Origin: Clostridium sp.
GTDB lineage: Bacteria; Bacillota; Clostridia; Lachnospirales; Lachnospiraceae
DNA: 64,000 nucleotides
NCBI GenBank assembly: GCA_023664605.1
Contig: JAMPFF010000001.1
Coordinates: 512,782-576,781 of the forward strand
Direction: 5' to 3'
The notes beneath the pieces were generated by a model. The model was not told the DNA's origin. It ran no database searches and saw only the letters and a list, made by a program, of their open reading frames with translations. Positions within the stretch are counted from its first letter, which is position 1. Each line of letters opens with the position of its first letter. Shown here piece after piece: positions 1 through 64,000 of the stretch. Made by a program: the position numbers and the translations under genes.

Positions 1-95
1 CTTTTTGCTCATATGCGGGCGTTCCCTCAGACCTGCATCCTTATGACAAATTCATGCGAGCATGATTTGTCATAAAGATTTGGTCTGGCTGAACT
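1..95. repeat. Right part of a structured intergenic repeat (cut by window start)
   Basis: A near-perfect hairpin lies at 41-75 (arms about 16 bp, one bulged T). It is enclosed by CAGACC (28-33) and GGTCTG (82-87) and ends in GGCTGAACT (87-95). The same terminal GGCTGAACT ends the complete structured repeat at 6031-6207, so this is probably the right half of a related copy. It lies upstream of the DUF1015 gene. I infer a MITE-like or structured-RNA repeat; the left half is outside the window. Confidence 0.5.
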
Positions 96-167
96 ATTAT
101 TTTAACATTGAATGCTTGTGCTGTACAGGCATTTTTGATAAAATAAAAAGAAAACCGGAGAGAAAAT

Positions 168-1409
168 ATGGCTGACATTATTCCATTTAAGGCATTAAGA
201 CCAAGAACCGACCTGGTAGAGAAAATCGCCGCATTACCATACGACGTATACAGCAGGGAGGAAGCGCGGGAGAAAGTAAAAGACGATACGCTGACTTTTC
301 TGCGCATTGACAGACCGGAGACGCAGTTTCCGGCGGACTATGATATGTATGCGCCCGAAGTGTATGAGAAAGCGCGGGAAATGTTACAGGATATGATAAA
401 GCGGGGAGAGTTTGTCATGGAGGATAAACCCGCCTACTATGTTTATGAACTTGTTATGAACGGCAGGTCGCAGACGGGGATAGGAGCCTGTGCTTCCGTG
501 GATGATTACGAGAATCAGGTGATTAAAAAACACGAGAATACCAGAGCGGAAAAAGAGGCAGACAGAATCCGTCATGTGGATATCTGCAATGCGCAGACCG
601 GCCCGATTTTTCTGGCATACAGAAGGCGGGATGATATCCAGAAGCAGGTGGAGACGGCGATGCTAAAAAAGCCGCTCTATGATTTTACCGCCGAGGACGG
701 CGTCACGCACCGTATCTGGGTGATTGACGACGAGCAGTCGGTGCGGATTATCAGGGATGGATTTGCCAAGGTAGATACGGTTTATATTGCGGATGGCCAC
801 CATAGATGCGCCTCCGCCGTCAGAGTGTCCGAAAGACGCAGACAGAGTAACTCTGATTATATGGGAAAAGAGGAATTTAATTATTTTTTGTCCGTCATTT
901 TTCCGGATGATCAGTTATATATTATGGATTATAACAGAGTTGTAAAATCCTTAAACGGCTATACGGAAGAGGAATTTTTAACAAAAACAAAAGAAATCTT
1001 TCAGGTGGAAGAAATCGGGGAAATGCCATACCATCCCGCTAAAAAAGGTGAGATGGGCATGTATTTGAAAGATACATGGTATAAGCTTTCGGTAAAATCG
1101 GATATGCTTTCCGGTGACCCGGTGAAAGATTTGGATGTTGCTATTTTACAAGATTACTTATTGCAGCCGGTGCTTGGCATTTTAGACCCGAAAAGTGACG
1201 GGCGGATTGATTTTGTCGGTGGAATCCGGGGAATTGAGGCGTTGGAAAGGCGGGTACATAAGGACTGTAAAGCTGCGTTTGCCATGTACCCCACGAATAT
1301 TCATGAACTTTTTGCCGTTTCCGACGCCGGAAAACTGATGCCGCCAAAATCGACATGGTTTGAGCCGAAACTGCGAAGTGGACTCTTGATACATTTGTTA
1401 GACGATTAA
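168..1409 (+). CDS. DUF1015 family protein
   Basis: A 413-residue soluble protein of the DUF1015 family, whose biochemical role is not established. The N-terminus carries the family patterns IIPFKALRP and LPYDVYS, and a GHHRCASA motif sits near residue 210, the most conserved part of the family. Length is typical. The start follows a GGAGAG ribosome site (ccggagagaaaatATG). Only about 28 bp separate it from the downstream branching enzyme gene on the same strand, so co-transcription is likely. DUF1015 genes are often near central metabolism genes in Clostridia, which does not fix a function. No truncation is seen. Confidence 0.85.
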   Translation: MADIIPFKALRPRTDLVEKIAALPYDVYSREEAREKVKDDTLTFLRIDRPETQFPADYDMYAPEVYEKAREMLQDMIKRGEFVMEDKPAYYVYELVMNGRSQTGIGACASVDDYENQVIKKHENTRAEKEADRIRHVDICNAQTGPIFLAYRRRDDIQKQVETAMLKKPLYDFTAEDGVTHRIWVIDDEQSVRIIRDGFAKVDTVYIADGHHRCASAVRVSERRRQSNSDYMGKEEFNYFLSVIFPDDQLYIMDYNRVVKSLNGYTEEEFLTKTKEIFQVEEIGEMPYHPAKKGEMGMYLKDTWYKLSVKSDMLSGDPVKDLDVAILQDYLLQPVLGILDPKSDGRIDFVGGIRGIEALERRVHKDCKAAFAMYPTNIHELFAVSDAGKLMPPKSTWFEPKLRSGLLIHLLDD

Positions 1410-1437
1410 GAAACCGGAATGAGAATGGAGGATTGGC

Positions 1438-3867
1438 ATGAATAAAAGATTATATAAGTTAATGAACTGGGCAGCTATTGAAGGGATTATCTATTCGGAA
1501 GAGGATAACCCGCACCAGATATTGGGTGCGCATGTGTCCGGAAGTAATGTTGTCATTCAGGCTTTTCTGCCGGGAGCCAAAAAGGTGCGTATTCAGCCGG
1601 AGACGGGTGATAAGAACTATTTGATGGAATGTATAGATGAGGACGGTTATTTTGCGGCGCTTATTCCCGGTAAGACCGTTTTTCCCTACGAATATATTGC
1701 GGAATATGAGGACGGTTCTTTAAAAAAGATAAAAGACGCTTATAATTTCAAGCCGCAGATTACAAAGCGTGATACGGAAAAATTTAACGCGGGCATTCAT
1801 TATACGATATATGAGAAACTGGGCGCGCATCCGATGACGATAGACGGCACAGAGGGCGTTTATTTTGCGGTGTGGGCGCCGAATGCGGTACGCGTCAGCA
1901 CGGTAGGGGATTTTAACGGCTGGGATGGCAGAGTCCATCAGATGAGAAGACTGTGGGATTCCGGTATTTTTGAAATATTCATTCCGGGAGTGAAGCCGGG
2001 AGACTGCTATAAATTTGAATTAAAGGTAAAAGGCGGATTGACTTATTTAAAGGCGGACCCTTATGCATTCGGACAGCAGCTTCGTCCGGAGACGGCTTCC
2101 GTTGTCAGGAATGTAAGCGATTTTGAATGGGAAGATACGAAATGGATGAAGAAGCGCGGCAAACTGCAGAAAGCCAATGCGCCGGTCAGCATCTATGAAT
2201 TGTATCTGGGTTCTTTCGCCAGACCGGAGGATGACAGCCCTTATTTGAACTACAGAGAGCTGGCGCCTAAAATTATCGATTATGTCAAGAAAATGAACTA
2301 TACCCATGTGGAACTGATGCCGGTCATGGAGCATCCGTTGGATGGTTCGTGGGGATATCAGGTAATCGGTTATTACGCGCCTACATCCAGATACGGTACG
2401 GCGCAGGATTTTATGTATTTTATGAACGAGCTGCATAAGGCGGATATCGGCGTTATTTTAGACTGGGTTCCGGCGCATTTTCCACGTGATACCTACGGGC
2501 TTTCCAACTTTGACGGAACCTGTCTGTATGAGCATATGGATCCACGCAGGGGAAGCCATCCTCACTGGGGAACGCTCATCTATAATTATGCAAGGCCGGA
2601 AGTGACAAACTATCTGATTGCAAATGCACTCTACTGGATTGAACAGTATCATGCGGACGGCATCCGTATGGACGCAGTGGCATCCATGCTGTATCTGGAT
2701 TATGGCAAAAACAGCGGGGAATGGGTGGCAAATATGTACGGCGGCAATGAAAATCTGGAGGCGGTGGAATTTTTAAAACATTTAAATTCCATTGTGAAAA
2801 AAAGAGACGAAGATGTACTGTTAATCGCGGAGGAGTCTACCGCATGGCCGAAAATTACGGGCAGCCTGGAAGACGATGGTCTGGGATTTGACTTAAAGTG
2901 GAACATGGGCTTTATGAACGATTATTTAAGCTATATCAAAAACGACCCGTATTTCCGCTCCGGCTGTCATAACAACCTGACATTCAGCATGATTTATGCA
3001 TACAGTGAGAATTTTGTGCTTGTCTTTTCACATGATGAAGTCGTTCACGGGAAAGCGACCATGCTTGGCAAGATGCCGGGGGAGAGAAAGGAGCAGTTTG
3101 CCAATCTGCGCCTGACCTATGCTTATCAGATGACGCATCCCGGAAAGAAACTGCTTTTCATGGGGCAGGACATTGGCGAATATGACGAATGGAATGAAGA
3201 ACGCGCCGTGGAATGGCATCTTCTGGAAAATGCGGAGCATAAGAAGTTAAATAAACTGGTGGCGGATTTGAATAAATTATATACGACGCTTCCCGCGATG
3301 TATCAAAAAGATGATTCCTGGGAGGGATTTGAGTGGATTAACTGCATTACGCCGCAGGCATGTATGCTTTCTTATCTGCGCAAGGCGGAAAAAGTAGAAG
3401 ACACATTGGTTGTCGTTGCGAATTTCGCCAATGCCAAACAGGAGTTTACGGTAGGCGTTCCTTATGAGGGAAAATATAAGGAAATCCTCAATACGGATGC
3501 GAGGGCTTACGGCGGCAGCGGAACCGTGAATAACAAAGAGAAACGGACAATAGAAAAGGAATGGGATGGAAAGCCCTATGCCATCGAAATGGTGAGCGCA
3601 CCGCTTTCTATGAGCATTTTTTCCTATACGCCGTACACGCCGGAAGAAAAAGCGGAAATAGAAAGAGCAAAAGCAGAAGCCATCCGTAAGGCGAAAGAGG
3701 AACAAGAACGCCGGGAGGCGAAAGAAGCGGCCAGAATTACCGCATTAGAAGCTAAGGAAGCGAAAGAAGCGGCGAAAAAAGCGGCCAAAGAAGCAAGGGA
3801 AAAGGCAAAGGCGGCAAACGAGGCCGCGGAGAGACTGAAAAAAGTCATTGCCAAAGAAAAAGAATAA
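1438..3867 (+). CDS. glgB: 1,4-alpha-glucan branching enzyme (GH13) with Lys/Ala/Glu-rich C-terminal extension
   Basis: Makes the alpha-1,6 branches of glycogen in the cytoplasm. An N-terminal CBM48-like beta-sandwich region (GVYFAVWAPNAVRVSTVGDFNGW) is followed by the GH13 barrel. The catalytic nucleophile is the Asp of DGIRMDA (about residue 410), the acid/base is the Glu of LLIAEEST (about 465), and the transition-state Asp is in SHDEVVHGK (about 531). The start follows GGAGG. At 809 residues it is longer than usual: after about residue 733 comes a highly charged, probably helical tail rich in Lys, Ala and Glu, which I do not recognise as a catalytic domain. The mechanosensitive channel gene begins 10 bp downstream. 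Confidence 0.96.
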   Translation: MNKRLYKLMNWAAIEGIIYSEEDNPHQILGAHVSGSNVVIQAFLPGAKKVRIQPETGDKNYLMECIDEDGYFAALIPGKTVFPYEYIAEYEDGSLKKIKDAYNFKPQITKRDTEKFNAGIHYTIYEKLGAHPMTIDGTEGVYFAVWAPNAVRVSTVGDFNGWDGRVHQMRRLWDSGIFEIFIPGVKPGDCYKFELKVKGGLTYLKADPYAFGQQLRPETASVVRNVSDFEWEDTKWMKKRGKLQKANAPVSIYELYLGSFARPEDDSPYLNYRELAPKIIDYVKKMNYTHVELMPVMEHPLDGSWGYQVIGYYAPTSRYGTAQDFMYFMNELHKADIGVILDWVPAHFPRDTYGLSNFDGTCLYEHMDPRRGSHPHWGTLIYNYARPEVTNYLIANALYWIEQYHADGIRMDAVASMLYLDYGKNSGEWVANMYGGNENLEAVEFLKHLNSIVKKRDEDVLLIAEESTAWPKITGSLEDDGLGFDLKWNMGFMNDYLSYIKNDPYFRSGCHNNLTFSMIYAYSENFVLVFSHDEVVHGKATMLGKMPGERKEQFANLRLTYAYQMTHPGKKLLFMGQDIGEYDEWNEERAVEWHLLENAEHKKLNKLVADLNKLYTTLPAMYQKDDSWEGFEWINCITPQACMLSYLRKAEKVEDTLVVVANFANAKQEFTVGVPYEGKYKEILNTDARAYGGSGTVNNKEKRTIEKEWDGKPYAIEMVSAPLSMSIFSYTPYTPEEKAEIERAKAEAIRKAKEEQERREAKEAARITALEAKEAKEAAKKAAKEAREKAKAANEAAERLKKVIAKEKE

Positions 3868-3877
3868 GAGGTAGAGT

Positions 3878-4693
3878 ATGGGATTTACAAATTTGGCGGA
3901 TTTTGTCTCCGAGGTGGCGATTGGCTTCGGTATCAGGGTATTAGTTGCCTTGCTGACATTTTTTATAGGCACGCAGCTTATTAAGCTGGTTGGACGGATT
4001 CTGAAAAAATCCATGCAGCGCGGCAATGCCGATATAGGGGCGATACAGTTTTTAAGCTCTTTTGTTAAAATCGCTTTGTATGTTATTTTAATCTTTTTCA
4101 TCGCCTCCGGATTTGGGCTGGACGCGGCAAGCGTCGTGGCGTTACTCGGTTCTGCGGGCGTGGCAATCGGCCTTGCCATACAGGGAAGCCTTTCTAATTT
4201 TGCGGGCGGCGTTTTGATTTTACTCTTAAAGCCTTTTAAGGTGGGAGATTATATTATTACGGATAAAGGCAATGAGGGAACCGTTATTGAAATACAGATT
4301 TTTTATACTAAGCTGACGACTGCGGATAACAGAGTGGTCGTCATCCCCAACGGGGAGCTGTCCAATTCCAGCATGACAAATGTAAGCGCCATGCCGAACC
4401 GTCGGATTGATATTCCTGTCGGCATTTCCTATGGGGCGGATATCAGACGGGCAAGGGAAGTCATTATGAAGTTACTGGAAAATGATGATAAGATATTAAA
4501 AGACCATGATAGGAAAGTATTCGTAGACTGTCTGGGGGAGAGCGCGGTTATGTTAAACGTCCGTTTTTATACGGCGTCCGAGGATTTTTGGGAGACAAAA
4601 TGGAGGATGACGGAAAACATAAAATATGCGCTCGATGCGGCAGATATCGTAATTCCTTACAATCAACTGGATGTGCATCTGGATTCCCGTTAA
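3878..4693 (+). CDS. Small-conductance mechanosensitive channel, MscS family
   Basis: A membrane channel that opens under turgor stress and releases solutes. It has 271 residues, typical for minimal MscS proteins. Three hydrophobic N-terminal segments are visible. The third (about residues 85-115) has the Gly/Ala-rich pore-helix pattern GSAGVAIGLAIQGSLSN, followed by the MscS beta domain (VGDYIITDKGNEGTVIEI, then VIPNGELSNS) and an alpha/beta C-terminal domain. The start follows GAGGTAGAGT, 10 bp after glgB, so it is probably in the same transcript. No unusual residues are seen. Confidence 0.93.
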   Translation: MGFTNLADFVSEVAIGFGIRVLVALLTFFIGTQLIKLVGRILKKSMQRGNADIGAIQFLSSFVKIALYVILIFFIASGFGLDAASVVALLGSAGVAIGLAIQGSLSNFAGGVLILLLKPFKVGDYIITDKGNEGTVIEIQIFYTKLTTADNRVVVIPNGELSNSSMTNVSAMPNRRIDIPVGISYGADIRRAREVIMKLLENDDKILKDHDRKVFVDCLGESAVMLNVRFYTASEDFWETKWRMTENIKYALDAADIVIPYNQLDVHLDSR

Positions 4694-4710
4694 AAAAATG
4701 TAATTCGTTC

Positions 4711-4739
4711 TTGCAAAAAATGCAATTACCTATTATAAT
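4711..4739 (+). promoter_or_regulatory. Promoter of the tRNA-Thr gene
   Basis: TTGCAA (4711-4716), a 17-bp spacer and TATAAT (4734-4739), placed 21 bp before the tRNA 5' end. Confidence 0.7.
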
Positions 4740-4760
4740 AACATTTGTGTTTAGTAATGA

Positions 4761-4833
4761 GCTGGAATAGCGCAGTTGGTAGCGCAACTGATTCGTAATC
4801 AGTAGGTCGAGGGTTCGAGTCCCTTTTCCAGCT
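4761..4833 (+). tRNA. tRNA-Thr, anticodon CGU
   Basis: A complete cloverleaf can be folded by eye. The acceptor stem is GCTGGAA/TTCCAGC with discriminator T at 4833. The D arm is GCGC/GCGC. The anticodon stem ACTGA/TCAGT encloses the loop TTCGTAA, giving anticodon CGT, which reads the threonine codon ACG. The T arm is GAGGG/CCCTT with loop TTCGAGT. The 3' CCA is not encoded. A short T-run follows immediately. No integrated element uses this tRNA as its target here. Confidence 0.95.
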
Positions 4834-4880
4834 CTTTTTCATGTAATAGGAAATTGCTGTAACTGTAGTGAGAATCCAAG

Positions 4881-4907
4881 CGTAGACTGCGGAGTCTGCG
4901 TTTTTTT
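4881..4907 (+). terminator. Rho-independent terminator-like hairpin
   Basis: Stem CGTAGACT/AGTCTGCG with loop GCGG, followed by seven T residues. It lies between the tRNA and the 120-residue protein gene. Confidence 0.6.
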
Positions 4908-4934
4908 ATACGTAAATTATGAAAGGAACTTTGT

Positions 4935-5297
4935 ATGAAATTTATTTGCCTGTTAAAAAATGAGAATACACCGGATAAAAATATCCTGAAAGAAGAATTT
5001 AGAGGGGCGCTTAAGGCTGGTGAGAGCAGGCTGGGCAGCCAACATTTATTCTACCGCTACTTTATCAATGTTAAATATATTTCTTATGATAAAATAGAAG
5101 CCGCTTATTTAAGAGTTGAGAGCGGTGAGTCGGGAGAGTTTTTATTAAAGGAATTTTACCTGATGCTGCGTGTGGACGATAAGGAAGAAAGAAAGCTGCG
5201 CTTTGAAAGGGAGGAGAATGCCAGAACGGTTTTAGCGTATCTGGAGGAGCATTATCCGCATATTGCAGTCGGTTATAAAAAAGCAAAAAGTAGATAG
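4935..5297 (+). CDS. Conserved hypothetical protein, 120 aa
   Basis: I do not recognise a named family. The 120-residue product is soluble and mixed alpha/beta with many charged residues and no signal peptide or membrane segment. The C-terminal third (about residues 80-120) is helical and ends in a basic tail, KKAKSR. The start follows GAAAGGAA. It stands alone between the tRNA/terminator and the structured leader at 5353-5451. Codon use resembles the neighbouring host genes, so it is probably core genome rather than acquired. Confidence 0.7.
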   Translation: MKFICLLKNENTPDKNILKEEFRGALKAGESRLGSQHLFYRYFINVKYISYDKIEAAYLRVESGESGEFLLKEFYLMLRVDDKEERKLRFEREENARTVLAYLEEHYPHIAVGYKKAKSR

Positions 5298-5352
5298 GGT
5301 TTGAATTTATGGGGAATGCTGTTATAATTAGTCTATAGGCTAAGAGAGAAGA

Positions 5353-5451
5353 ATTTGTGCTGGAGCGTCACAAATATGCCCTGATGGCAGACGCAAATTT
5401 GAGATTTGCGTCGCCCCGTCGCGTAAACGCTCCGGAATGGAGATTAAAATG
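5353..5451 (+). ncRNA. Structured leader element, copy A (candidate cis-regulatory RNA)
   Basis: Hairpin ATTTGTG/CACAAAT (5353-5359/5369-5375) presents GGAGCG (5362-5367) in its loop. It is followed by a short TGCC/GGCA hairpin (5377-5380/5386-5389), a 9-bp hairpin GACGCAAAT/ATTTGCGTC (5390-5398/5404-5412), the linker GCCCCGTCGC, and then CGCTCC (5428-5433). CGCTCC can pair either with the loop GGAGCG (a pseudoknot) or, through CTCC, with the Shine-Dalgarno GGAG (5439-5442) of the next gene. A second copy lies at 62749-62847 before an unrelated gene. The architecture suggests translational control; the ligand or signal is unknown. Confidence 0.6.
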
Positions 5452-5715
5452 CCTGAATTAAGTAGGTTTTATGGGATTGTAATTAAAATGATATTTAAAG
5501 ATAATGAAAAACATCACAAACCACATGTGCATGTATACTATGGTGAGTATGAAGCATCTATATCATTAGATGGAGAGGTTTTAGAAGGTAAAATACCCGT
5601 AAAACAATATAGAATGATTTCAGGTTGGATGGCATTGCATGAAGATGAATTATATGCAGCTTGGAACAATGCCGTAAGGGAAAAGCCGATTCCTAAAATA
5701 GAACCGTTGAAATAA
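5449..5715 (+). CDS. DUF4160 family protein
   Basis: An 88-residue DUF4160 protein. The motif HKPHVHVYYGEYEA (about residues 24-37) is the conserved histidine-rich core of the family, followed by LLEG-like and IPVKQYRMI segments. DUF4160 genes are usually paired with DUF2442, as here, and the pair has been proposed as toxin-antitoxin-like; that is not proven. I chose ATG at 5449 (MPELSRF) because GGAG at 5439-5442 is spaced 6 nt from it. An in-frame ATG at 5437 overlaps the Shine-Dalgarno sequence itself. Translation may be gated by the structured leader upstream. Confidence 0.85.
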   Translation: MPELSRFYGIVIKMIFKDNEKHHKPHVHVYYGEYEASISLDGEVLEGKIPVKQYRMISGWMALHEDELYAAWNNAVREKPIPKIEPLK

Positions 5716-5726
5716 GGAGTGAAAAT

Positions 5727-6017
5727 ATGTATATTTTAAATGGAATTGTATATGGTGGAGAACCAAAAGAAAATTTAGAAATATGCAGTGTAAAAGTATT
5801 GGATAATATGATTATGCTTATAACATTTTCAACAGGAGAAACACGCCTATTTGATGCAACAATTTTAGATGGAGAAGTATTTCAGCCTCTAAAATTAGAA
5901 GATATTTTTAAGAATCCTGTTATAGATTATGGCGTGGTTACTTGGGATAATGGAAATATTGATTGTGCACCTGAGTTTATGTATGATAATAGTTATGAAT
6001 ATTCAATGGTGATGTGA
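5727..6017 (+). CDS. DUF2442 family protein
   Basis: A 96-residue DUF2442 protein, partner of the DUF4160 gene 11 bp upstream. Family features are the beta-rich N-terminus with VKVLDNMIMLITFSTGETRLFD (about residues 23-44 in sequence) and the C-terminal VTWDNGNIDCAPEFMYD segment. DUF2442 is a small DNA- or partner-binding fold seen in proposed toxin-antitoxin modules. The start follows AAGGAGTG. The two genes form a short operon under the leader at 5353-5451. Confidence 0.85.
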   Translation: MYILNGIVYGGEPKENLEICSVKVLDNMIMLITFSTGETRLFDATILDGEVFQPLKLEDIFKNPVIDYGVVTWDNGNIDCAPEFMYDNSYEYSMVM

Positions 6018-6030
6018 TTGATAAATGTAA

Positions 6031-6207
6031 CAGTTCAGTCATGCCATTCATAATTTGCCGGAATATACATTATGAATTTATCATTTATGAACTGACCGGC
6101 AAATTATTCATGTCAGCGTCCGCCCTATAGAAAGGATTTAATAATATTGCCTTAGTGAGCAAGCTTTCACGGAGATATTATTAAATCCTTTCTGCATGGC
6201 TGAACTG
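6031..6207. repeat. Large multi-branched inverted-repeat element
   Basis: Outer arms CAGTTCAGTCATGC (6031-6044) and GCATGGCTGAACTG (6194-6207) pair over 14 bp with one G-T. Inside are two long stems. The first pairs 6045-6061 with 6096-6112 (17 bp, few mismatches). The second pairs 6129-6147 with 6175-6193 (19 bp, perfect, AGAAAGGATTTAATAATAT). No reading frame is present. A related right end lies at 1-95. It could be a MITE-like repeat or a structured RNA, and it fills most of the gap between the DUF2442 gene and nrdD. Confidence 0.7.
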
Positions 6208-6230
6208 ATACAAAAAAATGAAATATTATA

Positions 6231-6277
6231 ATACAAGACCTTGACATAAAGAAATGACATGATACAATATATTGTAT
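6231..6277 (+). promoter_or_regulatory. nrdD promoter with two NrdR-like boxes
   Basis: TTGACA (6241-6246), a 16-bp spacer and TACAAT (6263-6268). A perfect 16-bp palindrome ATACAATATATTGTAT (6262-6277) covers the -10. A weaker related box, ATACAAGACCTTGACA (6231-6246), covers the -35. Their centres are 31 bp apart, the spacing of paired NrdR boxes. NrdR is the nucleotide-sensing repressor of ribonucleotide reductase genes, so NrdR control is inferred. Confidence 0.7.
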
Positions 6278-6322
6278 ACGAAAAAATAAAGCCACAAATA
6301 AGGGCAATGTCGGGGGTCAGAT

Positions 6323-8485
6323 ATGAAGATTATTAAGAGAAGCGGTGCGGAAGTAGCTTTTGATTTGGAAAAGATTGTTGCCGCTATCAAAAAAGCAAAT
6401 GACAGCGTAAAGGATAGAGACAAACTTACAGATGAGGAAATTGATTCCATTGCGGAAGTAGTTGCAGACCATTGCGAGGAAATGAAACATTCTCCCAGCG
6501 TCGAGGAAATTCAGGATATGGTGGAGAATCAGTTGATGAAGTACAATGCCTATACAATGGCAAGAAATTATATTACGTACCGCTATAAACGTGCGCTGGT
6601 GCGTAAATCCAATTCTACGGACGAACAGATTCTAACGCTTCTTGAATGCAATAATGAAGAGGTAAAACAGGAAAACTCCAATAAAAATCCAACCGTAAAC
6701 AGCGTACAGCGCGATTATATGGCGGGAGAAGTCAGCAAGGATATTACCAAGAGATTTTTGCTACCATCGGATATTGTAGAGGCTCATGAACAGGGAATTA
6801 TTCATTTTCATGACGCGGATTATTTTGCACAGCATATGCACAACTGTTGTCTGGTAAATTTAGAGGATATGCTGCAAAACGGCACGGTTATCAGCGAGAC
6901 GATGATTGATACGCCGAAAAGTTTTTCCACCGCATGTAATGTCGCGACGCAGTGTATTGCACAGATAGCGAGTTCACAATATGGCGGACAGAGCATTTCA
7001 CTGGCTCATTTGGCTCCTTTTGTACAGGTAAGCCGCGAAAAACTGCGTAAGGAAGTCAGAAGGGAAATGGAACGGATGAACATTTCCCTTTCGGACGAAC
7101 AGATTAATGAGATTGCGGAAATGCGCGTCAAAGAAGAGATTAACCGTGGCGTGCAGATGATACAGTATCAGGTGATTACTCTGATGACAACCAACGGACA
7201 GGCTCCGTTTGTGACCGTGTTCATGTATATCGATGAAGTACCGGAGGGACAGACGAGAGACGACCTTGCGATGGTGATAGAGGAGATGCTTAATCAGCGT
7301 ATCCGCGGCGTAAAAAATGAAAAGGGCGTCTATATCACACCGGCGTTTCCAAAGCTTATTTATGTGCTGGAAGAAGATAATATCCATGAGGACAGCAAAT
7401 ATTGGTATCTGACAAAGCTTGCAGCACAGTGTACGGCAAGAAGAATGGTTCCGGATTATATTTCCGAGAAAATCATGAAAAAGCTAAAAGACGGAAACTG
7501 CTATACCTGCATGGGCTGCCGCTCGTTTTTGACCGTATATCATGACGAGGACGGTAATCCCAAGTTTTACGGCAGATTTAATCAGGGCGTTGTAACGATA
7601 AATCTGGTGGATGTGGCTTGTTCTTCCGGAAAAGATATGGATAAATTCTGGAAGATATTTGATGAGAGATTACAGTTATGCAGGCGTGCGCTGATGTGCA
7701 GGCATGAAAGATTAAAGGGAACGCCGTCCGATGTAGCGCCGATTTTGTGGCAGTACGGCGCGCTGGCAAGACTCAAAAAAGGCGAGCCGATAGACAAGCT
7801 GCTCTATAATGGGTATTCAACGATTTCATTAGGTTATGCGGGGCTTTGCGAATGCGTCCGCTATATGACGGGAAAATCGCATACAGACCCGGAGGCGACG
7901 CCGTTTGCGTTGGAGATTATGCGTCACTTAAACGACGCCTGCCAGAAGTGGAGAAAAGAGACAAATATTGATTTCAGCTTGTATGGAACGCCTTTGGAAT
8001 CTACGACATATAAGTTTGCCAAGTGCTTGCAGAAGCGTTTCGGCGTTATCCCGGATGTTACGGACAGAAATTATATTACAAACAGCTATCACGTGCATGT
8101 GACGGAAGAAATGAATGCTTTTGATAAACTATCGTTTGAGTCGCAGTTTCAGGAGTTGTCGCCGGGCGGCGCAATCAGTTATGTGGAAGTGCCGAATATG
8201 GAGAATAATCTGGATGCGGTGCTTGCCGTGATGAAGCATATTTATGACAATATTATGTATGCGGAGTTAAATACAAAGAGCGATTACTGCCAGGTCTGCG
8301 ATTATCACGGAGAAATTAGGATTGTAACGGATGACGACGGCAAACTGGTGTGGGAGTGTCCGAACTGCGGCAACAGGGAGCAAGATAAAATGAATGTGGC
8401 AAGGCGTACCTGCGGCTATATCGGCACACAGTTCTGGAATCAGGGGCGTACGCAGGAGATTAAGGAAAGGGTTCTTCATCTATAA
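6323..8485 (+). CDS. nrdD: Anaerobic ribonucleoside-triphosphate reductase (class III)
   Basis: Reduces ribonucleoside triphosphates to deoxynucleotides in anaerobes using a glycyl radical. The 720-residue product begins with an ATP-cone regulatory domain (about residues 2-92, MKIIKRSGAEVAFDLEKIV). A large barrel domain follows, with the family motifs HDADYFAQHMHNCCLVN and CYTCMGCRSFLT. The C-terminus has the zinc site CQVCDYHGE...CPNCGNREQ and the radical Gly in RRTCGYIG (about residue 698). Length is normal. The start follows GGGGGTC. The activase gene nrdG lies 91 bp downstream and the paired NrdR-like boxes lie upstream. Confidence 0.97.
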   Translation: MKIIKRSGAEVAFDLEKIVAAIKKANDSVKDRDKLTDEEIDSIAEVVADHCEEMKHSPSVEEIQDMVENQLMKYNAYTMARNYITYRYKRALVRKSNSTDEQILTLLECNNEEVKQENSNKNPTVNSVQRDYMAGEVSKDITKRFLLPSDIVEAHEQGIIHFHDADYFAQHMHNCCLVNLEDMLQNGTVISETMIDTPKSFSTACNVATQCIAQIASSQYGGQSISLAHLAPFVQVSREKLRKEVRREMERMNISLSDEQINEIAEMRVKEEINRGVQMIQYQVITLMTTNGQAPFVTVFMYIDEVPEGQTRDDLAMVIEEMLNQRIRGVKNEKGVYITPAFPKLIYVLEEDNIHEDSKYWYLTKLAAQCTARRMVPDYISEKIMKKLKDGNCYTCMGCRSFLTVYHDEDGNPKFYGRFNQGVVTINLVDVACSSGKDMDKFWKIFDERLQLCRRALMCRHERLKGTPSDVAPILWQYGALARLKKGEPIDKLLYNGYSTISLGYAGLCECVRYMTGKSHTDPEATPFALEIMRHLNDACQKWRKETNIDFSLYGTPLESTTYKFAKCLQKRFGVIPDVTDRNYITNSYHVHVTEEMNAFDKLSFESQFQELSPGGAISYVEVPNMENNLDAVLAVMKHIYDNIMYAELNTKSDYCQVCDYHGEIRIVTDDDGKLVWECPNCGNREQDKMNVARRTCGYIGTQFWNQGRTQEIKERVLHL

Positions 8486-8486
8486 A

Positions 8487-8560
8487 AAGCGCAAACCTGC
8501 GGTCAGCAAGCGCAAACCTACGGTCAGCGCGGCAAGAATTGCGGGGCAATTCTCGCGGGA
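8487..8560 (+). repeat. Two direct repeats and a hairpin between nrdD and nrdG
   Basis: A 21-nt unit beginning AAGCGCAAACCT (8487-8507) is repeated nearly exactly at 8508-8528. It is followed by the hairpin AGAATTGC-GGG-GCAATTCT. They occupy most of the nrdD-nrdG gap and are not translated in the chosen frames. Confidence 0.5.
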
Positions 8561-8576
8561 TGTGAGAGGGGTTTAT

Positions 8577-9098
8577 ATGTATTGTTCGGAAATCAAGGGG
8601 TATGATATAGCGAATGGACCGGGGGTGCGGGTCTCCTTATTTGTCAGCGGCTGTACGCATCACTGTAAGGGCTGTTTTAATGAAATGACATGGGATTTTC
8701 AATATGGCAGGGAGTTTGGTGAAGTAGACATCGGACGTATTATAGATATGCTGGCGCCGTCCTATATCGCGGGACTGACCCTCCTTGGCGGGGAGCCGAT
8801 GGAGTATGTCAATCAGGAGGGGCTTTTGCCGTTAGTGCAAAGAGTAAAGGAAACCTATCCCCAAAAGACTATCTGGTGCTATACGGGTTATCTTTATGAT
8901 AAGGATATTATCGAAACTTTCTGTTCCAAATGGGAAGTGACAAGGAAAATACTTTCCTGTCTGGACGTGATAGTGGACGGAGAATTTGTAGAGGATTTAA
9001 AAGATATCAGCCTGCGTTTTCGCGGTTCTACCAATCAGAGAATCATCGACGTAAAAAAAAGCAGGCAGGCTGAAGAAATTGTATATTGGCAGGACTAA
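8577..9098 (+). CDS. nrdG: Anaerobic ribonucleoside-triphosphate reductase activating protein (radical SAM)
   Basis: Generates the glycyl radical on NrdD using S-adenosylmethionine and a [4Fe-4S] cluster. The radical-SAM cysteines are in SGCTHHCKGC (about residues 25-34; CxxxxxxxC-type spacing seen in NrdG). Other motifs are GGEPM (residues about 67-71) and WCYTGYLYD. With ATG at 8577 the product is 173 residues, typical for NrdG. An in-frame upstream extension to 8394 overlaps nrdD and is rejected as coding. The start follows GAGAGGGG. A convergent terminator at 9097-9120 separates it from the broken permease gene. Confidence 0.95.
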   Translation: MYCSEIKGYDIANGPGVRVSLFVSGCTHHCKGCFNEMTWDFQYGREFGEVDIGRIIDMLAPSYIAGLTLLGGEPMEYVNQEGLLPLVQRVKETYPQKTIWCYTGYLYDKDIIETFCSKWEVTRKILSCLDVIVDGEFVEDLKDISLRFRGSTNQRIIDVKKSRQAEEIVYWQD

Positions 9099-9120
9099 GA
9101 GGTGGTTTTCACCTCTTTTT
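9097..9120. terminator. Bidirectional terminator between nrdG and the permease gene
   Basis: AAGAGGTG (9097-9104), loop GTTTT, CACCTCTT (9110-9117), then T residues on the plus strand. It overlaps the stop codons of both convergent genes. Confidence 0.8.
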
Positions 9121-9216
9121 CTTATACCGGTGTTCCATACTCTGGATAATCTTATAAAGACCTATGGCAATCGCGCATAAAATGAAGATGGATGTAATTA
9201 CCATGTTGAGCTGGAA
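9109..9216 (-). pseudogene. 3' fragment of ABC transporter permease, severed by Island 1
   Basis: Read on the minus strand from the GAA core (9214-9216), this encodes FQLNMVITSIFILC and on to a basic end, EHRYKKKR, exactly the C-terminal membrane segment and tail of SsuC/TauC-type permeases. It has no start of its own. Joining it at the core to 35092-35805 restores a 272-residue permease in frame (YGSQVF then QLNMVIT). It is therefore the severed last 34 codons of that gene. Reading further upstream into Island 1 gives unrelated sequence (SIFSAQHF and beyond). Confidence 0.93.
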
Positions 9217-9230
9217 GAAATGTTGAGCGG
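9205..9230. other. Left attachment junction of Island 1
   Basis: Host permease sequence TTGAGCTG runs into the core GAA (9214-9216) and then element sequence GAAATGTTGAGCGG. The right junction at 35080-35100 has CCGCCCAACATCT, GAA, CACCTGTG. The element half-sites form inverted arms CCGCYCAACAT/ATGTTGRGCGG around the core, as expected of a serine-recombinase attP. Confidence 0.88.
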
Positions 9231-9259
9231 AAAAGATAGAAATGGATAAAAGTAATTTA

Positions 9260-9288
9260 TTGTATTTTAAAAAAGGGATTTGTATAAT
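9260..9288 (+). promoter_or_regulatory. Promoter of the first rpn gene
   Basis: TTGTAT (9260-9265), a 17-bp spacer and TATAAT (9283-9288). The same promoter sequence precedes the second rpn gene at 36969-36997, so promoter and gene travel together. Confidence 0.75.
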
Positions 9289-9313
9289 ATAATTAAAGAG
9301 AGGAAAGAGCAAG

Positions 9314-10138
9314 ATGGAAAATGAGAAAGAATTTAGTACAGTGTGGGAATCATTAAGAATATCCAATGATTTTATGTTCGGAAAAGTCATGCAGGATGCA
9401 GAACTATGTAAGGAACTTTTGCAAAGAATCCTGCCGGATTTGGAAATAGACCATATAGAATATCCGGAGGCACAGAAAGCAATAAGACTTGATGCAGACG
9501 CTAAAAGCGTCAGACTGGATGTTTATGTGAGGGATGGTAAAGGAACGGTCTATGATATTGAAATGCAAGTCGCAGATACAAAGGAACTGCCGAAAAGAAG
9601 CCGTTACTACCAGAGTATGATAGACTTGCAGATGATAGATAAAGGACAGTCCTATAAGAAACTGAAGCCAAGCTATGTAATTTTTATCAGTCCTTTTGAT
9701 ATTTTTGGTAAGGGAAAACATATTTATACTTTTGAGAATATCTGTAAGGAAGATACCAGTATTACTTTAAAGGACGAGGCGGTGAAGATATTCTTAAATG
9801 CCGACAGCAGTCAGGATGATGTCAGCAAGGAATTAAAGGCATTTCTTGATTATGTAGCCGGGAAAGAGTCAGAAGATGATTTCGTGCAGAGATTAGAGGA
9901 AGCGGTAAAAGAGGCAAGGAAAAACAGGGAATGGAGGCATGAATATATGACACTATTAATGCGTGACCAAGAAAATATGGAAAAAGGCATGGAAAGGGGT
10001 AAATCAGTTGGAGAAGAAATGATGCTTTTGTTGATTCAAAAATTAGTGGATAATAACCGGGTTGAGGATATATCAAGGATAAAGGATGATATAGATTATC
10101 GCCGGAAATTATATAAAGAATATAATATATCTATTTAA
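9314..10138 (+). CDS. Rpn family recombination-promoting nuclease / PD-(D/E)XK transposase-like, copy 1
   Basis: A 274-residue member of the Rpn (PDDEXK_2) family of DNA-cleaving nucleases, in E. coli linked to recombination and anti-phage toxicity. The catalytic signature is visible as LDVYVRDGKGTVYDIEMQ (about residues 73-90), that is D...ExQ of the PD-(D/E)XK fold. Residues 1-220 are almost identical to the gene at 37023-37862, but the last 45 residues (KSVGEEMM onward) are unrelated. An in-frame ATG at 9947 (MTLLMR) is preceded by GGAATGGAGG 9 nt upstream, so a 63-residue short form is likely also made. It is the first gene of Island 1. Confidence 0.9.
   Translation: MENEKEFSTVWESLRISNDFMFGKVMQDAELCKELLQRILPDLEIDHIEYPEAQKAIRLDADAKSVRLDVYVRDGKGTVYDIEMQVADTKELPKRSRYYQSMIDLQMIDKGQSYKKLKPSYVIFISPFDIFGKGKHIYTFENICKEDTSITLKDEAVKIFLNADSSQDDVSKELKAFLDYVAGKESEDDFVQRLEEAVKEARKNREWRHEYMTLLMRDQENMEKGMERGKSVGEEMMLLLIQKLVDNNRVEDISRIKDDIDYRRKLYKEYNISI
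9947..10138 (+). CDS. Predicted intragenic short Rpn product (in-frame internal start)
   Basis: Same frame as the full-length rpn gene, starting at residue 212 (MTLLMRDQENMEKG). The Shine-Dalgarno GGAATGGAGG (9928-9937) sits 9 nt upstream. In E. coli, Rpn short forms made this way act as antitoxins to the full-length nuclease. The same start and ribosome site are kept at 11218, 37656 and, in broken form, 10200, which argues for selection on the internal start. No direct evidence of expression is available. Confidence 0.5.
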   Translation: MTLLMRDQENMEKGMERGKSVGEEMMLLLIQKLVDNNRVEDISRIKDDIDYRRKLYKEYNISI

Positions 10139-10173
10139 CTTTATATGAAAATCCTTTTTCTTATTTATGAATG

Positions 10174-10495
10174 AAAACAGGGAATGGAGACATGAATATA
10201 TGACACTATTCTTGCCAGAAAATATGAAAATGTCGTGGAAGGAGTGAAAACAGTTATGGGTGGAAAGGTTTTGGATTATGAGGCGAAGAGACTGTTAAAT
10301 GAAGGAAGAGAAGAAGGAAGGGAATTAGGAAAGGAAGAGGGCATAACATTAGGCAGGGCATCAGAAATTATTGAAACAGGTCTTGATTTTGAACTTCCTG
10401 AAAAAGAGATTCTGGATAGACTGCAAAGTAAATTAGGCATATCCTTGCAGAGAGCGCAGGAATATCTTTTGCAGTTTGGGGGTCAAAGGATATAA
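10174..10495 (+). pseudogene. Orphan Rpn 3' cassette B (tail fragment)
   Basis: Positions 10174-10210 repeat the AACAGGGAATGGAG...ATGACACTATT segment found inside both rpn genes. The ATG frame at 10200 soon stops (MTLFLPENMKMSWKE), while another frame is open to 10495. That frame reads YENVVEGVKTVMGGKVLDY and ends in EYLLQFGGQRI. The end closely matches the tail of the Island 2 rpn gene (EYLLRFGSQRV). GTG at 10235 could start an 86-residue product. I read it as a detached alternative C-terminal end from another Rpn gene, frameshifted at its join. Confidence 0.65.
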
Positions 10496-10530
10496 TATAA
10501 TTAGGGAGATGAAAGGAAGGTGTTTTTCTG

Positions 10531-10758
10531 TTGACATTACAAGAAAAAGTAGTGCAAAAAGTTAATGGATTGTCAGAGGATAATCTACAGTTTTTATTAG
10601 AGATGATAGAGCGTTTTATGCAGCCTAGGTCAATAGAAAAAGAAAAGACTGTGATTCCGGATAGGATTGGTATTGCAAAGGGGCAAAAATTGTATGATGA
10701 TGATTATGATTTTGACGAAATGAATCCGGAAATAGAAAAAATGTTTGGAGGGTTGTAA
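10531..10758 (+). CDS. Putative antitoxin of a PIN-domain toxin-antitoxin pair
   Basis: A 75-residue acidic protein translated from TTG at 10531, preceded by GGAAGGTG; no ATG lies at a suitable place. The N-terminus (LQEKVVQKVNGLSEDNLQFL) is predicted helical and the C-terminus is rich in Asp/Glu/Tyr (YDDDYDFDEMNPEIEKMF), as in antitoxins that wrap a PIN toxin. Its stop codon overlaps the start of the PIN gene (TAATG), typical of type II pairs. The family is not certain; DUF2281-like or VapB-like are possible. The pair sits between two orphan Rpn tail cassettes. Confidence 0.7.
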   Translation: MTLQEKVVQKVNGLSEDNLQFLLEMIERFMQPRSIEKEKTVIPDRIGIAKGQKLYDDDYDFDEMNPEIEKMFGGL

Positions 10759-11162
10759 TGAAGTTGTTATTGGATACACACATTATTCTCTGGGCTTTAG
10801 ACGATAATCCTAAATTGACAAGCCAGACCAGAAATTTAATTATAGATGCAAAAAATGAGATTTATTATAGTTCGGCATCTATTTGGGAAACCACGATTAA
10901 ATATATGTCGAAACCGGATAAAATTTGCATCAGTGGTTCTAAATTGTCTGAATTATGTAAACAAATGGGGTATCATATGTTGCCTATTACTGATGAACAC
11001 ATAAAAGTATTGGAAACATTGGTATATCATAATGATTATCAATCTCATAATGACCCGTTCGATAGGATTATGATTGCACAGGCAAAAGCAGATGGATTAA
11101 GATTTATTACTCATGATTCTAAAATTCCATTTTATAAAGAAAAATGTATAATATCAGTATAA
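10758..11162 (+). CDS. PIN-domain ribonuclease toxin, VapC-like
   Basis: A 134-residue PIN-fold endoribonuclease, presumably toxic unless bound by the upstream antitoxin. The acidic metal-binding residues are visible: Asp in LLLDTHIILWAL (residue 6), Glu in SASIWETTIKY (about 42), Asp in NDPFDRIMIAQA (about 98) and Asp in FITHDSKI (about 116). Length is normal for the family (PF01850-like). It overlaps the antitoxin by one base and uses ATG 10758. No ribosome site stands alone, so translational coupling is likely. Confidence 0.88.
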   Translation: MKLLLDTHIILWALDDNPKLTSQTRNLIIDAKNEIYYSSASIWETTIKYMSKPDKICISGSKLSELCKQMGYHMLPITDEHIKVLETLVYHNDYQSHNDPFDRIMIAQAKADGLRFITHDSKIPFYKEKCIISV

Positions 11163-11190
11163 TGTTGCTTCTATTCTGATTTGAGTAAGT

Positions 11191-11409
11191 AAAAACAGGG
11201 AATGGAGGCATGAATATATGACATTATTAATGCGCGACCAAGAAAATATGGAAAAAGGTATAGCAAGAGGAAAAATATATGGAGCAATAGCTATGTGCCG
11301 GGATTTAGAAATACTTGATACTGAAATCATAGAAAGATTACGGGAAAAATTTCATTTATCCCATGAAGAAGCCGCACAGTATATGTTAGATGCAGACAAT
11401 AATATATAA
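11191..11409 (+). CDS. Orphan Rpn 3' cassette C, encodes a 63-aa Rpn short form
   Basis: Begins with the same anchor sequence as the rpn genes (AAACAGGGAATGGAGGC) and the same start ATG at 11218 (MTLLMRDQENMEKG), preceded by GGAATGGAGG. The 63 codons are intact. After the shared 15 residues the tail (GKIYGAIAMCRDLEIL, then EEAAQYMLDADNNI) differs from both full-length genes. With no nuclease domain attached it could be a free antitoxin-like short form, or a spare 3' end that could be recombined onto the upstream gene. The coding part is 11218-11409. Confidence 0.6.
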   Translation, partial: KNREWRHEYMTLLMRDQENMEKGIARGKIYGAIAMCRDLEILDTEIIERLREKFHLSHEEAAQYMLDADNNI

Positions 11410-11428
11410 TAAAAATGATAGTAATGCG

Positions 11429-11458
11429 AATCCCGGAGAACCCACTTCGGGATTTTTT
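11429..11458 (+). terminator. Terminator after cassette C
   Basis: AATCCCG (11429-11435) pairs with CGGGATT (11448-11454), then a T-run. A near copy with the same flanking GTAATRC sequence follows the next gene at 12555-12587. Confidence 0.8.
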
Positions 11459-11504
11459 GTGCCCAAAAGGAATTGCAGTAAGAGAATATAAAAAATTTCG
11501 AGAA

Positions 11505-11519
11505 TGACATTATATGTCA
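11505..11519. promoter_or_regulatory. Palindromic operator candidate, site 1
   Basis: TGACA-TTATA-TGTCA, a perfect 5-bp dyad with 5-bp spacer, 46 bp after a terminator and 63 bp before the 321-residue gene. Related sites lie at 12613, 21492 and 22150. Confidence 0.55.
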
Positions 11520-11582
11520 ATGCCATAGTGTATTGTAAATAAAGGACAATAGGAATTATGCAATGAAAGGAAAGGGAAACTT

Positions 11583-12548
11583 ATGTACGATTTTTTAAAA
11601 TTCATAGACTCACCGGATATCCGGGAGTACAACAAAGACACGCAGTTTACGCCGGCGGAATGGGCGGTACTAATCAGTAACAGTATGAAAAGAACAGTGG
11701 ATGAGAAGATGGAGGCATTACAGTATCTTTTAGACCATTATCAGGAAAATGAGTTCGGTGACGAGAGTGTGAATTTTTCCCCACCGGCATATCCACACTA
11801 CGAGACAAATATTTCATTTCGTGAAGTTGTGCGGAAAACAATATGGACATGGAATAAAATTCTGGAAGATAGAAATTGTACGGAAAATGTTATATTTGAG
11901 GCATCTTTTTACGAAAAAGGATATGACCATGGGGATAGCGCCTATTTTGCCAGTTATGAAAAGGCATACGCATTTTTGGAGTATGAAAAGAAGCATTATC
12001 TGGATAACGAAGATTTGAAAGATGTAGTGACATACGGGAGAATAGAACGTATCCAGATGGAAAATAAATGTCATGACAGTGATTACTATATTTTCGATAC
12101 TAATATGCAGATGGTATCAGTCGGTTCCTCTATTAGCAGAGGGCAATGCGATGAGGATTTGGAATTTGGCTTGTCGGACGACCGTATATATAAAATATTT
12201 GTTCCGCTGCCGTTTAAAAAGGGAGATATTGTTAGAGTGGATGACTTTTTTGACATGCCTTATTATGGGGTAATCTCCTGTGACTGGGAGAGACCGGAGC
12301 AAAGAGAGCGGATTGAGAATTGGATATCTCTGGACACATATAACAGTGAGCGCGATTGGTTTGATTATACGGACGGCTTCGGATGTGGAGATGAGGTTCT
12401 CAATTATTCTTTCTGTCCGGATGAAGAACTGCCGGATGACCAGCAGGTACTTAAACTGATTCGGGATGTGCGGAAAGGAAACATGGATTTTTATACATTG
12501 CTGCATAATTACAGCATTAAAGAACTGGACAGGCTTTTAAAATGGTAG
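11583..12548 (+). CDS. Uncharacterised acidic protein, 321 aa
   Basis: I do not recognise the family. The product is acidic, rich in Asp, Glu, Tyr and Trp, and has no membrane segment or signal peptide. The region about residues 20-60 (AEWAVLISNSMKRTVDEKM) is predicted helical. A beta-rich middle (about 105-230) includes SYEKAYAFLEYEKKH and FKKGDIVRVDDFFDMPYYGVI, the latter reminiscent of small beta-barrel domains. The ATG follows GGAAAGGGAAAC. It is a single-gene unit: operator site 1 upstream and its own terminator downstream. The location in Island 1 suggests accessory function; nothing more specific is supported. Confidence 0.75.
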   Translation: MYDFLKFIDSPDIREYNKDTQFTPAEWAVLISNSMKRTVDEKMEALQYLLDHYQENEFGDESVNFSPPAYPHYETNISFREVVRKTIWTWNKILEDRNCTENVIFEASFYEKGYDHGDSAYFASYEKAYAFLEYEKKHYLDNEDLKDVVTYGRIERIQMENKCHDSDYYIFDTNMQMVSVGSSISRGQCDEDLEFGLSDDRIYKIFVPLPFKKGDIVRVDDFFDMPYYGVISCDWERPEQRERIENWISLDTYNSERDWFDYTDGFGCGDEVLNYSFCPDEELPDDQQVLKLIRDVRKGNMDFYTLLHNYSIKELDRLLKW

Positions 12549-12554
12549 TAATAC

Positions 12555-12587
12555 AAATCCCGGGGAAACCACTCCGGGATTTTTTTG
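12555..12587 (+). terminator. Terminator after the 321-aa gene
   Basis: AAATCCCGG (12555-12563) and CCGGGATTT (12574-12582) followed by a T-run; near duplicate of the terminator at 11429. Confidence 0.85.
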
Positions 12588-12612
12588 CGCCTGATAAAAT
12601 ATATTTTGAGGA

Positions 12613-12627
12613 TGACAAAATATGTCA
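12613..12627. promoter_or_regulatory. Palindromic operator candidate, site 2
   Basis: TGACA-AAATA-TGTCA, identical in sequence to site 3 at 21492. It lies 26 bp after the terminator and upstream of the GTPase gene. Confidence 0.6.
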
Positions 12628-12697
12628 CGCACAGACTGTATACTTGTCATAGAAAACATGGACAGGAAGCAGGCTGTAGAAGAAAAAGGAGGGAAGA

Positions 12698-12754
12698 ATG
12701 AAATGGAAATTGAATAAAAGACTTATAGCAGCTTATTACAGAAAACAAAATTAG
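12698..12754 (+). CDS. Possible 18-aa basic leader peptide
   Basis: ATG at 12698 follows a strong AGGAGGGAAGA site and reads MKWKLNKRLIAAYYRKQN before TAG. It ends 31 bp before the GTPase gene. It could be a leader peptide or simply a relic of an upstream gene. The only support is the ribosome site and its place. Confidence 0.3.
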   Translation: MKWKLNKRLIAAYYRKQN

Positions 12755-12785
12755 AAAAAACGTACAGAAAGAGAGAGGAAACATT

Positions 12786-13988
12786 ATGGCTACAACATTA
12801 TTAGATGCAGAAAAAAAGGAGAATATCTCTATGGAAAAAACTATGGATAGTATCTATGAGAAAGTGGAAGCAGAAATTTTAAAAAGCGATGAGGCAGAGG
12901 ATAAGAAACAGGAAATGCTGGCACAGCTTAGAAAACTTGGCAGTACAGAGTCATCTGTAGGAAAAAAGAAAAATATCTCTATGAAAGAAACTATGGATAG
13001 TATCTATGAGAAAGTGGAAGCGGAAATTTTAAAAAGTGATGAGGCAGAGGATAAGAAACAGGAAATGCTGCTACGGCTTAGAAAACTTTGCAATGCAGAA
13101 ACTAATATCATGTTAGTGGGAGCAACCGGATGCGGTAAAAGTTCTACTATTAATGCTTTGTTTTCTTGTAACAGGGAAAATGAATATGTGGAAATTGCCA
13201 AGGTAGGAAGCAAGGCAGACCCGGAGACGAGGAATATTGAACGCTACAGAATCGGAAACCTGATTTTGTGGGATACACCGGGACTGGGAGATGGTACGGA
13301 GATTGACGGGCATCACAAAGAAGTGATTACCGAATTGCTTAGAGAAGCGGATGAGAATGGAAATGCCCTGATTGATTTGGTATTGGTTATTTTGGACAGT
13401 TCCACAAGGGATTTAGGAACATCCTATCAGATGTTGAATGAGGTAATTATTCCGGAATTAAAAAATGAGACAGGTCGTATCCTGATTGCGCTGAATCAGG
13501 CAGATATTGCCATGAAAACAGGCAGACATTGGGATTATGAAAAAAATGAGCCGGATGAGACGCTTACAAAATTTTTAGAGGAAAAAGCAGTATCTATCAA
13601 AGAGCGTATTAAGAAAGATACCGGATTGGATATTACGCCGGTTTATTACTGTGCCGGATATGAGGAAGATTCCGGGGATGTGGTACACCCTTATAACCTG
13701 TCAAAACTTTTGTATTACATTCTTAACGCTCTTCCGGCAGAAAAGCGGGCAGCGGTTTTTGGAGGCATGCATACGGAGGAAAAGCAGTATAGGCACAATG
13801 ATGATGATATGGATTATAATGAGGGCATAAAGGAGAGCCTTGTCAGTATGGCTGATTATGTGGCAGACGGGATAAATCAGGGAGGCGCTGCAGGTTTTTT
13901 AATCTTAGGTGCGCCGGGAATGGTAGTAGGCAGTGTAGTTGGTGCATTCATAGGGGGAATCAGAGGAATATTTAATCATATTTTCTAA
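12786..13988 (+). CDS. Dynamin/AIG1-like GTPase with duplicated N-terminal segment
   Basis: A 400-residue GTPase. G1 is VGATGCGKSS (about residues 110-119), G3 is WDTPGLGDG (about 162-170) and G4 is NQAD (about 237-240). It resembles the bacterial branch of TRAFAC GTPases annotated as 50S-binding or IRG/AIG1-like. A 50-residue segment with NISM.ETMDSIYEKVEAEI (about 13-60) is tandemly repeated at about 63-110. The C-terminal 35 residues (GGAAGFLILGAPGMVVGSVV) form a Gly-rich hydrophobic stretch that could insert in or contact membrane. The ATG follows GAGAGAGGAAAC. Operator site 2 is upstream. GTPases of this kind occur in anti-phage and stress islands; the role here is inferred. Confidence 0.85.
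   Translation: MATTLLDAEKKENISMEKTMDSIYEKVEAEILKSDEAEDKKQEMLAQLRKLGSTESSVGKKKNISMKETMDSIYEKVEAEILKSDEAEDKKQEMLLRLRKLCNAETNIMLVGATGCGKSSTINALFSCNRENEYVEIAKVGSKADPETRNIERYRIGNLILWDTPGLGDGTEIDGHHKEVITELLREADENGNALIDLVLVILDSSTRDLGTSYQMLNEVIIPELKNETGRILIALNQADIAMKTGRHWDYEKNEPDETLTKFLEEKAVSIKERIKKDTGLDITPVYYCAGYEEDSGDVVHPYNLSKLLYYILNALPAEKRAAVFGGMHTEEKQYRHNDDDMDYNEGIKESLVSMADYVADGINQGGAAGFLILGAPGMVVGSVVGAFIGGIRGIFNHIF
12821..13100 (+). repeat. 150-bp tandem duplication inside the GTPase gene
   Basis: The segment starting AATATCTCTATG at 12822 is repeated from 12972 with a 150-bp period and few substitutions. It adds exactly 50 codons, so the frame is kept. Confidence 0.9.
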
Positions 13989-14010
13989 TGACGTATTTTG
14001 TGACAATTTT

Positions 14011-14045
14011 AGAGCCAAATAAGTTTGAAATACTTATTTGGCTCT
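14011..14045. terminator. Bidirectional terminator-like hairpin
   Basis: AGAGCCAAATAAG (14011-14023) pairs perfectly with CTTATTTGGCTCT (14033-14045). It lies between the GTPase gene and the convergent XRE gene and overlaps the XRE stop codon. Confidence 0.75.
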
Positions 14046-14363
14046 ATGGTTTAGCCCGTTAATGACTGCCTGAATGGTATCTAATTGGAAATCATCCATT
14101 TTTTTTAATTCTTCCACAATTTCATTTATTTTAATTGGATTTGGATTATCTTCATCAAAAAATTCCTTTGGAGAAATTTGAAAATACTCGCAAATATAAA
14201 AGAAAGCCTGTAGAGAGGGAAGCGTCAGTTTATTTTCTATGCGGTTGATATAGCTGCCATTCTGACCGAGAGAAAGGCTCATTTCCCGCGCAGAGACATT
14301 TTTCTTAGTTCGTAAAGAAATAATTCTTTCAACAAAGTAATCCTCAAACATAGTTTTCACCAC
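14034..14363 (-). CDS. XRE family HTH transcriptional regulator
   Basis: A 109-residue regulator with an N-terminal Cro/CI-type HTH (RTKKNVSAREMSLSLGQNGS, about residues 17-36, then YINRIENKLTLPSLQAFFYI). A short C-terminal helical region (EIVEELKKMDDFQLDTI) may dimerise. It is divergent from the TerB/HNH/AAA+ operon and shares the intergenic region with it. A perfect palindrome lies between the -35 and -10 hexamers of that operon (14435-14449). I infer that this protein represses the operon and probably itself. The ATG at 14363 is preceded, on the minus strand, by AAGGTGG. Confidence 0.88.
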   Translation of the reverse strand: MVKTMFEDYFVERIISLRTKKNVSAREMSLSLGQNGSYINRIENKLTLPSLQAFFYICEYFQISPKEFFDEDNPNPIKINEIVEELKKMDDFQLDTIQAVINGLNHRAK

Positions 14364-14426
14364 CTTAATAAGAAATTATAAGGTATAGTATAAGCAAGTG
14401 CGGGATGTTTAATATCGTATATATAG

Positions 14427-14455
14427 TTGACATGAGATATAAAATATCTTATAAT
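14427..14455 (+). promoter_or_regulatory. Consensus promoter with operator in the spacer
   Basis: TTGACA (14427-14432), a 17-bp spacer and TATAAT (14450-14455) match consensus exactly. The spacer contains the perfect palindrome AGATAT-AAA-ATATCT (14435-14449). Repressor binding there would block RNA polymerase. An AT-rich untranslated leader of about 185 nt follows, in which I see no gene or strong hairpin. Confidence 0.8.
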
Positions 14456-14649
14456 TATGTGTAGAATTATGTCGATTGAGTTATAGCAAATAGTAGTAAA
14501 ATTTTTATGGACAAAAAAGAATAGATATTATGTTCATTGAATGTAATAGTTGGAATTTATTGATTTTTAGTGATTATGATGTTGCCAATTATTATTTGTG
14601 AACAAATATTGAGAAAGATTAACAATAAACAAATACGGAGGTTAAAGGA

Positions 14650-15054
14650 ATGTTTTTGTTTGAGCTAAAGAATACACAAAAGGAGTTGTTTCTTGATTTG
14701 AGTATTTATTTATCTATGAGTGATGGGGAGTTTGCAGATTCTGAAAAGAATATAATTCTTCAAATGTGTAAAGAAATGGGAATCAAGGAGAGATTTACCC
14801 CAGTTGTTAATTTTGATGATGCGCTAAATCAATTGGCGGAGAATGCAACTATAAGAGAAAAACGTATCATTTTATTAGAAATTGTTGGGGTTATTTTAGT
14901 CGATGGTGTATTTGCTCCTGAAGAAGAAAGTATTATGAGAAAAATTTCTAATTCGTTAGCGATTGATTATTCTCAATGTGAAAAAGCAATTTCAATAGTA
15001 CAAGATTTATATAAGGTATATTCAAAGGTTGGTTCATTTTTAACCAGTAAGTAA
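14650..15054 (+). CDS. TerB-like helical protein
   Basis: A 134-residue all-helical protein with two TerB-type acidic turns: MSDGEFADSEKNII (about residues 22-35) and LVDGVFAPEEESIM (about 86-99). TerB domains bind metal and anchor multiprotein stress complexes linked to tellurite resistance, phage inhibition and membrane-associated ATPases. Length matches single-domain TerB proteins. The ATG follows ACGGAGGTTAAAGGA. It is the first gene of a tight operon running to 20195; the next start is 13 bp after its stop. Codon use is AT-rich compared with host genes. Confidence 0.8.
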   Translation: MFLFELKNTQKELFLDLSIYLSMSDGEFADSEKNIILQMCKEMGIKERFTPVVNFDDALNQLAENATIREKRIILLEIVGVILVDGVFAPEEESIMRKISNSLAIDYSQCEKAISIVQDLYKVYSKVGSFLTSK

Positions 15055-15066
15055 GGAGAAATGACC

Positions 15067-15873
15067 ATGTTAGATTTATTTTTTCGTTATAAGCAAGTGG
15101 GAGATAGCAAACGCGCTTTGTTGGTTGGACAAAACATGGTAAATCTTAATCCTGCTAATAAAGATTGCTTTGAAGCATATTTTGATTATCTGATATCTCT
15201 TGCACAAAGTGATGATATTTTAGTTGCAAAGTCTTTTTTACAACAAGCAACTGGAGTATTAGCATTTTTTTCTGAAAACGTCAAAATTGATGAGGAGACG
15301 GTTGAATTTATAATAGGTAAAGAAAATGAGTTGAATCGCGTTGCCGTACTATTAAAAAAACAGGAAGAGAATGCAAATAGGGAGGTAATCAGGCAAGAAG
15401 TTACATATCATAATGACGCATTGGAACTTATTGAACAATTATTGGAAAAAATTGAAAAGTGCGAGAGACTGAATGATTTCAATAAATATATTGATAATTT
15501 GGGTAAGGTCGATCAGAGTATCGATCAAGACAGATTTAGTGAAAGACAAAAAGAAAAATATGCGGTGTTAATGCAAAAGAGTTCAAATATTGTAAATTCA
15601 AAATTGACATATTTTGAAAATATTAAGAACCGTGAATATAATATTGACGCTATTGAGGCATATAGTAAGATATTTAATATGTTTAAGAACGGTAAGGTGG
15701 CTGATGACCATAAAGATGTGATAAAAGCATTATTTATGTTCGATGCATCAAAACTATATAACGAAACATTGGTTTATTATAATCATGTTTATAATTATAT
15801 CCTTAGCAAACTTAGTGACGAAGAAAAATTCACTTTAACGAAATATGCAATACTGTGTGAAAAAAAGAGATGA
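15067..15873 (+). CDS. Uncharacterised helical-repeat protein, second gene of the TerB operon
   Basis: A 268-residue soluble protein that I cannot assign. The first part (about residues 1-60: RYKQVGDSKRALLVGQNMV, then LNPANKDCFEAYFDYL) has a TPR-like helix-turn-helix pattern. The middle (about 95-150) is a likely coiled coil (LLKKQEENANREVIRQEV, then LIEQLLEKIEKCERL). I chose ATG 15067 because GGAG lies 8 nt upstream; the in-frame ATG at 15061 is too close to it. The following gene starts 5 bp after its stop. It may be the scaffold of the system, by inference from the coiled-coil and repeat character. Confidence 0.7.
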   Translation: MLDLFFRYKQVGDSKRALLVGQNMVNLNPANKDCFEAYFDYLISLAQSDDILVAKSFLQQATGVLAFFSENVKIDEETVEFIIGKENELNRVAVLLKKQEENANREVIRQEVTYHNDALELIEQLLEKIEKCERLNDFNKYIDNLGKVDQSIDQDRFSERQKEKYAVLMQKSSNIVNSKLTYFENIKNREYNIDAIEAYSKIFNMFKNGKVADDHKDVIKALFMFDASKLYNETLVYYNHVYNYILSKLSDEEKFTLTKYAILCEKKR

Positions 15874-15877
15874 TTTT

Positions 15878-17011
15878 ATGAATTATAACTCACTTGGACT
15901 ATTGAAATACACACAACTTAATAAACAAAGAGTATCAGATAAAGCCATAGGTTCTGTGATGCCTGTTGCGATAGCTGATGTAGCCAATGTTTTTGGAACT
16001 GCTACTGTAGGATTTAATAATCAGTATAATGAGTTTTTAGATGTCTTGGGAACTCGTAGATTTGAGTTGGCGCACACAGTTCAAACTAATTTATCTCAGA
16101 ATCCGAATTATACAGGAGCGCGAAATGCAGGAGTTAAATTAGCATGGCAGTATGAAAAAGCAGATATTGAAATGGGTGGAAGAGGCTCGGCTAATTGGAA
16201 TCAAATAGAGCGTGATGAAATACTTCATTCAAAAACTGGCACTGTATCAGGAGCAGAGGGGCATCATCAAAAAAATGTTATTGATCACCCTGCATATCAA
16301 GCTGATCCGGATAATATTAAGTTTTATAAATCCAGACAGGAACACTTACAAGAAGGACACAATGGAAATTTTCAGAATGAATCAGATGCACCTTTTATAG
16401 ACAAAAATATGATGCTTGAAAAGACAAATAGGCATAGAGTTTTTGTGAATGAAATAAAAGGCGCTGGTATTTCAGCGGCTATAGGGTTTGGAGTGGCATT
16501 TACAATTTCAGCTGTTGCTGAATTAGCAAGGGTCGGAATCTCTTCGATAGAAATGGGAGATTTCCTTTGTAATTCTCTTAGGAGTGGAATTGAAGGAGGA
16601 ACTATTTCAACAGTAATTTATGGAGCAGGAAGAATGATTTCAATGTTGATTCAGAAGCAAGGTGTAGATTTACTTACTAATACAGGAGTACTTATGGATT
16701 TTGCGTCTGTTGGAACAGTATCTATACTTTTAGTTTCGACATATCAATTTATAAAAATGAAAATGGATGGTGTAGAGACCTCTGTGGCATTTAAAGAAGT
16801 TGGTAAACGGGCATTGTTTTCCTTTTCCGTGCTTGCGGTTTCAATGATTGCGCAAGGTGTTTATGGCGGTCATGCAGGTTTTATTGTTTCTACCAGTGTT
16901 GGTCTGATTGTGCTTACATTAAGTATAGCTGATGTGTTGCATCAGAGAAAACTTGAAACATGTATTAAGGAGTATGCGATTGAGGAATATAGGTCACTCA
17001 TTGTAATATGA
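15878..17011 (+). CDS. GHH/HNH-type nuclease fused to hydrophobic membrane region
   Basis: A 377-residue protein. Residues about 115-175 have the HNH/endonuclease VII pattern of polymorphic-toxin nucleases: VSGAEGHHQKNVIDHP, then DPDNIKFY and EHLQEGHNGNF, i.e. paired His, DPxNIxF, EH and a final H-x-G-N. From about residue 195 the protein turns hydrophobic and Gly-rich, with several candidate membrane helices (GAGISAAIGFGVAFTISAVA, GTVSILLVSTYQFI, LIVLTLSIADVL). The nuclease therefore precedes a membrane region, unlike secreted toxins where it is C-terminal. ATG 15878 follows a weak site 5 bp after the previous stop. The next gene encodes a SUKH-like protein, a usual immunity partner of such nucleases. 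Confidence 0.75.
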   Translation: MNYNSLGLLKYTQLNKQRVSDKAIGSVMPVAIADVANVFGTATVGFNNQYNEFLDVLGTRRFELAHTVQTNLSQNPNYTGARNAGVKLAWQYEKADIEMGGRGSANWNQIERDEILHSKTGTVSGAEGHHQKNVIDHPAYQADPDNIKFYKSRQEHLQEGHNGNFQNESDAPFIDKNMMLEKTNRHRVFVNEIKGAGISAAIGFGVAFTISAVAELARVGISSIEMGDFLCNSLRSGIEGGTISTVIYGAGRMISMLIQKQGVDLLTNTGVLMDFASVGTVSILLVSTYQFIKMKMDGVETSVAFKEVGKRALFSFSVLAVSMIAQGVYGGHAGFIVSTSVGLIVLTLSIADVLHQRKLETCIKEYAIEEYRSLIVI

Positions 17012-17022
17012 CGAGGTAGGAT

Positions 17023-17394
17023 ATGGATTATTATTCATTTTTTGAAAAGTTGCAAAGGATGGATTCAAGGGTTAAATTTGTTAAAGTTAATAAAAGATTG
17101 TTATGTGACAAGATTAACATTCCTGAATTTTATCAAATTTTGAATCCGGTTAATGTAGAATTTGAGTTTCATGATGGCATAGTAAAGTTAGAACCATTTG
17201 AAAAATTGTCGGCATTGAATGAAGAGTATCAATATGTTAAAGCAGATTGTGTATTTGCTATATGTAATGGAGATCCAATTTATACCAGAGATGGGAAAAT
17301 ATATACATGTGTTCATGGATCAAAATGTGTAGTGGAAGAAAAAATTGCTGAATCAGTTGGAGAACTGTTTGAGCAAGTTTATCACACTTTATAG
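17023..17394 (+). CDS. SUKH (SMI1/KNR4)-like putative immunity protein
   Basis: A 123-residue protein whose second half follows the SUKH pattern: ADCVFAICNGDPIYTRDGKI (about residues 77-96), then YTCVHGS, then EKIAESVGELFEQVY. In SUKH proteins this region has hydrophobic-FA-x-x-x-GDP, a short strand and the closing IAxSxxxFL helix. Many SUKH proteins neutralise nucleases of polymorphic toxin systems. It is encoded directly after the HNH nuclease gene (11 bp gap), as immunity genes usually are. The assignment rests on pattern recognition rather than a family search. Confidence 0.6.
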   Translation: MDYYSFFEKLQRMDSRVKFVKVNKRLLCDKINIPEFYQILNPVNVEFEFHDGIVKLEPFEKLSALNEEYQYVKADCVFAICNGDPIYTRDGKIYTCVHGSKCVVEEKIAESVGELFEQVYHTL

Positions 17395-17410
17395 TAGGAA
17401 GGAGTTCATT

Positions 17411-17836
17411 ATGATTAAGTATGTTGGAATTATGGTTGGGGGAGTTGCATTAGGCATTATCATGGACAGAATTATTATTGCTGTTATGGAGAATCAAAAG
17501 CTTGAAAAGGAAAAAATTCTGGAAAAATGTTTCGGAGAACCTATGTATGCAAGTTCATTTTCGATGAGTGAGGTAAGGGATTGGATCAAGTCAAGAGAAG
17601 CTTTGTTGCAAGATGGCGGTAAGGCAATTGTCTTGAAAGCAAATTCTGAAACTTTGAAAAGAATCGGAAAGAATCTTGATATTGGTAATAATTTAAAAAA
17701 TAATATTGTTATTGCGATTGTGGATGAAGCAGGTAAGAATATATCGGCTTCTGTATTAATTAAGTATGAAACATTGGATGCCAAGCTGGATGAAGCATTG
17801 AGTAAAGGCAACGGTGTTCTTGTGGTGGGGGCTTAG
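17411..17836 (+). CDS. Membrane-anchored uncharacterised protein, 141 aa
   Basis: One N-terminal membrane helix (VGIMVGGVALGIIMDRIIIA, about residues 4-23) is followed by a cytoplasmic alpha/beta domain. That domain contains MSEVRDWIKSREALLQDGGK and two hydrophobic strands (NNIVIAIVDEAGKNISASVL). I do not recognise the family. ATG 17411 follows GGAAGGAG at good spacing; an upstream in-frame start at 17345 lies inside the previous gene and is rejected. The next gene begins 3 bp after its stop. It is one of three consecutive single-helix proteins likely to place the system at the membrane. Confidence 0.7.
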   Translation: MIKYVGIMVGGVALGIIMDRIIIAVMENQKLEKEKILEKCFGEPMYASSFSMSEVRDWIKSREALLQDGGKAIVLKANSETLKRIGKNLDIGNNLKNNIVIAIVDEAGKNISASVLIKYETLDAKLDEALSKGNGVLVVGA

Positions 17837-17839
17837 ATT

Positions 17840-18088
17840 ATGTTAGGATGGATTTTACTTGGTATTGCTACTGCGGCTGTTGGTGTTGTGATTATTAGTG
17901 GAATAGTCACTAAAAACCGTATTAAAGAAAAGCTGAGAGAACGTGGAATTAAGGAGGCAATGATTACAGAGATTAATAAGTGTACTAATACAGTGAAACT
18001 TGAAGAGTTGGGCAGTGAAAAGATCATAGAAATCAGAGGGGATGACTTAGATAGTGAATTAGATGAATATGACACTATATTTGTATAG
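17840..18088 (+). CDS. Small membrane-anchored protein, 82 aa
   Basis: An N-terminal membrane helix (MLGWILLGIATAAVGVVIIS) and a short acidic cytoplasmic part containing EINKCTNTVKLEEL. The same arrangement, with similar words (ELINECDNTVSLSALNDL), occurs in the 121-residue protein at 18490-18855, so the two are probably paralogues. No named family is recognised. It is in the middle of the operon with 3-12 bp spacings. Confidence 0.65.
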   Translation: MLGWILLGIATAAVGVVIISGIVTKNRIKEKLRERGIKEAMITEINKCTNTVKLEELGSEKIIEIRGDDLDSELDEYDTIFV

Positions 18089-18100
18089 AAGGTGGTATAT

Positions 18101-18475
18101 ATGAATAGGGATAAAGGCAACGAGAAACATTCATCCATATCTATAAATGATTTTACTGATGCTGTAGCAGAAGTGTTGTATAAAAAAGGATATAAAGAGA
18201 TAGTAACCTTTGATGAAATTGTACAGTATGCTCTTGTAAGAAAGAAAAGCAATTCTAGAATAAAAGCTTTTGTTGTTTCTGTAAAAAAGAATTATGATCC
18301 ACAAAATGGAAATGACAAGCTAATTATTGTTCAAGGATTATTGGATGAGGACAATAAGCCAATTTCTCTTGATGGCAAAGAAAGTGAAAGCCGAATTATT
18401 CATACAAGAACAATCGACAAAAATTTTATAGATGTACTTAATGGAGCAGAAAGCAAAATAGTGAGACTTTACTGA
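18101..18475 (+). CDS. Uncharacterised soluble protein, 124 aa
   Basis: No family recognised. Alpha/beta, soluble, with a helical N-terminus (SISINDFTDAVAEVLYKKGY) and a central hydrophobic strand (IKAFVVSVKKNY, then KLIIVQGLLDEDNKPI). ATG 18101 follows GAAGGTGG; an in-frame GTG at 18092 overlaps that site. It lies between the two small membrane-anchored paralogues in the same operon. Confidence 0.65.
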   Translation: MNRDKGNEKHSSISINDFTDAVAEVLYKKGYKEIVTFDEIVQYALVRKKSNSRIKAFVVSVKKNYDPQNGNDKLIIVQGLLDEDNKPISLDGKESESRIIHTRTIDKNFIDVLNGAESKIVRLY

Positions 18476-18489
18476 GGGGAAGGGATAAT

Positions 18490-18855
18490 ATGTTGGCATT
18501 ATTGGCAGGTATAGTAGGTTTAATAGCAATGGGTTGTTTAGTAGCATATGCTGTAGTTTTAACATTTAAATGGCTTAGAAATAAAATCTCTGAAAAATTA
18601 GCCAAAAAAAATGTTAAGAAAGTGGTAGTTGCGGATTTGGAAGAGTTAATTAATGAATGTGATAATACAGTTTCGTTAAGTGCTTTAAATGATTTAGTGG
18701 ATGAGGGATACACTCATATGATGGCAGATGTTGGATATGATGGAAAAATAGTGGGCGATGTTGAAGTGCTAAAGGATGAAAATGATGCAATTGATAAAGA
18801 TGTTGAAGAACTCATCAATCGTACACATCAGGGAATGGTAGTTGTGGAGGAATAG
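18490..18855 (+). CDS. Membrane-anchored protein, 121 aa, paralogue of the 82-aa protein
   Basis: An N-terminal membrane helix (about residues 1-28, MLALLAGIVGLIAMGCLVAY) is followed by a basic juxtamembrane segment and a cytoplasmic acidic domain (VVVADLEELINECDNTVSL). The last 40 residues are strongly acidic. It shares topology and word order with the product of 17840-18088, from which it may have arisen by duplication. The ATG follows GAGGGGAAGG. The AAA+ gene starts 5 bp after its stop, which suggests a physical link to the ATPase. Confidence 0.65.
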   Translation: MLALLAGIVGLIAMGCLVAYAVVLTFKWLRNKISEKLAKKNVKKVVVADLEELINECDNTVSLSALNDLVDEGYTHMMADVGYDGKIVGDVEVLKDENDAIDKDVEELINRTHQGMVVVEE

Positions 18856-18860
18856 GCAAA

Positions 18861-20195
18861 ATGAAGATATATTGGTGTATTCCAGAATTGCTTTTTAATA
18901 CAAAAAATGCTGATGAACACAAAAAGGATTGTAACATCCTTGAAAATGATATAAGAAAGTATTATGGGCAGGTGGAAGTGGAAATTGTTGGTCAGAAAAA
19001 TCAGGATAAAATAGAAATTTATGTTATGGGGAAACCGAGATACGAAGGTTTCCAAGAAGAAATTCAAAAATCTATTATCACAGCAGTAATAAAATGTTAT
19101 GGAGAAAGTGCAAAGCAAAGAATTCAAATTAAATTGAATTATGCAGCATTTAACCCGAATTTTGTGCCAAAGAGTGATTGTTCTTTGAATCAGCAGGAAA
19201 ACTTATCGTCTATTCAAAAAAAAGAAGTCGAAACAAGAGAGAAAGACAGTGAATATGATTATGAAAAATTGTCAAATAATTATCAAGCTGTTGAACCAAA
19301 ATTCTCTTTTGATCAGGTGATACTTCCACAAAAAACTCTTAATCAGGTTGAAGAAGCAATTGGAGTCTTAGAAGTTGAAGCAAAGGTTTTTGATGAGTGG
19401 GGACTTCGTGCAATTATTCCGGAAGCAACATCTGCGCTTAGTTTTTATGGCCCACCAGGAACTGGAAAAACTATGACAGCTGAAGCAATAGCACATAAGT
19501 TAGGAAAAAAAATCCTTCGTGCTACTTATGCAGATGTAGAAAGTAAGTTTCATGGGGAAGGACCTAAAATGGTGAAAGCTATATTCAGAGCTGCTGAAAG
19601 GGATGATGCTGTGTTATTCTTGGATGAATCGGATTCGCTTTTATCGAAACGATTAACGAATGTTTCTGATGGTTCAGCGCAAGCTATTAACTCGATGAGA
19701 AGCCAGTTGCTTATAAGTCTTGAGAGTTTTAAAGGAATTGTTATATTTGCAACGAATTTAGTTGTTAATTATGATAGAGCTTTTTTATCCAGATTAATTA
19801 ATGTTGAATTTACAAATCCAACAGCTGCTGAACGGAAAAAGATATGGTGGAATCATTTAAAAACAGATAAAATTCATATTCCGCTTGCTGCGGATGTGGA
19901 TATTAATTGTTTAGCTGAATCATATGAATTATGTGGAAGAGAAATCAAGAATGTTGTTAAAAATGCCTGTGTTTCCGCAGCATTAAAAAAACAGGAGATT
20001 GTTGAGCAAGAGGATTTTATCATTGCATGTGAAAAAGCAATTGATGAAAGAACACGTGTCAATTCCGCTAAGGATCAGACAAAGATAGGTGATGATACTG
20101 CGTCTGAAGAAAAGAAAGAGAAGTTAAAGGATGCTATACAGAAAAAAATTGATGCAGGAACAATTGATATTGTCAAGTCGAATGCAATAGAGTAA
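18861..20195 (+). CDS. AAA+ ATPase, last gene of the TerB/HNH operon
   Basis: A 444-residue protein with one AAA+ module. Walker A is YGPPGTGKTMTAEAIA (about residues 195-210), Walker B is AVLFLDESDSLL (about 250-261), sensor 1 is VIFATNLV, the arginine-finger region is YDRAFLSRLINVEF, and a C-terminal lid contains CGREIKNVVKNAC. The domain is of the FtsH/Spastin/CDC48-like type that remodels proteins. The N-terminal 130 residues are not assignable and may bind substrate. It likely powers a complex with the TerB-like and membrane-anchored proteins. The operon appears to end here; about 200 bp of AT-rich non-coding DNA follow. Confidence 0.85.
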   Translation: MKIYWCIPELLFNTKNADEHKKDCNILENDIRKYYGQVEVEIVGQKNQDKIEIYVMGKPRYEGFQEEIQKSIITAVIKCYGESAKQRIQIKLNYAAFNPNFVPKSDCSLNQQENLSSIQKKEVETREKDSEYDYEKLSNNYQAVEPKFSFDQVILPQKTLNQVEEAIGVLEVEAKVFDEWGLRAIIPEATSALSFYGPPGTGKTMTAEAIAHKLGKKILRATYADVESKFHGEGPKMVKAIFRAAERDDAVLFLDESDSLLSKRLTNVSDGSAQAINSMRSQLLISLESFKGIVIFATNLVVNYDRAFLSRLINVEFTNPTAAERKKIWWNHLKTDKIHIPLAADVDINCLAESYELCGREIKNVVKNACVSAALKKQEIVEQEDFIIACEKAIDERTRVNSAKDQTKIGDDTASEEKKEKLKDAIQKKIDAGTIDIVKSNAIE

Positions 20196-20397
20196 ATTGA
20201 TATTGTATGTGGTGGAGTTAGACTGTTTGGAAATAGTTCATGAAATAATTATGCTATGTATAATAAATGCCGGAAAGGTATTTGATGAAAATAAAATAAT
20301 ATATTATATCTATGAAACAATAAGCTGGTAACGTAGCTTAAACAATAAATTTTTTTAAATTATTATAGCACATATAAAAGATACAAAGGAGCTTTTC

Positions 20398-21411
20398 ATG
20401 AACCCCAAATCATCCAAAAACATCCGCACTCTGGATATCTATGTACGCTTATGCGAGGGAAAAACAATAAATAAATCCGAGGAAGCTAAAAAGCATGGTG
20501 TAGATGAACGCTCCATTCAGCGTGACATTGATGACATTCGTATATTTCTGGCGGAACGCAGCGTAACAGATGCTGCAGATACCAGAGCAATTACATATGA
20601 TAGGAATAAAAAAGGATTTGTCATGACCGGCAGTGAAAACGCGTTCATGGATAACAGCGAAATTCTGGCAGTCAGTAAAATCCTCTTAGAGAGCCGTGCA
20701 TTTACCAGAAAAGAAATTACGACAATTCTGGACAAGCTGCTGCTTGGCTGTGCGCCCAAAGGGAGCATGAAGTTAGCGGCAGAGTTGATTGCCAATGAAA
20801 GATACCATTATGTGGAACTGCATCATAAGTCTCATATTAAAGATAAACTATGGGAACTTGGCAGCGAAATCAAGCAATGTAATCTTTTAGAGATTGTCTA
20901 TTACAGACAGGTGGATTCGGGAAACCCGGTCAAACGCTGTATACAGCCGGTGGCGCTTTTATTTTCCGAATACTATTTTTATTTGAATGCCTACATAGTA
21001 GAGAAGAATGAGCAGGGGGAATATGTCCGCCAGTATGATTATCCGGCTGTTTTTAGGATTGACAGAATAAAGTCATATAAAGAATTGGGCGAAAAGTTTC
21101 AGATTCCTTATGCAAACCGTTTTGAAGAGGGGGAATTTCGTAAGCGCATTCAGTTTATGTATGCCGGGGAACTTGTCAGACTACAATTCCGGTACAGCGG
21201 TAAAAGTGTGGAAGCCATTTTGGACAGGCTTCCTACGGCCAAGATAATCAGCACAGACAAAGACAACAGCATTATTGAAGCGGAAGTTTATGGGAAAGGA
21301 ATTTTAATGTGGCTGCTTAGTCAGGGAGCGATGGTTGAAGTGTTAAAACCGGAGTCTTTCCGTGCAGAAATGAAAGAAACCTTGCTGCAAATGATAAAAA
21401 AATATGAATAA
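20398..21411 (+). CDS. WYL-domain HTH transcriptional regulator (Island 1)
   Basis: A 337-residue regulator. An N-terminal winged HTH (about residues 5-65: TINKSEEAKKHGVDERSIQR, then DIDDIRIFL) is followed by a WYL domain (about 140-240, with CNLLEIVYY and PVALLFSEYYFYLNAY) and a WCX extension containing RLPTAKII. WYL regulators often control phage-defence islands and sense nucleic-acid ligands. The protein at 38498-39454 in Island 2 is a homologue. A TGACA-N5-TGTCA site lies 80 bp downstream and three more lie in Island 1; this protein is the first candidate to bind them. ATG follows AAAGGAGC. Confidence 0.92.
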   Translation: MNPKSSKNIRTLDIYVRLCEGKTINKSEEAKKHGVDERSIQRDIDDIRIFLAERSVTDAADTRAITYDRNKKGFVMTGSENAFMDNSEILAVSKILLESRAFTRKEITTILDKLLLGCAPKGSMKLAAELIANERYHYVELHHKSHIKDKLWELGSEIKQCNLLEIVYYRQVDSGNPVKRCIQPVALLFSEYYFYLNAYIVEKNEQGEYVRQYDYPAVFRIDRIKSYKELGEKFQIPYANRFEEGEFRKRIQFMYAGELVRLQFRYSGKSVEAILDRLPTAKIISTDKDNSIIEAEVYGKGILMWLLSQGAMVEVLKPESFRAEMKETLLQMIKKYE

Positions 21412-21430
21412 GTGAAAAGAAAAAGCATTT

Positions 21431-21465
21431 CCGCAGATGAGAGAAATCCATCTGCGGATTTTTTT
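21431..21465 (+). terminator. Terminator after the WYL gene
   Basis: CCGCAGATG (21431-21439) pairs with CATCTGCGG (21449-21457), followed by a long T-run. Confidence 0.88.
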
Positions 21466-21491
21466 CGTGAATGCAGAAAAAGTTATCATAA

Positions 21492-21506
21492 TGACAAAAT
21501 ATGTCA
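21492..21506. promoter_or_regulatory. Palindromic operator candidate, site 3
   Basis: TGACA-AAATA-TGTCA, 65 bp upstream of the 66-residue gene and just after the WYL terminator. Identical to site 2. Confidence 0.6.
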
Positions 21507-21570
21507 TAGCCGGATTGTAAAATAAGTCTGTACTATATAAATTTTCCAATATAAGCGGAGGGGGGAAGAT

Positions 21571-21771
21571 ATGGAGTTAAAGAGTATAGATGAACTGGAA
21601 GAAGTAAAAATGCTGTTAAGAGGACTGTGTGATGTCATGTATGATATGGAAAAGACAGCGACACAGGATAAAATGATATCCGTTACAGTGCTTTGTCCTT
21701 TTGAAGCAGTCATCGAAAAAGCCTGTTTAATGATTGACAATGTTGTAAAAATGGAAACTAAAAATTTTTAG
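21571..21771 (+). CDS. Small protein, 66 aa, paralogue of the 68-aa protein in Island 2
   Basis: A soluble helical protein (MELKSIDELEEVKMLLRGLC) very similar to the one at 44116-44322, including GLCDVMY and the PFE segment. No known family is recognised. The ATG follows GCGGAGGGGGGAAGAT, a very strong ribosome site. Both copies are short, standalone and end next to terminators or the next small gene. Conservation in two unrelated islands argues that it is a real gene. A role as a small adaptor or anti-regulator is speculation. Confidence 0.7.
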   Translation: MELKSIDELEEVKMLLRGLCDVMYDMEKTATQDKMISVTVLCPFEAVIEKACLMIDNVVKMETKNF

Positions 21772-21805
21772 TCGTACAATAAGTACGAAGAAAGGATGGT
21801 TTATT

Positions 21806-22183
21806 ATGATATGTTTAGGAGCAACAATTAGGGGAGCATTATTCAACATGTATTTGTCGGGAAGATACAAAAGATGGGAATTAAAAGGCAACCGCGAGTT
21901 TAAAAAAGGATGTAGAGAAGTAGAAAAACAACTTAAAGCTAAAGAGAAAGAGCAGGAAAAAGCTTTGAAAGAATTAGTCAACAGAGAATTGAGTAAACGG
22001 CGTCAGATGCTTGACCAGTTGTTTAGTCAGGGAGAGATGGTGGAAGTGCCAAAACTGGAGTCTTTCCGTGCAGAAATGGAAGAAATTATGCGGCAAATGG
22101 CAAAAGAATATAAATATTTTTTACGTGAATGCAGAAAAAGTTGTCACAATGACAAAAGATGTCATAGCCGGATTGTAGAATAA
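21806..22183 (+). CDS. Chimeric 125-aa protein ending in a copied WYL tail
   Basis: The N-terminus (ICLGATIRGALFNMYLSG) could be a short membrane-associated helix. It is followed by a Lys/Glu-rich coiled coil (REVEKQLKAKEKEQEKALKE). Residues from about 74 (SQGEMVEVPKLESFRAEMEE) match the last 30 residues of the WYL regulator upstream (SQGAMVEVLKPESFRAEMKE). The DNA match continues past the stop into the operator/promoter. It probably arose by segmental duplication and fusion. ATG follows AAAGGATGG. Whether it is expressed and functional is not known. Confidence 0.55.
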   Translation: MICLGATIRGALFNMYLSGRYKRWELKGNREFKKGCREVEKQLKAKEKEQEKALKELVNRELSKRRQMLDQLFSQGEMVEVPKLESFRAEMEEIMRQMAKEYKYFLRECRKSCHNDKRCHSRIVE

Positions 22184-22229
22184 GCCTGTACTGTATAAAT
22201 TTTCCAATATAAGCGGAGGGGGTGCGGGT
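22025..22229 (+). repeat. Segmental duplication of the WYL 3' end and adjoining promoter region
   Basis: 22025-22117 copies 21319-21406 (coding tail of the WYL gene). 22120-22229 copies 21463-21570, including the operator and the TATAAATTTTCCAATATAAG stretch before the ribosome site. The terminator lying between the two blocks in the original is missing from the copy. Confidence 0.8.
22150..22164. promoter_or_regulatory. Palindromic operator candidate, site 4
   Basis: TGACA-AAAGA-TGTCA, the duplicated version of site 3, lying 66 bp before the zinc-ribbon gene at 22230. Confidence 0.55.
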
Positions 22230-23675
22230 ATGTACTGCAAAAACTGTGGAAAACAAATTGAAGAAGAAAGCAGATTCTGTCAATATTGCGGGGCAATAAA
22301 TGAGTCGGCGCCAAATCAGGAAATGCAGAAGATTATTCCTGACAAAAAGGAAAAAAAGAAGCGGAAAAACAAGAAAACTGTGATTATCATAGTTATTGCG
22401 ATTTTCATTGTTTTAGGAGCAATTATCTTTTTCAGTGGTGATGATTCATCGCAAGCGGAGCAATTCATCGATTTAGTGCAGAACGGTTATTTAGGGAATT
22501 ATGATACGGTTACAATAAAAGAAGTTCTGGAATATGTGGATGAAGATGCAGAGTGGAATGCAGGAGAAGCTGTTTCCGGAGACCATTATATCGTTGAATG
22601 CGAAGGAAGTGAGATGACGATACAGTTTTCAGTCGATAGCCTGGAGGAAGAACTTTTTAAGGTAACAGGGATTCAGATACCGGGAATTGACAGTTCCGAT
22701 ATGAAAGCATATGACGTGAAGATTTATCTGGACAATCTTTATCAGATATATGCTAATGCGCATCCGGAAAAAGGGTTGTATATAGATGTAGGTATCTCTA
22801 ACGATACTTTGGAGGGGCATGTCGGACCGGTCAGAGCAGCAGAAAAATCTCTCAATACACAGTTGGAAACCGATGAAGCTGTGCAAGATTTGTATGCGTA
22901 TGCAGACTATACGGAGGATGAATTAATTCGGGAATTTAACTATGAGAAAAATGAATACGGAATCTATCCGGAAGAGACACATGCAAATTTTTATTTTATG
23001 GATGGAAAGCTGTATATGCTTACAATCAGTAAGCCGGAAGATATGGAAATATCACTTTGCGGTGTGAATTTACAGGATTCTGTGGAAGAGGCGGATGCCA
23101 TTTTAAAAAGCAAAGGCTTTATTTGCGAGGGTTCTTATGAAACGGCGGAACTTGCGAAAGACGGTTCGCTTGATACAGTGGATGTTACGGTAATTTCTTA
23201 CCTGGAAAGTAAAACAGGCTATCCATATTATATTTATACGGATGTCGATCATACGATTACGTCATTATCCTATGGATTGGAAGCGGAAGAGGCTGTCTTT
23301 ATGGAAGAACAGACGCAGGAAGAAAACTGGGATTTTATTACAGAGCCTTTGACATACGGACTGTATTCCTATGATGACGGAATGGGAACGAGCAAGACTG
23401 CGGAAGTAGGATTTTCGACAGATGAAGATGGAGGCGATTACATCTATATTGAATGTTGGCGAAATGACAGGGAAATTGTCTTTTTCAGCGGAGCATTGGA
23501 AGATAACGGAGAAAGTTATTATGCCTATTGTGAAGACTTTGACAGCAGTATTTTAGTGACTTTTGCGGATGGCGGACTATATGTGCAGCTTATGTATTCT
23601 AATGTTGTTGGTATGGACAGTCTGGAGGGATTCTACAGCTTGACAAAGGCTTTGAATTTAAATGAAGTAAGCTAA
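22230..23675 (+). CDS. Zinc-ribbon membrane protein with large C-terminal domain, 481 aa
   Basis: The N-terminal zinc ribbon has cysteines 3, 6, 17 and 20 (YCKNCGKQIEEESRFCQYCG). A basic linker is followed by one membrane helix (about residues 47-69, VIIIVIAIFIVLGAIIFFSG). The remaining 410 residues are acidic, beta-rich and probably outside the membrane, with two repeats of a domain that I cannot name. Similar zinc-ribbon plus TM proteins are common and uncharacterised in Lachnospiraceae. ATG follows GCGGAGGGGGTGCGGGT. It is preceded by operator site 4 and followed 25 bp later by a second zinc-ribbon gene. Confidence 0.8.
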   Translation: MYCKNCGKQIEEESRFCQYCGAINESAPNQEMQKIIPDKKEKKKRKNKKTVIIIVIAIFIVLGAIIFFSGDDSSQAEQFIDLVQNGYLGNYDTVTIKEVLEYVDEDAEWNAGEAVSGDHYIVECEGSEMTIQFSVDSLEEELFKVTGIQIPGIDSSDMKAYDVKIYLDNLYQIYANAHPEKGLYIDVGISNDTLEGHVGPVRAAEKSLNTQLETDEAVQDLYAYADYTEDELIREFNYEKNEYGIYPEETHANFYFMDGKLYMLTISKPEDMEISLCGVNLQDSVEEADAILKSKGFICEGSYETAELAKDGSLDTVDVTVISYLESKTGYPYYIYTDVDHTITSLSYGLEAEEAVFMEEQTQEENWDFITEPLTYGLYSYDDGMGTSKTAEVGFSTDEDGGDYIYIECWRNDREIVFFSGALEDNGESYYAYCEDFDSSILVTFADGGLYVQLMYSNVVGMDSLEGFYSLTKALNLNEVS

Positions 23676-23700
23676 ACTTGCAAAAGAAAAGGAGATAAAA

Positions 23701-24507
23701 ATGTTTTGTAAAAATTGTGGAAAAGAATTAGCGGAAGATACGGCATTCTGCCCTGCCTGCGGAACAAAGCAGGAAAACGGTGTAGAGCAGGAGAAAAATT
23801 TAAACAATCAGAGAGATGCGGAAAAAGAACCCTCTAATTTAGAAACAGAGAAAAAGGAGTCAGATAAAAGTATCATTTCCAAAGTATGGAACAGTCCGTT
23901 GTTTACTAAAATAGCGATAAAATTTGGAAATGTGTTGGAAATATTGGAGGGTATTATATTTCTCATATCGTCACCCCATCTATTTAAGGAGGGCGGATTC
24001 TGGGGAATTGCATTTGGGATTCTTTTCGTACTTGGCGGTATAGGGTGTTGTATCAGCGGAGCTATGTCGCTGTTATCCCGGAAGATAAGTGATGATGGGA
24101 CAAAAGCAATGGATGAAGCGGAAATCAATAAAAAGAAAAAGAATTTCTGCATCGGTATCGTAGTAATTGTAATCGTTATCATCATCTTCAAAAATACCGG
24201 AGGCGGCACATATGCTATGATACAGTCCATGTCATTTGATGATATGGGACCGCAGACAATAGGAGAACTTATAGATGATAACCTAAAAGGCGCTGAATGG
24301 TCGCAGAAAGAGTTGGACAAAGGAAGCAGGCTGGTCTATGTAGAGGGTTATTATCCCGACTATGGGCAGACGATTAGAATTGAATTTTATTATGAAAATG
24401 ATGGTGATTCTTATGAAGTGTCATTAAACGGGATGTATCTGGTGGACAGTCACGAGGAACTTAATGCGATAGAGACGGCTTTCGTATGGGCATCCTTTTA
24501 TAATTGA
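23701..24507 (+). CDS. Zinc-ribbon membrane protein, 268 aa
   Basis: The N-terminal zinc ribbon has cysteines 3, 6, 17 and 20 (FCKNCGKELAEDTAFCPACG). Two closely spaced hydrophobic segments (about residues 80-125, GIAFGILFVLGGIGCCISGA) and a third (about 145-163, IGIVVIVIVIIIF) follow. The last 90 residues form a soluble domain containing IGELIDDNLKGAEWSQKELD. It is related in design to the preceding gene, with which it probably forms an operon, ending at a strong terminator at 24531. ATG follows AAAAGGAGATAAAA. Function unknown. Confidence 0.78.
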   Translation: MFCKNCGKELAEDTAFCPACGTKQENGVEQEKNLNNQRDAEKEPSNLETEKKESDKSIISKVWNSPLFTKIAIKFGNVLEILEGIIFLISSPHLFKEGGFWGIAFGILFVLGGIGCCISGAMSLLSRKISDDGTKAMDEAEINKKKKNFCIGIVVIVIVIIIFKNTGGGTYAMIQSMSFDDMGPQTIGELIDDNLKGAEWSQKELDKGSRLVYVEGYYPDYGQTIRIEFYYENDGDSYEVSLNGMYLVDSHEELNAIETAFVWASFYN

Positions 24508-24530
24508 TTGAAATAAAAAACAGGTAGTTG

Positions 24531-24566
24531 AGGGAGAATCCTTTTCGGGTTCTCCCTTATTTTGTT
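24531..24566 (+). terminator. Terminator after the zinc-ribbon genes
   Basis: AGGGAGAATCC (24531-24541), loop TTTTC, GGGTTCTCCCT (24547-24557), then T-rich sequence. A near-identical terminator closes the Island 2 cargo at 44329-44374. Confidence 0.85.
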
Positions 24567-24701
24567 TCTAAAAAGCATTTTTAAAGCCACAGCATAAATA
24601 TTTAGGGAAAGGAGGAGCAGAGGATAGAATATCGTGGTGCTAGAGCGTAATGAAAATGCGGCAGGAAACGAAAAATAAGAAAAAGAAAAGGAGAGAAAAT
24701 T

Positions 24702-25634
24702 ATGGCAGCAAACGTAGAAACAATGTTTTACACAAGGGAAAAACCCTGGCACGGTCTGGGAACAAAGGTGGAAGAAGCGCTTTCTTCCGCAGAAGCCTTA
24801 CAGACGGCAGGATTAGACTGGCAGGTAGTGCAGGAACCCATCTATACGGATGACGGCAGCATGATTCCGGGATATAAAGCCAACATCCGCGACAGCGACA
24901 GAAAGGCGCTCGGCGTTGTGAGCGAGCGTTATAAGATTATCCAGAACAGGGAAGCGTTCGCTTTTACGGACGCCCTGCTTGGGAGCGGCGTGCGCTATGA
25001 AACGGCGGGGTCTTTGCAGGAGGGCAGGCGCGTATGGCTCCTTGCAAGGCTTCCGAGGGAATACATCATTTCAGGGGAGCGGATTTCCCCGTATCTGGTC
25101 TTTTCCAATACGCATGACGGGAGCGGAGCAGTCAAAGCGGCGCTTACGCCGGTAAGGGTGGTGTGCAACAATACGCTCAACCTTGCCCTGCACACGGCAA
25201 AACGCTCATGGTCAATGATACATACGGGAAACATCATGGATAAGATACAGGAAGCGGAGGAGACGCTGTTTATGGCGGAGGAATATATGGACAGCCTCGG
25301 AAAAGAGATTGAACGCCTGAGCGGGCAGAAAATATCGGACGGGCAGATAAAAGAGTACATTGAACAGCTGCTTCCCGTAGAAAAAGACGCAACCGCCATA
25401 CAGGAGAAAAATATCCTGAAACTGCGTGAAGATATGAAAAGGCGGTATTATGATGCGCCCGATTTGCAGGAAGTCGGGAATAATGCTTACCGCCTTATCA
25501 ATGCTGTATCGGATTTTGCAACCCACGCAAGACCCTTACGGAGGACGCCGAACTATAACGAAAACCTGTTTATCCGCACGATGGACGGCAACCCTTTGAT
25601 TGACAGGGCGTACCAGCTTGTAAAAGCAGTATAA
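24702..25634 (+). CDS. DUF932 family phage/plasmid-like protein
   Basis: A 310-residue DUF932 (phage/plasmid-like TIGR03299) protein. The N-terminus FYTREKPWHGLGTKVEEALS is the family hallmark, followed by GVVSERYKIIQNREAF and VFSNTHDGSGAVKAALTPVRVVCNN. DUF932 proteins occur in phages, plasmids and ICEs next to single-strand annealing recombination genes, as here. They are thought to act in DNA recombination or repair, but the mechanism is not established. ATG follows AAGGAGAGAAAATT. Codon use is more GC-rich than the TerB operon, so this block probably has a different origin. It begins a four-gene run ending at 28270. Confidence 0.92.
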   Translation: MAANVETMFYTREKPWHGLGTKVEEALSSAEALQTAGLDWQVVQEPIYTDDGSMIPGYKANIRDSDRKALGVVSERYKIIQNREAFAFTDALLGSGVRYETAGSLQEGRRVWLLARLPREYIISGERISPYLVFSNTHDGSGAVKAALTPVRVVCNNTLNLALHTAKRSWSMIHTGNIMDKIQEAEETLFMAEEYMDSLGKEIERLSGQKISDGQIKEYIEQLLPVEKDATAIQEKNILKLREDMKRRYYDAPDLQEVGNNAYRLINAVSDFATHARPLRRTPNYNENLFIRTMDGNPLIDRAYQLVKAV

Positions 25635-25684
25635 TGACTAAATGAGTCAATAATATCAGACAATAAAAACGAGGAGGAAACCAT

Positions 25685-26617
25685 ATGTATACAAAAATCC
25701 CGGTTGGAAATCTGGACAGGCTGGAATGGCTGCGGCTAAGAAAGACAGGGCTCGGCGGTTCTGACGCAGGAGCCGTCTGCGGACTGAACCCCTACAGCAG
25801 CCCGATGAATGTTTACCATGATAAGATATGTGAGGAAATAAAAGAGAAAGAAGATAATGAAGCCATAAGACAGGGGCATGATTTGGAGGATTATGTGGCA
25901 GCACGTTTCATGGAGGCATCCGGATTAAAGGCGCGCCGCTCCAATTACATGTACAGAAGCATTGAAAATCCCTTTATGATAGCGGATGTAGACCGCCTTA
26001 TCATAGGAGAGGACGCAGGATTGGAATGCAAGACCGTGGGCGCGTACAGCGCGGATAAATGGAAAGACGGGGAAATACCGCTCCATTATATCATGCAGTG
26101 CTATCACTATATGGCAGTGACAGGAAAACGCGCATGGTATATAGCGGCAGTCATACTCGGCAGGGAATTTGTCTACCGCAGGCTGGAATGGGATGACGCG
26201 CTGATAACGCAGTTAATCGAAACGGAAAAATATTTCTGGACGGAGCATGTGGAAAAAGGCGTTATGCCTGCGCCGGACGGCTCCAAGGCTTGTGACGCGC
26301 TGCTAGATGAGCGTTTCCATACGGCTAAAAAATCCAGCCCTATCATGCTTACAGGGTTTGACCAGAAGCTAATAAGAAGAGAGCAAATCCTAAAAGAGAT
26401 ATCTGCATTAGAACAGGAACAGAAACAGATAGAACAGGAAGTGAAATTGTATATGAAAGACAATGAATATGCCGTAAACGATAAATACAAAGTTTCATGG
26501 AGCAATGTGGAAAATACAAGGCTGGATGTAAAAAGAATCAGACAGGAAGAACCGGAAATTTATAAAAACTATGCAAAAGTTTCCAACGTCCGCCGTTTCC
26601 AGATAAAAGCGGCATAG
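25685..26617 (+). CDS. YqaJ family viral recombinase (exonuclease)
   Basis: A PD-(D/E)XK exonuclease of the lambda Exo/YqaJ family, which resects DNA ends for a single-strand annealing protein. The N-terminal GLGGSDAGAVCGLNPYSSPM (about residues 20-39) and the catalytic Asp/Glu-x-Lys in ADVDRLIIGEDAGLECKT (about 100-117) are both visible. The C-terminal helical region (residues about 235-275) is coiled-coil like. Length 310 is normal. ATG follows CGAGGAGGAAACCAT. It is co-directional with the Rad52-like annealing protein gene 19 bp downstream, the usual exonuclease/annealase pairing. Confidence 0.93.
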   Translation: MYTKIPVGNLDRLEWLRLRKTGLGGSDAGAVCGLNPYSSPMNVYHDKICEEIKEKEDNEAIRQGHDLEDYVAARFMEASGLKARRSNYMYRSIENPFMIADVDRLIIGEDAGLECKTVGAYSADKWKDGEIPLHYIMQCYHYMAVTGKRAWYIAAVILGREFVYRRLEWDDALITQLIETEKYFWTEHVEKGVMPAPDGSKACDALLDERFHTAKKSSPIMLTGFDQKLIRREQILKEISALEQEQKQIEQEVKLYMKDNEYAVNDKYKVSWSNVENTRLDVKRIRQEEPEIYKNYAKVSNVRRFQIKAA

Positions 26618-26636
26618 GAAAAGAAAGGGGAAATAT

Positions 26637-27362
26637 ATGGAGAATAACATTGTGCGCCTGCTTCGGGCAGATGAAATTGAATGCCGCGCCGCGTCAGTGA
26701 ATGAAAACGGAGTAAGCCTTTTGCTCTACAAGGATGCAAGGGTAGACCAGAAGATTCTGGATGAAACATTCGGCGCGTTCGGGTGGCAGAGAAGCCATCA
26801 GAGCATAAACGGAAGCCTGTACTGCACAGTCTCGGTTTATGATAAGCAGTCCGGCGCATGGATTGCCAAACAGGATGTAGGGGTGGCAGGCACGGCGGAG
26901 AAAGAAAAATCCCTTGCATCGGATTCCTTTAAGCGGGCGTGCTTTAACTGGGGGATAGGGAGGGAGCTGTATACGGCTCCCTTTATCTGGATTCCGGCGT
27001 CTAAAGCGGATATCCGCAGGCAGGGGGAGCGTTATGTCTGCAACAGCCATTTTTCCATCCGTTCCATCGAATATGGCAGTGACAAGGATATCATAGGATT
27101 AATCATCGCCAATGAAAAAAATAAACCTGTTTATGAGTACCGGGAAAAAGAGGCGGCGGGAAAAGAAAAAGCGCCGGAAGCGCCTGAAAAGAGGCTTTCT
27201 GAAAAACAGCTAAATTCCCTAAAAGCGGAACTGGAGAGAACCGGCGTAGCGATAGAGGACGTGCAGGACAGATATAAAATACAAAAGCCGGAGACCATGA
27301 GCCGGGAACTATATAACAAAGTCATGGCGGCGCTGTCAAAGACAAAAACAAAAGCGGCATAA
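26637..27362 (+). CDS. Rad52/22-like single-strand annealing protein
   Basis: A 241-residue member of the Rad52/Rad22 superfamily of phage annealases. The fold core is at residues 1-145, with QDVGVAGTAEKEKSLASDSF followed by KRACFNWGIGRELYTAPF, the pattern of the family. It anneals resected strands produced by the upstream YqaJ nuclease. The C-terminal part after about 165 is charged and ends in a helix (LNSLKAELERTGVAIEDVQD) like the small C-terminal domains of these proteins. ATG follows AAAGGGGAAATAT. Confidence 0.88.
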   Translation: MENNIVRLLRADEIECRAASVNENGVSLLLYKDARVDQKILDETFGAFGWQRSHQSINGSLYCTVSVYDKQSGAWIAKQDVGVAGTAEKEKSLASDSFKRACFNWGIGRELYTAPFIWIPASKADIRRQGERYVCNSHFSIRSIEYGSDKDIIGLIIANEKNKPVYEYREKEAAGKEKAPEAPEKRLSEKQLNSLKAELERTGVAIEDVQDRYKIQKPETMSRELYNKVMAALSKTKTKAA

Positions 27363-27382
27363 AAAGCAAAGGAGAAACATTT

Positions 27383-28270
27383 ATGGACTATGAGAAATTT
27401 AAAAAAGAACTTACAAAAAAGTTACAGGAGCATTACGGAAAAAAAGCACAGACAGGGATTTACACGGTAAAGAAAAACAACGGCTGTTTATATGACGGCG
27501 TGCAGATTACTATGGAAGACGCGGAAAAGAATGTGACGCCCGTTATCAGTTTAGACAGCTTATATGAGTTTTACTGCAAAGGGAGCCTGACAATGCAGGA
27601 ATGCGTAAATGCAGTCTGCCGGGAGCGGGAAAAATATGAAGCCACAGGAAGCATCCTAAAATTTGCGGAAAGCGTAATGGACTGGAATACCGTCAAAGGC
27701 AAAGTTTACCCTGTCTTATTATCCACACAGAAAAATAAGGAACTGCTAAAAGACCTCATATTTACGCCCATGCTTGATTTATCAATCATATATGCCATAC
27801 GGATGGAAATAACAAAAGAAAGCAGCGGGAATGTAAAAGTAAGCAGACACTTACTAAAGCAGTACGGCATAGATGAGAAGCAGTTACATAAACAGGCAAT
27901 GAGAAACCTTGCAAAAGACGGCTATCATTTTCAGGACATGCAAAGCCTCATCCGGGATATGCTGCATACAGAAGAAAATGCAGCGCCGGCAGAGATGTAT
28001 GTGCTTACCAATAAAGGAAAAATATACGGGGCAGCCGGAATCCTGCATAAAAAGCTGGTGCGGGAGTTTGCAAAAGGACAAAGTTTCTTTATCCTGCCAT
28101 CATCTATCCATGAAACAATCTTTGTTCCTGCAGCTAACCCATCAGACAAAGCAGTTTTTGACAATATGGTAGAGGAAGTCAATGCAGCGCAGGTCAGGGC
28201 AGAGGAGCAGCTTTCCGACCACTGCTATTATTACGACGGGCAGACGGATGAAGTGAAGATATGCGCATGA
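27383..28270 (+). CDS. DUF5688 family protein
   Basis: A 295-residue DUF5688-like protein. Family features are the N-terminal VKKNNGCLYDGVQI with conserved V.PVISLDSLYEFYC-like continuation, and the C-terminal FFILPSSIHETIFVPA. Function is unknown; such proteins are frequent in Lachnospiraceae mobile elements, where several copies may be present. ATG follows AAAGGAGAAACATTT. It is the last member of the DUF932/YqaJ/Rad52 block and is followed by a tiny hydrophobic peptide gene. Confidence 0.82.
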   Translation: MDYEKFKKELTKKLQEHYGKKAQTGIYTVKKNNGCLYDGVQITMEDAEKNVTPVISLDSLYEFYCKGSLTMQECVNAVCREREKYEATGSILKFAESVMDWNTVKGKVYPVLLSTQKNKELLKDLIFTPMLDLSIIYAIRMEITKESSGNVKVSRHLLKQYGIDEKQLHKQAMRNLAKDGYHFQDMQSLIRDMLHTEENAAPAEMYVLTNKGKIYGAAGILHKKLVREFAKGQSFFILPSSIHETIFVPAANPSDKAVFDNMVEEVNAAQVRAEEQLSDHCYYYDGQTDEVKICA

Positions 28271-28292
28271 TTAAGGGAAAGGCGGTGTTTGA

Positions 28293-28373
28293 ATGGAGCA
28301 GATAGTAAAGGCGATAGTGGTAGGTGTTTTGACAGTTGTAATTGCGGCGTTGAATGAGAATAAGAGGGAGTGA
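28293..28373 (+). CDS. Small hydrophobic peptide, 26 aa
   Basis: ATG at 28293 reads MEQIVKAIVVGVLTVVIAAL and a polar tail NENKRE. This is one membrane helix plus a charged end, the layout of type I toxins, holin-like peptides and small membrane regulators. A GGCGG site lies 8 nt upstream. No antisense RNA promoter was identified. It stands between the DUF5688 gene and a Phd/RelE pair. Confidence 0.5.
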   Translation: MEQIVKAIVVGVLTVVIAALNENKRE

Positions 28374-28488
28374 GTAAGAATGCAGGATAGAAAATTTTGT
28401 CAATGATGATATTGTATTTTATCTAATATTTATTTATAATAAAAGAAATGATAAAATTATGATAAAATATAGATAAGGAGCGAAAAAC

Positions 28489-28746
28489 ATGATTCAAATA
28501 AGACCAGTTTCAGATTTAAGAAATAAATTTCCGGAGATTGAAAAAATTGTTAATGAGGGAGAACCGGTGTATCTTACCAAAAATGGATATGGTGCTATGG
28601 TGGTACTTAGTATGGAGAAATATTCTCAATTAACAGATGATGTGGAGGCTGTGTTAGATGAAGCAGACCGCGCAGCAGAGAAAAGTGGAAGAATGAATCA
28701 TGAGGAAGTCTTTATGAATTTGCGGAGGAAAATAAATGCTCGGTAA
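28489..28746 (+). CDS. Phd/YefM family antitoxin
   Basis: An 85-residue antitoxin with the Phd/YefM DNA-binding N-terminus (IRPVSDLRNKFPEIEKIV, then GEPVYLTKNGYGAMVVLSME). The C-terminal helix neutralises the toxin. ATG follows AAGGAGCGAAAAAC. Its last 11 bp overlap the toxin gene. Such pairs repress their own promoter; a likely site lies in the AT-rich DNA at 28430-28470, but no clear dyad was identified. Confidence 0.92.
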   Translation: MIQIRPVSDLRNKFPEIEKIVNEGEPVYLTKNGYGAMVVLSMEKYSQLTDDVEAVLDEADRAAEKSGRMNHEEVFMNLRRKINAR

Positions 28747-29065
28747 AAAGTATAGATTAAGATATTTGCCGCTTTTTTATGAGGAACTTCAGGCGAAAGT
28801 AATGTATATTGTTGAAACATTAGGGAATGTTCAAGCGGCAAATGATTTGTTAGATAAAGTGGAATCTGCAATATTAGAGAGACTTCCAATAGCAGAAGCT
28901 TTTGAACAATATCATTCTATTCAGGAACGTCAATATCCTTATTATCGCATCTATGTGGATAATTATGTAATTTATTATGTGGTAATTAAGGACAATCCGG
29001 ATGATTTAATTATGGAAGTGAGAAGATTTCTGTATAGTGGTCAGAATCGGGATAAGCTAATATAG
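28736..29065 (+). CDS. RelE/ParE family toxin
   Basis: A 109-residue RelE/ParE superfamily toxin, partner of the overlapping Phd/YefM antitoxin. The N-terminal YRLRYLPLFYEELQAKVMYI, the central ERLPIAEAFEQYHSIQERQY and the strand YRIYVDNYVIYYVV with a final basic/aromatic segment VRRFLYSGQNRD match the family. It probably cleaves mRNA at the ribosome or blocks gyrase; I cannot say which. The reading frame is intact. Confidence 0.9.
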   Translation: MLGKKYRLRYLPLFYEELQAKVMYIVETLGNVQAANDLLDKVESAILERLPIAEAFEQYHSIQERQYPYYRIYVDNYVIYYVVIKDNPDDLIMEVRRFLYSGQNRDKLI

Positions 29066-29245
29066 TTGAAAAGAGAAAAATCATACATGCTAGAAAGGTA
29101 ATTAATATAATGCCTTTTCTAGTATGTAGATTTATTTATGGGATAGTAGAAAAGCGGGAAAGTGGGAATTGCCATATAAGAAAACGCAAAAATTCCTGTT
29201 TTTGTGGAATGCTCCCAGACTATTTGACAGAGGATAAGGACACTA

Positions 29246-30741
29246 TGATACGATATGATTTTATGCAGCATAAGAAAAAAAGTGATATTCAGAAAGATAT
29301 TGAAGTAAGGTATGGAGTTTCCATTAGCGGTAAAAGTTGGTTAGATGTTCAATTCGTAAATGAGAACTTGGAAAAAATATTGATGAGAGAATGTAAAAAC
29401 ATTCAGTCAGATTTAAACGATATTTTTGAAAAATTAGAAAAAGCAGATAATGAGGTGGATGAAATAAGAAAGCTCCAAGAAGGATTTACAAAAATATATG
29501 GAATAATAGGTAATGTAGAAAAATATAGCAGTGATTTACTGGCAGACAGTTTTATGGGACTGCTTCAAATAGAGAAAGATTGTAATATCCCGTTTAAGGA
29601 TAGTTATAAGCAATGCTGGGATGCAGATGCTTGTAATAAGAGTATAAATATGGAAAATGCAAAAAAGAATTATCCGTTTGCAGATATTAGTAATTTTTTT
29701 GAAGATGGCATTCCAGGAGGATGTGAAGCGTATCATGACTTAATGATGCAGCAAAAAAATATAGGTATTTTTGATATTAATACAAATATAAAGAGTTTAC
29801 AGCGTTACGCATTTCCGAGGACAAGTAATATTTATCATGCTCTTGAAGATTCTCCTATTGAAAATTTACTATTACTTGAAAAAACACAAGGGATTGGCTA
29901 TACGAATCAATTTTTCCGGTATATTCAAGAAGTTAAGCAAAAAGAGCAGTTGGATAAGTTGTCTGGCATTATTAAATATAATATAAAAATTCCTATGTTT
30001 ATTAGAAAAGATATTGCAGCTGTTGAATGGTCATATCTGAGTGATTGTAAGTACAGTGATATGAGTTTGCAATATGCGGAAAATATATTTGATAATATTT
30101 CTTATGCGGTTAAATGTATATATAAAAAACTTTTGAAATTTTACTGGTATGTTTTTTATTTGGCATATTTGGAGAAATATATATCGGGTGTAGATTTATA
30201 TTTAAAGCAATGCTGGCAGCAATATTTTGATGAAGATGAGGCATATAATGAATATATCAAAGAAGAAAATTTGTGTGATTGGCGTAATATAGAGTTTGTT
30301 GAGGATTGTTTTTATCCATTGCATAATGTTTCTTTAGAGTGTACAGGAGAGAAAGAATGTGATGGATATAAGATGCTTGTAATATCAGATTTAAAAGGGC
30401 AAATAGAGATAATTTCATTTATAATGGCGGATGGCAGTTCTTACATAATTGTGGCAGCCGCACCTCTTAATGATTTAGGTAAAATGGTTAGAGAGGAAGC
30501 AAACACAATTTTTCAAAATAAATTAAATTATTTGAAGATTGAGAAATCGTCAAAAGAATATGAAGAATTGGAAAAAGAATACTATGCTATAAGGAAAGAA
30601 TGCTTTGAAAACAAAAAAGCGAAAGAAAAAAAAGCATGGATAGAAAAAGATATAAAAATACCTACAAATAAATTAAAGCCAGTACATGTATATGCCATCA
30701 TTCATGAAAAAGTAGTACGATTATTATTATCAAAAAAGTAA
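29246..30741 (+). CDS. Uncharacterised protein, about 498 aa (up to 543 with upstream start)
   Basis: No family is recognised. The frame is open from 29110, but ATG 29246 (MIRYDFMQHKKKSDIQKDIE) looks the better protein start since the upstream 45 codons are cysteine- and arginine-rich without a good ribosome site before 29110. The protein is soluble, AT-rich in codon use and mostly helical. A coiled coil lies at about residues 55-95 (NDIFEKLEKADNEVDEIRKL) and a second helical charged region near the C-terminus (EELEKEYYAIRKECFENKKA). A strong terminator follows at 30763. It could be a defence effector by location; that is inference. Confidence 0.7.
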
Positions 30742-30762
30742 ATAAGGCATTCTTATGATGTA

Positions 30763-30793
30763 CCCCTCCGAAAATTCGGAGGGGAATTTTTTT
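30763..30793 (+). terminator. Terminator before the helicase gene
   Basis: CCCCTCCGAA (30763-30772), loop AA, TTCGGAGGGG (30775-30784), then AATTTTTTT. Confidence 0.92.
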
Positions 30794-30889
30794 ATGGTTT
30801 GTCTGCTCTTATAATAGAATCAAGCAAGCCAAAGAGGCGAGCGAAATTCTTTTGCGCGAAAGAAAAAGCAGAAAGGAGATTTTTAAAAA

Positions 30890-32629
30890 ATGAAAATTTT
30901 AGTCAGAAATAATATAGAAGATGAAAGGCATATTCATATTGGCGAATTGTTGGATGAAGAGTATAAGAGTTGGAATGGTAAGAAAATAATTTTAACGGCA
31001 CCAACCGGAACTGGCAAAACTACTTTTGTAATCGAAACATTGTTGCCGTATGTGCGAGAAAGAAAGAAAAAAATGCTGATTCTTTGCAATAGAAAATTAT
31101 TGAGGATGCAATATTGGTTTGAATTAATCGCTCAATTTGAAAGATATGCAGAGCTGGAGTCATGTATTGAAGTAATGACATATCAGAAGTTGTCAGAAAA
31201 TGTGAAAAAAGGGATTCCGCTGGATAAAATCTTTTACGAAAGCAGCATCATTGTTTGTGATGAGTGTCACTACTTTTATGCTGATTCGGATTTTAATAGT
31301 GTTGGCACATTTGCCTTGCTGCAGATAATTATTCAGGCAGGCATAGCTAAAACAATGCTTTTCATGTCGGCAACTACGGATGAAGTCAAGCCACTGATTG
31401 AACAAACCATAAAAAATTGTATTGAAAAAATTAAGCGTATGCGTAATTCTTCTTGCCATGATGAAAGTAGAATCCGTGAAGAAATAATTTCTTTGAATTT
31501 TTCTGATTTAGCGGATTTTAGTCGATTTTCCTGTTATGCAGTACCGGAAATGGACAGTTTATGTGAAATCTTGGCAGAATCTGATAAAAAGTCGGTCATC
31601 TTTATTGATAGTAAGGAAAAGGAACAGGAAATACACGAAAAACTGATTAAATCAGGGAAACTAAAAAGACAGGATATTTGTATACTGAATGCAGAAAATC
31701 TGGATAGCGAAAATCCTCAAAAAGTAGTTCAATATCTTGCAATCAGCCACAAAGTGCTTCCAAAAATTCTTATCACGACGTCTGTTCTTGATAATGGAAT
31801 CTCAATTCATGATGCTGATGTGGGAAATCTTGTGGTCATAGCGGAGTCAAAAATAAGTTTTTTGCAGATGCTTGGTCGCATAAGAGTTGAAAAAATACAC
31901 CAATGCAATTTATATTTTCTTATTCGAGGTCAGGAAATTTTTCGCAATCGAATGAATAACTTGGAGCAAGAGATAGAAAAATTTAAAAAGTTGGAGGAAT
32001 TAAATCTTGATAATAATAGAGAACTATTTTTTCAGATGGTATGGAATAGGGAAAGCGTAGAAATGGATAATTTCTATCGAAAAGCAGTTGTTATTATGAA
32101 GCGCAATGACTATTTATTTACACTGCCTACTACTTTTTCGCAGGGAGTGCATGGCGATACTGGTATATATATTAACGAGTTTGCCAAACGTAAAACCGGT
32201 GATTTATATTTGACAGAGAGCCGCTTTTATTCTATGGCAATGAACAATTCGTTGGAAGTGATTTTTGAGCAGATGCGGTGGATTGGAAAGGAGCCAGGCG
32301 AACTTCAAGTATTAAATTCCACATATCGGGAGAAGCGGAAAACGGAATTTATTCAATTTTTACTTTCAGTTCAAAATTATACGAAAGAGGAAATGCAGGA
32401 ATTTAAAAAACAGTTAGTGCAGAAGTACCGACAAGATTTCTTCCCAGAAATTTTTTCTAATAACGGAACGCTTTCGACTGAAAAGATGAAAGAAATATGT
32501 GCAAAATACGGTTTGCAGTATATTACACAGGATAGTCCGGAAAATCGTAGGAAAATATATAATATAAAAAAGAAAAATGCTGATAATCTATCAACGCAGC
32601 AATGTATTGAAGATGACAGCAGGGCATAA
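30890..32629 (+). CDS. SF2 DEAD/DEAH-like helicase
   Basis: A 579-residue superfamily 2 helicase. Motif I is LTAPTGTGKTTF (about residues 34-45), motif II is IVCDECHYF (about 121-129), motif III is MSATT (about 160-164), and motif VI is FLQMLGRIRVEK (about 323-334) with ILITTSVLDNGISI upstream. It unwinds or translocates on nucleic acid using ATP. The C-terminal 200 residues are unassigned. Helicases like this are common in gut ICEs and islands and may act in defence or element maintenance. ATG follows AAAGGAG. It is separated from the 498-residue gene by a terminator. Confidence 0.88.
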   Translation: MKILVRNNIEDERHIHIGELLDEEYKSWNGKKIILTAPTGTGKTTFVIETLLPYVRERKKKMLILCNRKLLRMQYWFELIAQFERYAELESCIEVMTYQKLSENVKKGIPLDKIFYESSIIVCDECHYFYADSDFNSVGTFALLQIIIQAGIAKTMLFMSATTDEVKPLIEQTIKNCIEKIKRMRNSSCHDESRIREEIISLNFSDLADFSRFSCYAVPEMDSLCEILAESDKKSVIFIDSKEKEQEIHEKLIKSGKLKRQDICILNAENLDSENPQKVVQYLAISHKVLPKILITTSVLDNGISIHDADVGNLVVIAESKISFLQMLGRIRVEKIHQCNLYFLIRGQEIFRNRMNNLEQEIEKFKKLEELNLDNNRELFFQMVWNRESVEMDNFYRKAVVIMKRNDYLFTLPTTFSQGVHGDTGIYINEFAKRKTGDLYLTESRFYSMAMNNSLEVIFEQMRWIGKEPGELQVLNSTYREKRKTEFIQFLLSVQNYTKEEMQEFKKQLVQKYRQDFFPEIFSNNGTLSTEKMKEICAKYGLQYITQDSPENRRKIYNIKKKNADNLSTQQCIEDDSRA

Positions 32630-32687
32630 GATTGAAAAAAAGGAAAATTCCATGCCCGAATATAAAAATAAGAAATCGGAGGCAAAA

Positions 32688-32804
32688 ATGTCGCAGGAAA
32701 ACAAAAATTTAATCGAAGTTATCTCACGAATTTTAGTGCGTGAAAATCAAATTACACAAGAAGAGCAGCTTCGTATCATAGAACTGCTGAAAAAAGAAAA
32801 ATAA
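32688..32804 (+). CDS. Small protein, 38 aa, upstream of the recombinase
   Basis: ATG 32688 follows AAATCGGAGGCAAAA, a strong site, and encodes MSQENKNLIEVISRILVREN and a helical end. The in-frame ATG at 32652 lacks a ribosome site. Short helical proteins before large serine recombinases are common in Clostridial islands and may be accessory factors, as is the 72-residue protein before the Island 2 recombinase. Confidence 0.6.
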   Translation: MSQENKNLIEVISRILVRENQITQEEQLRIIELLKKEK

Positions 32805-32925
32805 CCGTTATACCACATGTCGTAATGTAAAAATAAGAAATTTAGTATTACACAAACTATGAAACAAACCACTACGATTCCATATCACGGAATCTCAAAA
32901 TCATACACGGAAAGGAGGGAAAATC

Positions 32926-34794
32926 ATGGAGAAACTGCGCGCAGTCATCTATAACCGATGCAGCACTGAGGAAGAATCACAAAAAGACGCGCTGATAAAG
33001 CAGGTACAGGAATCCAAAAACTGTGTTGCGGAGCAAGGGTGGCAGTTAGTAGACAGCTATGTAGAGGCGAAAAGCGGTACGACAATTAAGGGCAGAAATG
33101 AATACAACCGTCTCTATCAGGACTTGGAGCAGGATAAATTTGACATTATCGTTATCAAAAGTCAGGATAGACTTATGCGAAATACCAAAGACTGGTACTT
33201 ATTTCTTGACCGGATGCAGAAAAACAGAAAGCGGCTCTACATGTATTTAGAGCATAAGTTTTATACGCCGGATGATGCGCTGATTACCGGAATCAAAGCG
33301 ATTCTGGCGGAAGAATACAGTCGGGAACTCAGTAAAAAAATCAACAATGCGCACCGGAACAGGCAGAAAGAGGGTGAAAGATTTGTATTTACCAATCAGA
33401 CATACGGCTTGAAAAAACTTCCGGATAAGAGCATTGTCATTGATGAGAAAGAAGCGGAAATGGTGCGCATGATTTTTAATTTGTCTGCTAACGGTTATGG
33501 AACGCATTGCAGCGCAGAGATTCTCTATCAGAACGGATACCGTAATCGTAATGGTAAAATGCTTACGCCGTCCAGTATCAGGAATATTATACGGAATCCC
33601 ATTTATAAAGGAACAATCGTTCAAAATCGCCAGCATTATGATTTTGAGAGCAAACAGATTCTTAAAAATCCGCAATCGGAATGGATTGTTCATGAAGATG
33701 CAGTACCGGCTATTATAGAGGAAGAGTTGTTTATAAAAGCCAATCAGGGATTGGAGGCGAGAAAGCAGGAGGGAAACAGAGGGGGTGCATACATAAAAGG
33801 CAGCAATCCGGGGAAATACGATTTTTCCGGTAGGATATTCTGTGGATTGTGCAACAGTCCGTTTTACCGCACAGTACGGCAGAATAAAGAAAGGCAGGTA
33901 ACGGAATGGAAATGCAGTAATTATCTGCATAACGGGCGAAAAAATCCAAGACTTAGAAAAGATGGGATACGAAAGGTGGAAAGAGAAGAAAATAAGGGCT
34001 GTGACAATATACATTTGGATGAAAAACGCCTGTATGCAGAGTTGGAGCATTTTTGCCGGGAAAAATCCCAAGGGATGCAGCAGCAAAAAGATGAATTATT
34101 AAAAGAAACATTGTCAATACTGCGGAAAGCGTTAAGTGCAAATAATATCATGAAGAAAAGGGAATATTTACAATCTTCATTAGATAAGCTGATTCGGCAA
34201 AAGGAAATTCTTTTGGAAAAACTTTTGGAAGAGATTATTTCCGATGAGGATTTTAAAATAAAGAATAAGGAATTTCAGGATAAAATTGATGATATAAATG
34301 CACAGTTGATGCAGTTGGAAGAAGATGTTTCACAAAACATGAAATTAGAAAGCAGGATAAACACCATTCGGGAGAAGCTGGAAAGCGGAATGATAGAACA
34401 GGCACAGACTGCGGAAATGATTGTCAATATAAAAGAAATAAGGGTTTTTCCGTCCTATATGGAAATCTGTTTTGATTCATGGGCGGTAATGGGAATTTCA
34501 AATGAATATGTTTCCCCGCCTTTAAAAGACGCGGCAGATAAACTGTCAGTTGTCAGAATCCCGCAGACATGCGCCTCCTCTCATCGCCCCGTAATGGAAG
34601 AAGAAAAAAGCGTCATTTTAGAATTAATGCGGAAAGACCCGGAAATTACCGCAAAGAAAATTGCGGAAAAAATGGGAGTAAATTTATCTTTAGTCCATAG
34701 AAGAATCCGGGAATTGAAAGCGGAGGATAAAATCAAGTATAGTAAGTCTAATGGCAGAGGAAAGTGGATTGCAGCAAGGGAAGCGCGCCGTTAA
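32926..34794 (+). CDS. Large serine recombinase of Island 1
   Basis: A 622-residue large serine recombinase, probably the integrase/excisionase of Island 1. The catalytic Ser13 is in VIYNRCSTEEES, and active-site Args are in SQDRLMRNTKDWY. A recombinase domain follows (YGLKKLPDKSIVIDEKEAEM), then a zinc ribbon (CGLC at about residue 305) and a long coiled coil (about 385-470). Unusually, the C-terminus ends in a winged HTH (about residues 560-620: KKIAEKMGVNLSLVHRRIRE), which most family members lack. ATG follows AAAGGAGGGAAAATC. It lies 300 bp from the right attachment junction. Confidence 0.94.
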   Translation: MEKLRAVIYNRCSTEEESQKDALIKQVQESKNCVAEQGWQLVDSYVEAKSGTTIKGRNEYNRLYQDLEQDKFDIIVIKSQDRLMRNTKDWYLFLDRMQKNRKRLYMYLEHKFYTPDDALITGIKAILAEEYSRELSKKINNAHRNRQKEGERFVFTNQTYGLKKLPDKSIVIDEKEAEMVRMIFNLSANGYGTHCSAEILYQNGYRNRNGKMLTPSSIRNIIRNPIYKGTIVQNRQHYDFESKQILKNPQSEWIVHEDAVPAIIEEELFIKANQGLEARKQEGNRGGAYIKGSNPGKYDFSGRIFCGLCNSPFYRTVRQNKERQVTEWKCSNYLHNGRKNPRLRKDGIRKVEREENKGCDNIHLDEKRLYAELEHFCREKSQGMQQQKDELLKETLSILRKALSANNIMKKREYLQSSLDKLIRQKEILLEKLLEEIISDEDFKIKNKEFQDKIDDINAQLMQLEEDVSQNMKLESRINTIREKLESGMIEQAQTAEMIVNIKEIRVFPSYMEICFDSWAVMGISNEYVSPPLKDAADKLSVVRIPQTCASSHRPVMEEEKSVILELMRKDPEITAKKIAEKMGVNLSLVHRRIRELKAEDKIKYSKSNGRGKWIAAREARR

Positions 34795-34924
34795 GGTGCG
34801 CTTCTTTAAATCTTGCAATCGCGGTATGTTGATAGTATACTGAAAACAATAGTAGGAAAAAGGGAAATTAATGTGTAAAAAGAATAAGATTCTGTTATAA
34901 TGTAAAAAAGATTGGAGGTCTGTC

Positions 34925-35038
34925 ATGGAGTTTACATCAAAAGAAAATACGGAGATAGACAATACGCTTTTAAGTGAACTCAGTCTATCACAAGATTGGA
35001 TGCTTGCAGAAGAAGATGCTGCATGGAAAGCTTTATAA
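34925..35038 (+). CDS. Orphan antitoxin-like peptide, 37 aa
   Basis: ATG 34925 follows GATTGGAGGTCTGTC and reads MEFTSKENTEIDNTLLSELS, ending in DWMLAEEDAAWKAL. This closely resembles the C-terminal (toxin-binding) end of many type II antitoxins, typically ..DWL.PEEDEAWKDL. No toxin follows: the right junction of Island 1 lies 55 bp downstream. It is probably the truncated remnant of a toxin-antitoxin gene, or a free antitoxin. Confidence 0.55.
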   Translation: MEFTSKENTEIDNTLLSELSLSQDWMLAEEDAAWKAL

Positions 35039-35079
35039 AGATTGTATATATCATTTCAGATACCCACTTCTATCATTCC

Positions 35080-35101
35080 CGCCCAACATCTGAACACCTG
35101 T
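35080..35101. other. Right attachment junction of Island 1
   Basis: Element half-site CCGCCCAACATCT (35079-35091), core GAA (35092-35094), then host permease sequence CACCTGTGACCC. Fusing it with the left half-site at 9217 gives a palindromic attP with 11-bp arms. Confidence 0.88.
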
Positions 35102-35805
35102 GACCCATAAATAATCAAATACCCCAACCCGCGTCTGGCGGCAAGAAATTCCCCGATGATGACGCCGACCAGGCAAAGGCCGATATTGACTTTCATATTG
35201 CTGATAATAAGCGGAATGGAACTGGGAAGGATGACTTTGCACATAGCGTCTTTGCGGTTTCCGCCCAATGTATAAATAAGTTTTAGCATTTCTTTATCAG
35301 CTTGGCAAAATCCCGTATACAAATTAATAACGGAACCGAAAACGGCGACGGAAATCCCGGCGACAATGATGGTTTTGGCGCCTGTGCCGAGCCAGACGAT
35401 TAATAGCGGCGCCAGAGCGGATTTGGGGAGGGAATTTAATACGACCAGATACGGTTCCAGAATTTCTGACAGGCTGTGCTGATACCAGAGTATCATTGCG
35501 GCTAAAAGGCTGAATGCGGTAACAAGGAAAAAGCTGACAATAGTTTCTAGCAGTGTAATGCCCGTATGCCGGAAAAAAGAGGCGTCCAGAATCATCTGCT
35601 TTAAATATTTGACAATCGCGCTCGGGGAACTGAAAAAGAAAATATCAATATAGCCGGCGCGCGTGGAAAATTCCCAAAAAATTAGAAAAAGAAAAAGAAT
35701 CAGCAGACGCCAAAAGGCAACCATATGATGATGTTTTTTATGCGCCAATATATAGACCTGTTGATTGGTAAGTTCAAGTGATTGTTTCTTTGTCTGAAGA
35801 ATCAT
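35092..35805 (-). pseudogene. 5' part of ABC transporter permease (SsuC/TauC type), truncated by Island 1
   Basis: Encodes the first 238 residues of a NitT/TauT-type inner-membrane permease. Several membrane helices and the EAA loop (LIYTLGGNRKDAMCKVILPS, about residues 167-186) that contacts the ATPase are visible. At the GAA core the sequence leaves the permease and adds 10 island-encoded residues (RCWAGMIEVG) before a stop, so the last helix is lost. That helix is at 9109-9216. The product is unlikely to work unless the island excises precisely. It overlaps the 3' end of the ATPase gene by 32 bp. Confidence 0.92.
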
Positions 35806-36407
35806 CGGATAACTCCTTCCATAAAAGATTAAAATATGTTTGATAAGCGTCCGTGCTGCGTATGGACAAGGCAGAGGTACGCGCTATATCGAAGTGGATG
35901 GGCAGTTCATATTTCACGCTGGCCGGACGCCCCGAAAGAACAATGACTCTGTCGGCAAGCGTGATGGCTTCGGATAAGTCGTGCGTGATTAAAATTGCCG
36001 TTTTTTTGGTATTTCTGATAATATTGCCGATATCGGCGGATACGGTCATTCTTGTCTGAAAATCCAAGGCGCTGAACGGTTCATCAAGTAAAAGAATATC
36101 GGGTTTTACCGCCATGGTGCGGATAAGGGCGGCGCGCTGGCGCATACCGCCGGAAAGTTCGGAAGGCTTTTTGTCTTTGAATGAGTAAAGTCCATACTCT
36201 TTTAAAAGATGAAACACATAGTCCGTATTTTCTTTAGTCATCGTTTTATTCAGTTCCAGTCCCAGTATTACATTCTGATAAATTGTCCGCCACTCAAACA
36301 GATGGTCGTGCTGTAACATATAGCCGATAGAAGAAGCCGCGTGAAAAGAAAGAACGCCGCTTTCCGCTTCTAACAGACCGGCAATAATGGATAAAAGCGT
36401 CGATTTA
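35774..36407 (-). pseudogene. 3' part of ABC transporter ATPase, severed by Island 2 in the Walker A motif
   Basis: On the minus strand from the TTA core (36405-36407) this reads KSTLLSIIAGLLEAESGVLS and on through the Q loop (MLQHDHLFEW), signature LSGGMRQRAAL, Walker B ILLLDEPFSAL and switch His ILITHD to a normal end. The start and first half of Walker A are missing; they lie at 46411-46550. Rejoined, the two give 256 residues, normal for NitT/TauT ATPases. An internal ATG at 36319 would give a 181-residue product lacking Walker A, which could not hydrolyse ATP. Confidence 0.95.
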
Positions 36408-36424
36408 TCAATGGTGATATATTG
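36395..36424. other. Left attachment junction of Island 2
   Basis: Host ATPase sequence AAAGCGTCGAT, core TTA (36405-36407), then element TCAATGGTGATATATTGG. The right junction at 46400-46430 has CCAAAATTTTACCATCGCA, TTA, CCGCACCC. The element half-sites form arms that match at 12 of 15 positions around the core. Confidence 0.9.
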
Positions 36425-36472
36425 GAAACTTCCAATGGCTGGTTTGTCATTAATGTAAAAGTTTTTAAAGGC

Positions 36473-36889
36473 ATGTTTTTAGCAAATGATTTGGATATGA
36501 GGAAAATAAGTAACCGACTGCGTTATACATTTTTAGAAAATAGAATATCCTTTTTACGAGCGGCAAAAGAACTGGGGGTGAGCAGAGACTTATTATTTGA
36601 TTATACCAATCTTGATTATCCAGAAAATTCCATGCAGGTGAAGATATTAATAAAAATTGCAGATTATTTCGGATAGGACAAATATTATTTCTGTAATGAG
36701 TATCACAAGTTTCTTGATATTGCCGACGTAGGAAATTTTCTGTATGAGGTGAGAACAAAACGCAGTATGACACAAAAACAGTTTGCCGACTTTCTGGGAG
36801 TTTCTTTAGATACTTATAAAAAATACGAAGAAGGCAAAAGCAGGCTGCCAATGGCAATATTTGAGCAACTAAAGGATGAAAAAGAGTAA
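36473..36889 (+). pseudogene. Double-HTH regulator interrupted by an in-frame TAG
   Basis: From ATG 36473 (MFLANDLDMRKISNRLRYTF) the frame runs through a first HTH-like segment (SFLRAAKELGVSRDLLFDYT) to TAG at 36674-36676. The same frame then continues without a shift through DKYYFCNEYHKFLDIADVG and a classical XRE HTH (MTQKQFADFLGVSLDTYKKY) to TAA at 36887. The intact protein would be about 138 residues. One point change (for example GAG to TAG) explains it. A 67-residue N-terminal fragment may still be made. In the circular island the recombinase frame would run directly into this gene. Confidence 0.7.
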
Positions 36890-36902
36890 AGGAGTGAAAA
36901 GG

Positions 36903-37001
36903 ATGGGAAAAAACATATTTGATGTTATGACAGAAAATTCTGTCAATGAGAGACTGGATAAAATATTATTGTATTTTAAAAAAAGGATTTGTATAATATA
37001 A
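36903..37001 (+). pseudogene. Truncated small gene, 32 codons, cut by the rpn promoter unit
   Basis: ATG 36903 follows AAAGGAGTGAAAAGG and reads MGKNIFDVMTENSVNERLDK before entering the copied rpn promoter region and stopping. It looks like the start of a gene into which the rpn promoter-plus-gene unit was placed. Homology with the Island 1 rpn copy begins around GGATAAAA (36957). Confidence 0.4.
36969..36997 (+). promoter_or_regulatory. Promoter of the second rpn gene
   Basis: TTGTAT (36969-36974), a 17-bp spacer and TATAAT (36992-36997); nearly the same sequence as at 9260-9288. Confidence 0.75.
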
Positions 37002-37022
37002 TTAAAGAGAGGAAAACGCAAG

Positions 37023-37862
37023 ATGGAAAATGAGAAAGAATTTAGTACAGTATGGGAATCGTTAGGAATATCCAATGATTTTATATTCGGAAAAGTCATG
37101 CAGGATGCAGAACTATGTAAAGAACTTTTGCAAAGAATCCTGCCGGATTTGGAAATAGACCATGTAGAATACCCGGAGGCACAGAAAGCAATAAAACCTG
37201 ATGCAGACGCTAAAAGCGTCAGACTGGATGTTTATGTGAGGGATGGAAAAGGTACGGTCTATGATATTGAAATGCAGGTTGCAGATACAAAGGAACTGCC
37301 GAAAAGAAGCCGCTATTACCAGAGCATGATAGACTTGCAGATGATAGATAAAGGACAGTCCTATAAGAAACTGAAACCAAGCTATGTAATTTTTATCTGT
37401 CCTTTTGATATTTTTGGTAAGGGAAAACATATTTATACTTTTGAGAATATCTGTAAGGAAGATACCAGTATTACTTTAAAGGACGAGGCGGTGAAGATAT
37501 TCTTAAATGCCGACAGCAGTCAGGATGATGTCAGCAAGGAATTAAAGGCATTTCTTGATTATGTAGCCGGGAAAGAGTCAGAAGATGATTTCGTGCAGAG
37601 ATTAGAGGAAGCGGTAAAAGAGGCAAGGAAAAACAGGGAATGGAGGCGTGAATATATGACACTATTAATGCGCGACCAAGAGAATATAGAAAAAGGCATA
37701 GAAAAAGGCAAAATAGAGGGCAGGGCAGAAGAAATTATCGAAATGGGATATGAGTTTAATCTGTCCGAAGCGGATATCCTGAAAAGGCTGCAGAACAAAC
37801 TGGATATCTCTTTGCAAACCGCGCAGGAATATCTTTTAAGATTTGGAAGCCAGAGGGTATAA
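37023..37862 (+). CDS. Rpn family nuclease, copy 2 with a different C-terminal tail
   Basis: A 279-residue Rpn protein almost identical to copy 1 (9314-10138) through residue about 226, with the same PD-(D/E)XK core (LDVYVRDGKGTVYDIEMQ). The last 53 residues differ from copy 1 but match orphan cassette B of Island 1 (EIIEMGYEFNLSEADILKRL, then EYLLRFGSQRV). The internal ATG at 37656 with GGAATGGAGG upstream is conserved and would give a 68-residue short form. Two islands in one cell therefore hold one nuclease head with different tails. Confidence 0.92.
   Translation: MENEKEFSTVWESLGISNDFIFGKVMQDAELCKELLQRILPDLEIDHVEYPEAQKAIKPDADAKSVRLDVYVRDGKGTVYDIEMQVADTKELPKRSRYYQSMIDLQMIDKGQSYKKLKPSYVIFICPFDIFGKGKHIYTFENICKEDTSITLKDEAVKIFLNADSSQDDVSKELKAFLDYVAGKESEDDFVQRLEEAVKEARKNREWRREYMTLLMRDQENIEKGIEKGKIEGRAEEIIEMGYEFNLSEADILKRLQNKLDISLQTAQEYLLRFGSQRV
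37656..37862 (+). CDS. Predicted intragenic short Rpn product, copy 2
   Basis: In-frame internal start at residue 212 of the second rpn gene, 68 residues, with the same Shine-Dalgarno sequence and spacing as copy 1. By analogy with E. coli Rpn short forms it may restrain the full-length nuclease. Its tail differs from copy 1, so each short form may be specific for its own long form. Confidence 0.5.
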   Translation: MTLLMRDQENIEKGIEKGKIEGRAEEIIEMGYEFNLSEADILKRLQNKLDISLQTAQEYLLRFGSQRV

Positions 37863-37881
37863 TAAGGAATGTAGCATTTAT

Positions 37882-37925
37882 AAGAGTGTCTTAGCGGGCA
37901 ATCGTCAGCTTAGGCGCTCTTTTAT
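37882..37925 (+). terminator. Terminator after rpn copy 2
   Basis: AAGAGTGTCTTAGC pairs with GCTTAGGCGCTCTT using G-U pairs, followed by TTATT. It lies between rpn and the convergent XRE gene. Confidence 0.7.
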
Positions 37926-37951
37926 TATGCCTCATTAGGCTTTATATCGAA

Positions 37952-38290
37952 TTACTTAATATATGGAATAATCTCAGTTATAATTTTTTCAGTAACGGCT
38001 AATTGTGTATAGGAGAGAGTTTCCAGTTCGGAAATTAGGCGTTTCATCAAGACATCTGTATTTTTATTTTCAGCAGGCTCTATTTCAATAATATCCTCTA
38101 TTCCAATCTGAAATATAGAACACAGACGGATAATTTTTTCAATGGTAAAATTCCTTTCACCCCGCTCTAACTGGGCGTAATACTGTGTATCTAAATTCAG
38201 CATTCCGGCAAGGTCTTCCTGCGTCATATTATTCATGAGACGGTATTTTTTAATATTTTGGGAAATAGAATTAGAAATATTTTTTTTCAT
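37952..38290 (-). CDS. XRE family HTH transcriptional regulator (Island 2)
   Basis: A 112-residue regulator with a clear N-terminal HTH (MNNMTQEDLAGMLNLDTQYY, about residues 19-38, then AQLERGERNFTIEKIIRLCS). A C-terminal helix (LMKRLISELETLSYTQLAVT) may dimerise. It is divergent from the WYL-led operon (189 bp between starts), like the XRE gene in front of the TerB operon in Island 1, so it probably controls the WYL gene or the cargo operon. ATG at 38290 is preceded by AGGAGGC. Confidence 0.9.
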   Translation of the reverse strand: MKKNISNSISQNIKKYRLMNNMTQEDLAGMLNLDTQYYAQLERGERNFTIEKIIRLCSIFQIGIEDIIEIEPAENKNTDVLMKRLISELETLSYTQLAVTEKIITEIIPYIK

Positions 38291-38497
38291 TAGATGCCTC
38301 CTGTTTTCATCATTATCCTAATTACGAAGCAAAAAAATAAGTAAAGTTATGCTATATAACTATTGCAAAATGCTGTATTGATGTATAATCAAAAGGGCAG
38401 ATTAACAGGATTATGAAAAATTCTTCAAAAATTTTATCAGATAGACAAAATGTGTCCAAGTAGATTCGTATAATGGATATTGGAAGGTGGTTTTGGT

Positions 38498-39454
38498 ATG
38501 GAAGAATTAAACTATGGGAAGAGCAGTCGGGTATTACATTTATATACAATGCTTTTACGAGGTCAGGTATTGCGAAAAGATAAATTGGCGCAGCAGTTTG
38601 GAGTCAACGAGAAAAGCATTCAGCGCGATTTGGAAACTATTAGAGAATTTCTGGACAGAGAAAAGATGGAAGAGGGGTACGGCGCACAGTTAATATATGA
38701 CTTTCAGATGAGAGGCTATCGGCTTGATGAAGATGAACAGCAGAATCTATCACTGGAAGAAACACTGGCTGTCAGCAAAATTCTTCTTGCCAGCAGAGCA
38801 TTTACCAAAAAAGAAATGATGAATATTCTCGATAAATTGATAAGAAATTGTATTTCCGTAGAGAACCGCAGGCTGATTAACGGACTTTTAGAAAATGAGA
38901 AATATCATTATGTTGAACTGCAGCACCATAAAGTTTTTCTCGATAAGCTGATGCCATTAGGACAGGCAATAAGGGAATGCCGATTGATACGGATAAAATA
39001 TGGGAAATTAAAGGAAAAGAATGCCGTAGAGCGCAAATTAGAACCGCTGGCTATTTTGTTTTCTGAATATTATTTTTATCTGGTTGCATTTATCGAGGAT
39101 GGAAAAAAAGAAACAGCGGAAAGTGTAAATGACAGATTTCCTGCAATTTATCGTATTGACAGGATTGGAGAATTAGAAGTGTTAGAAGAGCATTTTAAAA
39201 TTCCTTATGCCAATCGTTTTGAAGAAGGGGAATTTCGCAAGCGCATACAGTTTATGTATGGCGGAAAATTAAAGAAGATTCGTTTCTGCTATCAGGGGGA
39301 GTCGGTAGAGGCGGTTCTTGACAGGCTTCCTACGGCAAAAGTTATAAAAACGGAAAATAAAACACATTGGATAGAGGCTGAGGTTTTTGGGCAGGGCGTT
39401 GATATGTGGATACGCAGTCAAGGGGAAAGCATTACGGAGTATGCAGAAGTATAA
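38498..39454 (+). CDS. WYL-domain HTH transcriptional regulator (Island 2)
   Basis: A 318-residue regulator with an N-terminal winged HTH (VLRKDKLAQQFGVNEKSIQR, about residues 24-43) and a WYL domain (about 140-220, including PLAILFSEYYFYLVAFIEDG). The long segment from FKIPYANRFEEGEFRKRI to RLPTAK is shared with the Island 1 WYL protein, including identical words, so the two are homologues. It heads the TerB-like/AAA+/nuclease operon 65 bp downstream. I chose ATG 38498 with GGAAGGTGG upstream over the in-frame TTG at 38480. Confidence 0.92.
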   Translation: MEELNYGKSSRVLHLYTMLLRGQVLRKDKLAQQFGVNEKSIQRDLETIREFLDREKMEEGYGAQLIYDFQMRGYRLDEDEQQNLSLEETLAVSKILLASRAFTKKEMMNILDKLIRNCISVENRRLINGLLENEKYHYVELQHHKVFLDKLMPLGQAIRECRLIRIKYGKLKEKNAVERKLEPLAILFSEYYFYLVAFIEDGKKETAESVNDRFPAIYRIDRIGELEVLEEHFKIPYANRFEEGEFRKRIQFMYGGKLKKIRFCYQGESVEAVLDRLPTAKVIKTENKTHWIEAEVFGQGVDMWIRSQGESITEYAEV

Positions 39455-39518
39455 ACCGCTTCGTATACTTTACCTGATATAATAAATAAATTTACAATAA
39501 GAAAGAGAGGAAATGACG

Positions 39519-40286
39519 ATGGGAAAGAAAATTAGGTTTCCATTAGAGATGGAAAATGGTGTGGAGGTAAGGGATTTAGAGGAATTAAAAGAAAACTTTT
39601 CCTTGGAAAGAGTTTTACCCTATTTTATGGATGGAAAATTGGAGACATGGCTGCGCGACCGCTACATGGACGCGCTGGCGGACGAAGTGGCAGGCTTAAA
39701 GAAAGAGGATGCAGATTTAAAGCAAAAATTATGCAGTATTTTTGATGTGGAATATGTACAGGAAGATGGAACGGATATAGAAAAAACGATAGAAAGAAAA
39801 CGCAGGCTGGAACTTCTTGAACAATATACGGATGAAAAGAAGTATTTTGACGTGGTAGACCAAATTGCGTTTGAACAGGATGACGTATATGATTTGTTAG
39901 ACGAGGGCGAAACGGTTATTTATCTATGCGGGAATAAATTCACTATCCCAACAGGAAAAAAGGACGTCCGTTATATCGGAATAAATAACCCGACCGTAGT
40001 TATCAATGCAAAAGAAAAAGTAGATTTTGACAGCATGGGTATTTTTTTTGAAAATGTGCAGTTTGATGAAAAGTACCGAAAAATAGCGGGGGAACAAAAT
40101 CCCAAAGAGGAAAGACAGGAAAAAACGCGCCGCAGTTCCGGCTCAGGACACGGAAGCTATACTTCAAATTCTTATTGGAATTTTATGTTATCACCGGAAG
40201 ATAAAACGGTTGCAAAGGACTTGTATGATAAATTATTAGACAGTGGCATAGCAGGTATGGCGGATGAATATATAAACAATTTATAA
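39519..40286 (+). CDS. Uncharacterised protein, 255 aa, first cargo gene of Island 2
   Basis: A family name is not available to me, but the N-terminus (KKIRFPLEMENGVEVRDLEE, about residues 3-22, then LEERVLPYFMDGKLETWL-like sequence) is a pattern seen before AAA+ ATPase genes in Lachnospiraceae. The protein has a charged helical middle (ADEVAGLKKEDADLKQKLCS), a beta-rich segment with YLCGNKFTIPTGKKDVRYIG, and a low-complexity Ser/Gly linker (RRSSGSGHGSYTSNS). ATG 39519 follows AGAGAGG at 8 nt; the in-frame ATG at 39513 is too close. It is probably a structural partner of the ATPase. Confidence 0.75.
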   Translation: MGKKIRFPLEMENGVEVRDLEELKENFSLERVLPYFMDGKLETWLRDRYMDALADEVAGLKKEDADLKQKLCSIFDVEYVQEDGTDIEKTIERKRRLELLEQYTDEKKYFDVVDQIAFEQDDVYDLLDEGETVIYLCGNKFTIPTGKKDVRYIGINNPTVVINAKEKVDFDSMGIFFENVQFDEKYRKIAGEQNPKEERQEKTRRSSGSGHGSYTSNSYWNFMLSPEDKTVAKDLYDKLLDSGIAGMADEYINNL

Positions 40287-40322
40287 TCGTATACACAATA
40301 CACAGGATGGAGGAAAAACAGT

Positions 40323-41036
40323 ATGAGCAATGATGCAAAAATGGCGAAATTTAAATTGGTTCTTGAGGAGATTGAGGAGTGTCTGTGTGTAGGGTGTTAT
40401 TCGGCTTGGGATGACCTTACATGGACCGGACTAGCATTGATTTATGATTATTACAAATTGAACGAGTATGGAAAATGTATAATGGATTCACCGGATTTAT
40501 CAGAGTACAGTGCTATATCGGATTTTGATGAGGAACGAGAGTCACTTCTTGATGATTATGATGATGAAGCATTTAAAGTTAGGAAAGCTAAAGAATTTGT
40601 AGAAGAGTTTGAAGGACGCGATGGAAGCAAAGAAATAAGATATACATTTATGTTTTGGGCGTTACTGATACTTTCAGTTGATGATACCAATAGGGACGAA
40701 CATTTAGCATCTATTTGTGATTTAGCAAAGATATGGAAAATCAGTGACGAGGAAATGATGGATGTTGTTCGGGTTATTCGGATAGTGTATTATAGGGAAA
40801 TGGCAGAAGAAAAATTCCAGAGTTACTCAGTTACAAAGCATTTTGAAATACTTTTGGGGCATTATGGTTATGATAGGGGAAAGGTGTTGGCATGTGCTGA
40901 ACCCAATGTTGTTATTATGAGTAGAATGAAGGGAGGTATTAATGATCTTCTGTGGAATATGATGAACGACCAAAAAAGAATTATGGGAGCTATGAGCGCT
41001 AGACTTTCAAGCGGAGACTCCGGAAAGGACAAGTAA
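40323..41036 (+). CDS. TerB-like helical protein, 237 aa
   Basis: All-helical. The second half (residues about 95-165, SKEIRYTFMFWALLILSVDD, then EHLASICDLAKIWKISDEE) looks like a TerB-type domain with an acidic turn VDDTNRDE, although it is more divergent than the Island 1 TerB protein. A long acidic stretch (FDEERESLLDDYDDEAFKVR) precedes it. ATG follows GGAGGAAAAACAGT. It directly precedes the Ycf46-like ATPase gene (4 bp gap), so the two are probably in one complex. The TerB assignment is my inference from pattern. Confidence 0.6.
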   Translation: MSNDAKMAKFKLVLEEIEECLCVGCYSAWDDLTWTGLALIYDYYKLNEYGKCIMDSPDLSEYSAISDFDEERESLLDDYDDEAFKVRKAKEFVEEFEGRDGSKEIRYTFMFWALLILSVDDTNRDEHLASICDLAKIWKISDEEMMDVVRVIRIVYYREMAEEKFQSYSVTKHFEILLGHYGYDRGKVLACAEPNVVIMSRMKGGINDLLWNMMNDQKRIMGAMSARLSSGDSGKDK

Positions 41037-41040
41037 TCAA

Positions 41041-42537
41041 ATGAACAACAAAAAACTAAAATCCAACTTAATCAGATACATAGACGCAGGCTTTCCTATC
41101 ATATACATAAACACTTTTGAAGAAGAAAAAGTCGATGAACTTGTTACATCCGTTGCTTCCGGCAGGGAAATATACGAATGGAATGAAACGAACGGCTATA
41201 TTGACTTTGTAACCAAAACGCCCATGATGGAAGACTGTACGCTGGAAAGAATGTTGTACGGGTTGAAAACAAGGGAAATGCTGGACAGGAAGATTATCCT
41301 GCTAAAAGATATCGCCGCTTATCTGGATGACGCAAAGATTGTTTCAAGGTTAAAAGGTCTGGCAAGGATGATATGCGGCGGCGTGGACGCTACGATAATT
41401 ATAGTGTCCAATACCCTTATCATTCCGAAAGAGTTAGAAAAGTTCATTACCATATTAGAAATGGACTATTTGGAAAAGGATGAAATCAGGCAGGTCATTC
41501 TTAATTTCATAGAAGACAATAACATGAGAGGAATCAAAGAAAGTCTTTTAGAGGAGATGGCGACAGCATTTAAAGGACTGACGGAGTTTGAGGTAAATAA
41601 CCTTTTGGCATTGGCTTATGCGGATGATGGGAAGCTGTCTAAAGAAGATTTGCGTCTGATTTTCGACCAGAAACAGCAGATGATTAAAAAAGCCGGCATA
41701 CTGGAAATGATTCCTCTAAAAGAAAAATTTGAAGATATCGGCGGGCTTGAAAATTTAAAAGAGTGGTTTTCGCGTAAGGAAAAAGTCTATAAAGATATGG
41801 AGCGGGCGAAAGCATATGGAGTCGATATGCCAAAAGGCGTTTTGATTGCAGGACTGCCGGGCTGCGGGAAATCTTTGAGCGCCAAGGCGGCAGCGGCTTT
41901 GTTTGAAGTTCCTTTACTGCGTTTAGATATGGGCAGGCTGATGGGAAAATATGTAGGGGAATCAGAGGGAAATTTAAGACAGGCTATTGCGCTTGCCGAA
42001 GCAATTTCTCCATGCGTACTATGGATTGATGAATTGGAAAAGGCATTTGCCGGAGTAGGCGGCAGCGGCGGGGGCGCAGATGTGACAACCCGGCTTTTTG
42101 GAAATTTCCTTACATGGATGCAGGAAAAAGAGAGTTCGGTTTTTGTAGTGGCGACAGCGAATGACATTATGAAAATGCCGTCTGAACTTTTGCGCAAAGG
42201 AAGATTTGATGAAATCTTTTATGTAGGACTGCCAAACGAAGAGGAACGCGAGGAAATTTTCAAGATACATATTAAAAAGCGCAGGATGAAAGATTTTGGA
42301 AATATAAGAGTTTCAGATTTTATGGCAAAGACAAAGGGATTTAGCGGAGCGGATATTGAGGGCGTAGTCAAAGACGCGGTCGAAATGGCGTTCGCGGATG
42401 GAAAAGATTCCTTACAGACGCAGGATATTCTGGACGCCATACAGAGTACGCATTCCCTTTCCGAAATGATGAAAGAATCCATAGAAAAAATGGAAAAGGA
42501 ATATGAGAAGAGAAAGTTTAAAAATGCGTCCAGATGA
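41041..42537 (+). CDS. Ycf46-like AAA+ ATPase
   Basis: A 498-residue protein with Ycf46 architecture: a degenerate N-terminal AAA-like domain (about residues 1-200, IRYIDAGFPIIYINTFEEEK, IIIVSNTLIIPKELEKFI) and an active C-terminal AAA+ module. Walker A is IAGLPGCGKSLSAKAAA (about 268-284), Walker B is VLWIDELEKAFAG (about 324-336), sensor 1 is VVATAND and the arginine finger is in LLRKGRFDEIFYVG. Ycf46 proteins are known from plastids and cyanobacteria; bacterial relatives occur in islands with unknown role. It is the motor of the Island 2 operon. Confidence 0.88.
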   Translation: MNNKKLKSNLIRYIDAGFPIIYINTFEEEKVDELVTSVASGREIYEWNETNGYIDFVTKTPMMEDCTLERMLYGLKTREMLDRKIILLKDIAAYLDDAKIVSRLKGLARMICGGVDATIIIVSNTLIIPKELEKFITILEMDYLEKDEIRQVILNFIEDNNMRGIKESLLEEMATAFKGLTEFEVNNLLALAYADDGKLSKEDLRLIFDQKQQMIKKAGILEMIPLKEKFEDIGGLENLKEWFSRKEKVYKDMERAKAYGVDMPKGVLIAGLPGCGKSLSAKAAAALFEVPLLRLDMGRLMGKYVGESEGNLRQAIALAEAISPCVLWIDELEKAFAGVGGSGGGADVTTRLFGNFLTWMQEKESSVFVVATANDIMKMPSELLRKGRFDEIFYVGLPNEEEREEIFKIHIKKRRMKDFGNIRVSDFMAKTKGFSGADIEGVVKDAVEMAFADGKDSLQTQDILDAIQSTHSLSEMMKESIEKMEKEYEKRKFKNASR

Positions 42538-42563
42538 TGTATGGGCATACAAAGGAGGAAAAA

Positions 42564-44069
42564 ATGGCTGATAAAGAACTGGAAAAAGAGTATATCACAG
42601 AAAAAGAGGCACGAACGGTCAAAGAACTGTTTAAAAAGAATCTGAAATCTTATAAAGAAAAAGATGCTTCCATGACAGACGAGGAATGGCTGGAAGACTT
42701 ATTTAACAGGGAATTGTCCGATATTATTTCACCAGGAGAAGCGAAGCAGGACGCCGCAGAAATTGTCGGAGCGATAAAAAATTATGATGAAAATTTAAAA
42801 TCAGTAAATGAAGCGGCAGAAAAAGGAATATCCAAAGAAAGCTGGCTTGCCGGGAAAATAGAAGAAGCGTCTGCCGGTATGGCTGTCAATGAATATGGAA
42901 AGACATTGCAGTCAATAGATAATATGCTCTACCGGAAAAATGAAGAACTGGCGGAGGCGTTACAGCGTTCCGCAGACGGACATATTAAAATGAGCCCTAA
43001 TCTGGATGGGAACATTGCGGAGCATATGATTGCCGATACAGCAGAAATAAGCGGGTTTGTGCAGGGAAAGAATGTTAAGGTAGAAGTCAGAGAGGCGTAT
43101 ACAGCTAACTCCGTTGATGTCAGGGCAACGGACATGACAACCGGGAAATACCAGAATTATCAGTTAAAATTCGGGCAGGACGCCAAGACGACGATTGCTT
43201 TAATAGAGCGGGGAAATTATAACAACCAGCGCATTATTGTACCGAAAGAACAGTTAGAAGAAGTAAAAGCATATTTTGAATCCATAGGTTCCGACAAAAC
43301 TATCACAGACCATATCGAGATAGCGGGAGCGGTAGGAAAAAGCTATACAAAGGAAGAAATGAAAGCTATCCAGACTGCCGCGCAGGAAAAAGGCGTTTTG
43401 CCGGAATTAGATTATAACCATATCCAGCGAAAAGACATGCTTATGTCCATTGGGAAAAATGCCGGCGCATTAGCTTTACAGTCGATGGCGGTGACAACTG
43501 GTATAAATATCATAGGAAAAGTATGCAAAGGAGAGCCTGTTGACGCGGACGAATTGGTAGAGAGCGCGATAAGGACGGGAGCGGATACATCCGTAAAAGT
43601 AGTAGCCGCAGGAACATTGAAAGAGGCTGTGGGTAAAGGGGCGCTTAGATTCATCCCGAAAACAACCCCGGCGAGCGTAATAGCTAATATTGCATGTGTA
43701 GGAATTGAAAATGCCAAGATACTCTGGAAGATTGCCAAAGGGGAATTGTCCTTAACAAAAGGCATTGACCATATGGGGCGGACAACGGTTTCCATGGCAG
43801 GCGGATTTTGTGGAATGGCAGCCGTAGGAACCGCTTTGACGCCTTGGATTCCGGTTGTAGGTCCTGTGCTGGGCGTGGCAACCTGGTTTGTAGGGAGTAT
43901 GGTTGGGTATTTTGGAGGCTCGAAAATAGGCGATTGCATATACAGCGCAGGAAAGACTGTTGCCAAGGCGGCAGGAGGACTTGCCAAAGCGGCATGGGAG
44001 GGCGTAAAGTCCGTCGGAAGAGGAGTGGTGAGTGTTGTAAAAGGAATCGGGAGCTTTATTTTTGGATAG
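42564..44069 (+). CDS. PD-(D/E)XK-like protein with glycine-rich hydrophobic C-terminus, 501 aa
   Basis: The middle of the protein (about residues 150-265) has a restriction-endonuclease-like pattern: GNIAEHMIADTAEISG, then SVDVRATDMTTGKYQNYQLK, then GNYNNQRIIVPKEQ. That gives an early Glu/His, a catalytic Asp and Q-x-K in the expected order. The N-terminal 120 residues are acidic and helical. From about residue 410 the protein is Gly/Ala/Val-rich (WIPVVGPVLGVATWFVGSMV, then GGLAKAAWEGVKSVGRGVVS), suggesting membrane insertion, as in the GTPase of Island 1. ATG follows AAAGGAGGAAAAA. It is the presumed effector of the operon. Confidence 0.7.
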   Translation: MADKELEKEYITEKEARTVKELFKKNLKSYKEKDASMTDEEWLEDLFNRELSDIISPGEAKQDAAEIVGAIKNYDENLKSVNEAAEKGISKESWLAGKIEEASAGMAVNEYGKTLQSIDNMLYRKNEELAEALQRSADGHIKMSPNLDGNIAEHMIADTAEISGFVQGKNVKVEVREAYTANSVDVRATDMTTGKYQNYQLKFGQDAKTTIALIERGNYNNQRIIVPKEQLEEVKAYFESIGSDKTITDHIEIAGAVGKSYTKEEMKAIQTAAQEKGVLPELDYNHIQRKDMLMSIGKNAGALALQSMAVTTGINIIGKVCKGEPVDADELVESAIRTGADTSVKVVAAGTLKEAVGKGALRFIPKTTPASVIANIACVGIENAKILWKIAKGELSLTKGIDHMGRTTVSMAGGFCGMAAVGTALTPWIPVVGPVLGVATWFVGSMVGYFGGSKIGDCIYSAGKTVAKAAGGLAKAAWEGVKSVGRGVVSVVKGIGSFIFG

Positions 44070-44115
44070 TCGGTAAACCTTGGTATCATTAAGTCAAAGA
44101 AAGGGGTCATAAGAT

Positions 44116-44322
44116 GTGGAGTTAGAAAGTTTAGACGAACTTAGAGAAGCGAAAATGCTTGTCAGAGGCTTATGCGACGTTATGTATGAGATGAAAAAAA
44201 CGGCGGCGCAGGATACGCAGATACCGGCTGCGGTATTTTACCCTTTTGAAGTGGTTTTAGAGAAAGTATGTCGGCTGCTTGAAGAAACCGGAAAAAGGGA
44301 GAAAACAAAAAATTTGATTTAA
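44116..44322 (+). CDS. Small protein, 68 aa, paralogue of the 66-aa protein in Island 1
   Basis: Starts at GTG 44116 after GAAAGGGG and reads MELESLDELREAKMLVRGLC, very similar to the product of 21571-21771 (about half the residues identical by eye, including GLCDVMY and PFE). Function unknown. It is followed by a strong terminator and closes the Island 2 cargo operon. Confidence 0.7.
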   Translation: MELESLDELREAKMLVRGLCDVMYEMKKTAAQDTQIPAAVFYPFEVVLEKVCRLLEETGKREKTKNLI

Positions 44323-44328
44323 TAAGGC

Positions 44329-44374
44329 ACAGATAAGGGAGAATCCGTAAAGGGTTCTCCCTTATCTGTATCTT
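44329..44374 (+). terminator. Terminator of the Island 2 cargo operon
   Basis: ACAGATAAGGGAGAATCC (44329-44346) pairs with GGTTCTCCCTTATCTGT (44353-44369). The core AGGGAGAATCC is shared with the Island 1 terminator at 24531. Confidence 0.9.
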
Positions 44375-44472
44375 AAGGTGCAAAAATAAGAAAAAATATC
44401 ATACCGGTAACCTCTGGAAAAGAAAATGATGAAAGCGCATAAAATATTATGACGCCGGAAGTGGGGGTTACA

Positions 44473-44691
44473 ATGAGAAAACACTATGTTGTATGCCAAA
44501 TTGAAGGAGAAATAGCAAAAGCAAAAGCGGATATGCAGCGAATGGTAAATTTTTATTATGCACAGAACATCGGAAAAATTTTGAAGAAAGCGGATTTATC
44601 AAAGAAAGAGAAAGTAGAAATTATTGAGCAAATGGAAAGAAATATTAAAGATAAAATAGAATACGAAGTAAAGGAGGAATCCAAATGCTGA
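44473..44691 (+). CDS. Small helical protein, 72 aa, coupled to the recombinase
   Basis: MRKHYVVCQIEGEIAKAKAD and a Lys-rich helical remainder (KKADLSKKEKVEIIEQME). No family is recognised. ATG 44473 follows GTGGGGGTTACA; the in-frame ATG at 44449 lacks a site. Its stop codon overlaps the recombinase start (ATGCTGA), so translation is coupled. Small proteins at this place may act as directionality or accessory factors, but nothing here proves it. Confidence 0.65.
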   Translation: MRKHYVVCQIEGEIAKAKADMQRMVNFYYAQNIGKILKKADLSKKEKVEIIEQMERNIKDKIEYEVKEESKC

Positions 44692-46478
44692 TTGCAATTT
44701 ATAGTCGAAAATCCAAATGGACCGGCAAAGGAGAGAGCGTTGAAAACCAGATTGTCATGTGTAGAGAATACATAGCTTCTTTCGTAGAAGGAGGTAAGGA
44801 TGCTGAAATTATCGAATACGAAGACGAGGGGTTTTCAGGGAAAAATACAAAGCGTCCGCAATTTCAGCAGATGATGGATGACATCCAAACCAGACATTTT
44901 GACTGTCTTGTTTGTTACAAACTTGACCGTTTAGGAAGAAATCTTGCGGATTTAGCGACTCTGATGGAGAAACTGGAGCATAGAAAAACTTCTTTCATTA
45001 GTATTAAAGAAAAGTTTGATACGACAACTCCGATAGGAAAGGCGATGCTGTATTTTTCGGGAGTATTGGCACAGATGGAGCGGGAGCAGATTGCAGAGCG
45101 CGTTCGTGATAACATGGTGATGCTGGCAAGAAGCGGACGCTGGCTTGGCGGGAATACGCCTCTTGGATTTAAGTCCCAGAAAATGGAAAAGGAAACGAAT
45201 ACTGCGAAAAAAAAGACCTTTTACTGTCTCACGCAAAATCCGGAAGAAATTAAACTTGTGCGTTTTATCTTTACCTATTTTTTAGAGAGTCATTCGCTGA
45301 CAAAGGTTATGACATACCTTTTGACTAATAAAATAACAACAAGAAACGGCAAAGATTTTGCTATTATGGGCATCCGGGATATTTTAACAAATCCGGTTTA
45401 TTGTAAAGCGGATGAAGACGCATACAATTATTTTTATGAACTGGGCTGCCAAGTCTGCATTGATATAGAGGAACTGGACGGCGAAACGGGTCTTATCGGA
45501 TATGCTAAAACGTCGTCCAGCTTATATAAAAATCAGGCAGCCTCACATGAAATGTGGATTATTGCCAAGGGAAGACATAAGGGGATTGTAAGCGGACAGG
45601 ATTTTGTCCGTATACAGAAAATGCTTGCTGATAACAGGGATAAAGGTGAAAATTTCCGGAGAGCCAGAAACAATGTTGCACTTTTTTCAGGCGTTTTGCA
45701 ATGCACTTGCGGACATTTGATGCGTCCCAAAAATTATCCGGCGTCCAGAGTCAATGAAAAAGGCGAACGGACTTTTGCATATATATGCCTGCATAAAGAA
45801 TATACTCATGGAACTGACTGCCAGAATGTAAATGTGCATGGCAATACTTTAGATGATGCAGTCTGTAACGAGATAATGAAAATTGCAGAACCGGATGAGG
45901 GAGTGATTCCATTATTGGAAGATTTGAAAAAGCAGATATTGATGTCGGATGATGAAATTATGTCCGAGAAGCAGCTGCTTATACAGGAGAGGGATAAGAA
46001 AAAAGAGCAAATAAAAAATTTAATTAACTCGATGAAAAGGATAGAGGCTGGAAATGCGTCTATCGACTATATTAATGAAGAAATCGGCAGCTTGGATGCA
46101 GAATGTGAAGAACTTGAAAGAAGAATTAAAGAGGCGGCTGATGATAGCCTTGGTAAAACGGAAATGGAAACGACTATACAGAAAATGATAGAGCAGATGT
46201 CTGATTTTCGGGAATTGTTTTCAACATGGAGCATAGTAGATAAGCGGGAGTTTTTAAGGGAAATTATTGAAAAAATTGTTTGGGATGGTGAATTGGCGCA
46301 TATATATCTAAGGAGCCCGGTGCATGATAAGCACCGGGCTCTTTTGGTGTGTCTGTTGGAGAAAAATAACAGACAGTTGGAGAAAAAGTTGCCAAAATTT
46401 TACCATCGCATTACCGCACCCACTCGGCCCCACAATAGCGAGAAACTCCCCCTCCGCTACCTGAAAACTGACGTTTGA
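44685..46478 (+). CDS. Large serine recombinase of Island 2, reading through attR
   Basis: The catalytic Ser10 is in IAIYSRKSKWTG, and the active-site Arg is in YKLDRLGRNLAD. The recombinase domain follows (ARSGRWLGGNTPLGF), then a zinc ribbon (CTCGHLMRP at about residue 339) and a coiled coil (about 420-490). The family-typical end is near EKIVWDGELAHIYL (about residue 540). After that the frame stays open across a perfect terminator hairpin (46313-46345), the attR core (46411-46413) and 65 bp of antisense ATPase sequence. The last 50 or so residues are therefore probably not ancestral. ATG overlaps the upstream gene and follows AAGGAGGAATCCAA. Confidence 0.92.
   Translation: MLIAIYSRKSKWTGKGESVENQIVMCREYIASFVEGGKDAEIIEYEDEGFSGKNTKRPQFQQMMDDIQTRHFDCLVCYKLDRLGRNLADLATLMEKLEHRKTSFISIKEKFDTTTPIGKAMLYFSGVLAQMEREQIAERVRDNMVMLARSGRWLGGNTPLGFKSQKMEKETNTAKKKTFYCLTQNPEEIKLVRFIFTYFLESHSLTKVMTYLLTNKITTRNGKDFAIMGIRDILTNPVYCKADEDAYNYFYELGCQVCIDIEELDGETGLIGYAKTSSSLYKNQAASHEMWIIAKGRHKGIVSGQDFVRIQKMLADNRDKGENFRRARNNVALFSGVLQCTCGHLMRPKNYPASRVNEKGERTFAYICLHKEYTHGTDCQNVNVHGNTLDDAVCNEIMKIAEPDEGVIPLLEDLKKQILMSDDEIMSEKQLLIQERDKKKEQIKNLINSMKRIEAGNASIDYINEEIGSLDAECEELERRIKEAADDSLGKTEMETTIQKMIEQMSDFRELFSTWSIVDKREFLREIIEKIVWDGELAHIYLRSPVHDKHRALLVCLLEKNNRQLEKKLPKFYHRITAPTRPHNSEKLPLRYLKTDV
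46313..46345 (+). terminator. Terminator hairpin inside the recombinase frame
   Basis: GAGCCCGGTGC (46313-46323), loop ATGATAA, GCACCGGGCTC (46331-46341), TTTT. Perfect 11-bp stem. No stop codon precedes it in the recombinase frame. Confidence 0.85.
46400..46430. other. Right attachment junction of Island 2
   Basis: Element half-site TTTTACCATCGCA, core TTA (46411-46413), then host ATPase sequence CCGCACCCACTCGG (minus-strand codons for the GPSGCG of Walker A). Confidence 0.9.
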
Positions 46479-46550
46479 CAGTGCCGGAGTCTCCCCTTTC
46501 AGATTATGATAAGAATAGGAAATGTTTTCTAAAGATAAAATAGCCTGCAT
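46411..46550 (-). pseudogene. 5' part of ABC transporter ATPase, severed by Island 2
   Basis: Begins MQAILSLENISYSYHNLKGE at 46550 and reads to IVGPSGCG, the first half of Walker A, where it meets the TTA core. Beyond the core the frame runs into island DNA (NAMVKFWQL). The remaining 210 codons lie at 35774-36407. The true host promoter remains at this end, so transcription would enter Island 2 antisense to its recombinase. Confidence 0.95.
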
Positions 46551-46620
46551 TTTGTGAACTCCCTGAACCGGGTGCGCTGGGATTGCGCTTTTTATATGAT
46601 ATTTTATGCGAGATTTGTAA

Positions 46621-46664
46621 ATTTGTGTTTCAAAGTGTGAATAATAAATTTTTCACACACAAAT
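46621..46664. promoter_or_regulatory. Nested dyad upstream of the ABC transporter and argH
   Basis: ATTTGTG (46621-46627)/CACAAAT (46658-46664) encloses GTGTGAA (46635-46641)/TTCACAC (46652-46658). It lies in the divergent region between the ATPase start and the argH promoter. On the minus strand TTTACA and CATATA, 17 bp apart, downstream of this dyad could be the transporter promoter. Operator or terminator function is undecided. Confidence 0.4.
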
Positions 46665-46718
46665 ATATTTGTCTTGCGAATATTGAGCCAGCATTGTTAG
46701 CGCTTTGGCAACAAATGA

Positions 46719-46747
46719 TTGAAATATATGGGGTTTTATGGTATCAT
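46719..46747 (+). promoter_or_regulatory. argH promoter
   Basis: TTGAAA (46719-46724), a 17-bp spacer and TATCAT (46742-46747). Transcription would begin near 46755, giving a leader of about 120 nt. Confidence 0.65.
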
Positions 46748-46764
46748 CAAATTTAGATTTAATT

Positions 46765-46850
46765 ACAGACCCCGCAGCAAGCTGCGGAGTCTGTGACCCT
46801 CGCGGCATTCGTCAAATGTTGCTTCGCCACGCTTGACTCATTGTTCGCGG
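46765..46850 (+). promoter_or_regulatory. Structured argH leader
   Basis: A 14-bp hairpin (ACAGACCCCGCAGC, 46765-46778, with GCTGCGGAGTCTGT, 46781-46794; one mismatch) is followed by CGCGG...CGCGG arms (46801-46850) around GTCAA/TTGAC. No T-run follows, so it is not a simple terminator. A known arginine-sensing element was not recognised. The rest of the 46551-46874 gap holds the dyad and promoters listed separately. Confidence 0.45.
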
Positions 46851-46874
46851 AAATAAAGAATTGAGGATGGGAAC

Positions 46875-48278
46875 ATGGCACAGCTTTGGGGCGGACGTTT
46901 TACGGAGGAAACAGACAAGCTGGTATACAATTTTAACGCTTCTATTACTTTTGATAAGAAGCTGTTTGCGCAGGATATCGAGGGAAGCATCGCGCATGTT
47001 GTTATGCTGGCGAAACAGGGGATTTTGACAAAGGAAGAAAAAGACGAAATCGTAAAAGGGCTGACCGGCATCCGGGAGGATGTGGCAAACGGCACATTGC
47101 AGATTACGGAAGAATACGAGGATATCCACAGCTTTGTGGAGGCGAACCTGACAAAGCGTATCGGCGAGGCGGGGAAAAAGCTGCACACCGGAAGGAGCCG
47201 TAACGACCAGGTTGCGCTGGATATGAGGCTGTATATCAGAACCGAGGTTCTTGCCATCGACGATTTATTAAAGAAATTATTATCTACATTGCTGCATTTG
47301 ATGGAGGAAAACACAGAGACCTATATGCCGGGCTTTACGCATCTGCAAAAGGCGCAGCCGGTGACGCTTGCGCACCATATCGGCGCTTATTTTGAAATGT
47401 TTAAAAGAGACAGGCAGCGGCTAGAGGACATATATAAAAGGATGAATTATTGTCCGCTTGGCGCCGGTGCGCTGGCGGGTACGACCTATCCGTTGGACAG
47501 ATATTACAGCGCCAATCTGCTTGGTTTTGAGGGGCCAACCTTAAACAGCATGGATTCCGTTGCCGACAGGGATTATGTGATAGAATTTCTGTCCGCGCTT
47601 TCCATTATCATGATGCACTTAAGCAGATTTTGCGAGGAAATCATTATCTGGAATTCCAATGAGTACAGGTTTGTGGAGATTGACGATTCCTATGCGACGG
47701 GCAGCAGTATTATGCCGCAGAAGAAAAATCCCGATATTGCGGAGTTAATCCGGGGAAAGACAGGCAGGGTATATGGCGCGTTAATGTCGCTTTTAACCAT
47801 GATGAAAGGTATACCGCTTGCTTATAATAAGGATATGCAGGAAGATAAGGAGCTGACTTTCGACGCCATCGATACGGTAAAAGGGTGTCTTGCCTTATTT
47901 GACGGCATGATAAAGACGATAACTTTTAACCGCGCTGTCATGGAAAAAAGCGCGGTGATGGGATTTACCAACGCGACGGACGCGGCGGATTATCTTGTCG
48001 GAAAAGGCGTTCCTTTCAGGGATGCGCATGGTATTATCGGCAGATTGGTTCTATACTGTATTGAGAAAAACTGCAGTATAGACGATTTGACAATAGAGGA
48101 GTTAAAAACCATCAGTCCGGTTTTTGAGGCGGACGTCTATGAGAAAATCAGCTTACAGGTATGTGTGGAAAAAAGGCTGACGGTAGGCGCGCCGGGAAAG
48201 GATGCGATGGCGAAAGTAATTCAGATGGAAAAAGAATACCTTGCCGGTGATAAGGCAAGTGAAAAAGAGGAGAAATGA
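46875..48278 (+). CDS. argH: Argininosuccinate lyase
   Basis: Last step of arginine biosynthesis: cleaves argininosuccinate to arginine and fumarate. The 467-residue protein has the fumarase/aspartase superfamily signature [12 protein letters not shown] (about residues 275-286), [13 protein letters not shown] (about 105-117) and the catalytic region [15 protein letters not shown] (about 156-170). Length is normal. ATG follows GAGGATGGGAAC. The asd gene follows on the same strand after about 43 bp. No other arg genes are in the window. Confidence 0.97.
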
Positions 48279-48321
48279 AAGGTTGTGCCTGATGGCGCAA
48301 ACTCGCAGACTGAGGAAAGGT

Positions 48322-49419
48322 ATGGTTATAAAAATGGGCGAAAGATTAAAAGTAGGAATTTTAGGCGGAACGGGAATGGTAGGGCAGAGATTTATTGCAT
48401 TACTTGAAAATCATCCCTGGTTTGAAGTGACAACGATTGCGGCAAGCCCGCGTTCTGCAGGCAAGACTTATGAGGAGGCAGTAGGCGATAGATGGAAAAT
48501 GACAACGCCGATGCCGGAAGCAGTCAAAAAACTGGTCGTGTTAAATGTCAATGAGGTGGAAAAAGTGGCAGCCGAAGTGGATTTTGTTTTTTCGGCGGTC
48601 GATATGACAAAAGATGAGATTAAGAAAATAGAGGAGGCGTACGCTAAAACGGAGACGCCCGTTGTTTCCAATAACAGCGCGCACAGATGGACGCCGGATG
48701 TGCCGATGGTAATACCGGAAATCAATCCGGAGCATTTTGAGGTGATTGCCGCGCAGAGAGAAAGACTTGGCACGAAAAAAGGCTTTATTGCGGTAAAACC
48801 CAACTGCTCCATCCAGAGCTATGCTCCCGTTTTAACGGCATGGAAGGAATTTGAGCCATATGAGGTGGTGGCGACTACATATCAGGCAATTTCCGGCGCG
48901 GGAAAGACCTTTAAGGACTGGCCGGAGATGGTGGAAAACGTCATTCCCTATATCGGCGGCGAAGAGGAAAAGAGCGAAAAAGAACCGCTTAGAATCTGGG
49001 GAAAAGTACAAAATGGGGAGATTGTTCCCGCCACGGAGCCGGTTATTACCTGCCAGTGTATCCGTGTGCCGGTGTTAAACGGACATACGGCGGCTGTTTT
49101 TGTTAAATTTAAGAAGAAAGTGACAAAAGAAGAATTAATCGAAAAGCTGGCGGAGTTTAAAGGACTGCCGCAGGAACTTAATCTGCCCAGCGCGCCTAAG
49201 CAGTTTATGCGGTATATGGAGGACGATAACCGTCCGCAGGTGAAGCTGGACGTCGATTTTGAAAACGGTATGGGTATCAGCATAGGACGTATCCGACCGG
49301 ACAGCGTATATGACTGGAAGTTTGTCGGTCTTTCTCATAATACGGTACGCGGCGCGGCAGGCGGAGCCATTCTGTGCGCGGAAACTTTGAAGGCAAAGGG
49401 ATACATTACAAAGAAATAA
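48322..49419 (+). CDS. asd: Aspartate-semialdehyde dehydrogenase
   Basis: Reduces aspartyl phosphate to aspartate semialdehyde for lysine, methionine, threonine and diaminopimelate synthesis. The N-terminal Rossmann motif is GILGGTGMVGQRF, the catalytic Cys is in KPNCSIQSYAP (about residue 161), and the late motif is NTVRGAAGGAILCAETL. The type is that of the archaeal/Gram-positive long form. I chose ATG 48322 (MVIKMGERLK) because AGGA sits 5 nt upstream; ATG 48334 is possible. The open frame reaching to 48241 overlaps argH and is unlikely to be used. Confidence 0.95.
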   Translation: MVIKMGERLKVGILGGTGMVGQRFIALLENHPWFEVTTIAASPRSAGKTYEEAVGDRWKMTTPMPEAVKKLVVLNVNEVEKVAAEVDFVFSAVDMTKDEIKKIEEAYAKTETPVVSNNSAHRWTPDVPMVIPEINPEHFEVIAAQRERLGTKKGFIAVKPNCSIQSYAPVLTAWKEFEPYEVVATTYQAISGAGKTFKDWPEMVENVIPYIGGEEEKSEKEPLRIWGKVQNGEIVPATEPVITCQCIRVPVLNGHTAAVFVKFKKKVTKEELIEKLAEFKGLPQELNLPSAPKQFMRYMEDDNRPQVKLDVDFENGMGISIGRIRPDSVYDWKFVGLSHNTVRGAAGGAILCAETLKAKGYITKK

Positions 49420-49471
49420 AAAAGGATTTGCCGTTAGAAGAAATGCGGCAGTATGGGCGGGGAGATTTACA

Positions 49472-51211
49472 ATGAGTATAGATATAGCTGAGGAACTTAA
49501 GGCACAGATAAAATTATTAAGCGAGAGAAACAAACAACTGATGCAGGATGCAAAGATGCTGCGGTTGATATGCGATACTTCCAGCAGCGCGTTTCTGTAT
49601 TATAATTATAAAGAAGATAAAATACAGACTATCGCCAACTGGAACTACTTCTTTGATTTTGAAATGACGGATATAGGGCAGTTTTCGAGATTCTATGACT
49701 GGGTGGAGGAAAAATATACCGTGCCGCTGCGGGAAGTGCTTTTTTTGGAAAAAAGAGGCATGAAAACGATGGCGATTGACGTCAAAGTCAAAGAAAGCAG
49801 AATGTGGGTCGAAGTGGAGACGAACATCATCTATGATGAAGAGGGACATCCTACGGATAAGATTATCCGTTTTAAAGACGTCACCAAGTTTAATTCACAG
49901 AACGACCAACTGACATATATGTCATATTATGACCTTTTGACAGGGCTATACAACAGAAATTATTTCGTGCGTCTCCTTGGCGATTATGTGCACAGGGCAA
50001 AAGATGAGAATAAATCGGTGTCCGTAATGTTTATTGATTTGGATGATTTCAGGAAATTAAACGACGGTTTCGGTATTATCATCGGAGACGAGATAGTCCA
50101 GCTGTTCGGACAGTTTTTGTCGGATTTTGCAGAGGAAAACGTTATGGTTTCCCATTTTGGCAGCGATTTATACTGCATCGGCATCTATGACCCGTGCGGT
50201 GACAGAAACGTAGGCAGAATCTATGGGAAGATATCGGACGGATTAAAAAAGCCTTTTAAATTAAGTAACGGTCAGGAAATTTCTTTGACGGTCAGCATCG
50301 GCGTTGCGGAATATCCCGAAGCGGCGTCTAATGCGTTAGAGTTAATCAACTGCGCGGAAATTGTTATGTTTAAGGCGAAGTCAACGGGAAAGGGTAAAAT
50401 CCAGAACTTTGACGGCTCGATTTTAGAGGACTTTTTGCAGAATGTAACGATTGAAAACAAATTAAAAGAGGCGATTTTTGAACAGAACTTTATGATGTAT
50501 TTCCAGCCGCAGTACCACACGTCGGACAGAACGCTTCGGGGCGTGGAGGCGCTTATCCGCTGGAAAGACAACAGCGGCAAGACGATTCATCCGGATGTTT
50601 TCATACCGATTGCGGAAAAGAACGGAACCATCGTTCCGATTGGCACATGGGTGATGGAAGAGAGCGTCCGTATCTATGCCGGATGGAAAAAGAAATACCA
50701 CTACCCGCTGTTAATATCCTTAAACGTTTCCGCCATTCAGTACAAACAGCCGGATTTTATCGACAGAGTCATGGAAATTCTGAAAAAATATGATGTGGCG
50801 CCGGAAGAGATAGAATTGGAGATTACCGAGACGATTCTAATCGATGATTTTCAGGCGATTATAGAAAAATTAGTTATTTTACGAAATTACGGCATTAAGA
50901 TATCGTTAGATGATTTTGGTACGGGATATTCGTCGCTTTCCTACTTAAAAGGACTGCCGATTGACACGTTAAAGATTGATAAATCCTTTATTGATACCGT
51001 GGTAACGGATGAAAATACCAGAATCATTACGGAATCCATTATCTACATGGTGAAAAAATTAGGCTTTGAAACGATTGCGGAGGGTGTGGAAACGCAGGAA
51101 CAGTATGACTATCTTATGGGAATCGACTGCGACAATATACAGGGCTATTATTTAGGAAAGCCAATGCCGCCGGAGGAAATTGAGGCATTAATTGAGAAAG
51201 CGCTCGCATGA
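49472..51211 (+). CDS. Degenerate-GGDEF/EAL protein, probable cyclic-di-GMP phosphodiesterase
   Basis: A 579-residue signalling protein. Residues about 10-140 are PAS-like and start with a coiled coil (AEELKAQIKLLSERNKQLMQ). In the GGDEF domain (about 150-310) the catalytic loop reads FGSDLY instead of GGDEF, so cyclase activity is not expected. The EAL domain (about 325-575) keeps RGVEALIRW, NVSAIQY, ELEITETILID, DDFGTGYSSLSYL, LKIDKSFI and EGVET, the full metal and catalytic set. It probably degrades cyclic-di-GMP, with PAS/GGDEF as sensors. ATG follows GGGGAGATTTACA. No membrane segment. Confidence 0.92.
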   Translation: MSIDIAEELKAQIKLLSERNKQLMQDAKMLRLICDTSSSAFLYYNYKEDKIQTIANWNYFFDFEMTDIGQFSRFYDWVEEKYTVPLREVLFLEKRGMKTMAIDVKVKESRMWVEVETNIIYDEEGHPTDKIIRFKDVTKFNSQNDQLTYMSYYDLLTGLYNRNYFVRLLGDYVHRAKDENKSVSVMFIDLDDFRKLNDGFGIIIGDEIVQLFGQFLSDFAEENVMVSHFGSDLYCIGIYDPCGDRNVGRIYGKISDGLKKPFKLSNGQEISLTVSIGVAEYPEAASNALELINCAEIVMFKAKSTGKGKIQNFDGSILEDFLQNVTIENKLKEAIFEQNFMMYFQPQYHTSDRTLRGVEALIRWKDNSGKTIHPDVFIPIAEKNGTIVPIGTWVMEESVRIYAGWKKKYHYPLLISLNVSAIQYKQPDFIDRVMEILKKYDVAPEEIELEITETILIDDFQAIIEKLVILRNYGIKISLDDFGTGYSSLSYLKGLPIDTLKIDKSFIDTVVTDENTRIITESIIYMVKKLGFETIAEGVETQEQYDYLMGIDCDNIQGYYLGKPMPPEEIEALIEKALA

Positions 51212-51254
51212 GGAACTTTGAAAAAGTTCCTGTCTGCATTGTGGGAGGGAATCT

Positions 51255-52631
51255 ATGTTACCAGGCAGAATGTCAGAATTACAATATTTGAATCAGTATT
51301 ATGACAGGGAAGGCAGCCAGATTCTTGTCATATACGGACAAAAGCATATCGGTAAAACTGCGCTTGTAAAAGAGTTTGCAAAGGACAGACCGAGTTATTA
51401 TTATCTGGCAAGGTCCTGCTCGGAGCGCGAGCAGATGTATCAGTGGGGAATGCAGTTAAAAGCGGACGGGGCGGCAGACCCGGATATCGCAGGCGATTTT
51501 CCGAATTTTTATGATATTTTAACGTCTATCTGCAAGAACGGCAGCGGCAAGAAAGTCATCATTATCGACGAATTTCAGAATATTGTCAAAGCCAGCACGG
51601 CTTTTATGCGGGAGATGGTTTCTTTTATCCATGAGCAGGAGGAAAGAGATGGCGTGACCGTTTTGTTATGCAGTTCGTCTATCGGATGGATTGAAAACAG
51701 TATGATTACCAAAATCGGAGAAGCGTCTTATGAACTGTCCGGGCTGCTAAAGCTGCGGGAATTATCTTTCGGTGATATTGTGCATCGTTTTCCCAATTTC
51801 AGAATTGAGGAATGCGTAGAGGCGTATGCCATTTTAGGGGGAATTCCGGGATTGTGGAACCAGTTTGACGATAAACTGACAATCCAGCAGAATATATGCA
51901 GGCATATTTTAAATCCTGACAGCCTTTTATTTGAAGAGGGAGAGCGCATGGTTGCGGAACAACTGCGGGAAACGAGCGTCTATCATACGATTCTTGCCAC
52001 GATTGCGGCAGGAAACCATAAATTAAACGATATCTATCTTCATACGGAATTTTCACGCGCTAAAATCAGCGTTTATTTAAAGAACTTAATGGAACTAGAA
52101 TTGGTGGAAAAGGTATTTTCTTATGATACGGCGGGCAAGGAAAATGCCCAGAAAGGAATATACCGGATTATCCATCCTTTTGTGGACTTCTATTTTACCT
52201 ATATCTATCCGTATATGAGCGCGTTGCAGACAATGTCCGTAGGGGAATATTACAATACCTATATTTATCCTACGTTCAGAAGATATGTTTCCACCTGCTT
52301 TAAAAAGGTGTGCCGTCAGTATCTGGAAAAATTAAACGAGCGCGGCAAACTGCCGATTCGCTATGAAAACAGCGGGGAGTGGGTCGGCAAGGAGGGAACG
52401 ATAGACGTCATAGCCCAGGACGCGGAGGGCAGGACGTTAGTTGCCTTATGCAACTGGGAAAAACCGATGATGACCTATGAAGATTACGAGTGGGTATTGT
52501 CGTGCGCGGACAAAGCGAAAATCAGAGCAGATTATATTTATTTATATACCGCTTCCCGGTTTGATGAAAAACTGGATTTGGAAGCGAAAATAAAAAAGAA
52601 CCTGAAATTGGTGCAGGTATCGGATATTTAG
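51255..52631 (+). CDS. Archaeal-type AAA ATPase with C-terminal DUF234-like domain
   Basis: A 458-residue member of the archaeal ATPase/DUF234 family (STAND-related). Walker A is YGQKHIGKTALVKEFA (about residues 28-43), Walker B is VIIIDEFQNI (about 101-110), and sensor 1 is VLLCSSS. A winged-helix region follows (SRAKISVYLKNLMELELVE). The C-terminal domain includes GKEGTIDVIAQDAEGRTLVA and LCNWEKP, a PD-(D/E)XK-like pattern (D..., then an altered E-x-K). Function is unknown; such proteins are frequent in Clostridia. ATG follows GTGGGAGGGAATCT. It ends 8 bp before topB. Confidence 0.85.
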   Translation: MLPGRMSELQYLNQYYDREGSQILVIYGQKHIGKTALVKEFAKDRPSYYYLARSCSEREQMYQWGMQLKADGAADPDIAGDFPNFYDILTSICKNGSGKKVIIIDEFQNIVKASTAFMREMVSFIHEQEERDGVTVLLCSSSIGWIENSMITKIGEASYELSGLLKLRELSFGDIVHRFPNFRIEECVEAYAILGGIPGLWNQFDDKLTIQQNICRHILNPDSLLFEEGERMVAEQLRETSVYHTILATIAAGNHKLNDIYLHTEFSRAKISVYLKNLMELELVEKVFSYDTAGKENAQKGIYRIIHPFVDFYFTYIYPYMSALQTMSVGEYYNTYIYPTFRRYVSTCFKKVCRQYLEKLNERGKLPIRYENSGEWVGKEGTIDVIAQDAEGRTLVALCNWEKPMMTYEDYEWVLSCADKAKIRADYIYLYTASRFDEKLDLEAKIKKNLKLVQVSDI

Positions 52632-52638
52632 AGGTATT

Positions 52639-54681
52639 ATGGGAAAGAGTTTGTTTATTGCAGAAAAGCCCAGCGTCGCGAAAGAATTTGCCAAGGCTTT
52701 AAATTACCGTATGAGTCAAAAAGACGGATACATGGAGTCTGACGAGGCGTTAGTGACATGGTGCGTAGGACATCTTGTCACAATGAGCTATCCGGAAGCA
52801 TATGATGAAAAGTATAAAAGATGGTCTTTGGATACGATTCCTTTTATACCGGAAGAATTTAAGTATGAAGTGATAGACAATGTAAAAAAGCAGTTTCAGA
52901 TTGTAAGCGGACTGCTTCGGCGCGAGGATGTGGAGACGATATACGTCTGCACCGATTCAGGGCGTGAGGGTGAATATATATACAGGCTGGTGGAACAGCA
53001 GGCGCATGTAACCGGCAAGGTTCGTAAGAGAGTATGGATTGATTCCCAGACGGAAGAGGAGATATTGCGCGGCATCAAAGAGGCGAAAGATTTATCGGCT
53101 TATGATAATTTAAGCGATGCGGCATACCTTAGGGCAAAAGAAGATTATTTGATGGGCATTAATTTCTCCCGTGCGCTGACTTTAAAATACAGCAATCCCG
53201 TCAAAAACTATTTAAAGGCGGACAGGGCTGTTATCTCCGTGGGCAGGGTGATGACCTGCGTGCTGGGGATGGTCGTAAACAGAGAGCGGGAAATCCGCGA
53301 TTTTGTGAAAATTCCCTTTTACCGCGTGATGGCGGAACTTACTATCGAGGGGAAAAAGTGCGGCTGCGAGTGGAAAGCCATAGAGGGTTCCCAATATTTC
53401 GCCTCCCCGCTTCTTTATAAAGATAACGGCTTTTTACAAAAGGAATCAGCAGAGCAGTTCATTCAATTTTTGGAACAAGAACCGGTAATGCAGCCCGTGC
53501 TGCACAGCATGGAAAAAAAGAAAGAGACAAAGAATCCGCCGCTTTTGTATAATCTTGCCGAACTGCAGAACGACTGCTCCAGATTATTTAAAATCAGCCC
53601 GGATGAAACGCTTCGTATTGCGCAGGAATTATATGAAAAAAAACTGACGACCTATCCGAGGACGGACGCAAGAGTGTTATCCACCGCGGTAGCAAAAGAA
53701 ATCGCCAAAAACATAAACGGACTGAAAAATTATGATACTGTCCGGGAATTTGCACAGGAGATTCTTACAAACGGCAGTTATAAAAATATTGCTAAGACCA
53801 GATATGTCAATGACAAGCAGATTACCGACCATTACGCGATTATTCCGACCGGACAGGGATTTCAGACCTTGCAGAGCCTGGCGCCGACGGCGCTAAAGGT
53901 ATATGAGTGCATAGTCAGAAGATTTTTAAGCATTTTTTATCCGGCGGCGGTCTATCAGAAAATATCGTTAAAAGTACAGATAAAAGGCGAATATTTCTTT
54001 TCAAACTTCAAGGTGCTTGCCGAGAGCGGCTATTTACATGCAGCGCAGTTTTCTTTTGCAAAAAAGAAGACGGAAAAAAACGCGGAGGATGAATCAAAGG
54101 AAAACGGCGCGGAGAGCGAAGCGCAGGAAGAGGACTGCGACACCGCTTTCATGGAGGCTTTAAAAAATCTCAAAAAAGGAACGCCGCTTACATTAGAGGA
54201 ATATACCATAAAAGAAGGGGAAACTTCCCCGCCGAAACGCTATAATTCCGGCACCATGATTTTGACGATGGAGAACGCCGGACAGTTTATCGAAGACGAG
54301 GAACTGCGGGCGCAGATAAAAGGAAGCGGTATCGGCACTTCAGCCACGAGAGCCGAGATTTTAAAAAAACTGGTGAATATTAAATATCTGGAATTAAATA
54401 AAAAGACACAGATTATTACGCCGACCTTATTGGGAGAGATGATTTATGAGGTGGTATCTTCGTCGATTAAGCCTCTTTTGGACCCAAGGCTTACGGCAAG
54501 CTGGGAAAAAGGATTAACGCTTGTGGCGGACGGCTCTATTTCCGCGGATGAATATATGGTAAAATTAGATGACTTTGTCACAAGAAGGACCAATATTGTG
54601 AAACAGATGAACAATCAATCGGCGCTTAACGCAAGGTTTCGCTATGCTTCACAGTTTTATAAAAATAAAGATGGAAAATAA
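52639..54681 (+). CDS. topB: DNA topoisomerase III (type IA)
   Basis: Relaxes and decatenates DNA through a transient tyrosine link. The TOPRIM domain begins SLFIAEKPSVAKEFAKAL, with the acidic pair in CTDSGREGEYIYRLV (about residues 110-124). The active-site Tyr lies in KKLTTYPRTDARVLS (about residue 340). The C-terminal segment has GSGIGTSATRAEIL. The 680-residue length suits the chromosomal/ICE-like TopB subgroup that lacks long zinc fingers. A charged insertion (KKTEKNAEDESKENGAESEA) lies at about residues 475-500. ATG follows AGAGGTATT. Confidence 0.95.
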   Translation: MGKSLFIAEKPSVAKEFAKALNYRMSQKDGYMESDEALVTWCVGHLVTMSYPEAYDEKYKRWSLDTIPFIPEEFKYEVIDNVKKQFQIVSGLLRREDVETIYVCTDSGREGEYIYRLVEQQAHVTGKVRKRVWIDSQTEEEILRGIKEAKDLSAYDNLSDAAYLRAKEDYLMGINFSRALTLKYSNPVKNYLKADRAVISVGRVMTCVLGMVVNREREIRDFVKIPFYRVMAELTIEGKKCGCEWKAIEGSQYFASPLLYKDNGFLQKESAEQFIQFLEQEPVMQPVLHSMEKKKETKNPPLLYNLAELQNDCSRLFKISPDETLRIAQELYEKKLTTYPRTDARVLSTAVAKEIAKNINGLKNYDTVREFAQEILTNGSYKNIAKTRYVNDKQITDHYAIIPTGQGFQTLQSLAPTALKVYECIVRRFLSIFYPAAVYQKISLKVQIKGEYFFSNFKVLAESGYLHAAQFSFAKKKTEKNAEDESKENGAESEAQEEDCDTAFMEALKNLKKGTPLTLEEYTIKEGETSPPKRYNSGTMILTMENAGQFIEDEELRAQIKGSGIGTSATRAEILKKLVNIKYLELNKKTQIITPTLLGEMIYEVVSSSIKPLLDPRLTASWEKGLTLVADGSISADEYMVKLDDFVTRRTNIVKQMNNQSALNARFRYASQFYKNKDGK

Positions 54682-54705
54682 TGAGAAAGGAAAAACAGAA
54701 AAAAG

Positions 54706-55386
54706 ATGCCAGCAGGACTAAAAGATGTTATAATAAAAGAGTTATATACATTAGATGAGACGATTGCGAAAGATATTTTCGACGGCGCGGCGTATCCATG
54801 GGAGGTTTTACCGAAGATTGGCGAGTTTATTGTAAAACTCGGAAATGCGCTTCCGGAAGATAAGTACGAAAAACGCGGGGAGAATATCTGGATTGCCAAA
54901 TCCGCCAAGGTATATCCGTCGGCCTGCATCAACGGCCCGGCCATTATTGATGAGGACGCGGAAATCAGACACTGCGCTTTTATCAGGGGAAATGCCATTG
55001 TTGGGAAAGGCGCGGTAGTGGGAAACTCCACGGAACTGAAAAATGTTATTCTGTTCAATAAGGTGCAGGTTCCGCATTATAATTATGTCGGCGACAGCAT
55101 ATTGGGTTACAGGGCGCATATGGGGGCAGGTTCCATCACATCCAATGTAAAAAGCGATAAGACGCTGGTTGTCGTAAAGGCCGGAGCGGAACGCTTCGAG
55201 ACCGGATTAAAAAAATTCGGCGCCATGTTGGGCGATAATGTCGAAGTCGGCTGCAACAGCGTTTTGAATCCGGGAACGATTATCGGAAAAGAAACAAATA
55301 TTTATCCTGTTTCTATGGTAAGGGGATTTATCCCACCGCACAGCATCTATAAAAAACAGGGTGAAATCGTAACCAAAGAAGGGTGA
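54706..55386 (+). CDS. Left-handed beta-helix acyl/nucleotidyltransferase-like protein
   Basis: A 226-residue protein with hexapeptide repeats of the UDP-GlcNAc pyrophosphorylase C-terminal type (IWIAKSAKVYPSACINGPAI, then DEDAEIRHCAFIRGNAIVGK, then GAVVGNSTELKNVILF). It lacks the nucleotidyl-binding Rossmann domain of full GlmU. It is usually annotated as a UDP-N-acetylglucosamine pyrophosphorylase-related protein; the substrate is not known. ATG 54706 follows AAAGGAAAAACAGAAAAAAG, a weak site. It follows topB by 25 bp. Confidence 0.85.
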   Translation: MPAGLKDVIIKELYTLDETIAKDIFDGAAYPWEVLPKIGEFIVKLGNALPEDKYEKRGENIWIAKSAKVYPSACINGPAIIDEDAEIRHCAFIRGNAIVGKGAVVGNSTELKNVILFNKVQVPHYNYVGDSILGYRAHMGAGSITSNVKSDKTLVVVKAGAERFETGLKKFGAMLGDNVEVGCNSVLNPGTIIGKETNIYPVSMVRGFIPPHSIYKKQGEIVTKEG

Positions 55387-55429
55387 AATTTTTACTGAAT
55401 AAGCAAAAAACAGTATTGGAGACAAGAAT

Positions 55430-57649
55430 ATGGCTATTGAAGAAATGAATGTTGAAAATTTTGGTTCTATGATAAACAATATCATTGCCGGCATCTGTTT
55501 TTTTGAGTATGAAAATAACGAATTTACGCCGATTTTTGCCAATGATGGTTTTTTCCGTATGCTTGGGTATTCCAGAGCGGTGGGGATGGGATATCTGAAA
55601 AATGTAAGAATGAGCATTATTCCGGAAGACATACCGATTTTTGAGCAGGCTATCGAAGATGTTTTAAAAGATGATGGCTCCGTTGAAGTGGAATTTCGTA
55701 CGGTAACGGCAAACGGCGGACTTAGATGGCTTCAGGTGCGGGGTAACCTCTATGCGAGGGAGGGCAGCCGCTATGTTATCGTGTGCATTATTCAGGATAT
55801 TACGGAGAAAAAGGACATAGAAGAAGAGCTGCGCCAACAGGCGGAGCGGTTACATATTCTTTCCGCGGCCGAAGGCGAGAGGATTCTGGATTATAACGCC
55901 AAGACGGACGTTTTGGTTGTCAGAACCTCCGGTGATTATGCTTCTACAGGAGAAGTTATCATCAACCGTTATATGCAGCGTGCGGATGATAATACCGTGC
56001 ATATAGACGATACCAAGAATTTTAAGGCGGTTATGGACGGACTTTTAAAGGCGCCCGGACATCAGACCGTGGAAATCAGAACCAAGCAGTTTGACAAAGA
56101 TTATACATGGTACCAGATGAATCTGACTTCGCTTCTTGGAGCGGAGGGATATGTTACCAGAATTGTTGGCAGGCTTATCAACATTCATGAAAAGAAAATA
56201 CAGGAAATCAATTTACAGCTTCGTGCGAAAAGGGATGCTTTAACAAGGCTGCATGAAAAAGAGGCGGCAGTCCAGTTGATTCAAAATCTTCTTTTGGAGG
56301 AAGATTCCGAAAATACGCTGAATGCTTTAATGATTATTGATATGGACAACTTTAAAAAAGTCAATGATTTGTTAGGAGAGGCGCAGTGTAACAGCATTCT
56401 GGTGGAAACCGGCATTTATTTAAGCGAAATTGTAAAGGGAAGCGATGTTGTAGGAAGAATTGATATAGACCAGTTTGTTATCTATTTAAGAGGTATCAAT
56501 AGTTTGTCCGATGCGGACAAATTGGCTGCCGATATTATTAACAGGGTAAATTATACATTGCCGTTTAATAAAGAGCAAATCCATGTAACGTGCAGTATCG
56601 GTACGGCGATTTTCCCTTATCACGGCGTTACTTACGAGGAACTTTACGAAAAGGCGCTCAGGGCGATTACCAGAGTCAAGGCGGGCGGAAAATGCGGTTA
56701 CCGTACCTATGACGCCGCCGCTACGATGGCGTATCATGCCATTAGAAAACATAATAATATCGCTTACGACCCGGAAAAGGGAATGGAGCTTGCCTGGAAT
56801 ATCGAAGATATGGTTATGCGGGTTTTATTTGAGGATAAGGTGTTAGAATCTGCGCTGCATTCCGTTGTGGAATTGATTACGGTACATTATAAGTTTCACA
56901 GAGGCTTTATCTGCGGAAACGAGAAGGGCAGCCTGCCGCTTTCCAAACAGGTGCAGTTTTCCGTCCACGGTTATGAAACAGGGGTGGAGAGTAAGGAACA
57001 TTATGACCTTCGCCGGGTAGTATATGAAGTATTGTATGATTCTTTTAAAAATTGCAGCGTGATTCATGAATATGATATTGTGGTAGACGAACTGCGTTAC
57101 TATTTCCAGTCGGAAGGCATCAAGAGCCTTTTGTATTACCCGATTACCTCCAAAGGGGAGTTCCAGGGAGCAATAATATTTGAAAACCACGAGGACGTAC
57201 AGCTTGAACTGGAAAATCACGTTATGGAGGAGCTGCGCTCCTTATTCAGGATTATAGAGGCGCACGTTCTACAGATTGGTCTGATGGATCGTTTACAGGA
57301 CTTTGCGACACAGATAGAGATGTTAGACAATCTGGACAGCTATGCGTATATCATCAATGTAGACACGCATGAAATCAGCTTCTTAAATAAAAAGGTGCTG
57401 ATGCAGGCTCCGGATGTAAAAATCGGCGATATCTGCTATAAGGCAATCCAACATAAGGATGCGCCGTGCGAGGACTGCATATTCAGCCGGATGAGCAGAA
57501 AAGATTCGCATGAAAGATGCACGGAGGAAATGTTCAACTATTCCCTGCGCTGCTGGTGCAGAACAAGCGCAAGCTGGATAGAGTGCAAGGAGGAGAATCC
57601 GTTAGGGCTTCTTAACTCCATTGATATATCGGAATATTTTATCGGATAA
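55430..57649 (+). CDS. PAS-GGDEF protein with degenerate GGDEF motif and cysteine-rich C-terminus
   Basis: A 739-residue signalling protein. The N-terminal PAS domain (about residues 5-130) contains FRMLGYSRAVGMGYLKN and a PAC segment. A second PAS-like region follows, then a GGDEF domain (about 285-430) whose active loop reads RIDIDQF rather than GGDEF, so cyclase activity is not expected. A GAF-like region (about 470-640) follows. The last 90 residues have clustered cysteines (CYKAIQHKDAPCEDCIFSRM, then LRCWCRTSASWIECKEE), which may bind metal or sense redox state. ATG follows TTGGAGACAAGAAT. It is likely a regulatory, non-catalytic protein. Confidence 0.88.
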   Translation: MAIEEMNVENFGSMINNIIAGICFFEYENNEFTPIFANDGFFRMLGYSRAVGMGYLKNVRMSIIPEDIPIFEQAIEDVLKDDGSVEVEFRTVTANGGLRWLQVRGNLYAREGSRYVIVCIIQDITEKKDIEEELRQQAERLHILSAAEGERILDYNAKTDVLVVRTSGDYASTGEVIINRYMQRADDNTVHIDDTKNFKAVMDGLLKAPGHQTVEIRTKQFDKDYTWYQMNLTSLLGAEGYVTRIVGRLINIHEKKIQEINLQLRAKRDALTRLHEKEAAVQLIQNLLLEEDSENTLNALMIIDMDNFKKVNDLLGEAQCNSILVETGIYLSEIVKGSDVVGRIDIDQFVIYLRGINSLSDADKLAADIINRVNYTLPFNKEQIHVTCSIGTAIFPYHGVTYEELYEKALRAITRVKAGGKCGYRTYDAAATMAYHAIRKHNNIAYDPEKGMELAWNIEDMVMRVLFEDKVLESALHSVVELITVHYKFHRGFICGNEKGSLPLSKQVQFSVHGYETGVESKEHYDLRRVVYEVLYDSFKNCSVIHEYDIVVDELRYYFQSEGIKSLLYYPITSKGEFQGAIIFENHEDVQLELENHVMEELRSLFRIIEAHVLQIGLMDRLQDFATQIEMLDNLDSYAYIINVDTHEISFLNKKVLMQAPDVKIGDICYKAIQHKDAPCEDCIFSRMSRKDSHERCTEEMFNYSLRCWCRTSASWIECKEENPLGLLNSIDISEYFIG

Positions 57650-57651
57650 AG

Positions 57652-57680
57652 TTGACGAAATCACTTTTTTCGTGTATATT
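57652..57680 (+). promoter_or_regulatory. Promoter of the ABC importer operon
   Basis: TTGACG (57652-57657), a 17-bp spacer and TATATT (57675-57680), 67 bp upstream of the substrate-binding protein start. Confidence 0.7.
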
Positions 57681-57747
57681 TGCTACGATAGCATTATGCT
57701 TTCGCGCATTAAAGCGACGAAATATATAAAAAACGAGGAGGACTATT

Positions 57748-58782
57748 ATGAAAAGAAAAGCATTAGCATTACTTACGGCGGCTGTTATGACAGTGGGGCT
57801 GCTGACAGGCTGCGGTGAAACAGGCGATACTGCGTCTACAGGAGCAGACAGCGCACAAAGTTCCGAGAGTGCAGGCGATACAAACGCTGCACCGGCAGAT
57901 GGCAAGGTTTATAAAATCGGTATCTGCCAGTTGTTGGAGCATGACGCGCTCGGCGCGGCAACACAGGGATTTGAGGACGCGCTTGTGGAGCTGCTTGGAG
58001 AGGGGAACGTTACATTTGATTATCAGAACGCACAGGGCGAGCAGGCAAACTGCGCAACCATCTGTACACAGTTTGTTGCGGATAATGTGGATTTGATTCT
58101 TGCAAACGCTACGGCATCCTTACAGGCGGCTGCCGCGGCAACCAATACGATTCCGATTCTCGGAACTTCCATTACGGATTACGCGACGGCGCTTGATATT
58201 GCAAATTGGAGCGGCACAACGGGAACGAACGTATCGGGAACATCCGATTTGGCTCCAATAGCAGAGCAGGAGAATATGTTAGTGGAACTTTTCCCGGATG
58301 CAGCAAATGTTGGTATTTTATATTGTTCCGCAGAACCGAACTCCGCATATCAGGCAAAGCTTTTTGAAAGCAGCTTGGACGAGGACGGCATTGCTTATGA
58401 GGAATATACGGTAGCCGATTCCAGTGAAATACAGGCGGTAGTGACGGGCGCAAGCCAGAACTGCGACGTTCTTTATATCCCGACGGATAACACTCTTGCC
58501 AATAATACGGAAGCGATTAACAATATCTGCTTACCGGCGGGCGTACCTGTTATTGCAGGCGAAGAGGGTATCTGCGCTGGATGCGGCGTTGCGACATTAT
58601 CCATCAGCTATTACGATATCGGATATAAAGCCGGAGAGATGGCTTACGATATTCTGGTAAATGGAGCGGATGTTGCAAGCATGGACATTGAGTTTGCGCC
58701 TCAGGTAACAAAGAAGTATAACAAAGACATCTGCGGGCAGTTAGGCGTTACTGCTCCGGCTGATTATGTAGCAATCGAATAA
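57748..58782 (+). CDS. ABC importer substrate-binding lipoprotein (TrpX/COG2984-like)
   Basis: A 344-residue lipoprotein that delivers a small ligand to the membrane permease. The signal peptide with lipobox LLTGC is at residues about 17-21 (MKRKALALLTAAVMTVGLLT). A low-complexity Ser/Ala/Thr linker follows, then the COG2984 fold with YKIGICQLLEHDALGAATQG and IPILGTSITDYATALDI. Relatives bind aromatic amino acids in some Firmicutes, but the ligand is not known here. ATG follows CGAGGAGGACTATT. It is followed by three hairpins and the permease and ATPase genes. Confidence 0.9.
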   Translation: MKRKALALLTAAVMTVGLLTGCGETGDTASTGADSAQSSESAGDTNAAPADGKVYKIGICQLLEHDALGAATQGFEDALVELLGEGNVTFDYQNAQGEQANCATICTQFVADNVDLILANATASLQAAAAATNTIPILGTSITDYATALDIANWSGTTGTNVSGTSDLAPIAEQENMLVELFPDAANVGILYCSAEPNSAYQAKLFESSLDEDGIAYEEYTVADSSEIQAVVTGASQNCDVLYIPTDNTLANNTEAINNICLPAGVPVIAGEEGICAGCGVATLSISYYDIGYKAGEMAYDILVNGADVASMDIEFAPQVTKKYNKDICGQLGVTAPADYVAIE

Positions 58783-58786
58783 AAAG

Positions 58787-58892
58787 GCGAAAAGAACATC
58801 TTAAAAGCTACGCTTCTAAAATGTTCTATGTTTCGCCTGAAAGAATCACTTTGTGATTCTTCCTGTATGCGGGGATGTAACTCTCATCCCCG
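58787..58892 (+). promoter_or_regulatory. Three hairpins between substrate-binding protein and permease genes
   Basis: GGCGAAA...TTTCGCC (58786-58837), AAGAATCAC-TTT-GTGATTCTT (58841-58861) and CGGGGATG-TAACTCT-CATCCCCG (58870-58892). None has a strong T-run. Such hairpins often stabilise the upstream binding-protein mRNA or reduce downstream expression so that the binding protein is made in excess. Confidence 0.6.
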
Positions 58893-58921
58893 TATTCTTT
58901 AAGTATTTAGGAGGGTATTTC

Positions 58922-59869
58922 ATGGTCTTATTATCACTTTCGTTATCGCCCATGTCGCTTATCAGGGCGCTGCCCGGTTCTGTTGCGCAGGGGCTTATTT
59001 GGGGAGTTATGGCATTAGGGGTTTACATAACATTCAGGCTGCTTGATTTTGCGGATTTGACAGTGGATGGTTCTCTTGCTACGGGCGGAGCGGTCGCCGT
59101 TATGCTGATTCGTATGGACGTTCATCCGGTTATCGCATTGATAGCAGCTTTTATTGCCGGTATGCTGGCTGGCTTTGTAACGGGTATGCTGCATACGGCG
59201 CTTGGTATTCCGGGTATTTTATCGAGTATTCTGACACAGATTTCACTTTATTCCATTAATTTGAACATTATGGGAAAATCCAACCAGTCGATTAACGTGG
59301 ACAATTATCCGCTGGTGGCTTCCCTTCGCTATATTACGGGAGACGCCGTTACAAAGTTTACCTTTTTCGGCGGTTTGATTCTTGGCAGTATCATTCTGGT
59401 GGTGGTTTTATACTGCTATTTTGGCACGGAACAGGGTTCCGCAATCCGTGCTACAGGGTGCAATAAAAGCATGGCAAAGGCGCAGGGCATTAATACGAAT
59501 TTCCATACCGTGTTAGCGCTTATGCTTTCTAACGGGCTTGTAGGATTGTGCGGTGGTTTATATGCCCAGTATCAGGGAGCCGCGGACGTCAATATGGGAC
59601 GCGGCGCGATTGTATACGGACTTGCCGCAGTTATTATCGGGGAGGTAGCGTTTAGTAAACTCTATACGGGGAAACGCTATACATTTGCCTATACGATGCT
59701 TGCGGTTGTCTGCGGCATGGTGATTTACTATATCGTAACGGCATTTGTCATCTGGCTGAAAATAGTGCCGTCGGAAGATTTGAAACTCTTTTCGGCGATT
59801 GTGGTCGCGATTTTCCTTTCCGTTCCTTATCTGAAAGAAAAATACGGTAAGAAAAGGAGGGCGGCATAA
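58922..59869 (+). CDS. ABC importer permease (COG4120)
   Basis: A 315-residue multi-spanning permease of the COG4120/TrpY-like group. About eight hydrophobic segments, starting GSVAQGLIWGVMALGVYITF, with the family motif DLTVDGSLATGGAVAVML and RATGCNKSMAKAQGIN in the cytoplasmic loop that contacts the ATPase. I chose ATG 58922 (TTAGGAGGGTATTTC upstream) rather than the in-frame start at 58853 in the hairpin region. Its stop overlaps the ATPase start (TAATG). Confidence 0.92.
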   Translation: MVLLSLSLSPMSLIRALPGSVAQGLIWGVMALGVYITFRLLDFADLTVDGSLATGGAVAVMLIRMDVHPVIALIAAFIAGMLAGFVTGMLHTALGIPGILSSILTQISLYSINLNIMGKSNQSINVDNYPLVASLRYITGDAVTKFTFFGGLILGSIILVVVLYCYFGTEQGSAIRATGCNKSMAKAQGINTNFHTVLALMLSNGLVGLCGGLYAQYQGAADVNMGRGAIVYGLAAVIIGEVAFSKLYTGKRYTFAYTMLAVVCGMVIYYIVTAFVIWLKIVPSEDLKLFSAIVVAIFLSVPYLKEKYGKKRRAA

Positions 59870-60672
59870 TGGCGTACGCATTGGAATTAAAAAATGTCCA
59901 TAAAACATTTAATCCGGGAACCATTAACGAAAAAGTGGCGTTAGACGGTCTGAATCTAAATTTGAACGAAGGCGACTTTGTAACGATTATCGGCGGAAAC
60001 GGCGCAGGAAAATCAACCGCGCTCAACGCGATTGCCGGCGTATGGGGAATCGACGAAGGCACTATCATTATCGGCGGACAGGACGTCACCTCTTTGCCGG
60101 AACATAAACGCGCACAATTTTTAGGACGCGTTTTTCAGGACCCGATGACGGGAACGGCGGCGACGATGTCCATCGACGAGAATATGGCGATTGCGGCAAG
60201 ACGCGGAAAGTCACGGACTTTAAAATGGGGCGTTACCAAAAGTGAAAGGGAAAAATACAAAGAGCAGTTAATGATACTGGATTTAGGGTTAGAGGACAGA
60301 CTGACGACCAAAGTAGGTCTTTTATCCGGCGGACAAAGACAGGCGGTCACCCTGTTGATGGCGTCTTTGCAAAAACCCGAACTGCTGCTTTTAGACGAGC
60401 ATACGGCGGCGCTAGACCCCAAGACGGCGGCAAAGGTGCTTGCTTTATCCGATAAAATCATAGAGGAGAATCATCTGACGGCCATGATGGTGACGCATAA
60501 TATGAAAGACGCCATTGCGCACGGCAACAGACTGATTATGATGCACGAGGGCAGAATCATTTATGATGTGAGCGGAGAAGAAAAAAAGAAATTGAAAGTT
60601 TCCGATTTATTGGCTAAATTTGAGGAAGTCAGCGGCGGCGAGTTTGCAAATGACCGAATGATTCTCTCATAA
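59869..60672 (+). CDS. ABC importer ATP-binding protein (COG1101)
   Basis: A 267-residue ATPase of the COG1101 family that powers the importer encoded upstream. Walker A is IGGNGAGKSTALNAI (about residues 40-54), the Q loop is FQDPMTGTAATMSIDENMA, the signature is LSGGQRQAVTLLMA, Walker B is LLLLDEHTAALD and the switch His is MMVTHNM. All motifs are intact. It is translationally coupled to the permease by a one-base overlap (ATG 59869). Confidence 0.94.
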   Translation: MAYALELKNVHKTFNPGTINEKVALDGLNLNLNEGDFVTIIGGNGAGKSTALNAIAGVWGIDEGTIIIGGQDVTSLPEHKRAQFLGRVFQDPMTGTAATMSIDENMAIAARRGKSRTLKWGVTKSEREKYKEQLMILDLGLEDRLTTKVGLLSGGQRQAVTLLMASLQKPELLLLDEHTAALDPKTAAKVLALSDKIIEENHLTAMMVTHNMKDAIAHGNRLIMMHEGRIIYDVSGEEKKKLKVSDLLAKFEEVSGGEFANDRMILS

Positions 60673-60800
60673 GAGTTGATTTTTTTATTCTAATGTGCGA
60701 AAATAAAAACAGCGGTTATGACAGATTATGGCAGAGCGCTAAGGGGTGCGCCGTATAGTCTGTTATCAAATATTATTACATAATCGAAAGGAGTTATCAC

Positions 60801-61493
60801 ATGATTTATTCAAAAGAAGTTGAAGAAATGTGTACTGTAGCACAGGGCGTACATCATGGCTGCGCTCCCATCCCTGAAGAAGCAAAATGGGTTCAGGCAA
60901 AAGAAGTAAAAGATATTTCCGGTTTGACGCATGGCGTAGGCTGGTGCGCTCCCCAACAGGGCGCATGTAAGCTGACCCTGAATGTAAAAGAAGGCATCAT
61001 TCAGGAAGCTCTTGTTGAAACAATCGGCTGTTCCGGTATGACACATTCGGCTGCTATGGCATCTGAGATTTTACCGGGTTTGACGGTTATGGAAGCGCTC
61101 AATACGGACCTTGTATGTGATGCGATTAATACGGCGATGAGAGAGCTGTTTTTACAGATTGTATACGGCCGTACGCAGTCCGCATTTTCAGAGGACGGAC
61201 TTCCGGTAGGCGCAGGTCTGGAAGATTTGGGAAAAGGTTTAAGAAGCCAGGTTGGTACTATGTATGGTACGTTAAAGAAAGGTCCTCGTTACCTTGAAAT
61301 GGCGGAAGGTTATGTAACAGGTATTGCACTCGATGCAAATGATGAAATCATTGGTTACAAATTCGTAAGTCTTGGTAAGATGACAGACTTCATCAAAAAA
61401 GGCGATGACCCTAACACTGCATATGAAAAAGCGTGTGGACAGTATGGCCGTGTTGATGATGCTGTTAAGATTATCGACCCCAGATGCGAATAA
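60801..61493 (+). CDS. NifU-like iron-sulfur scaffold-type protein paired with GGGtGRT protein
   Basis: A 230-residue protein annotated in this family as an iron-sulfur cluster assembly scaffold. NifU/IscU-like cysteines are seen in TIGCSGMTHSAAMASEIL (about residues 75-92), with further Cys in VGWCAPQQGACKL. It is always next to the GGGtGRT protein gene in Clostridia, and the pair is probably a functional unit whose task is not established. ATG follows GAAAGGAGTTATCAC. Codon use is that of a highly expressed gene. It stands 128 bp after the importer operon. Confidence 0.85.
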   Translation: MIYSKEVEEMCTVAQGVHHGCAPIPEEAKWVQAKEVKDISGLTHGVGWCAPQQGACKLTLNVKEGIIQEALVETIGCSGMTHSAAMASEILPGLTVMEALNTDLVCDAINTAMRELFLQIVYGRTQSAFSEDGLPVGAGLEDLGKGLRSQVGTMYGTLKKGPRYLEMAEGYVTGIALDANDEIIGYKFVSLGKMTDFIKKGDDPNTAYEKACGQYGRVDDAVKIIDPRCE

Positions 61494-61511
61494 AAAGGAG
61501 GATAAGATAAG

Positions 61512-62522
61512 ATGGCTTTATTTGAATCATATGAAAGAAGAATTGACAAAATCAATTCTGTATTAAATGGCTATGGTATTTCTTCTATTGAAGATGCTGA
61601 AAAAATTACAAAAGACGCAGGCCTTGACGTTTACGAGCAGGTAAAGAAAATTCAGCCTATCTGTTTTGAAAATGCCTGCTGGGCATACACGGTAGGCGCA
61701 GCAATTGCTATCAAAAAAGGCTGCAAGAAAGCTGCTGACGCTGCCGCAGCAATCGGCGAGGGCTTACAGGCATTCTGTATTCCCGGTTCTGTTGCAGATA
61801 CCCGTAAGGTAGGTCTTGGACACGGTAACTTAGGCAAAATGTTATTAGAGGAGGAGACGGACTGCTTCGCATTCCTTGCAGGACATGAATCTTTTGCCGC
61901 TGCCGAGGGCGCAATCGGTATCGCTGAAAAAGCGAACAAGGTCCGCCAAAAACCGCTTCGCGTTATCTTAAACGGTCTGGGCAAAGACGCTGCAAAGATT
62001 ATTTCCAGAATCAACGGATTTACCTTTGTAGAGACAGAATACGACCCTTATACCAATGAGGTAAAGGAAGTAGACAGAATCGCATACTCCGACGGACTCC
62101 GTTCTAAAGTAAACTGCTACGGCGCAAACTCCGTACCGGAAGGCGTTGCGATTATGTGGAAAGAAAACGTAGACGTTTCCATCACAGGTAACTCCACCAA
62201 TCCTACCAGATTCCAGCATCCGGTAGCAGGTACATACAAGAAAGAAAGAACAGAAGCTAACAAGAAATACTTCTCCGTTGCGTCCGGCGGCGGTACGGGA
62301 CGTACCCTTCACCCGGATAATATGGCTGCAGGTCCAGCTTCTTATGGTTTTACAGATACATTGGGACGTATGCACTCCGACGCACAGTTTGCAGGTTCTT
62401 CTTCCGTACCGGCACACGTTGAAATGATGGGTCTTATCGGTATGGGCAACAACCCGATGGTAGGCGCTACGGTAGCCGTTGCGGTTAGCATTGAGGAAGC
62501 AGCGAAGGCTGGTAAGTTCTAA
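61512..62522 (+). CDS. GGGtGRT protein
   Basis: A 336-residue protein named after its GGGTGRT motif, visible as VASGGGTGRTLHPDNMAAGP (about residues 258-277). Other conserved words are CFENACWAYTVGAAIAIKKG and GLGHGNLGKMLLEEETDCFA. Enzymatic role unknown; it partners the NifU-like protein 18 bp upstream. ATG follows AAGGAGGATAAGATAAG. The gene is intact and ends before a weak terminator. Confidence 0.92.
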   Translation: MALFESYERRIDKINSVLNGYGISSIEDAEKITKDAGLDVYEQVKKIQPICFENACWAYTVGAAIAIKKGCKKAADAAAAIGEGLQAFCIPGSVADTRKVGLGHGNLGKMLLEEETDCFAFLAGHESFAAAEGAIGIAEKANKVRQKPLRVILNGLGKDAAKIISRINGFTFVETEYDPYTNEVKEVDRIAYSDGLRSKVNCYGANSVPEGVAIMWKENVDVSITGNSTNPTRFQHPVAGTYKKERTEANKKYFSVASGGGTGRTLHPDNMAAGPASYGFTDTLGRMHSDAQFAGSSSVPAHVEMMGLIGMGNNPMVGATVAVAVSIEEAAKAGKF

Positions 62523-62558
62523 AGAAATTGCCGCAAGTTCTAAGAAAATAGCTTAAAG

Positions 62559-62600
62559 TGAGGGCTTTTCAAGTCGTGGTACGATTTGGGAAGCTCTTAT
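62559..62600 (+). terminator. Terminator after the GGGtGRT gene
   Basis: TGAGGGCTTTTCAAGTCG pairs with CGATTTGGGAAGCTCTTA using several G-U pairs, loop TGGTA, followed by TTTG. The remaining gap to 62708 is AT-rich with no gene seen. Confidence 0.6.
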
Positions 62601-62708
62601 TTGTGCATTATTTGTGAATTTTCCTTTACATCTATTTATTTTCTTGCTAAATTGTGTTACATTAAGGCAGATGGCTTTTAGACGAATGAAAGATAAGAGA
62701 GAAGGATA

Positions 62709-62744
62709 GATTGAAAAATAAACATGATAGTTTATTTTTCAATC
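62709..62744 (+). other. Perfect AT-rich hairpin before leader copy B
   Basis: GATTGAAAAATAAAC (62709-62723), loop ATGATA, GTTTATTTTTCAATC (62730-62744). No T-run. It ends 4 bp before the leader element. Confidence 0.7.
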
Positions 62745-62748
62745 GGCA

Positions 62749-62847
62749 ATTTGTGTTGGAGCGTCACAAATATGCCTTGATGGCAGACGCAAATCCTAAA
62801 TTTGCGTCGCCCCGTCGCAAAAATGCTCCGGAATGGAGAGTAAAATG
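62749..62847 (+). ncRNA. Structured leader element, copy B
   Basis: The same layout as copy A at 5353: ATTTGTG (62749-62755) with loop GGAGCG (62758-62763) and CACAAAT (62765-62771). The TGCC/GGCA hairpin and GACGCAAAT/ATTTGCGTC (62786-62794/62800-62808) follow, then GCCCCGTCGC, TGCTCC (62824-62829) and the Shine-Dalgarno GGAG (62835-62838) of the FKBP gene. Loop sequences vary (CCTAA here, TTGAG in copy A) while stems are kept, and the anti-Shine-Dalgarno changes C to T but can still pair by G-U. Confidence 0.6.
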
Positions 62848-64000
62848 GAAAAGAAAAAGACAAATAAAGCAAATGAAAATGCGAACATGAGTAAGAGCAA
62901 GGCGAAGCGCGAAGAGCGCAGAAGAGAGATTGAAGCAAACAAGCGTCAGAAACGGTTAGCGCGAATCGGCGGCATGGCGGCAGTAGTAATCATTGTTTTG
63001 CTGCTTGCGGCAGCGGTCAGCAGACCGATTTATTTGGCGGCAATACGAACAACTTCAAGCTCTGACGCTAATGCGGGACTGACTGCTGACGGAAAGATTG
63101 ACGGCGTTGATGTATCATCGCTTGTGACGCTTGCCGATTATGAGAATATTTCCGTACCTGCGGATGAAGTGGCAGCCACAGAAGAAGAGGTAGAGAATGC
63201 AATTAGCGCAGTTTTAGCGTCTCATAGGGAGCTGAGTACGGACGCTGACCTTGCGATTGCGGATGGCGATACGGTAAATATTGATTATGTAGGTACGGTT
63301 GACGGCGTCGAGTTTGAGGGCGGCAATAGCGGAGGCGCAGGATACGAGGTGACGATTGGTTCCGGAAGTATGGTGGATAATTTTGAGGAACAGCTTATCG
63401 GACATAAACCGGGGGAAGAAGTGACGGTAAACGTTACATTTCCGGAAGATTATAATGACGAATTGGGCGGTAAAGAAGCAAGTTTTGCCGTTACCGTGAA
63501 CGGTATCATGGTGACGCCGGAACTTACGGACGCTTTTGTTGCAGAGAATCTGGCGGAGGAAGGCGTTTCCACGGCGGCGGAATACCGTGCCAAGGTAGAA
63601 AACGATTACTATGAGGAACATCTTGGAGAATACCTTACCAATTATGTTCTTGAAAACTCTGCGGTAAGCTCTTATCCGAAAGAATACTTAAATGCGGTAA
63701 AATCTTATCTTAAATATGACGATGAGTATACAATGGACTATTATAATCAGATGTATGCCAGCTTTGGCATGGAGGGCTATACTAATGTATGGGAGACGAG
63801 AGGAGAGGAAATCACGGATGAACTTTCTTATGAGCGGGAATTAAAAACGCGGGCGCAGGAAAACGTAAAGTCTGCGCTTGTTTATCAGGCAATTTTTGAG
63901 AAAGCAGGACTAAATATTGATACGGAAAGCAGCAGCACGGCTTATCTGGCGCAAGATGCAATAGCAGAGGCAGTAAAGGAGTATCTGGTAGGATTATATA
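62845..64000 (+). CDS. Membrane-anchored FKBP/trigger-factor-like peptidyl-prolyl isomerase (3' end outside window)
   Basis: At least 385 residues, cut by the window end. A very basic N-terminus (MEKKKTNKANENANMSKSKA) leads to one membrane helix (about residues 41-60, IGGMAAVVIIVLLLAAAVSR). An FKBP domain follows (about 130-225: DTVNIDYVGTVDGVEFEGGN, then NFEEQLIGHKPGEEVTVNVT), and then a helical trigger-factor C-terminal-like region (VENDYYEEHLGEYLTNYVLE). It probably folds proteins outside the membrane. ATG 62845 follows GGAATGGAGAGTAAA, inside leader copy B, so its translation may be controlled by that element. Confidence 0.88.
   Translation, partial: MEKKKTNKANENANMSKSKAKREERRREIEANKRQKRLARIGGMAAVVIIVLLLAAAVSRPIYLAAIRTTSSSDANAGLTADGKIDGVDVSSLVTLADYENISVPADEVAATEEEVENAISAVLASHRELSTDADLAIADGDTVNIDYVGTVDGVEFEGGNSGGAGYEVTIGSGSMVDNFEEQLIGHKPGEEVTVNVTFPEDYNDELGGKEASFAVTVNGIMVTPELTDAFVAENLAEEGVSTAAEYRAKVENDYYEEHLGEYLTNYVLENSAVSSYPKEYLNAVKSYLKYDDEYTMDYYNQMYASFGMEGYTNVWETRGEEITDELSYERELKTRAQENVKSALVYQAIFEKAGLNIDTESSSTAYLAQDAIAEAVKEYLVGLY

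Follow-up and report, generated by a model that had tools for sequence, protein, structure and literature searches.

IetAS consists of the AAA+ protein IetA and a partner, IetS, taken to be a protease. Shango, in the part of its description used here, combines TerB, an ATPase and a DEAD helicase (PMC10250203). Tox-GHH nucleases are on record as paired with SUKH proteins, which are listed as their immunity proteins, and the published nuclease motif comprises WxxE, W, G[HQ]H, NIxF and [DE]H, according to the sections of Zhang et al. 2012 (PMC3482391) that we drew on.

We compared these systems with a nine-gene operon in the window, a 64,000-nucleotide stretch of a Clostridium sp. contig. With the Tox-GHH/Imm-SUKH pairs, as presented in those sections, the operon shares all elements of the nuclease motif, an adjoining SUKH gene and the exchange of domains on a constant carrier. 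It differs from them in that the effector has no known trafficking domain, the toxin domain precedes a membrane domain, and the genes sit in an operon with an AAA+ ATPase and small membrane proteins. As in Shango, so far as the part used here describes it, a TerB-like protein and an ATPase share one operon, but here they stand with an HNH nuclease, a SUKH protein and small membrane proteins. We rejected Shango membership because the nine genes include no helicase (one lies at 30890-32629, 10.7 kb away) and none of ten proteins had a Shango-labelled PADLOC match; the TerB protein had no PADLOC match. The ATPase matches IetA profiles (3.2e-26). Membership of IetAS was nevertheless rejected, since the match to IteA scored 82.4 bits against an NCBI cut-off of 510 and the operon gave no protease or peptidase match. 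VCP/Cdc48-like and proteasome-activating ATPases have the AAA+ module in common with the window ATPase, which differs in having one AAA module, its own N-terminal domain and linked membrane proteins. The original prediction knew of no named system with this gene set, and we likewise found no close PADLOC match. The set was also undescribed in the titles and abstracts from a full-text literature search, a weak negative given the thin coverage of subscription papers and bioRxiv.

The nine adjacent genes form a real operon, with gaps of 3-16 bp, and purifying selection acts on them (Table 1). The XRE-family protein likely controls the operon. Divergent XRE-type genes, recognised by eye, also precede the operon in L017, L021, L028 and L112, and in L011 one stands divergently before the WYL gene. 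The WYL relative in L011 lies 5' of the coiled-coil gene and is 50% identical to the window copy over residues 80-316. The suggested location in an island, read as fitting transfer, held up: the operon is sited in a mobile island, with a DUF932-YqaJ backbone around it that recurs in L011 and L042 and a serine recombinase in its surroundings (Pfam scan). A gene for a Leo-like GTPase adjoins the operon in the window.

Table 1. Features of the operon and its flanking regulators in the window
Feature	Position	Strand	Remarks
XRE-family regulator (HTH_3)	14034..14363	-	divergent to operon; Pfam HTH_3 1.2e-6
TerB-fold protein, 134 aa	14650..15054	+	accessory; Pfam TerB 6.1e-10
Helical/coiled-coil protein, 270 aa	15061..15873	+	accessory; without Pfam match
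Effector, Tox-GHH HNH nuclease and C-terminal membrane domain	15878..17011	+	Pfam Tox-GHH 1.4e-12
SUKH-fold protein, probable immunity protein	17023..17394	+	AF2 and Foldseek/VIA-align
TM1, core small membrane protein, 141 aa	17411..17836	+	one N-terminal helix
TM2, core small membrane protein, 82 aa	17840..18088	+	hhalign to TM3
sol, core small soluble protein, 124 aa	18101..18475	+	hhalign to TM1
TM3, core small membrane protein, 121 aa	18490..18855	+	hhalign to TM1
Cdc48-like AAA+ ATPase, 444 aa	18861..20195	+	Pfam AAA 4.1e-24
WYL-domain regulator	20398..21411	+	202 bp 3' of operon; Pfam WCX 2.1e-7, WYL 9.3e-6

The TerB, GHH-type HNH, SUKH and AAA+ assignments of the original prediction were borne out by profile or fold tests. 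The effector scored 47.8 bits for Tox-GHH (PF15636, cut-off 25) and carries all five motifs (W90xxE93, W107, G128HH spanning G128-H130, N146IxF spanning N146-F149, and E155H156). Its nuclease domain covers approximately residues 81-170 and is followed by a C-terminal membrane domain (approximately 182-377) with hydrophobic segments at 196-214, 269-287 and 336-354. Secreted polymorphic toxins have an N-terminal trafficking domain and a C-terminal toxin; a Pfam scan found only Tox-GHH in the effector and no trafficking domain, and here the toxin domain is N-terminal to the membrane domain. In L018 the same membrane domain is joined to an unrelated N-terminal half in place of the nuclease; identity is 46% to the window effector and 52% to that of L017 and is confined to the membrane domain. 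The domain swap is known from this single locus. By eye, the L018 and L021 effectors had suggested PD-(D/E)XK nucleases; this idea was dropped, as no such Pfam match was found, PDB sequence searches gave nothing better than 0.47 and BLAST did not join these two effectors.

The product of the gene next to the nuclease adopts the SUKH fold in its AF2 model, and by analogy with the recorded pairing it is probably the immunity protein of the neighbouring nuclease. The SUKH gene is present in the three loci with the HNH domain, on which the linkage rests, and is missing from L018, where the TerB and coiled-coil genes are retained and the effector is followed directly by TM1, with nothing between. 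Elsewhere, in L012, a Tox-GHH gene adjoins a canonical SUKH gene.

The TerB protein scored 39.9 bits for PF05099 (cut-off 24.4); its profile matches the tellurite resistance protein 2ou3 (2.1e-5), and it has relatives in four other loci. Relatives of the coiled-coil protein are confined to four loci, those in which the effector ends in the same membrane domain. The protein is best conserved near its C-terminus and is a probable partner of that domain, as its distribution suggests; the earlier description of it as TPR-like was unsupported.

The core consists of the small proteins and the ATPase. TM1, TM2 and TM3 each combine one N-terminal membrane helix with a small domain, and sol is soluble. 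The small domains are probably cytoplasmic; the stretch that follows the helix has more lysine and arginine than the one preceding it in 13 of 17 TM1, 11 of 11 TM2 and 18 of 19 TM3 sequences. As judged by profile comparison with hhalign, the core small proteins are related to one another: TM2 aligned with TM3 at 94% (E 1.3e-7; down to 50% without the helices), sol with TM1 at 84% (E 7.6e-6) and TM3 with TM1 at 94% (E 8.7e-8). The pairings of TM3 with sol (5%) and TM1 with TM2 (2%) were insignificant. As controls, unrelated profiles did not exceed 0.6% in ten pairings, and none of 180 column shuffles exceeded 2.3%. The small proteins had no convincing match in Pfam, PADLOC or PDB, including a PDB fold search with the TM1 AF2 model (pLDDT 82.6). 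The ATPase is a classical AAA+ protein (PF00004, 85.9 bits) with Walker A GPPGTGK at residues 197-203 and Walker B LFLDE at 252-256 in a 22-row alignment. Its N-terminal domain is variable, and its best PDB profile match is a VCP-like ATPase (1.8e-51).

We then assessed which genes travel together. Most of the loci were collected by a pattern scan, which gave 29 loci of 81 stretches, and they are not an even sampling. Of 34 testable AAA+ orthologues (from Clostridia, Synergistota and Cyanobacteria), 31 had at least one small-protein relative within 2.5 kb upstream, as detected with profiles built partly from the counted loci; the labels had originally been obtained by iterating from the window proteins. 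The exceptions were L036, L096 and L092, the last counted as a testable orthologue. None of 13 more distant AAA+ genes, L089 among them, had an upstream small protein. Orthologues L042 and L099 and the distant L056 were left out because they had no upstream DNA, and L025 (titled Bacteroidetes) and L036, both from contigs of <7 kb, may be misbinned. When nine genomes were searched whole, 11 of 12 TM1 matches coincided with the AAA+ locus; the remaining one (G1355:C45) sits where a contig ends and looks like the second half of L022, a split locus. The accessory genes are rarer: TerB was found in 5 of 36 loci, the coiled-coil gene in 4 and HNH with SUKH in 3. Because each occurs in so few loci, we rejected one fixed nine-gene system. 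Going by gene content, the conserved unit is the small proteins followed by the AAA+ gene, not the nuclease. The proposal of nine genes as one system therefore stood in part: all nine recur in L017, with L018 (no SUKH, another N-terminal effector domain) and L011 (no TerB) partial, but only the small proteins and the ATPase are constant. Genes never co-occurring, or absent HNH or TerB folds, had been set beforehand as refuting outcomes, and neither was observed.

The genes that precede the core differ among L018, L030, where an M48-like protein is encoded, and L057, which has a weak match to an EEP nuclease and an 861-aa protein that includes a fused TM1-like domain. A protein of 1392 aa is encoded 51 bp 5' of TM1 in L031, and a similar protein lies further away in L027. 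A GTPase that seemed common to L018 and the window was dropped, since the L018 gene (7935-9143) reads by eye as HydF, beside a HydG-like gene.

Our leading, though tentative, reading of the operon is an AAA+ machine that is anchored in the membrane and, in this mobile island, armed with a polymorphic nuclease-immunity cassette; the machine would gate the nuclease. The small domains would dock the AAA+ ring on the cytoplasmic face, and the nuclease would be kept at the membrane, silenced by SUKH and the coiled-coil partner. The small proteins or TerB might sense infection or damage to the envelope, upon which the ring would pull apart or extract the complex, and the freed nuclease would cleave DNA and halt the cell. 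Immunity conferred by SUKH proteins is typical of toxins delivered to other cells, which counts against such a gated in-cell nuclease. Any anti-phage role would be conjectural; the Leo-like GTPase and WYL genes beside the operon would be compatible with phage defence. With somewhat less confidence, we also consider that the core could be an undescribed class of membrane-docked AAA+ machine in which one new small domain recurs as several diverged copies, ranging from Clostridia to Cyanobacteria and serving as a shared platform for exchangeable effectors (HNH here; candidates in L018, L030 and L057).

The gene 5' of the core is on the opposite strand in nine loci (L027, L028, L037-L041, L095 and L022/L112; mechanical ORF calls). 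With no effector in the operon at at least nine loci, the core has a use without the nuclease, a point against our leading reading, and it also occurs in distant phyla including cyanobacteria, where sol relatives are found. These observations, and an ATPase nearest to VCP-like segregases, would suit a machine for envelope quality control or stress, a segregase of the Cdc48/FtsH-like kind with adaptors in the membrane and no part in conflict, with HNH-SUKH as selfish cargo, an addiction module stabilising the island. We consider this rather unlikely: the distribution is patchy, unlike housekeeping (2 of 391 genomes of the class and 1 of 398 of the phylum, counting the genome of the window itself), merely 16 bp separate SUKH from TM1, and the slot before the core holds differing genes.

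An improbable alternative is that the HNH-membrane protein is delivered to neighbouring bacteria, SUKH shields the producer and the core aids export or loading. Tox-GHH does occur as a secreted toxin elsewhere (fused to LXG in L013), and SUKH is its listed immunity in the sections used of PMC3482391, but the effector's domain content and order argue against delivery, as does a Pfam scan of 20 neighbouring proteins in the window and 10 from the operon region, which matched no secretion-system or phage-tail family. That HNH and SUKH alone form a type II-like toxin-antitoxin pair, the other operon genes being uninvolved, is very unlikely, despite their adjoining genes and joint absence from L018, because the coiled-coil gene and clear effector membrane-domain relatives adjoin the AAA+ core in all 4 loci found, which argues for joint function, against which stands a weak membrane-domain match in G200 (8.3e-4, residues 251-320) with no adjoining core gene.

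If the membrane-anchored machine reading is true, it would give bacterial conflict biology a further class of AAA+ machine at the membrane, one whose toxin cargo can be exchanged, and would tie TerB, SUKH and WYL genes to a defined, expressible gene set. The toxin-immunity pair offers a quick experimental way in, and the small-protein family supplies profiles with which to find further loci.

The operon follows a divergent XRE regulator in a 3.59-Mb genome. It consists of a cassette (TerB, a coiled-coil gene, an effector joining an HNH Tox-GHH nuclease to a C-terminal membrane domain, and SUKH) and a core, in which the small proteins TM1, TM2, sol and TM3 precede a Cdc48-like AAA+ ATPase. We compared it with the closest homologous operon, L017. 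Protein identity was 58–81% across all nine genes, 72–81% for the core genes and 58–69% for the cassette genes, with SUKH the lowest. Since dN was 0.12–0.27 and dS ranged from 1.5 to saturation for all nine, all are genuine genes. With intergenic gaps of 3–16 bp and dN far below dS throughout, the tightly spaced nine-gene operon of the original prediction holds.

We assessed the linkage of the small proteins to the ATPase. The locus set started from a two-sequence AAA+ alignment, which retrieved 29 loci from a collection of 84,980 species genomes; other loci came from further searches. We scored 50 AAA+ genes (48 with one profile and two initially missed) and took as close orthologues the 36 with E ≤ 1e-110, of which 34 were testable, having ≥ 300 bp upstream. 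In 31 of these 34, the 2.5 kb upstream held one or more same-strand relatives of TM1, TM2, TM3 or sol; L036, L092 and L096 had none in that range. Among the 14 more distant AAA+ genes, none of the 13 testable ones had a small-protein relative upstream. When nine complete genome sequences were searched with TM1, 11 of the 12 matches were at AAA+ loci. The twelfth lies at a contig end resembling the upstream part that the split L022 locus lacks, and the two are probably halves of one locus. On the 80 viral contigs kept, the best AAA+ gene (3.9e-89) is distant too, and small-protein relatives occurred on one, L115, which carries that gene. A gene near this core-like set reads by eye as a resolvase.

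By profile comparison, the small proteins are one family. TM1 matched TM3 (94%, E = 8.7e-8; 91% with helices removed) and sol (84%, E = 7.6e-6; 87%), and TM2 matched TM3 (94%, E = 1.3e-7; 50%). As controls, none of ten pairings with coiled-coil, TerB and SUKH profiles exceeded 0.6%, and none of 180 column shuffles exceeded 2.3%. TM3 versus sol (5%) and TM1 versus TM2 (2%) were insignificant, so sol and TM2 are joined only via intermediates. By the positive-inside rule, positive charges flank the cytoplasmic side of membrane helices. Here they come after the helix in 13 of 17 TM1, 11 of 11 TM2 and 18 of 19 TM3 sequences having one (of 18, 11 and 21), so that the small domains are probably cytoplasmic, on the same side as the ATPase. 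The predicted TM1 structure (pLDDT 82.6) had no convincing match in the PDB. For the AAA+ profile, VCP-like ATPases were the best match (1.8e-51).

The position before the core is variable. Four of 36 loci (window, L017, L018 and L011) carry both the coiled-coil gene and the membrane domain of the effector; three have the HNH domain together with SUKH, and five have TerB (upstream in the window, L017, L018 and L025, downstream in L057). In L018 the effector has been swapped in part: its membrane domain is kept (46% identical to that of the window across residues 182–376), its N-terminal half differs and has no family match above the cut-off, and TM1 follows directly with no SUKH gene. Elsewhere the slot holds a Peptidase_M48 match (L030, 2.3e-4), a below-cut-off Exo_endo_phos match (0.018) and an 861-aa protein with a C-terminal TM1-like domain (L057), or an Hsp70-TPR protein (L061, a Planktothrix plasmid). 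A protein of ~1400 residues, similar in the two Synergistota loci L027 and L031, ends 51 bp before TM1 in L031. In each of the cyanobacterial loci L035, L037 and L038, the divergent gene before the core reads as a STAND NTPase, from a Pfam NB-ARC match in L035 (6.2e-10) and by eye in the others; their sol relative has roughly double the length and seems to contain two domain copies. In nine loci (L027, L028, L037–L041, L095 and L022/L112), mechanical ORF calls place the preceding gene on the opposite strand, so the operon there is the core alone; L020, L023, L026, L032 and L058 end too near the core and are outside this tally. Together, the other slot genes and the core-alone operons indicate that the nuclease is cargo, carried by a system that also occurs in its absence. 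The original prediction is corrected chiefly on this point. As a reading of the whole, a stress or quality-control machine carrying a selfish toxin cargo is plausible but less probable than the one preferred below.

Among the papers listed by full-text literature searches, none described this gene set. Shango combines TerB, an ATPase and a helicase (PMC10250203), whereas the operon has no helicase, and its TerB protein had no PADLOC match. IetA models match the AAA+ protein, but far below the equivalog cut-off. In the window and L011 a WYL gene adjoins the operon, and L021 has one nearby, in a separate upstream unit with a protein having a below-cut-off zinc-ribbon match; this fits the combinations of WYL with TerB and HNH domains described in PMC4012209. 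SUKH immunity is typically a defence against toxins that pass from cell to cell, which favours an interbacterial toxin; that the effector has no known trafficking domain weighs against it, and this reading is rated slightly below the stress or quality-control machine.

Features of the window and of compared loci
Sequence	Feature	Coordinates	Strand	Remarks
Window	PDDEXK_2 family transposase-like genes	9314-10138, 37023-37862	+	flank operon and recombinase
Window	PIN-domain protein	10758-11162	+	2.7e-12; upstream of operon
Window	GTPase, C-terminal hydrophobic segment	12786-13988	+	PADLOC LeoA 4.9e-12, LeoBC 5.5e-10; phrog_16468 7.5e-64
Window	Nine-gene operon	14650-20195	+	
Window	Large serine recombinase	32926-34794	+	Resolvase and Recombinase domains; downstream of operon
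Window	Second classical AAA ATPase	41041-42537	+	PF00004 1.9e-29
L012	Tox-GHH protein	1055-2594	-	adjoins canonical SUKH-1 gene (PF09346 8.7e-12)
L012	Further Tox-GHH-like fragment	2917-3456		
L027	~1400-residue protein	3784-7998	+	upstream of core; helicase-like by eye
L031	~1400-residue protein	4650-8828	+	upstream of core; helicase-like by eye
L057	Ser/Thr kinase and 432-aa protein	1257-4019	+	Pkinase 4.3e-31, PASTA 4.3e-6; upstream of EEP-like gene and core
L115	Core-like set	1-2176	+	IMG/VR predicted viral contig; TM1-like (4.4e-7) and TM2-like (6.4e-5) before AAA+ (3.9e-89)

The setting is mobile. DUF932, YqaJ, Rad52-like and DUF5688 genes lie downstream, and the DUF932-YqaJ segment is 65–71% identical in DNA to segments that follow the operon in L011 and L042; these two loci therefore have a common mobile backbone with the window. 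The serine recombinase is likely the island's integrase. Just upstream of the regulator, the GTPase is a candidate Leo-like defence gene of the same island; the PIN-domain protein is possibly the toxin of a toxin-antitoxin pair, and the second AAA ATPase was absent from the listed matches of the operon ATPase. Within the order, a two-row model detected close AAA+ orthologues (E ≤ 1e-130) in four of 392 genomes; at 1e-50 there were 11, the other seven having more distant AAA+ genes. The class gave 2 of 391 and the phylum 1 of 398, the window's own genome being counted at all three ranks. Synergistota gave 7 of 149 (four found earlier in the analysis) and the cyanobacterial class, at 1e-100, 1 of 194, the sample's centre genome itself. 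G060, a genome of the window's genus, had no match in any of four sequence searches.

The comparisons establish which genes are present, how they are related in sequence and predicted fold, that the core genes are linked, that L018 carries a swap and that the setting is mobile. Our preferred reading of the operon's function goes beyond this and is tentative. The ATPase would dock at the membrane, SUKH and the coiled-coil protein would silence the nuclease, and infection or envelope stress might lead the ATPase to release it. We file the cassette under Tox-GHH/SUKH; more excitingly, the core may represent a novel type of machine.
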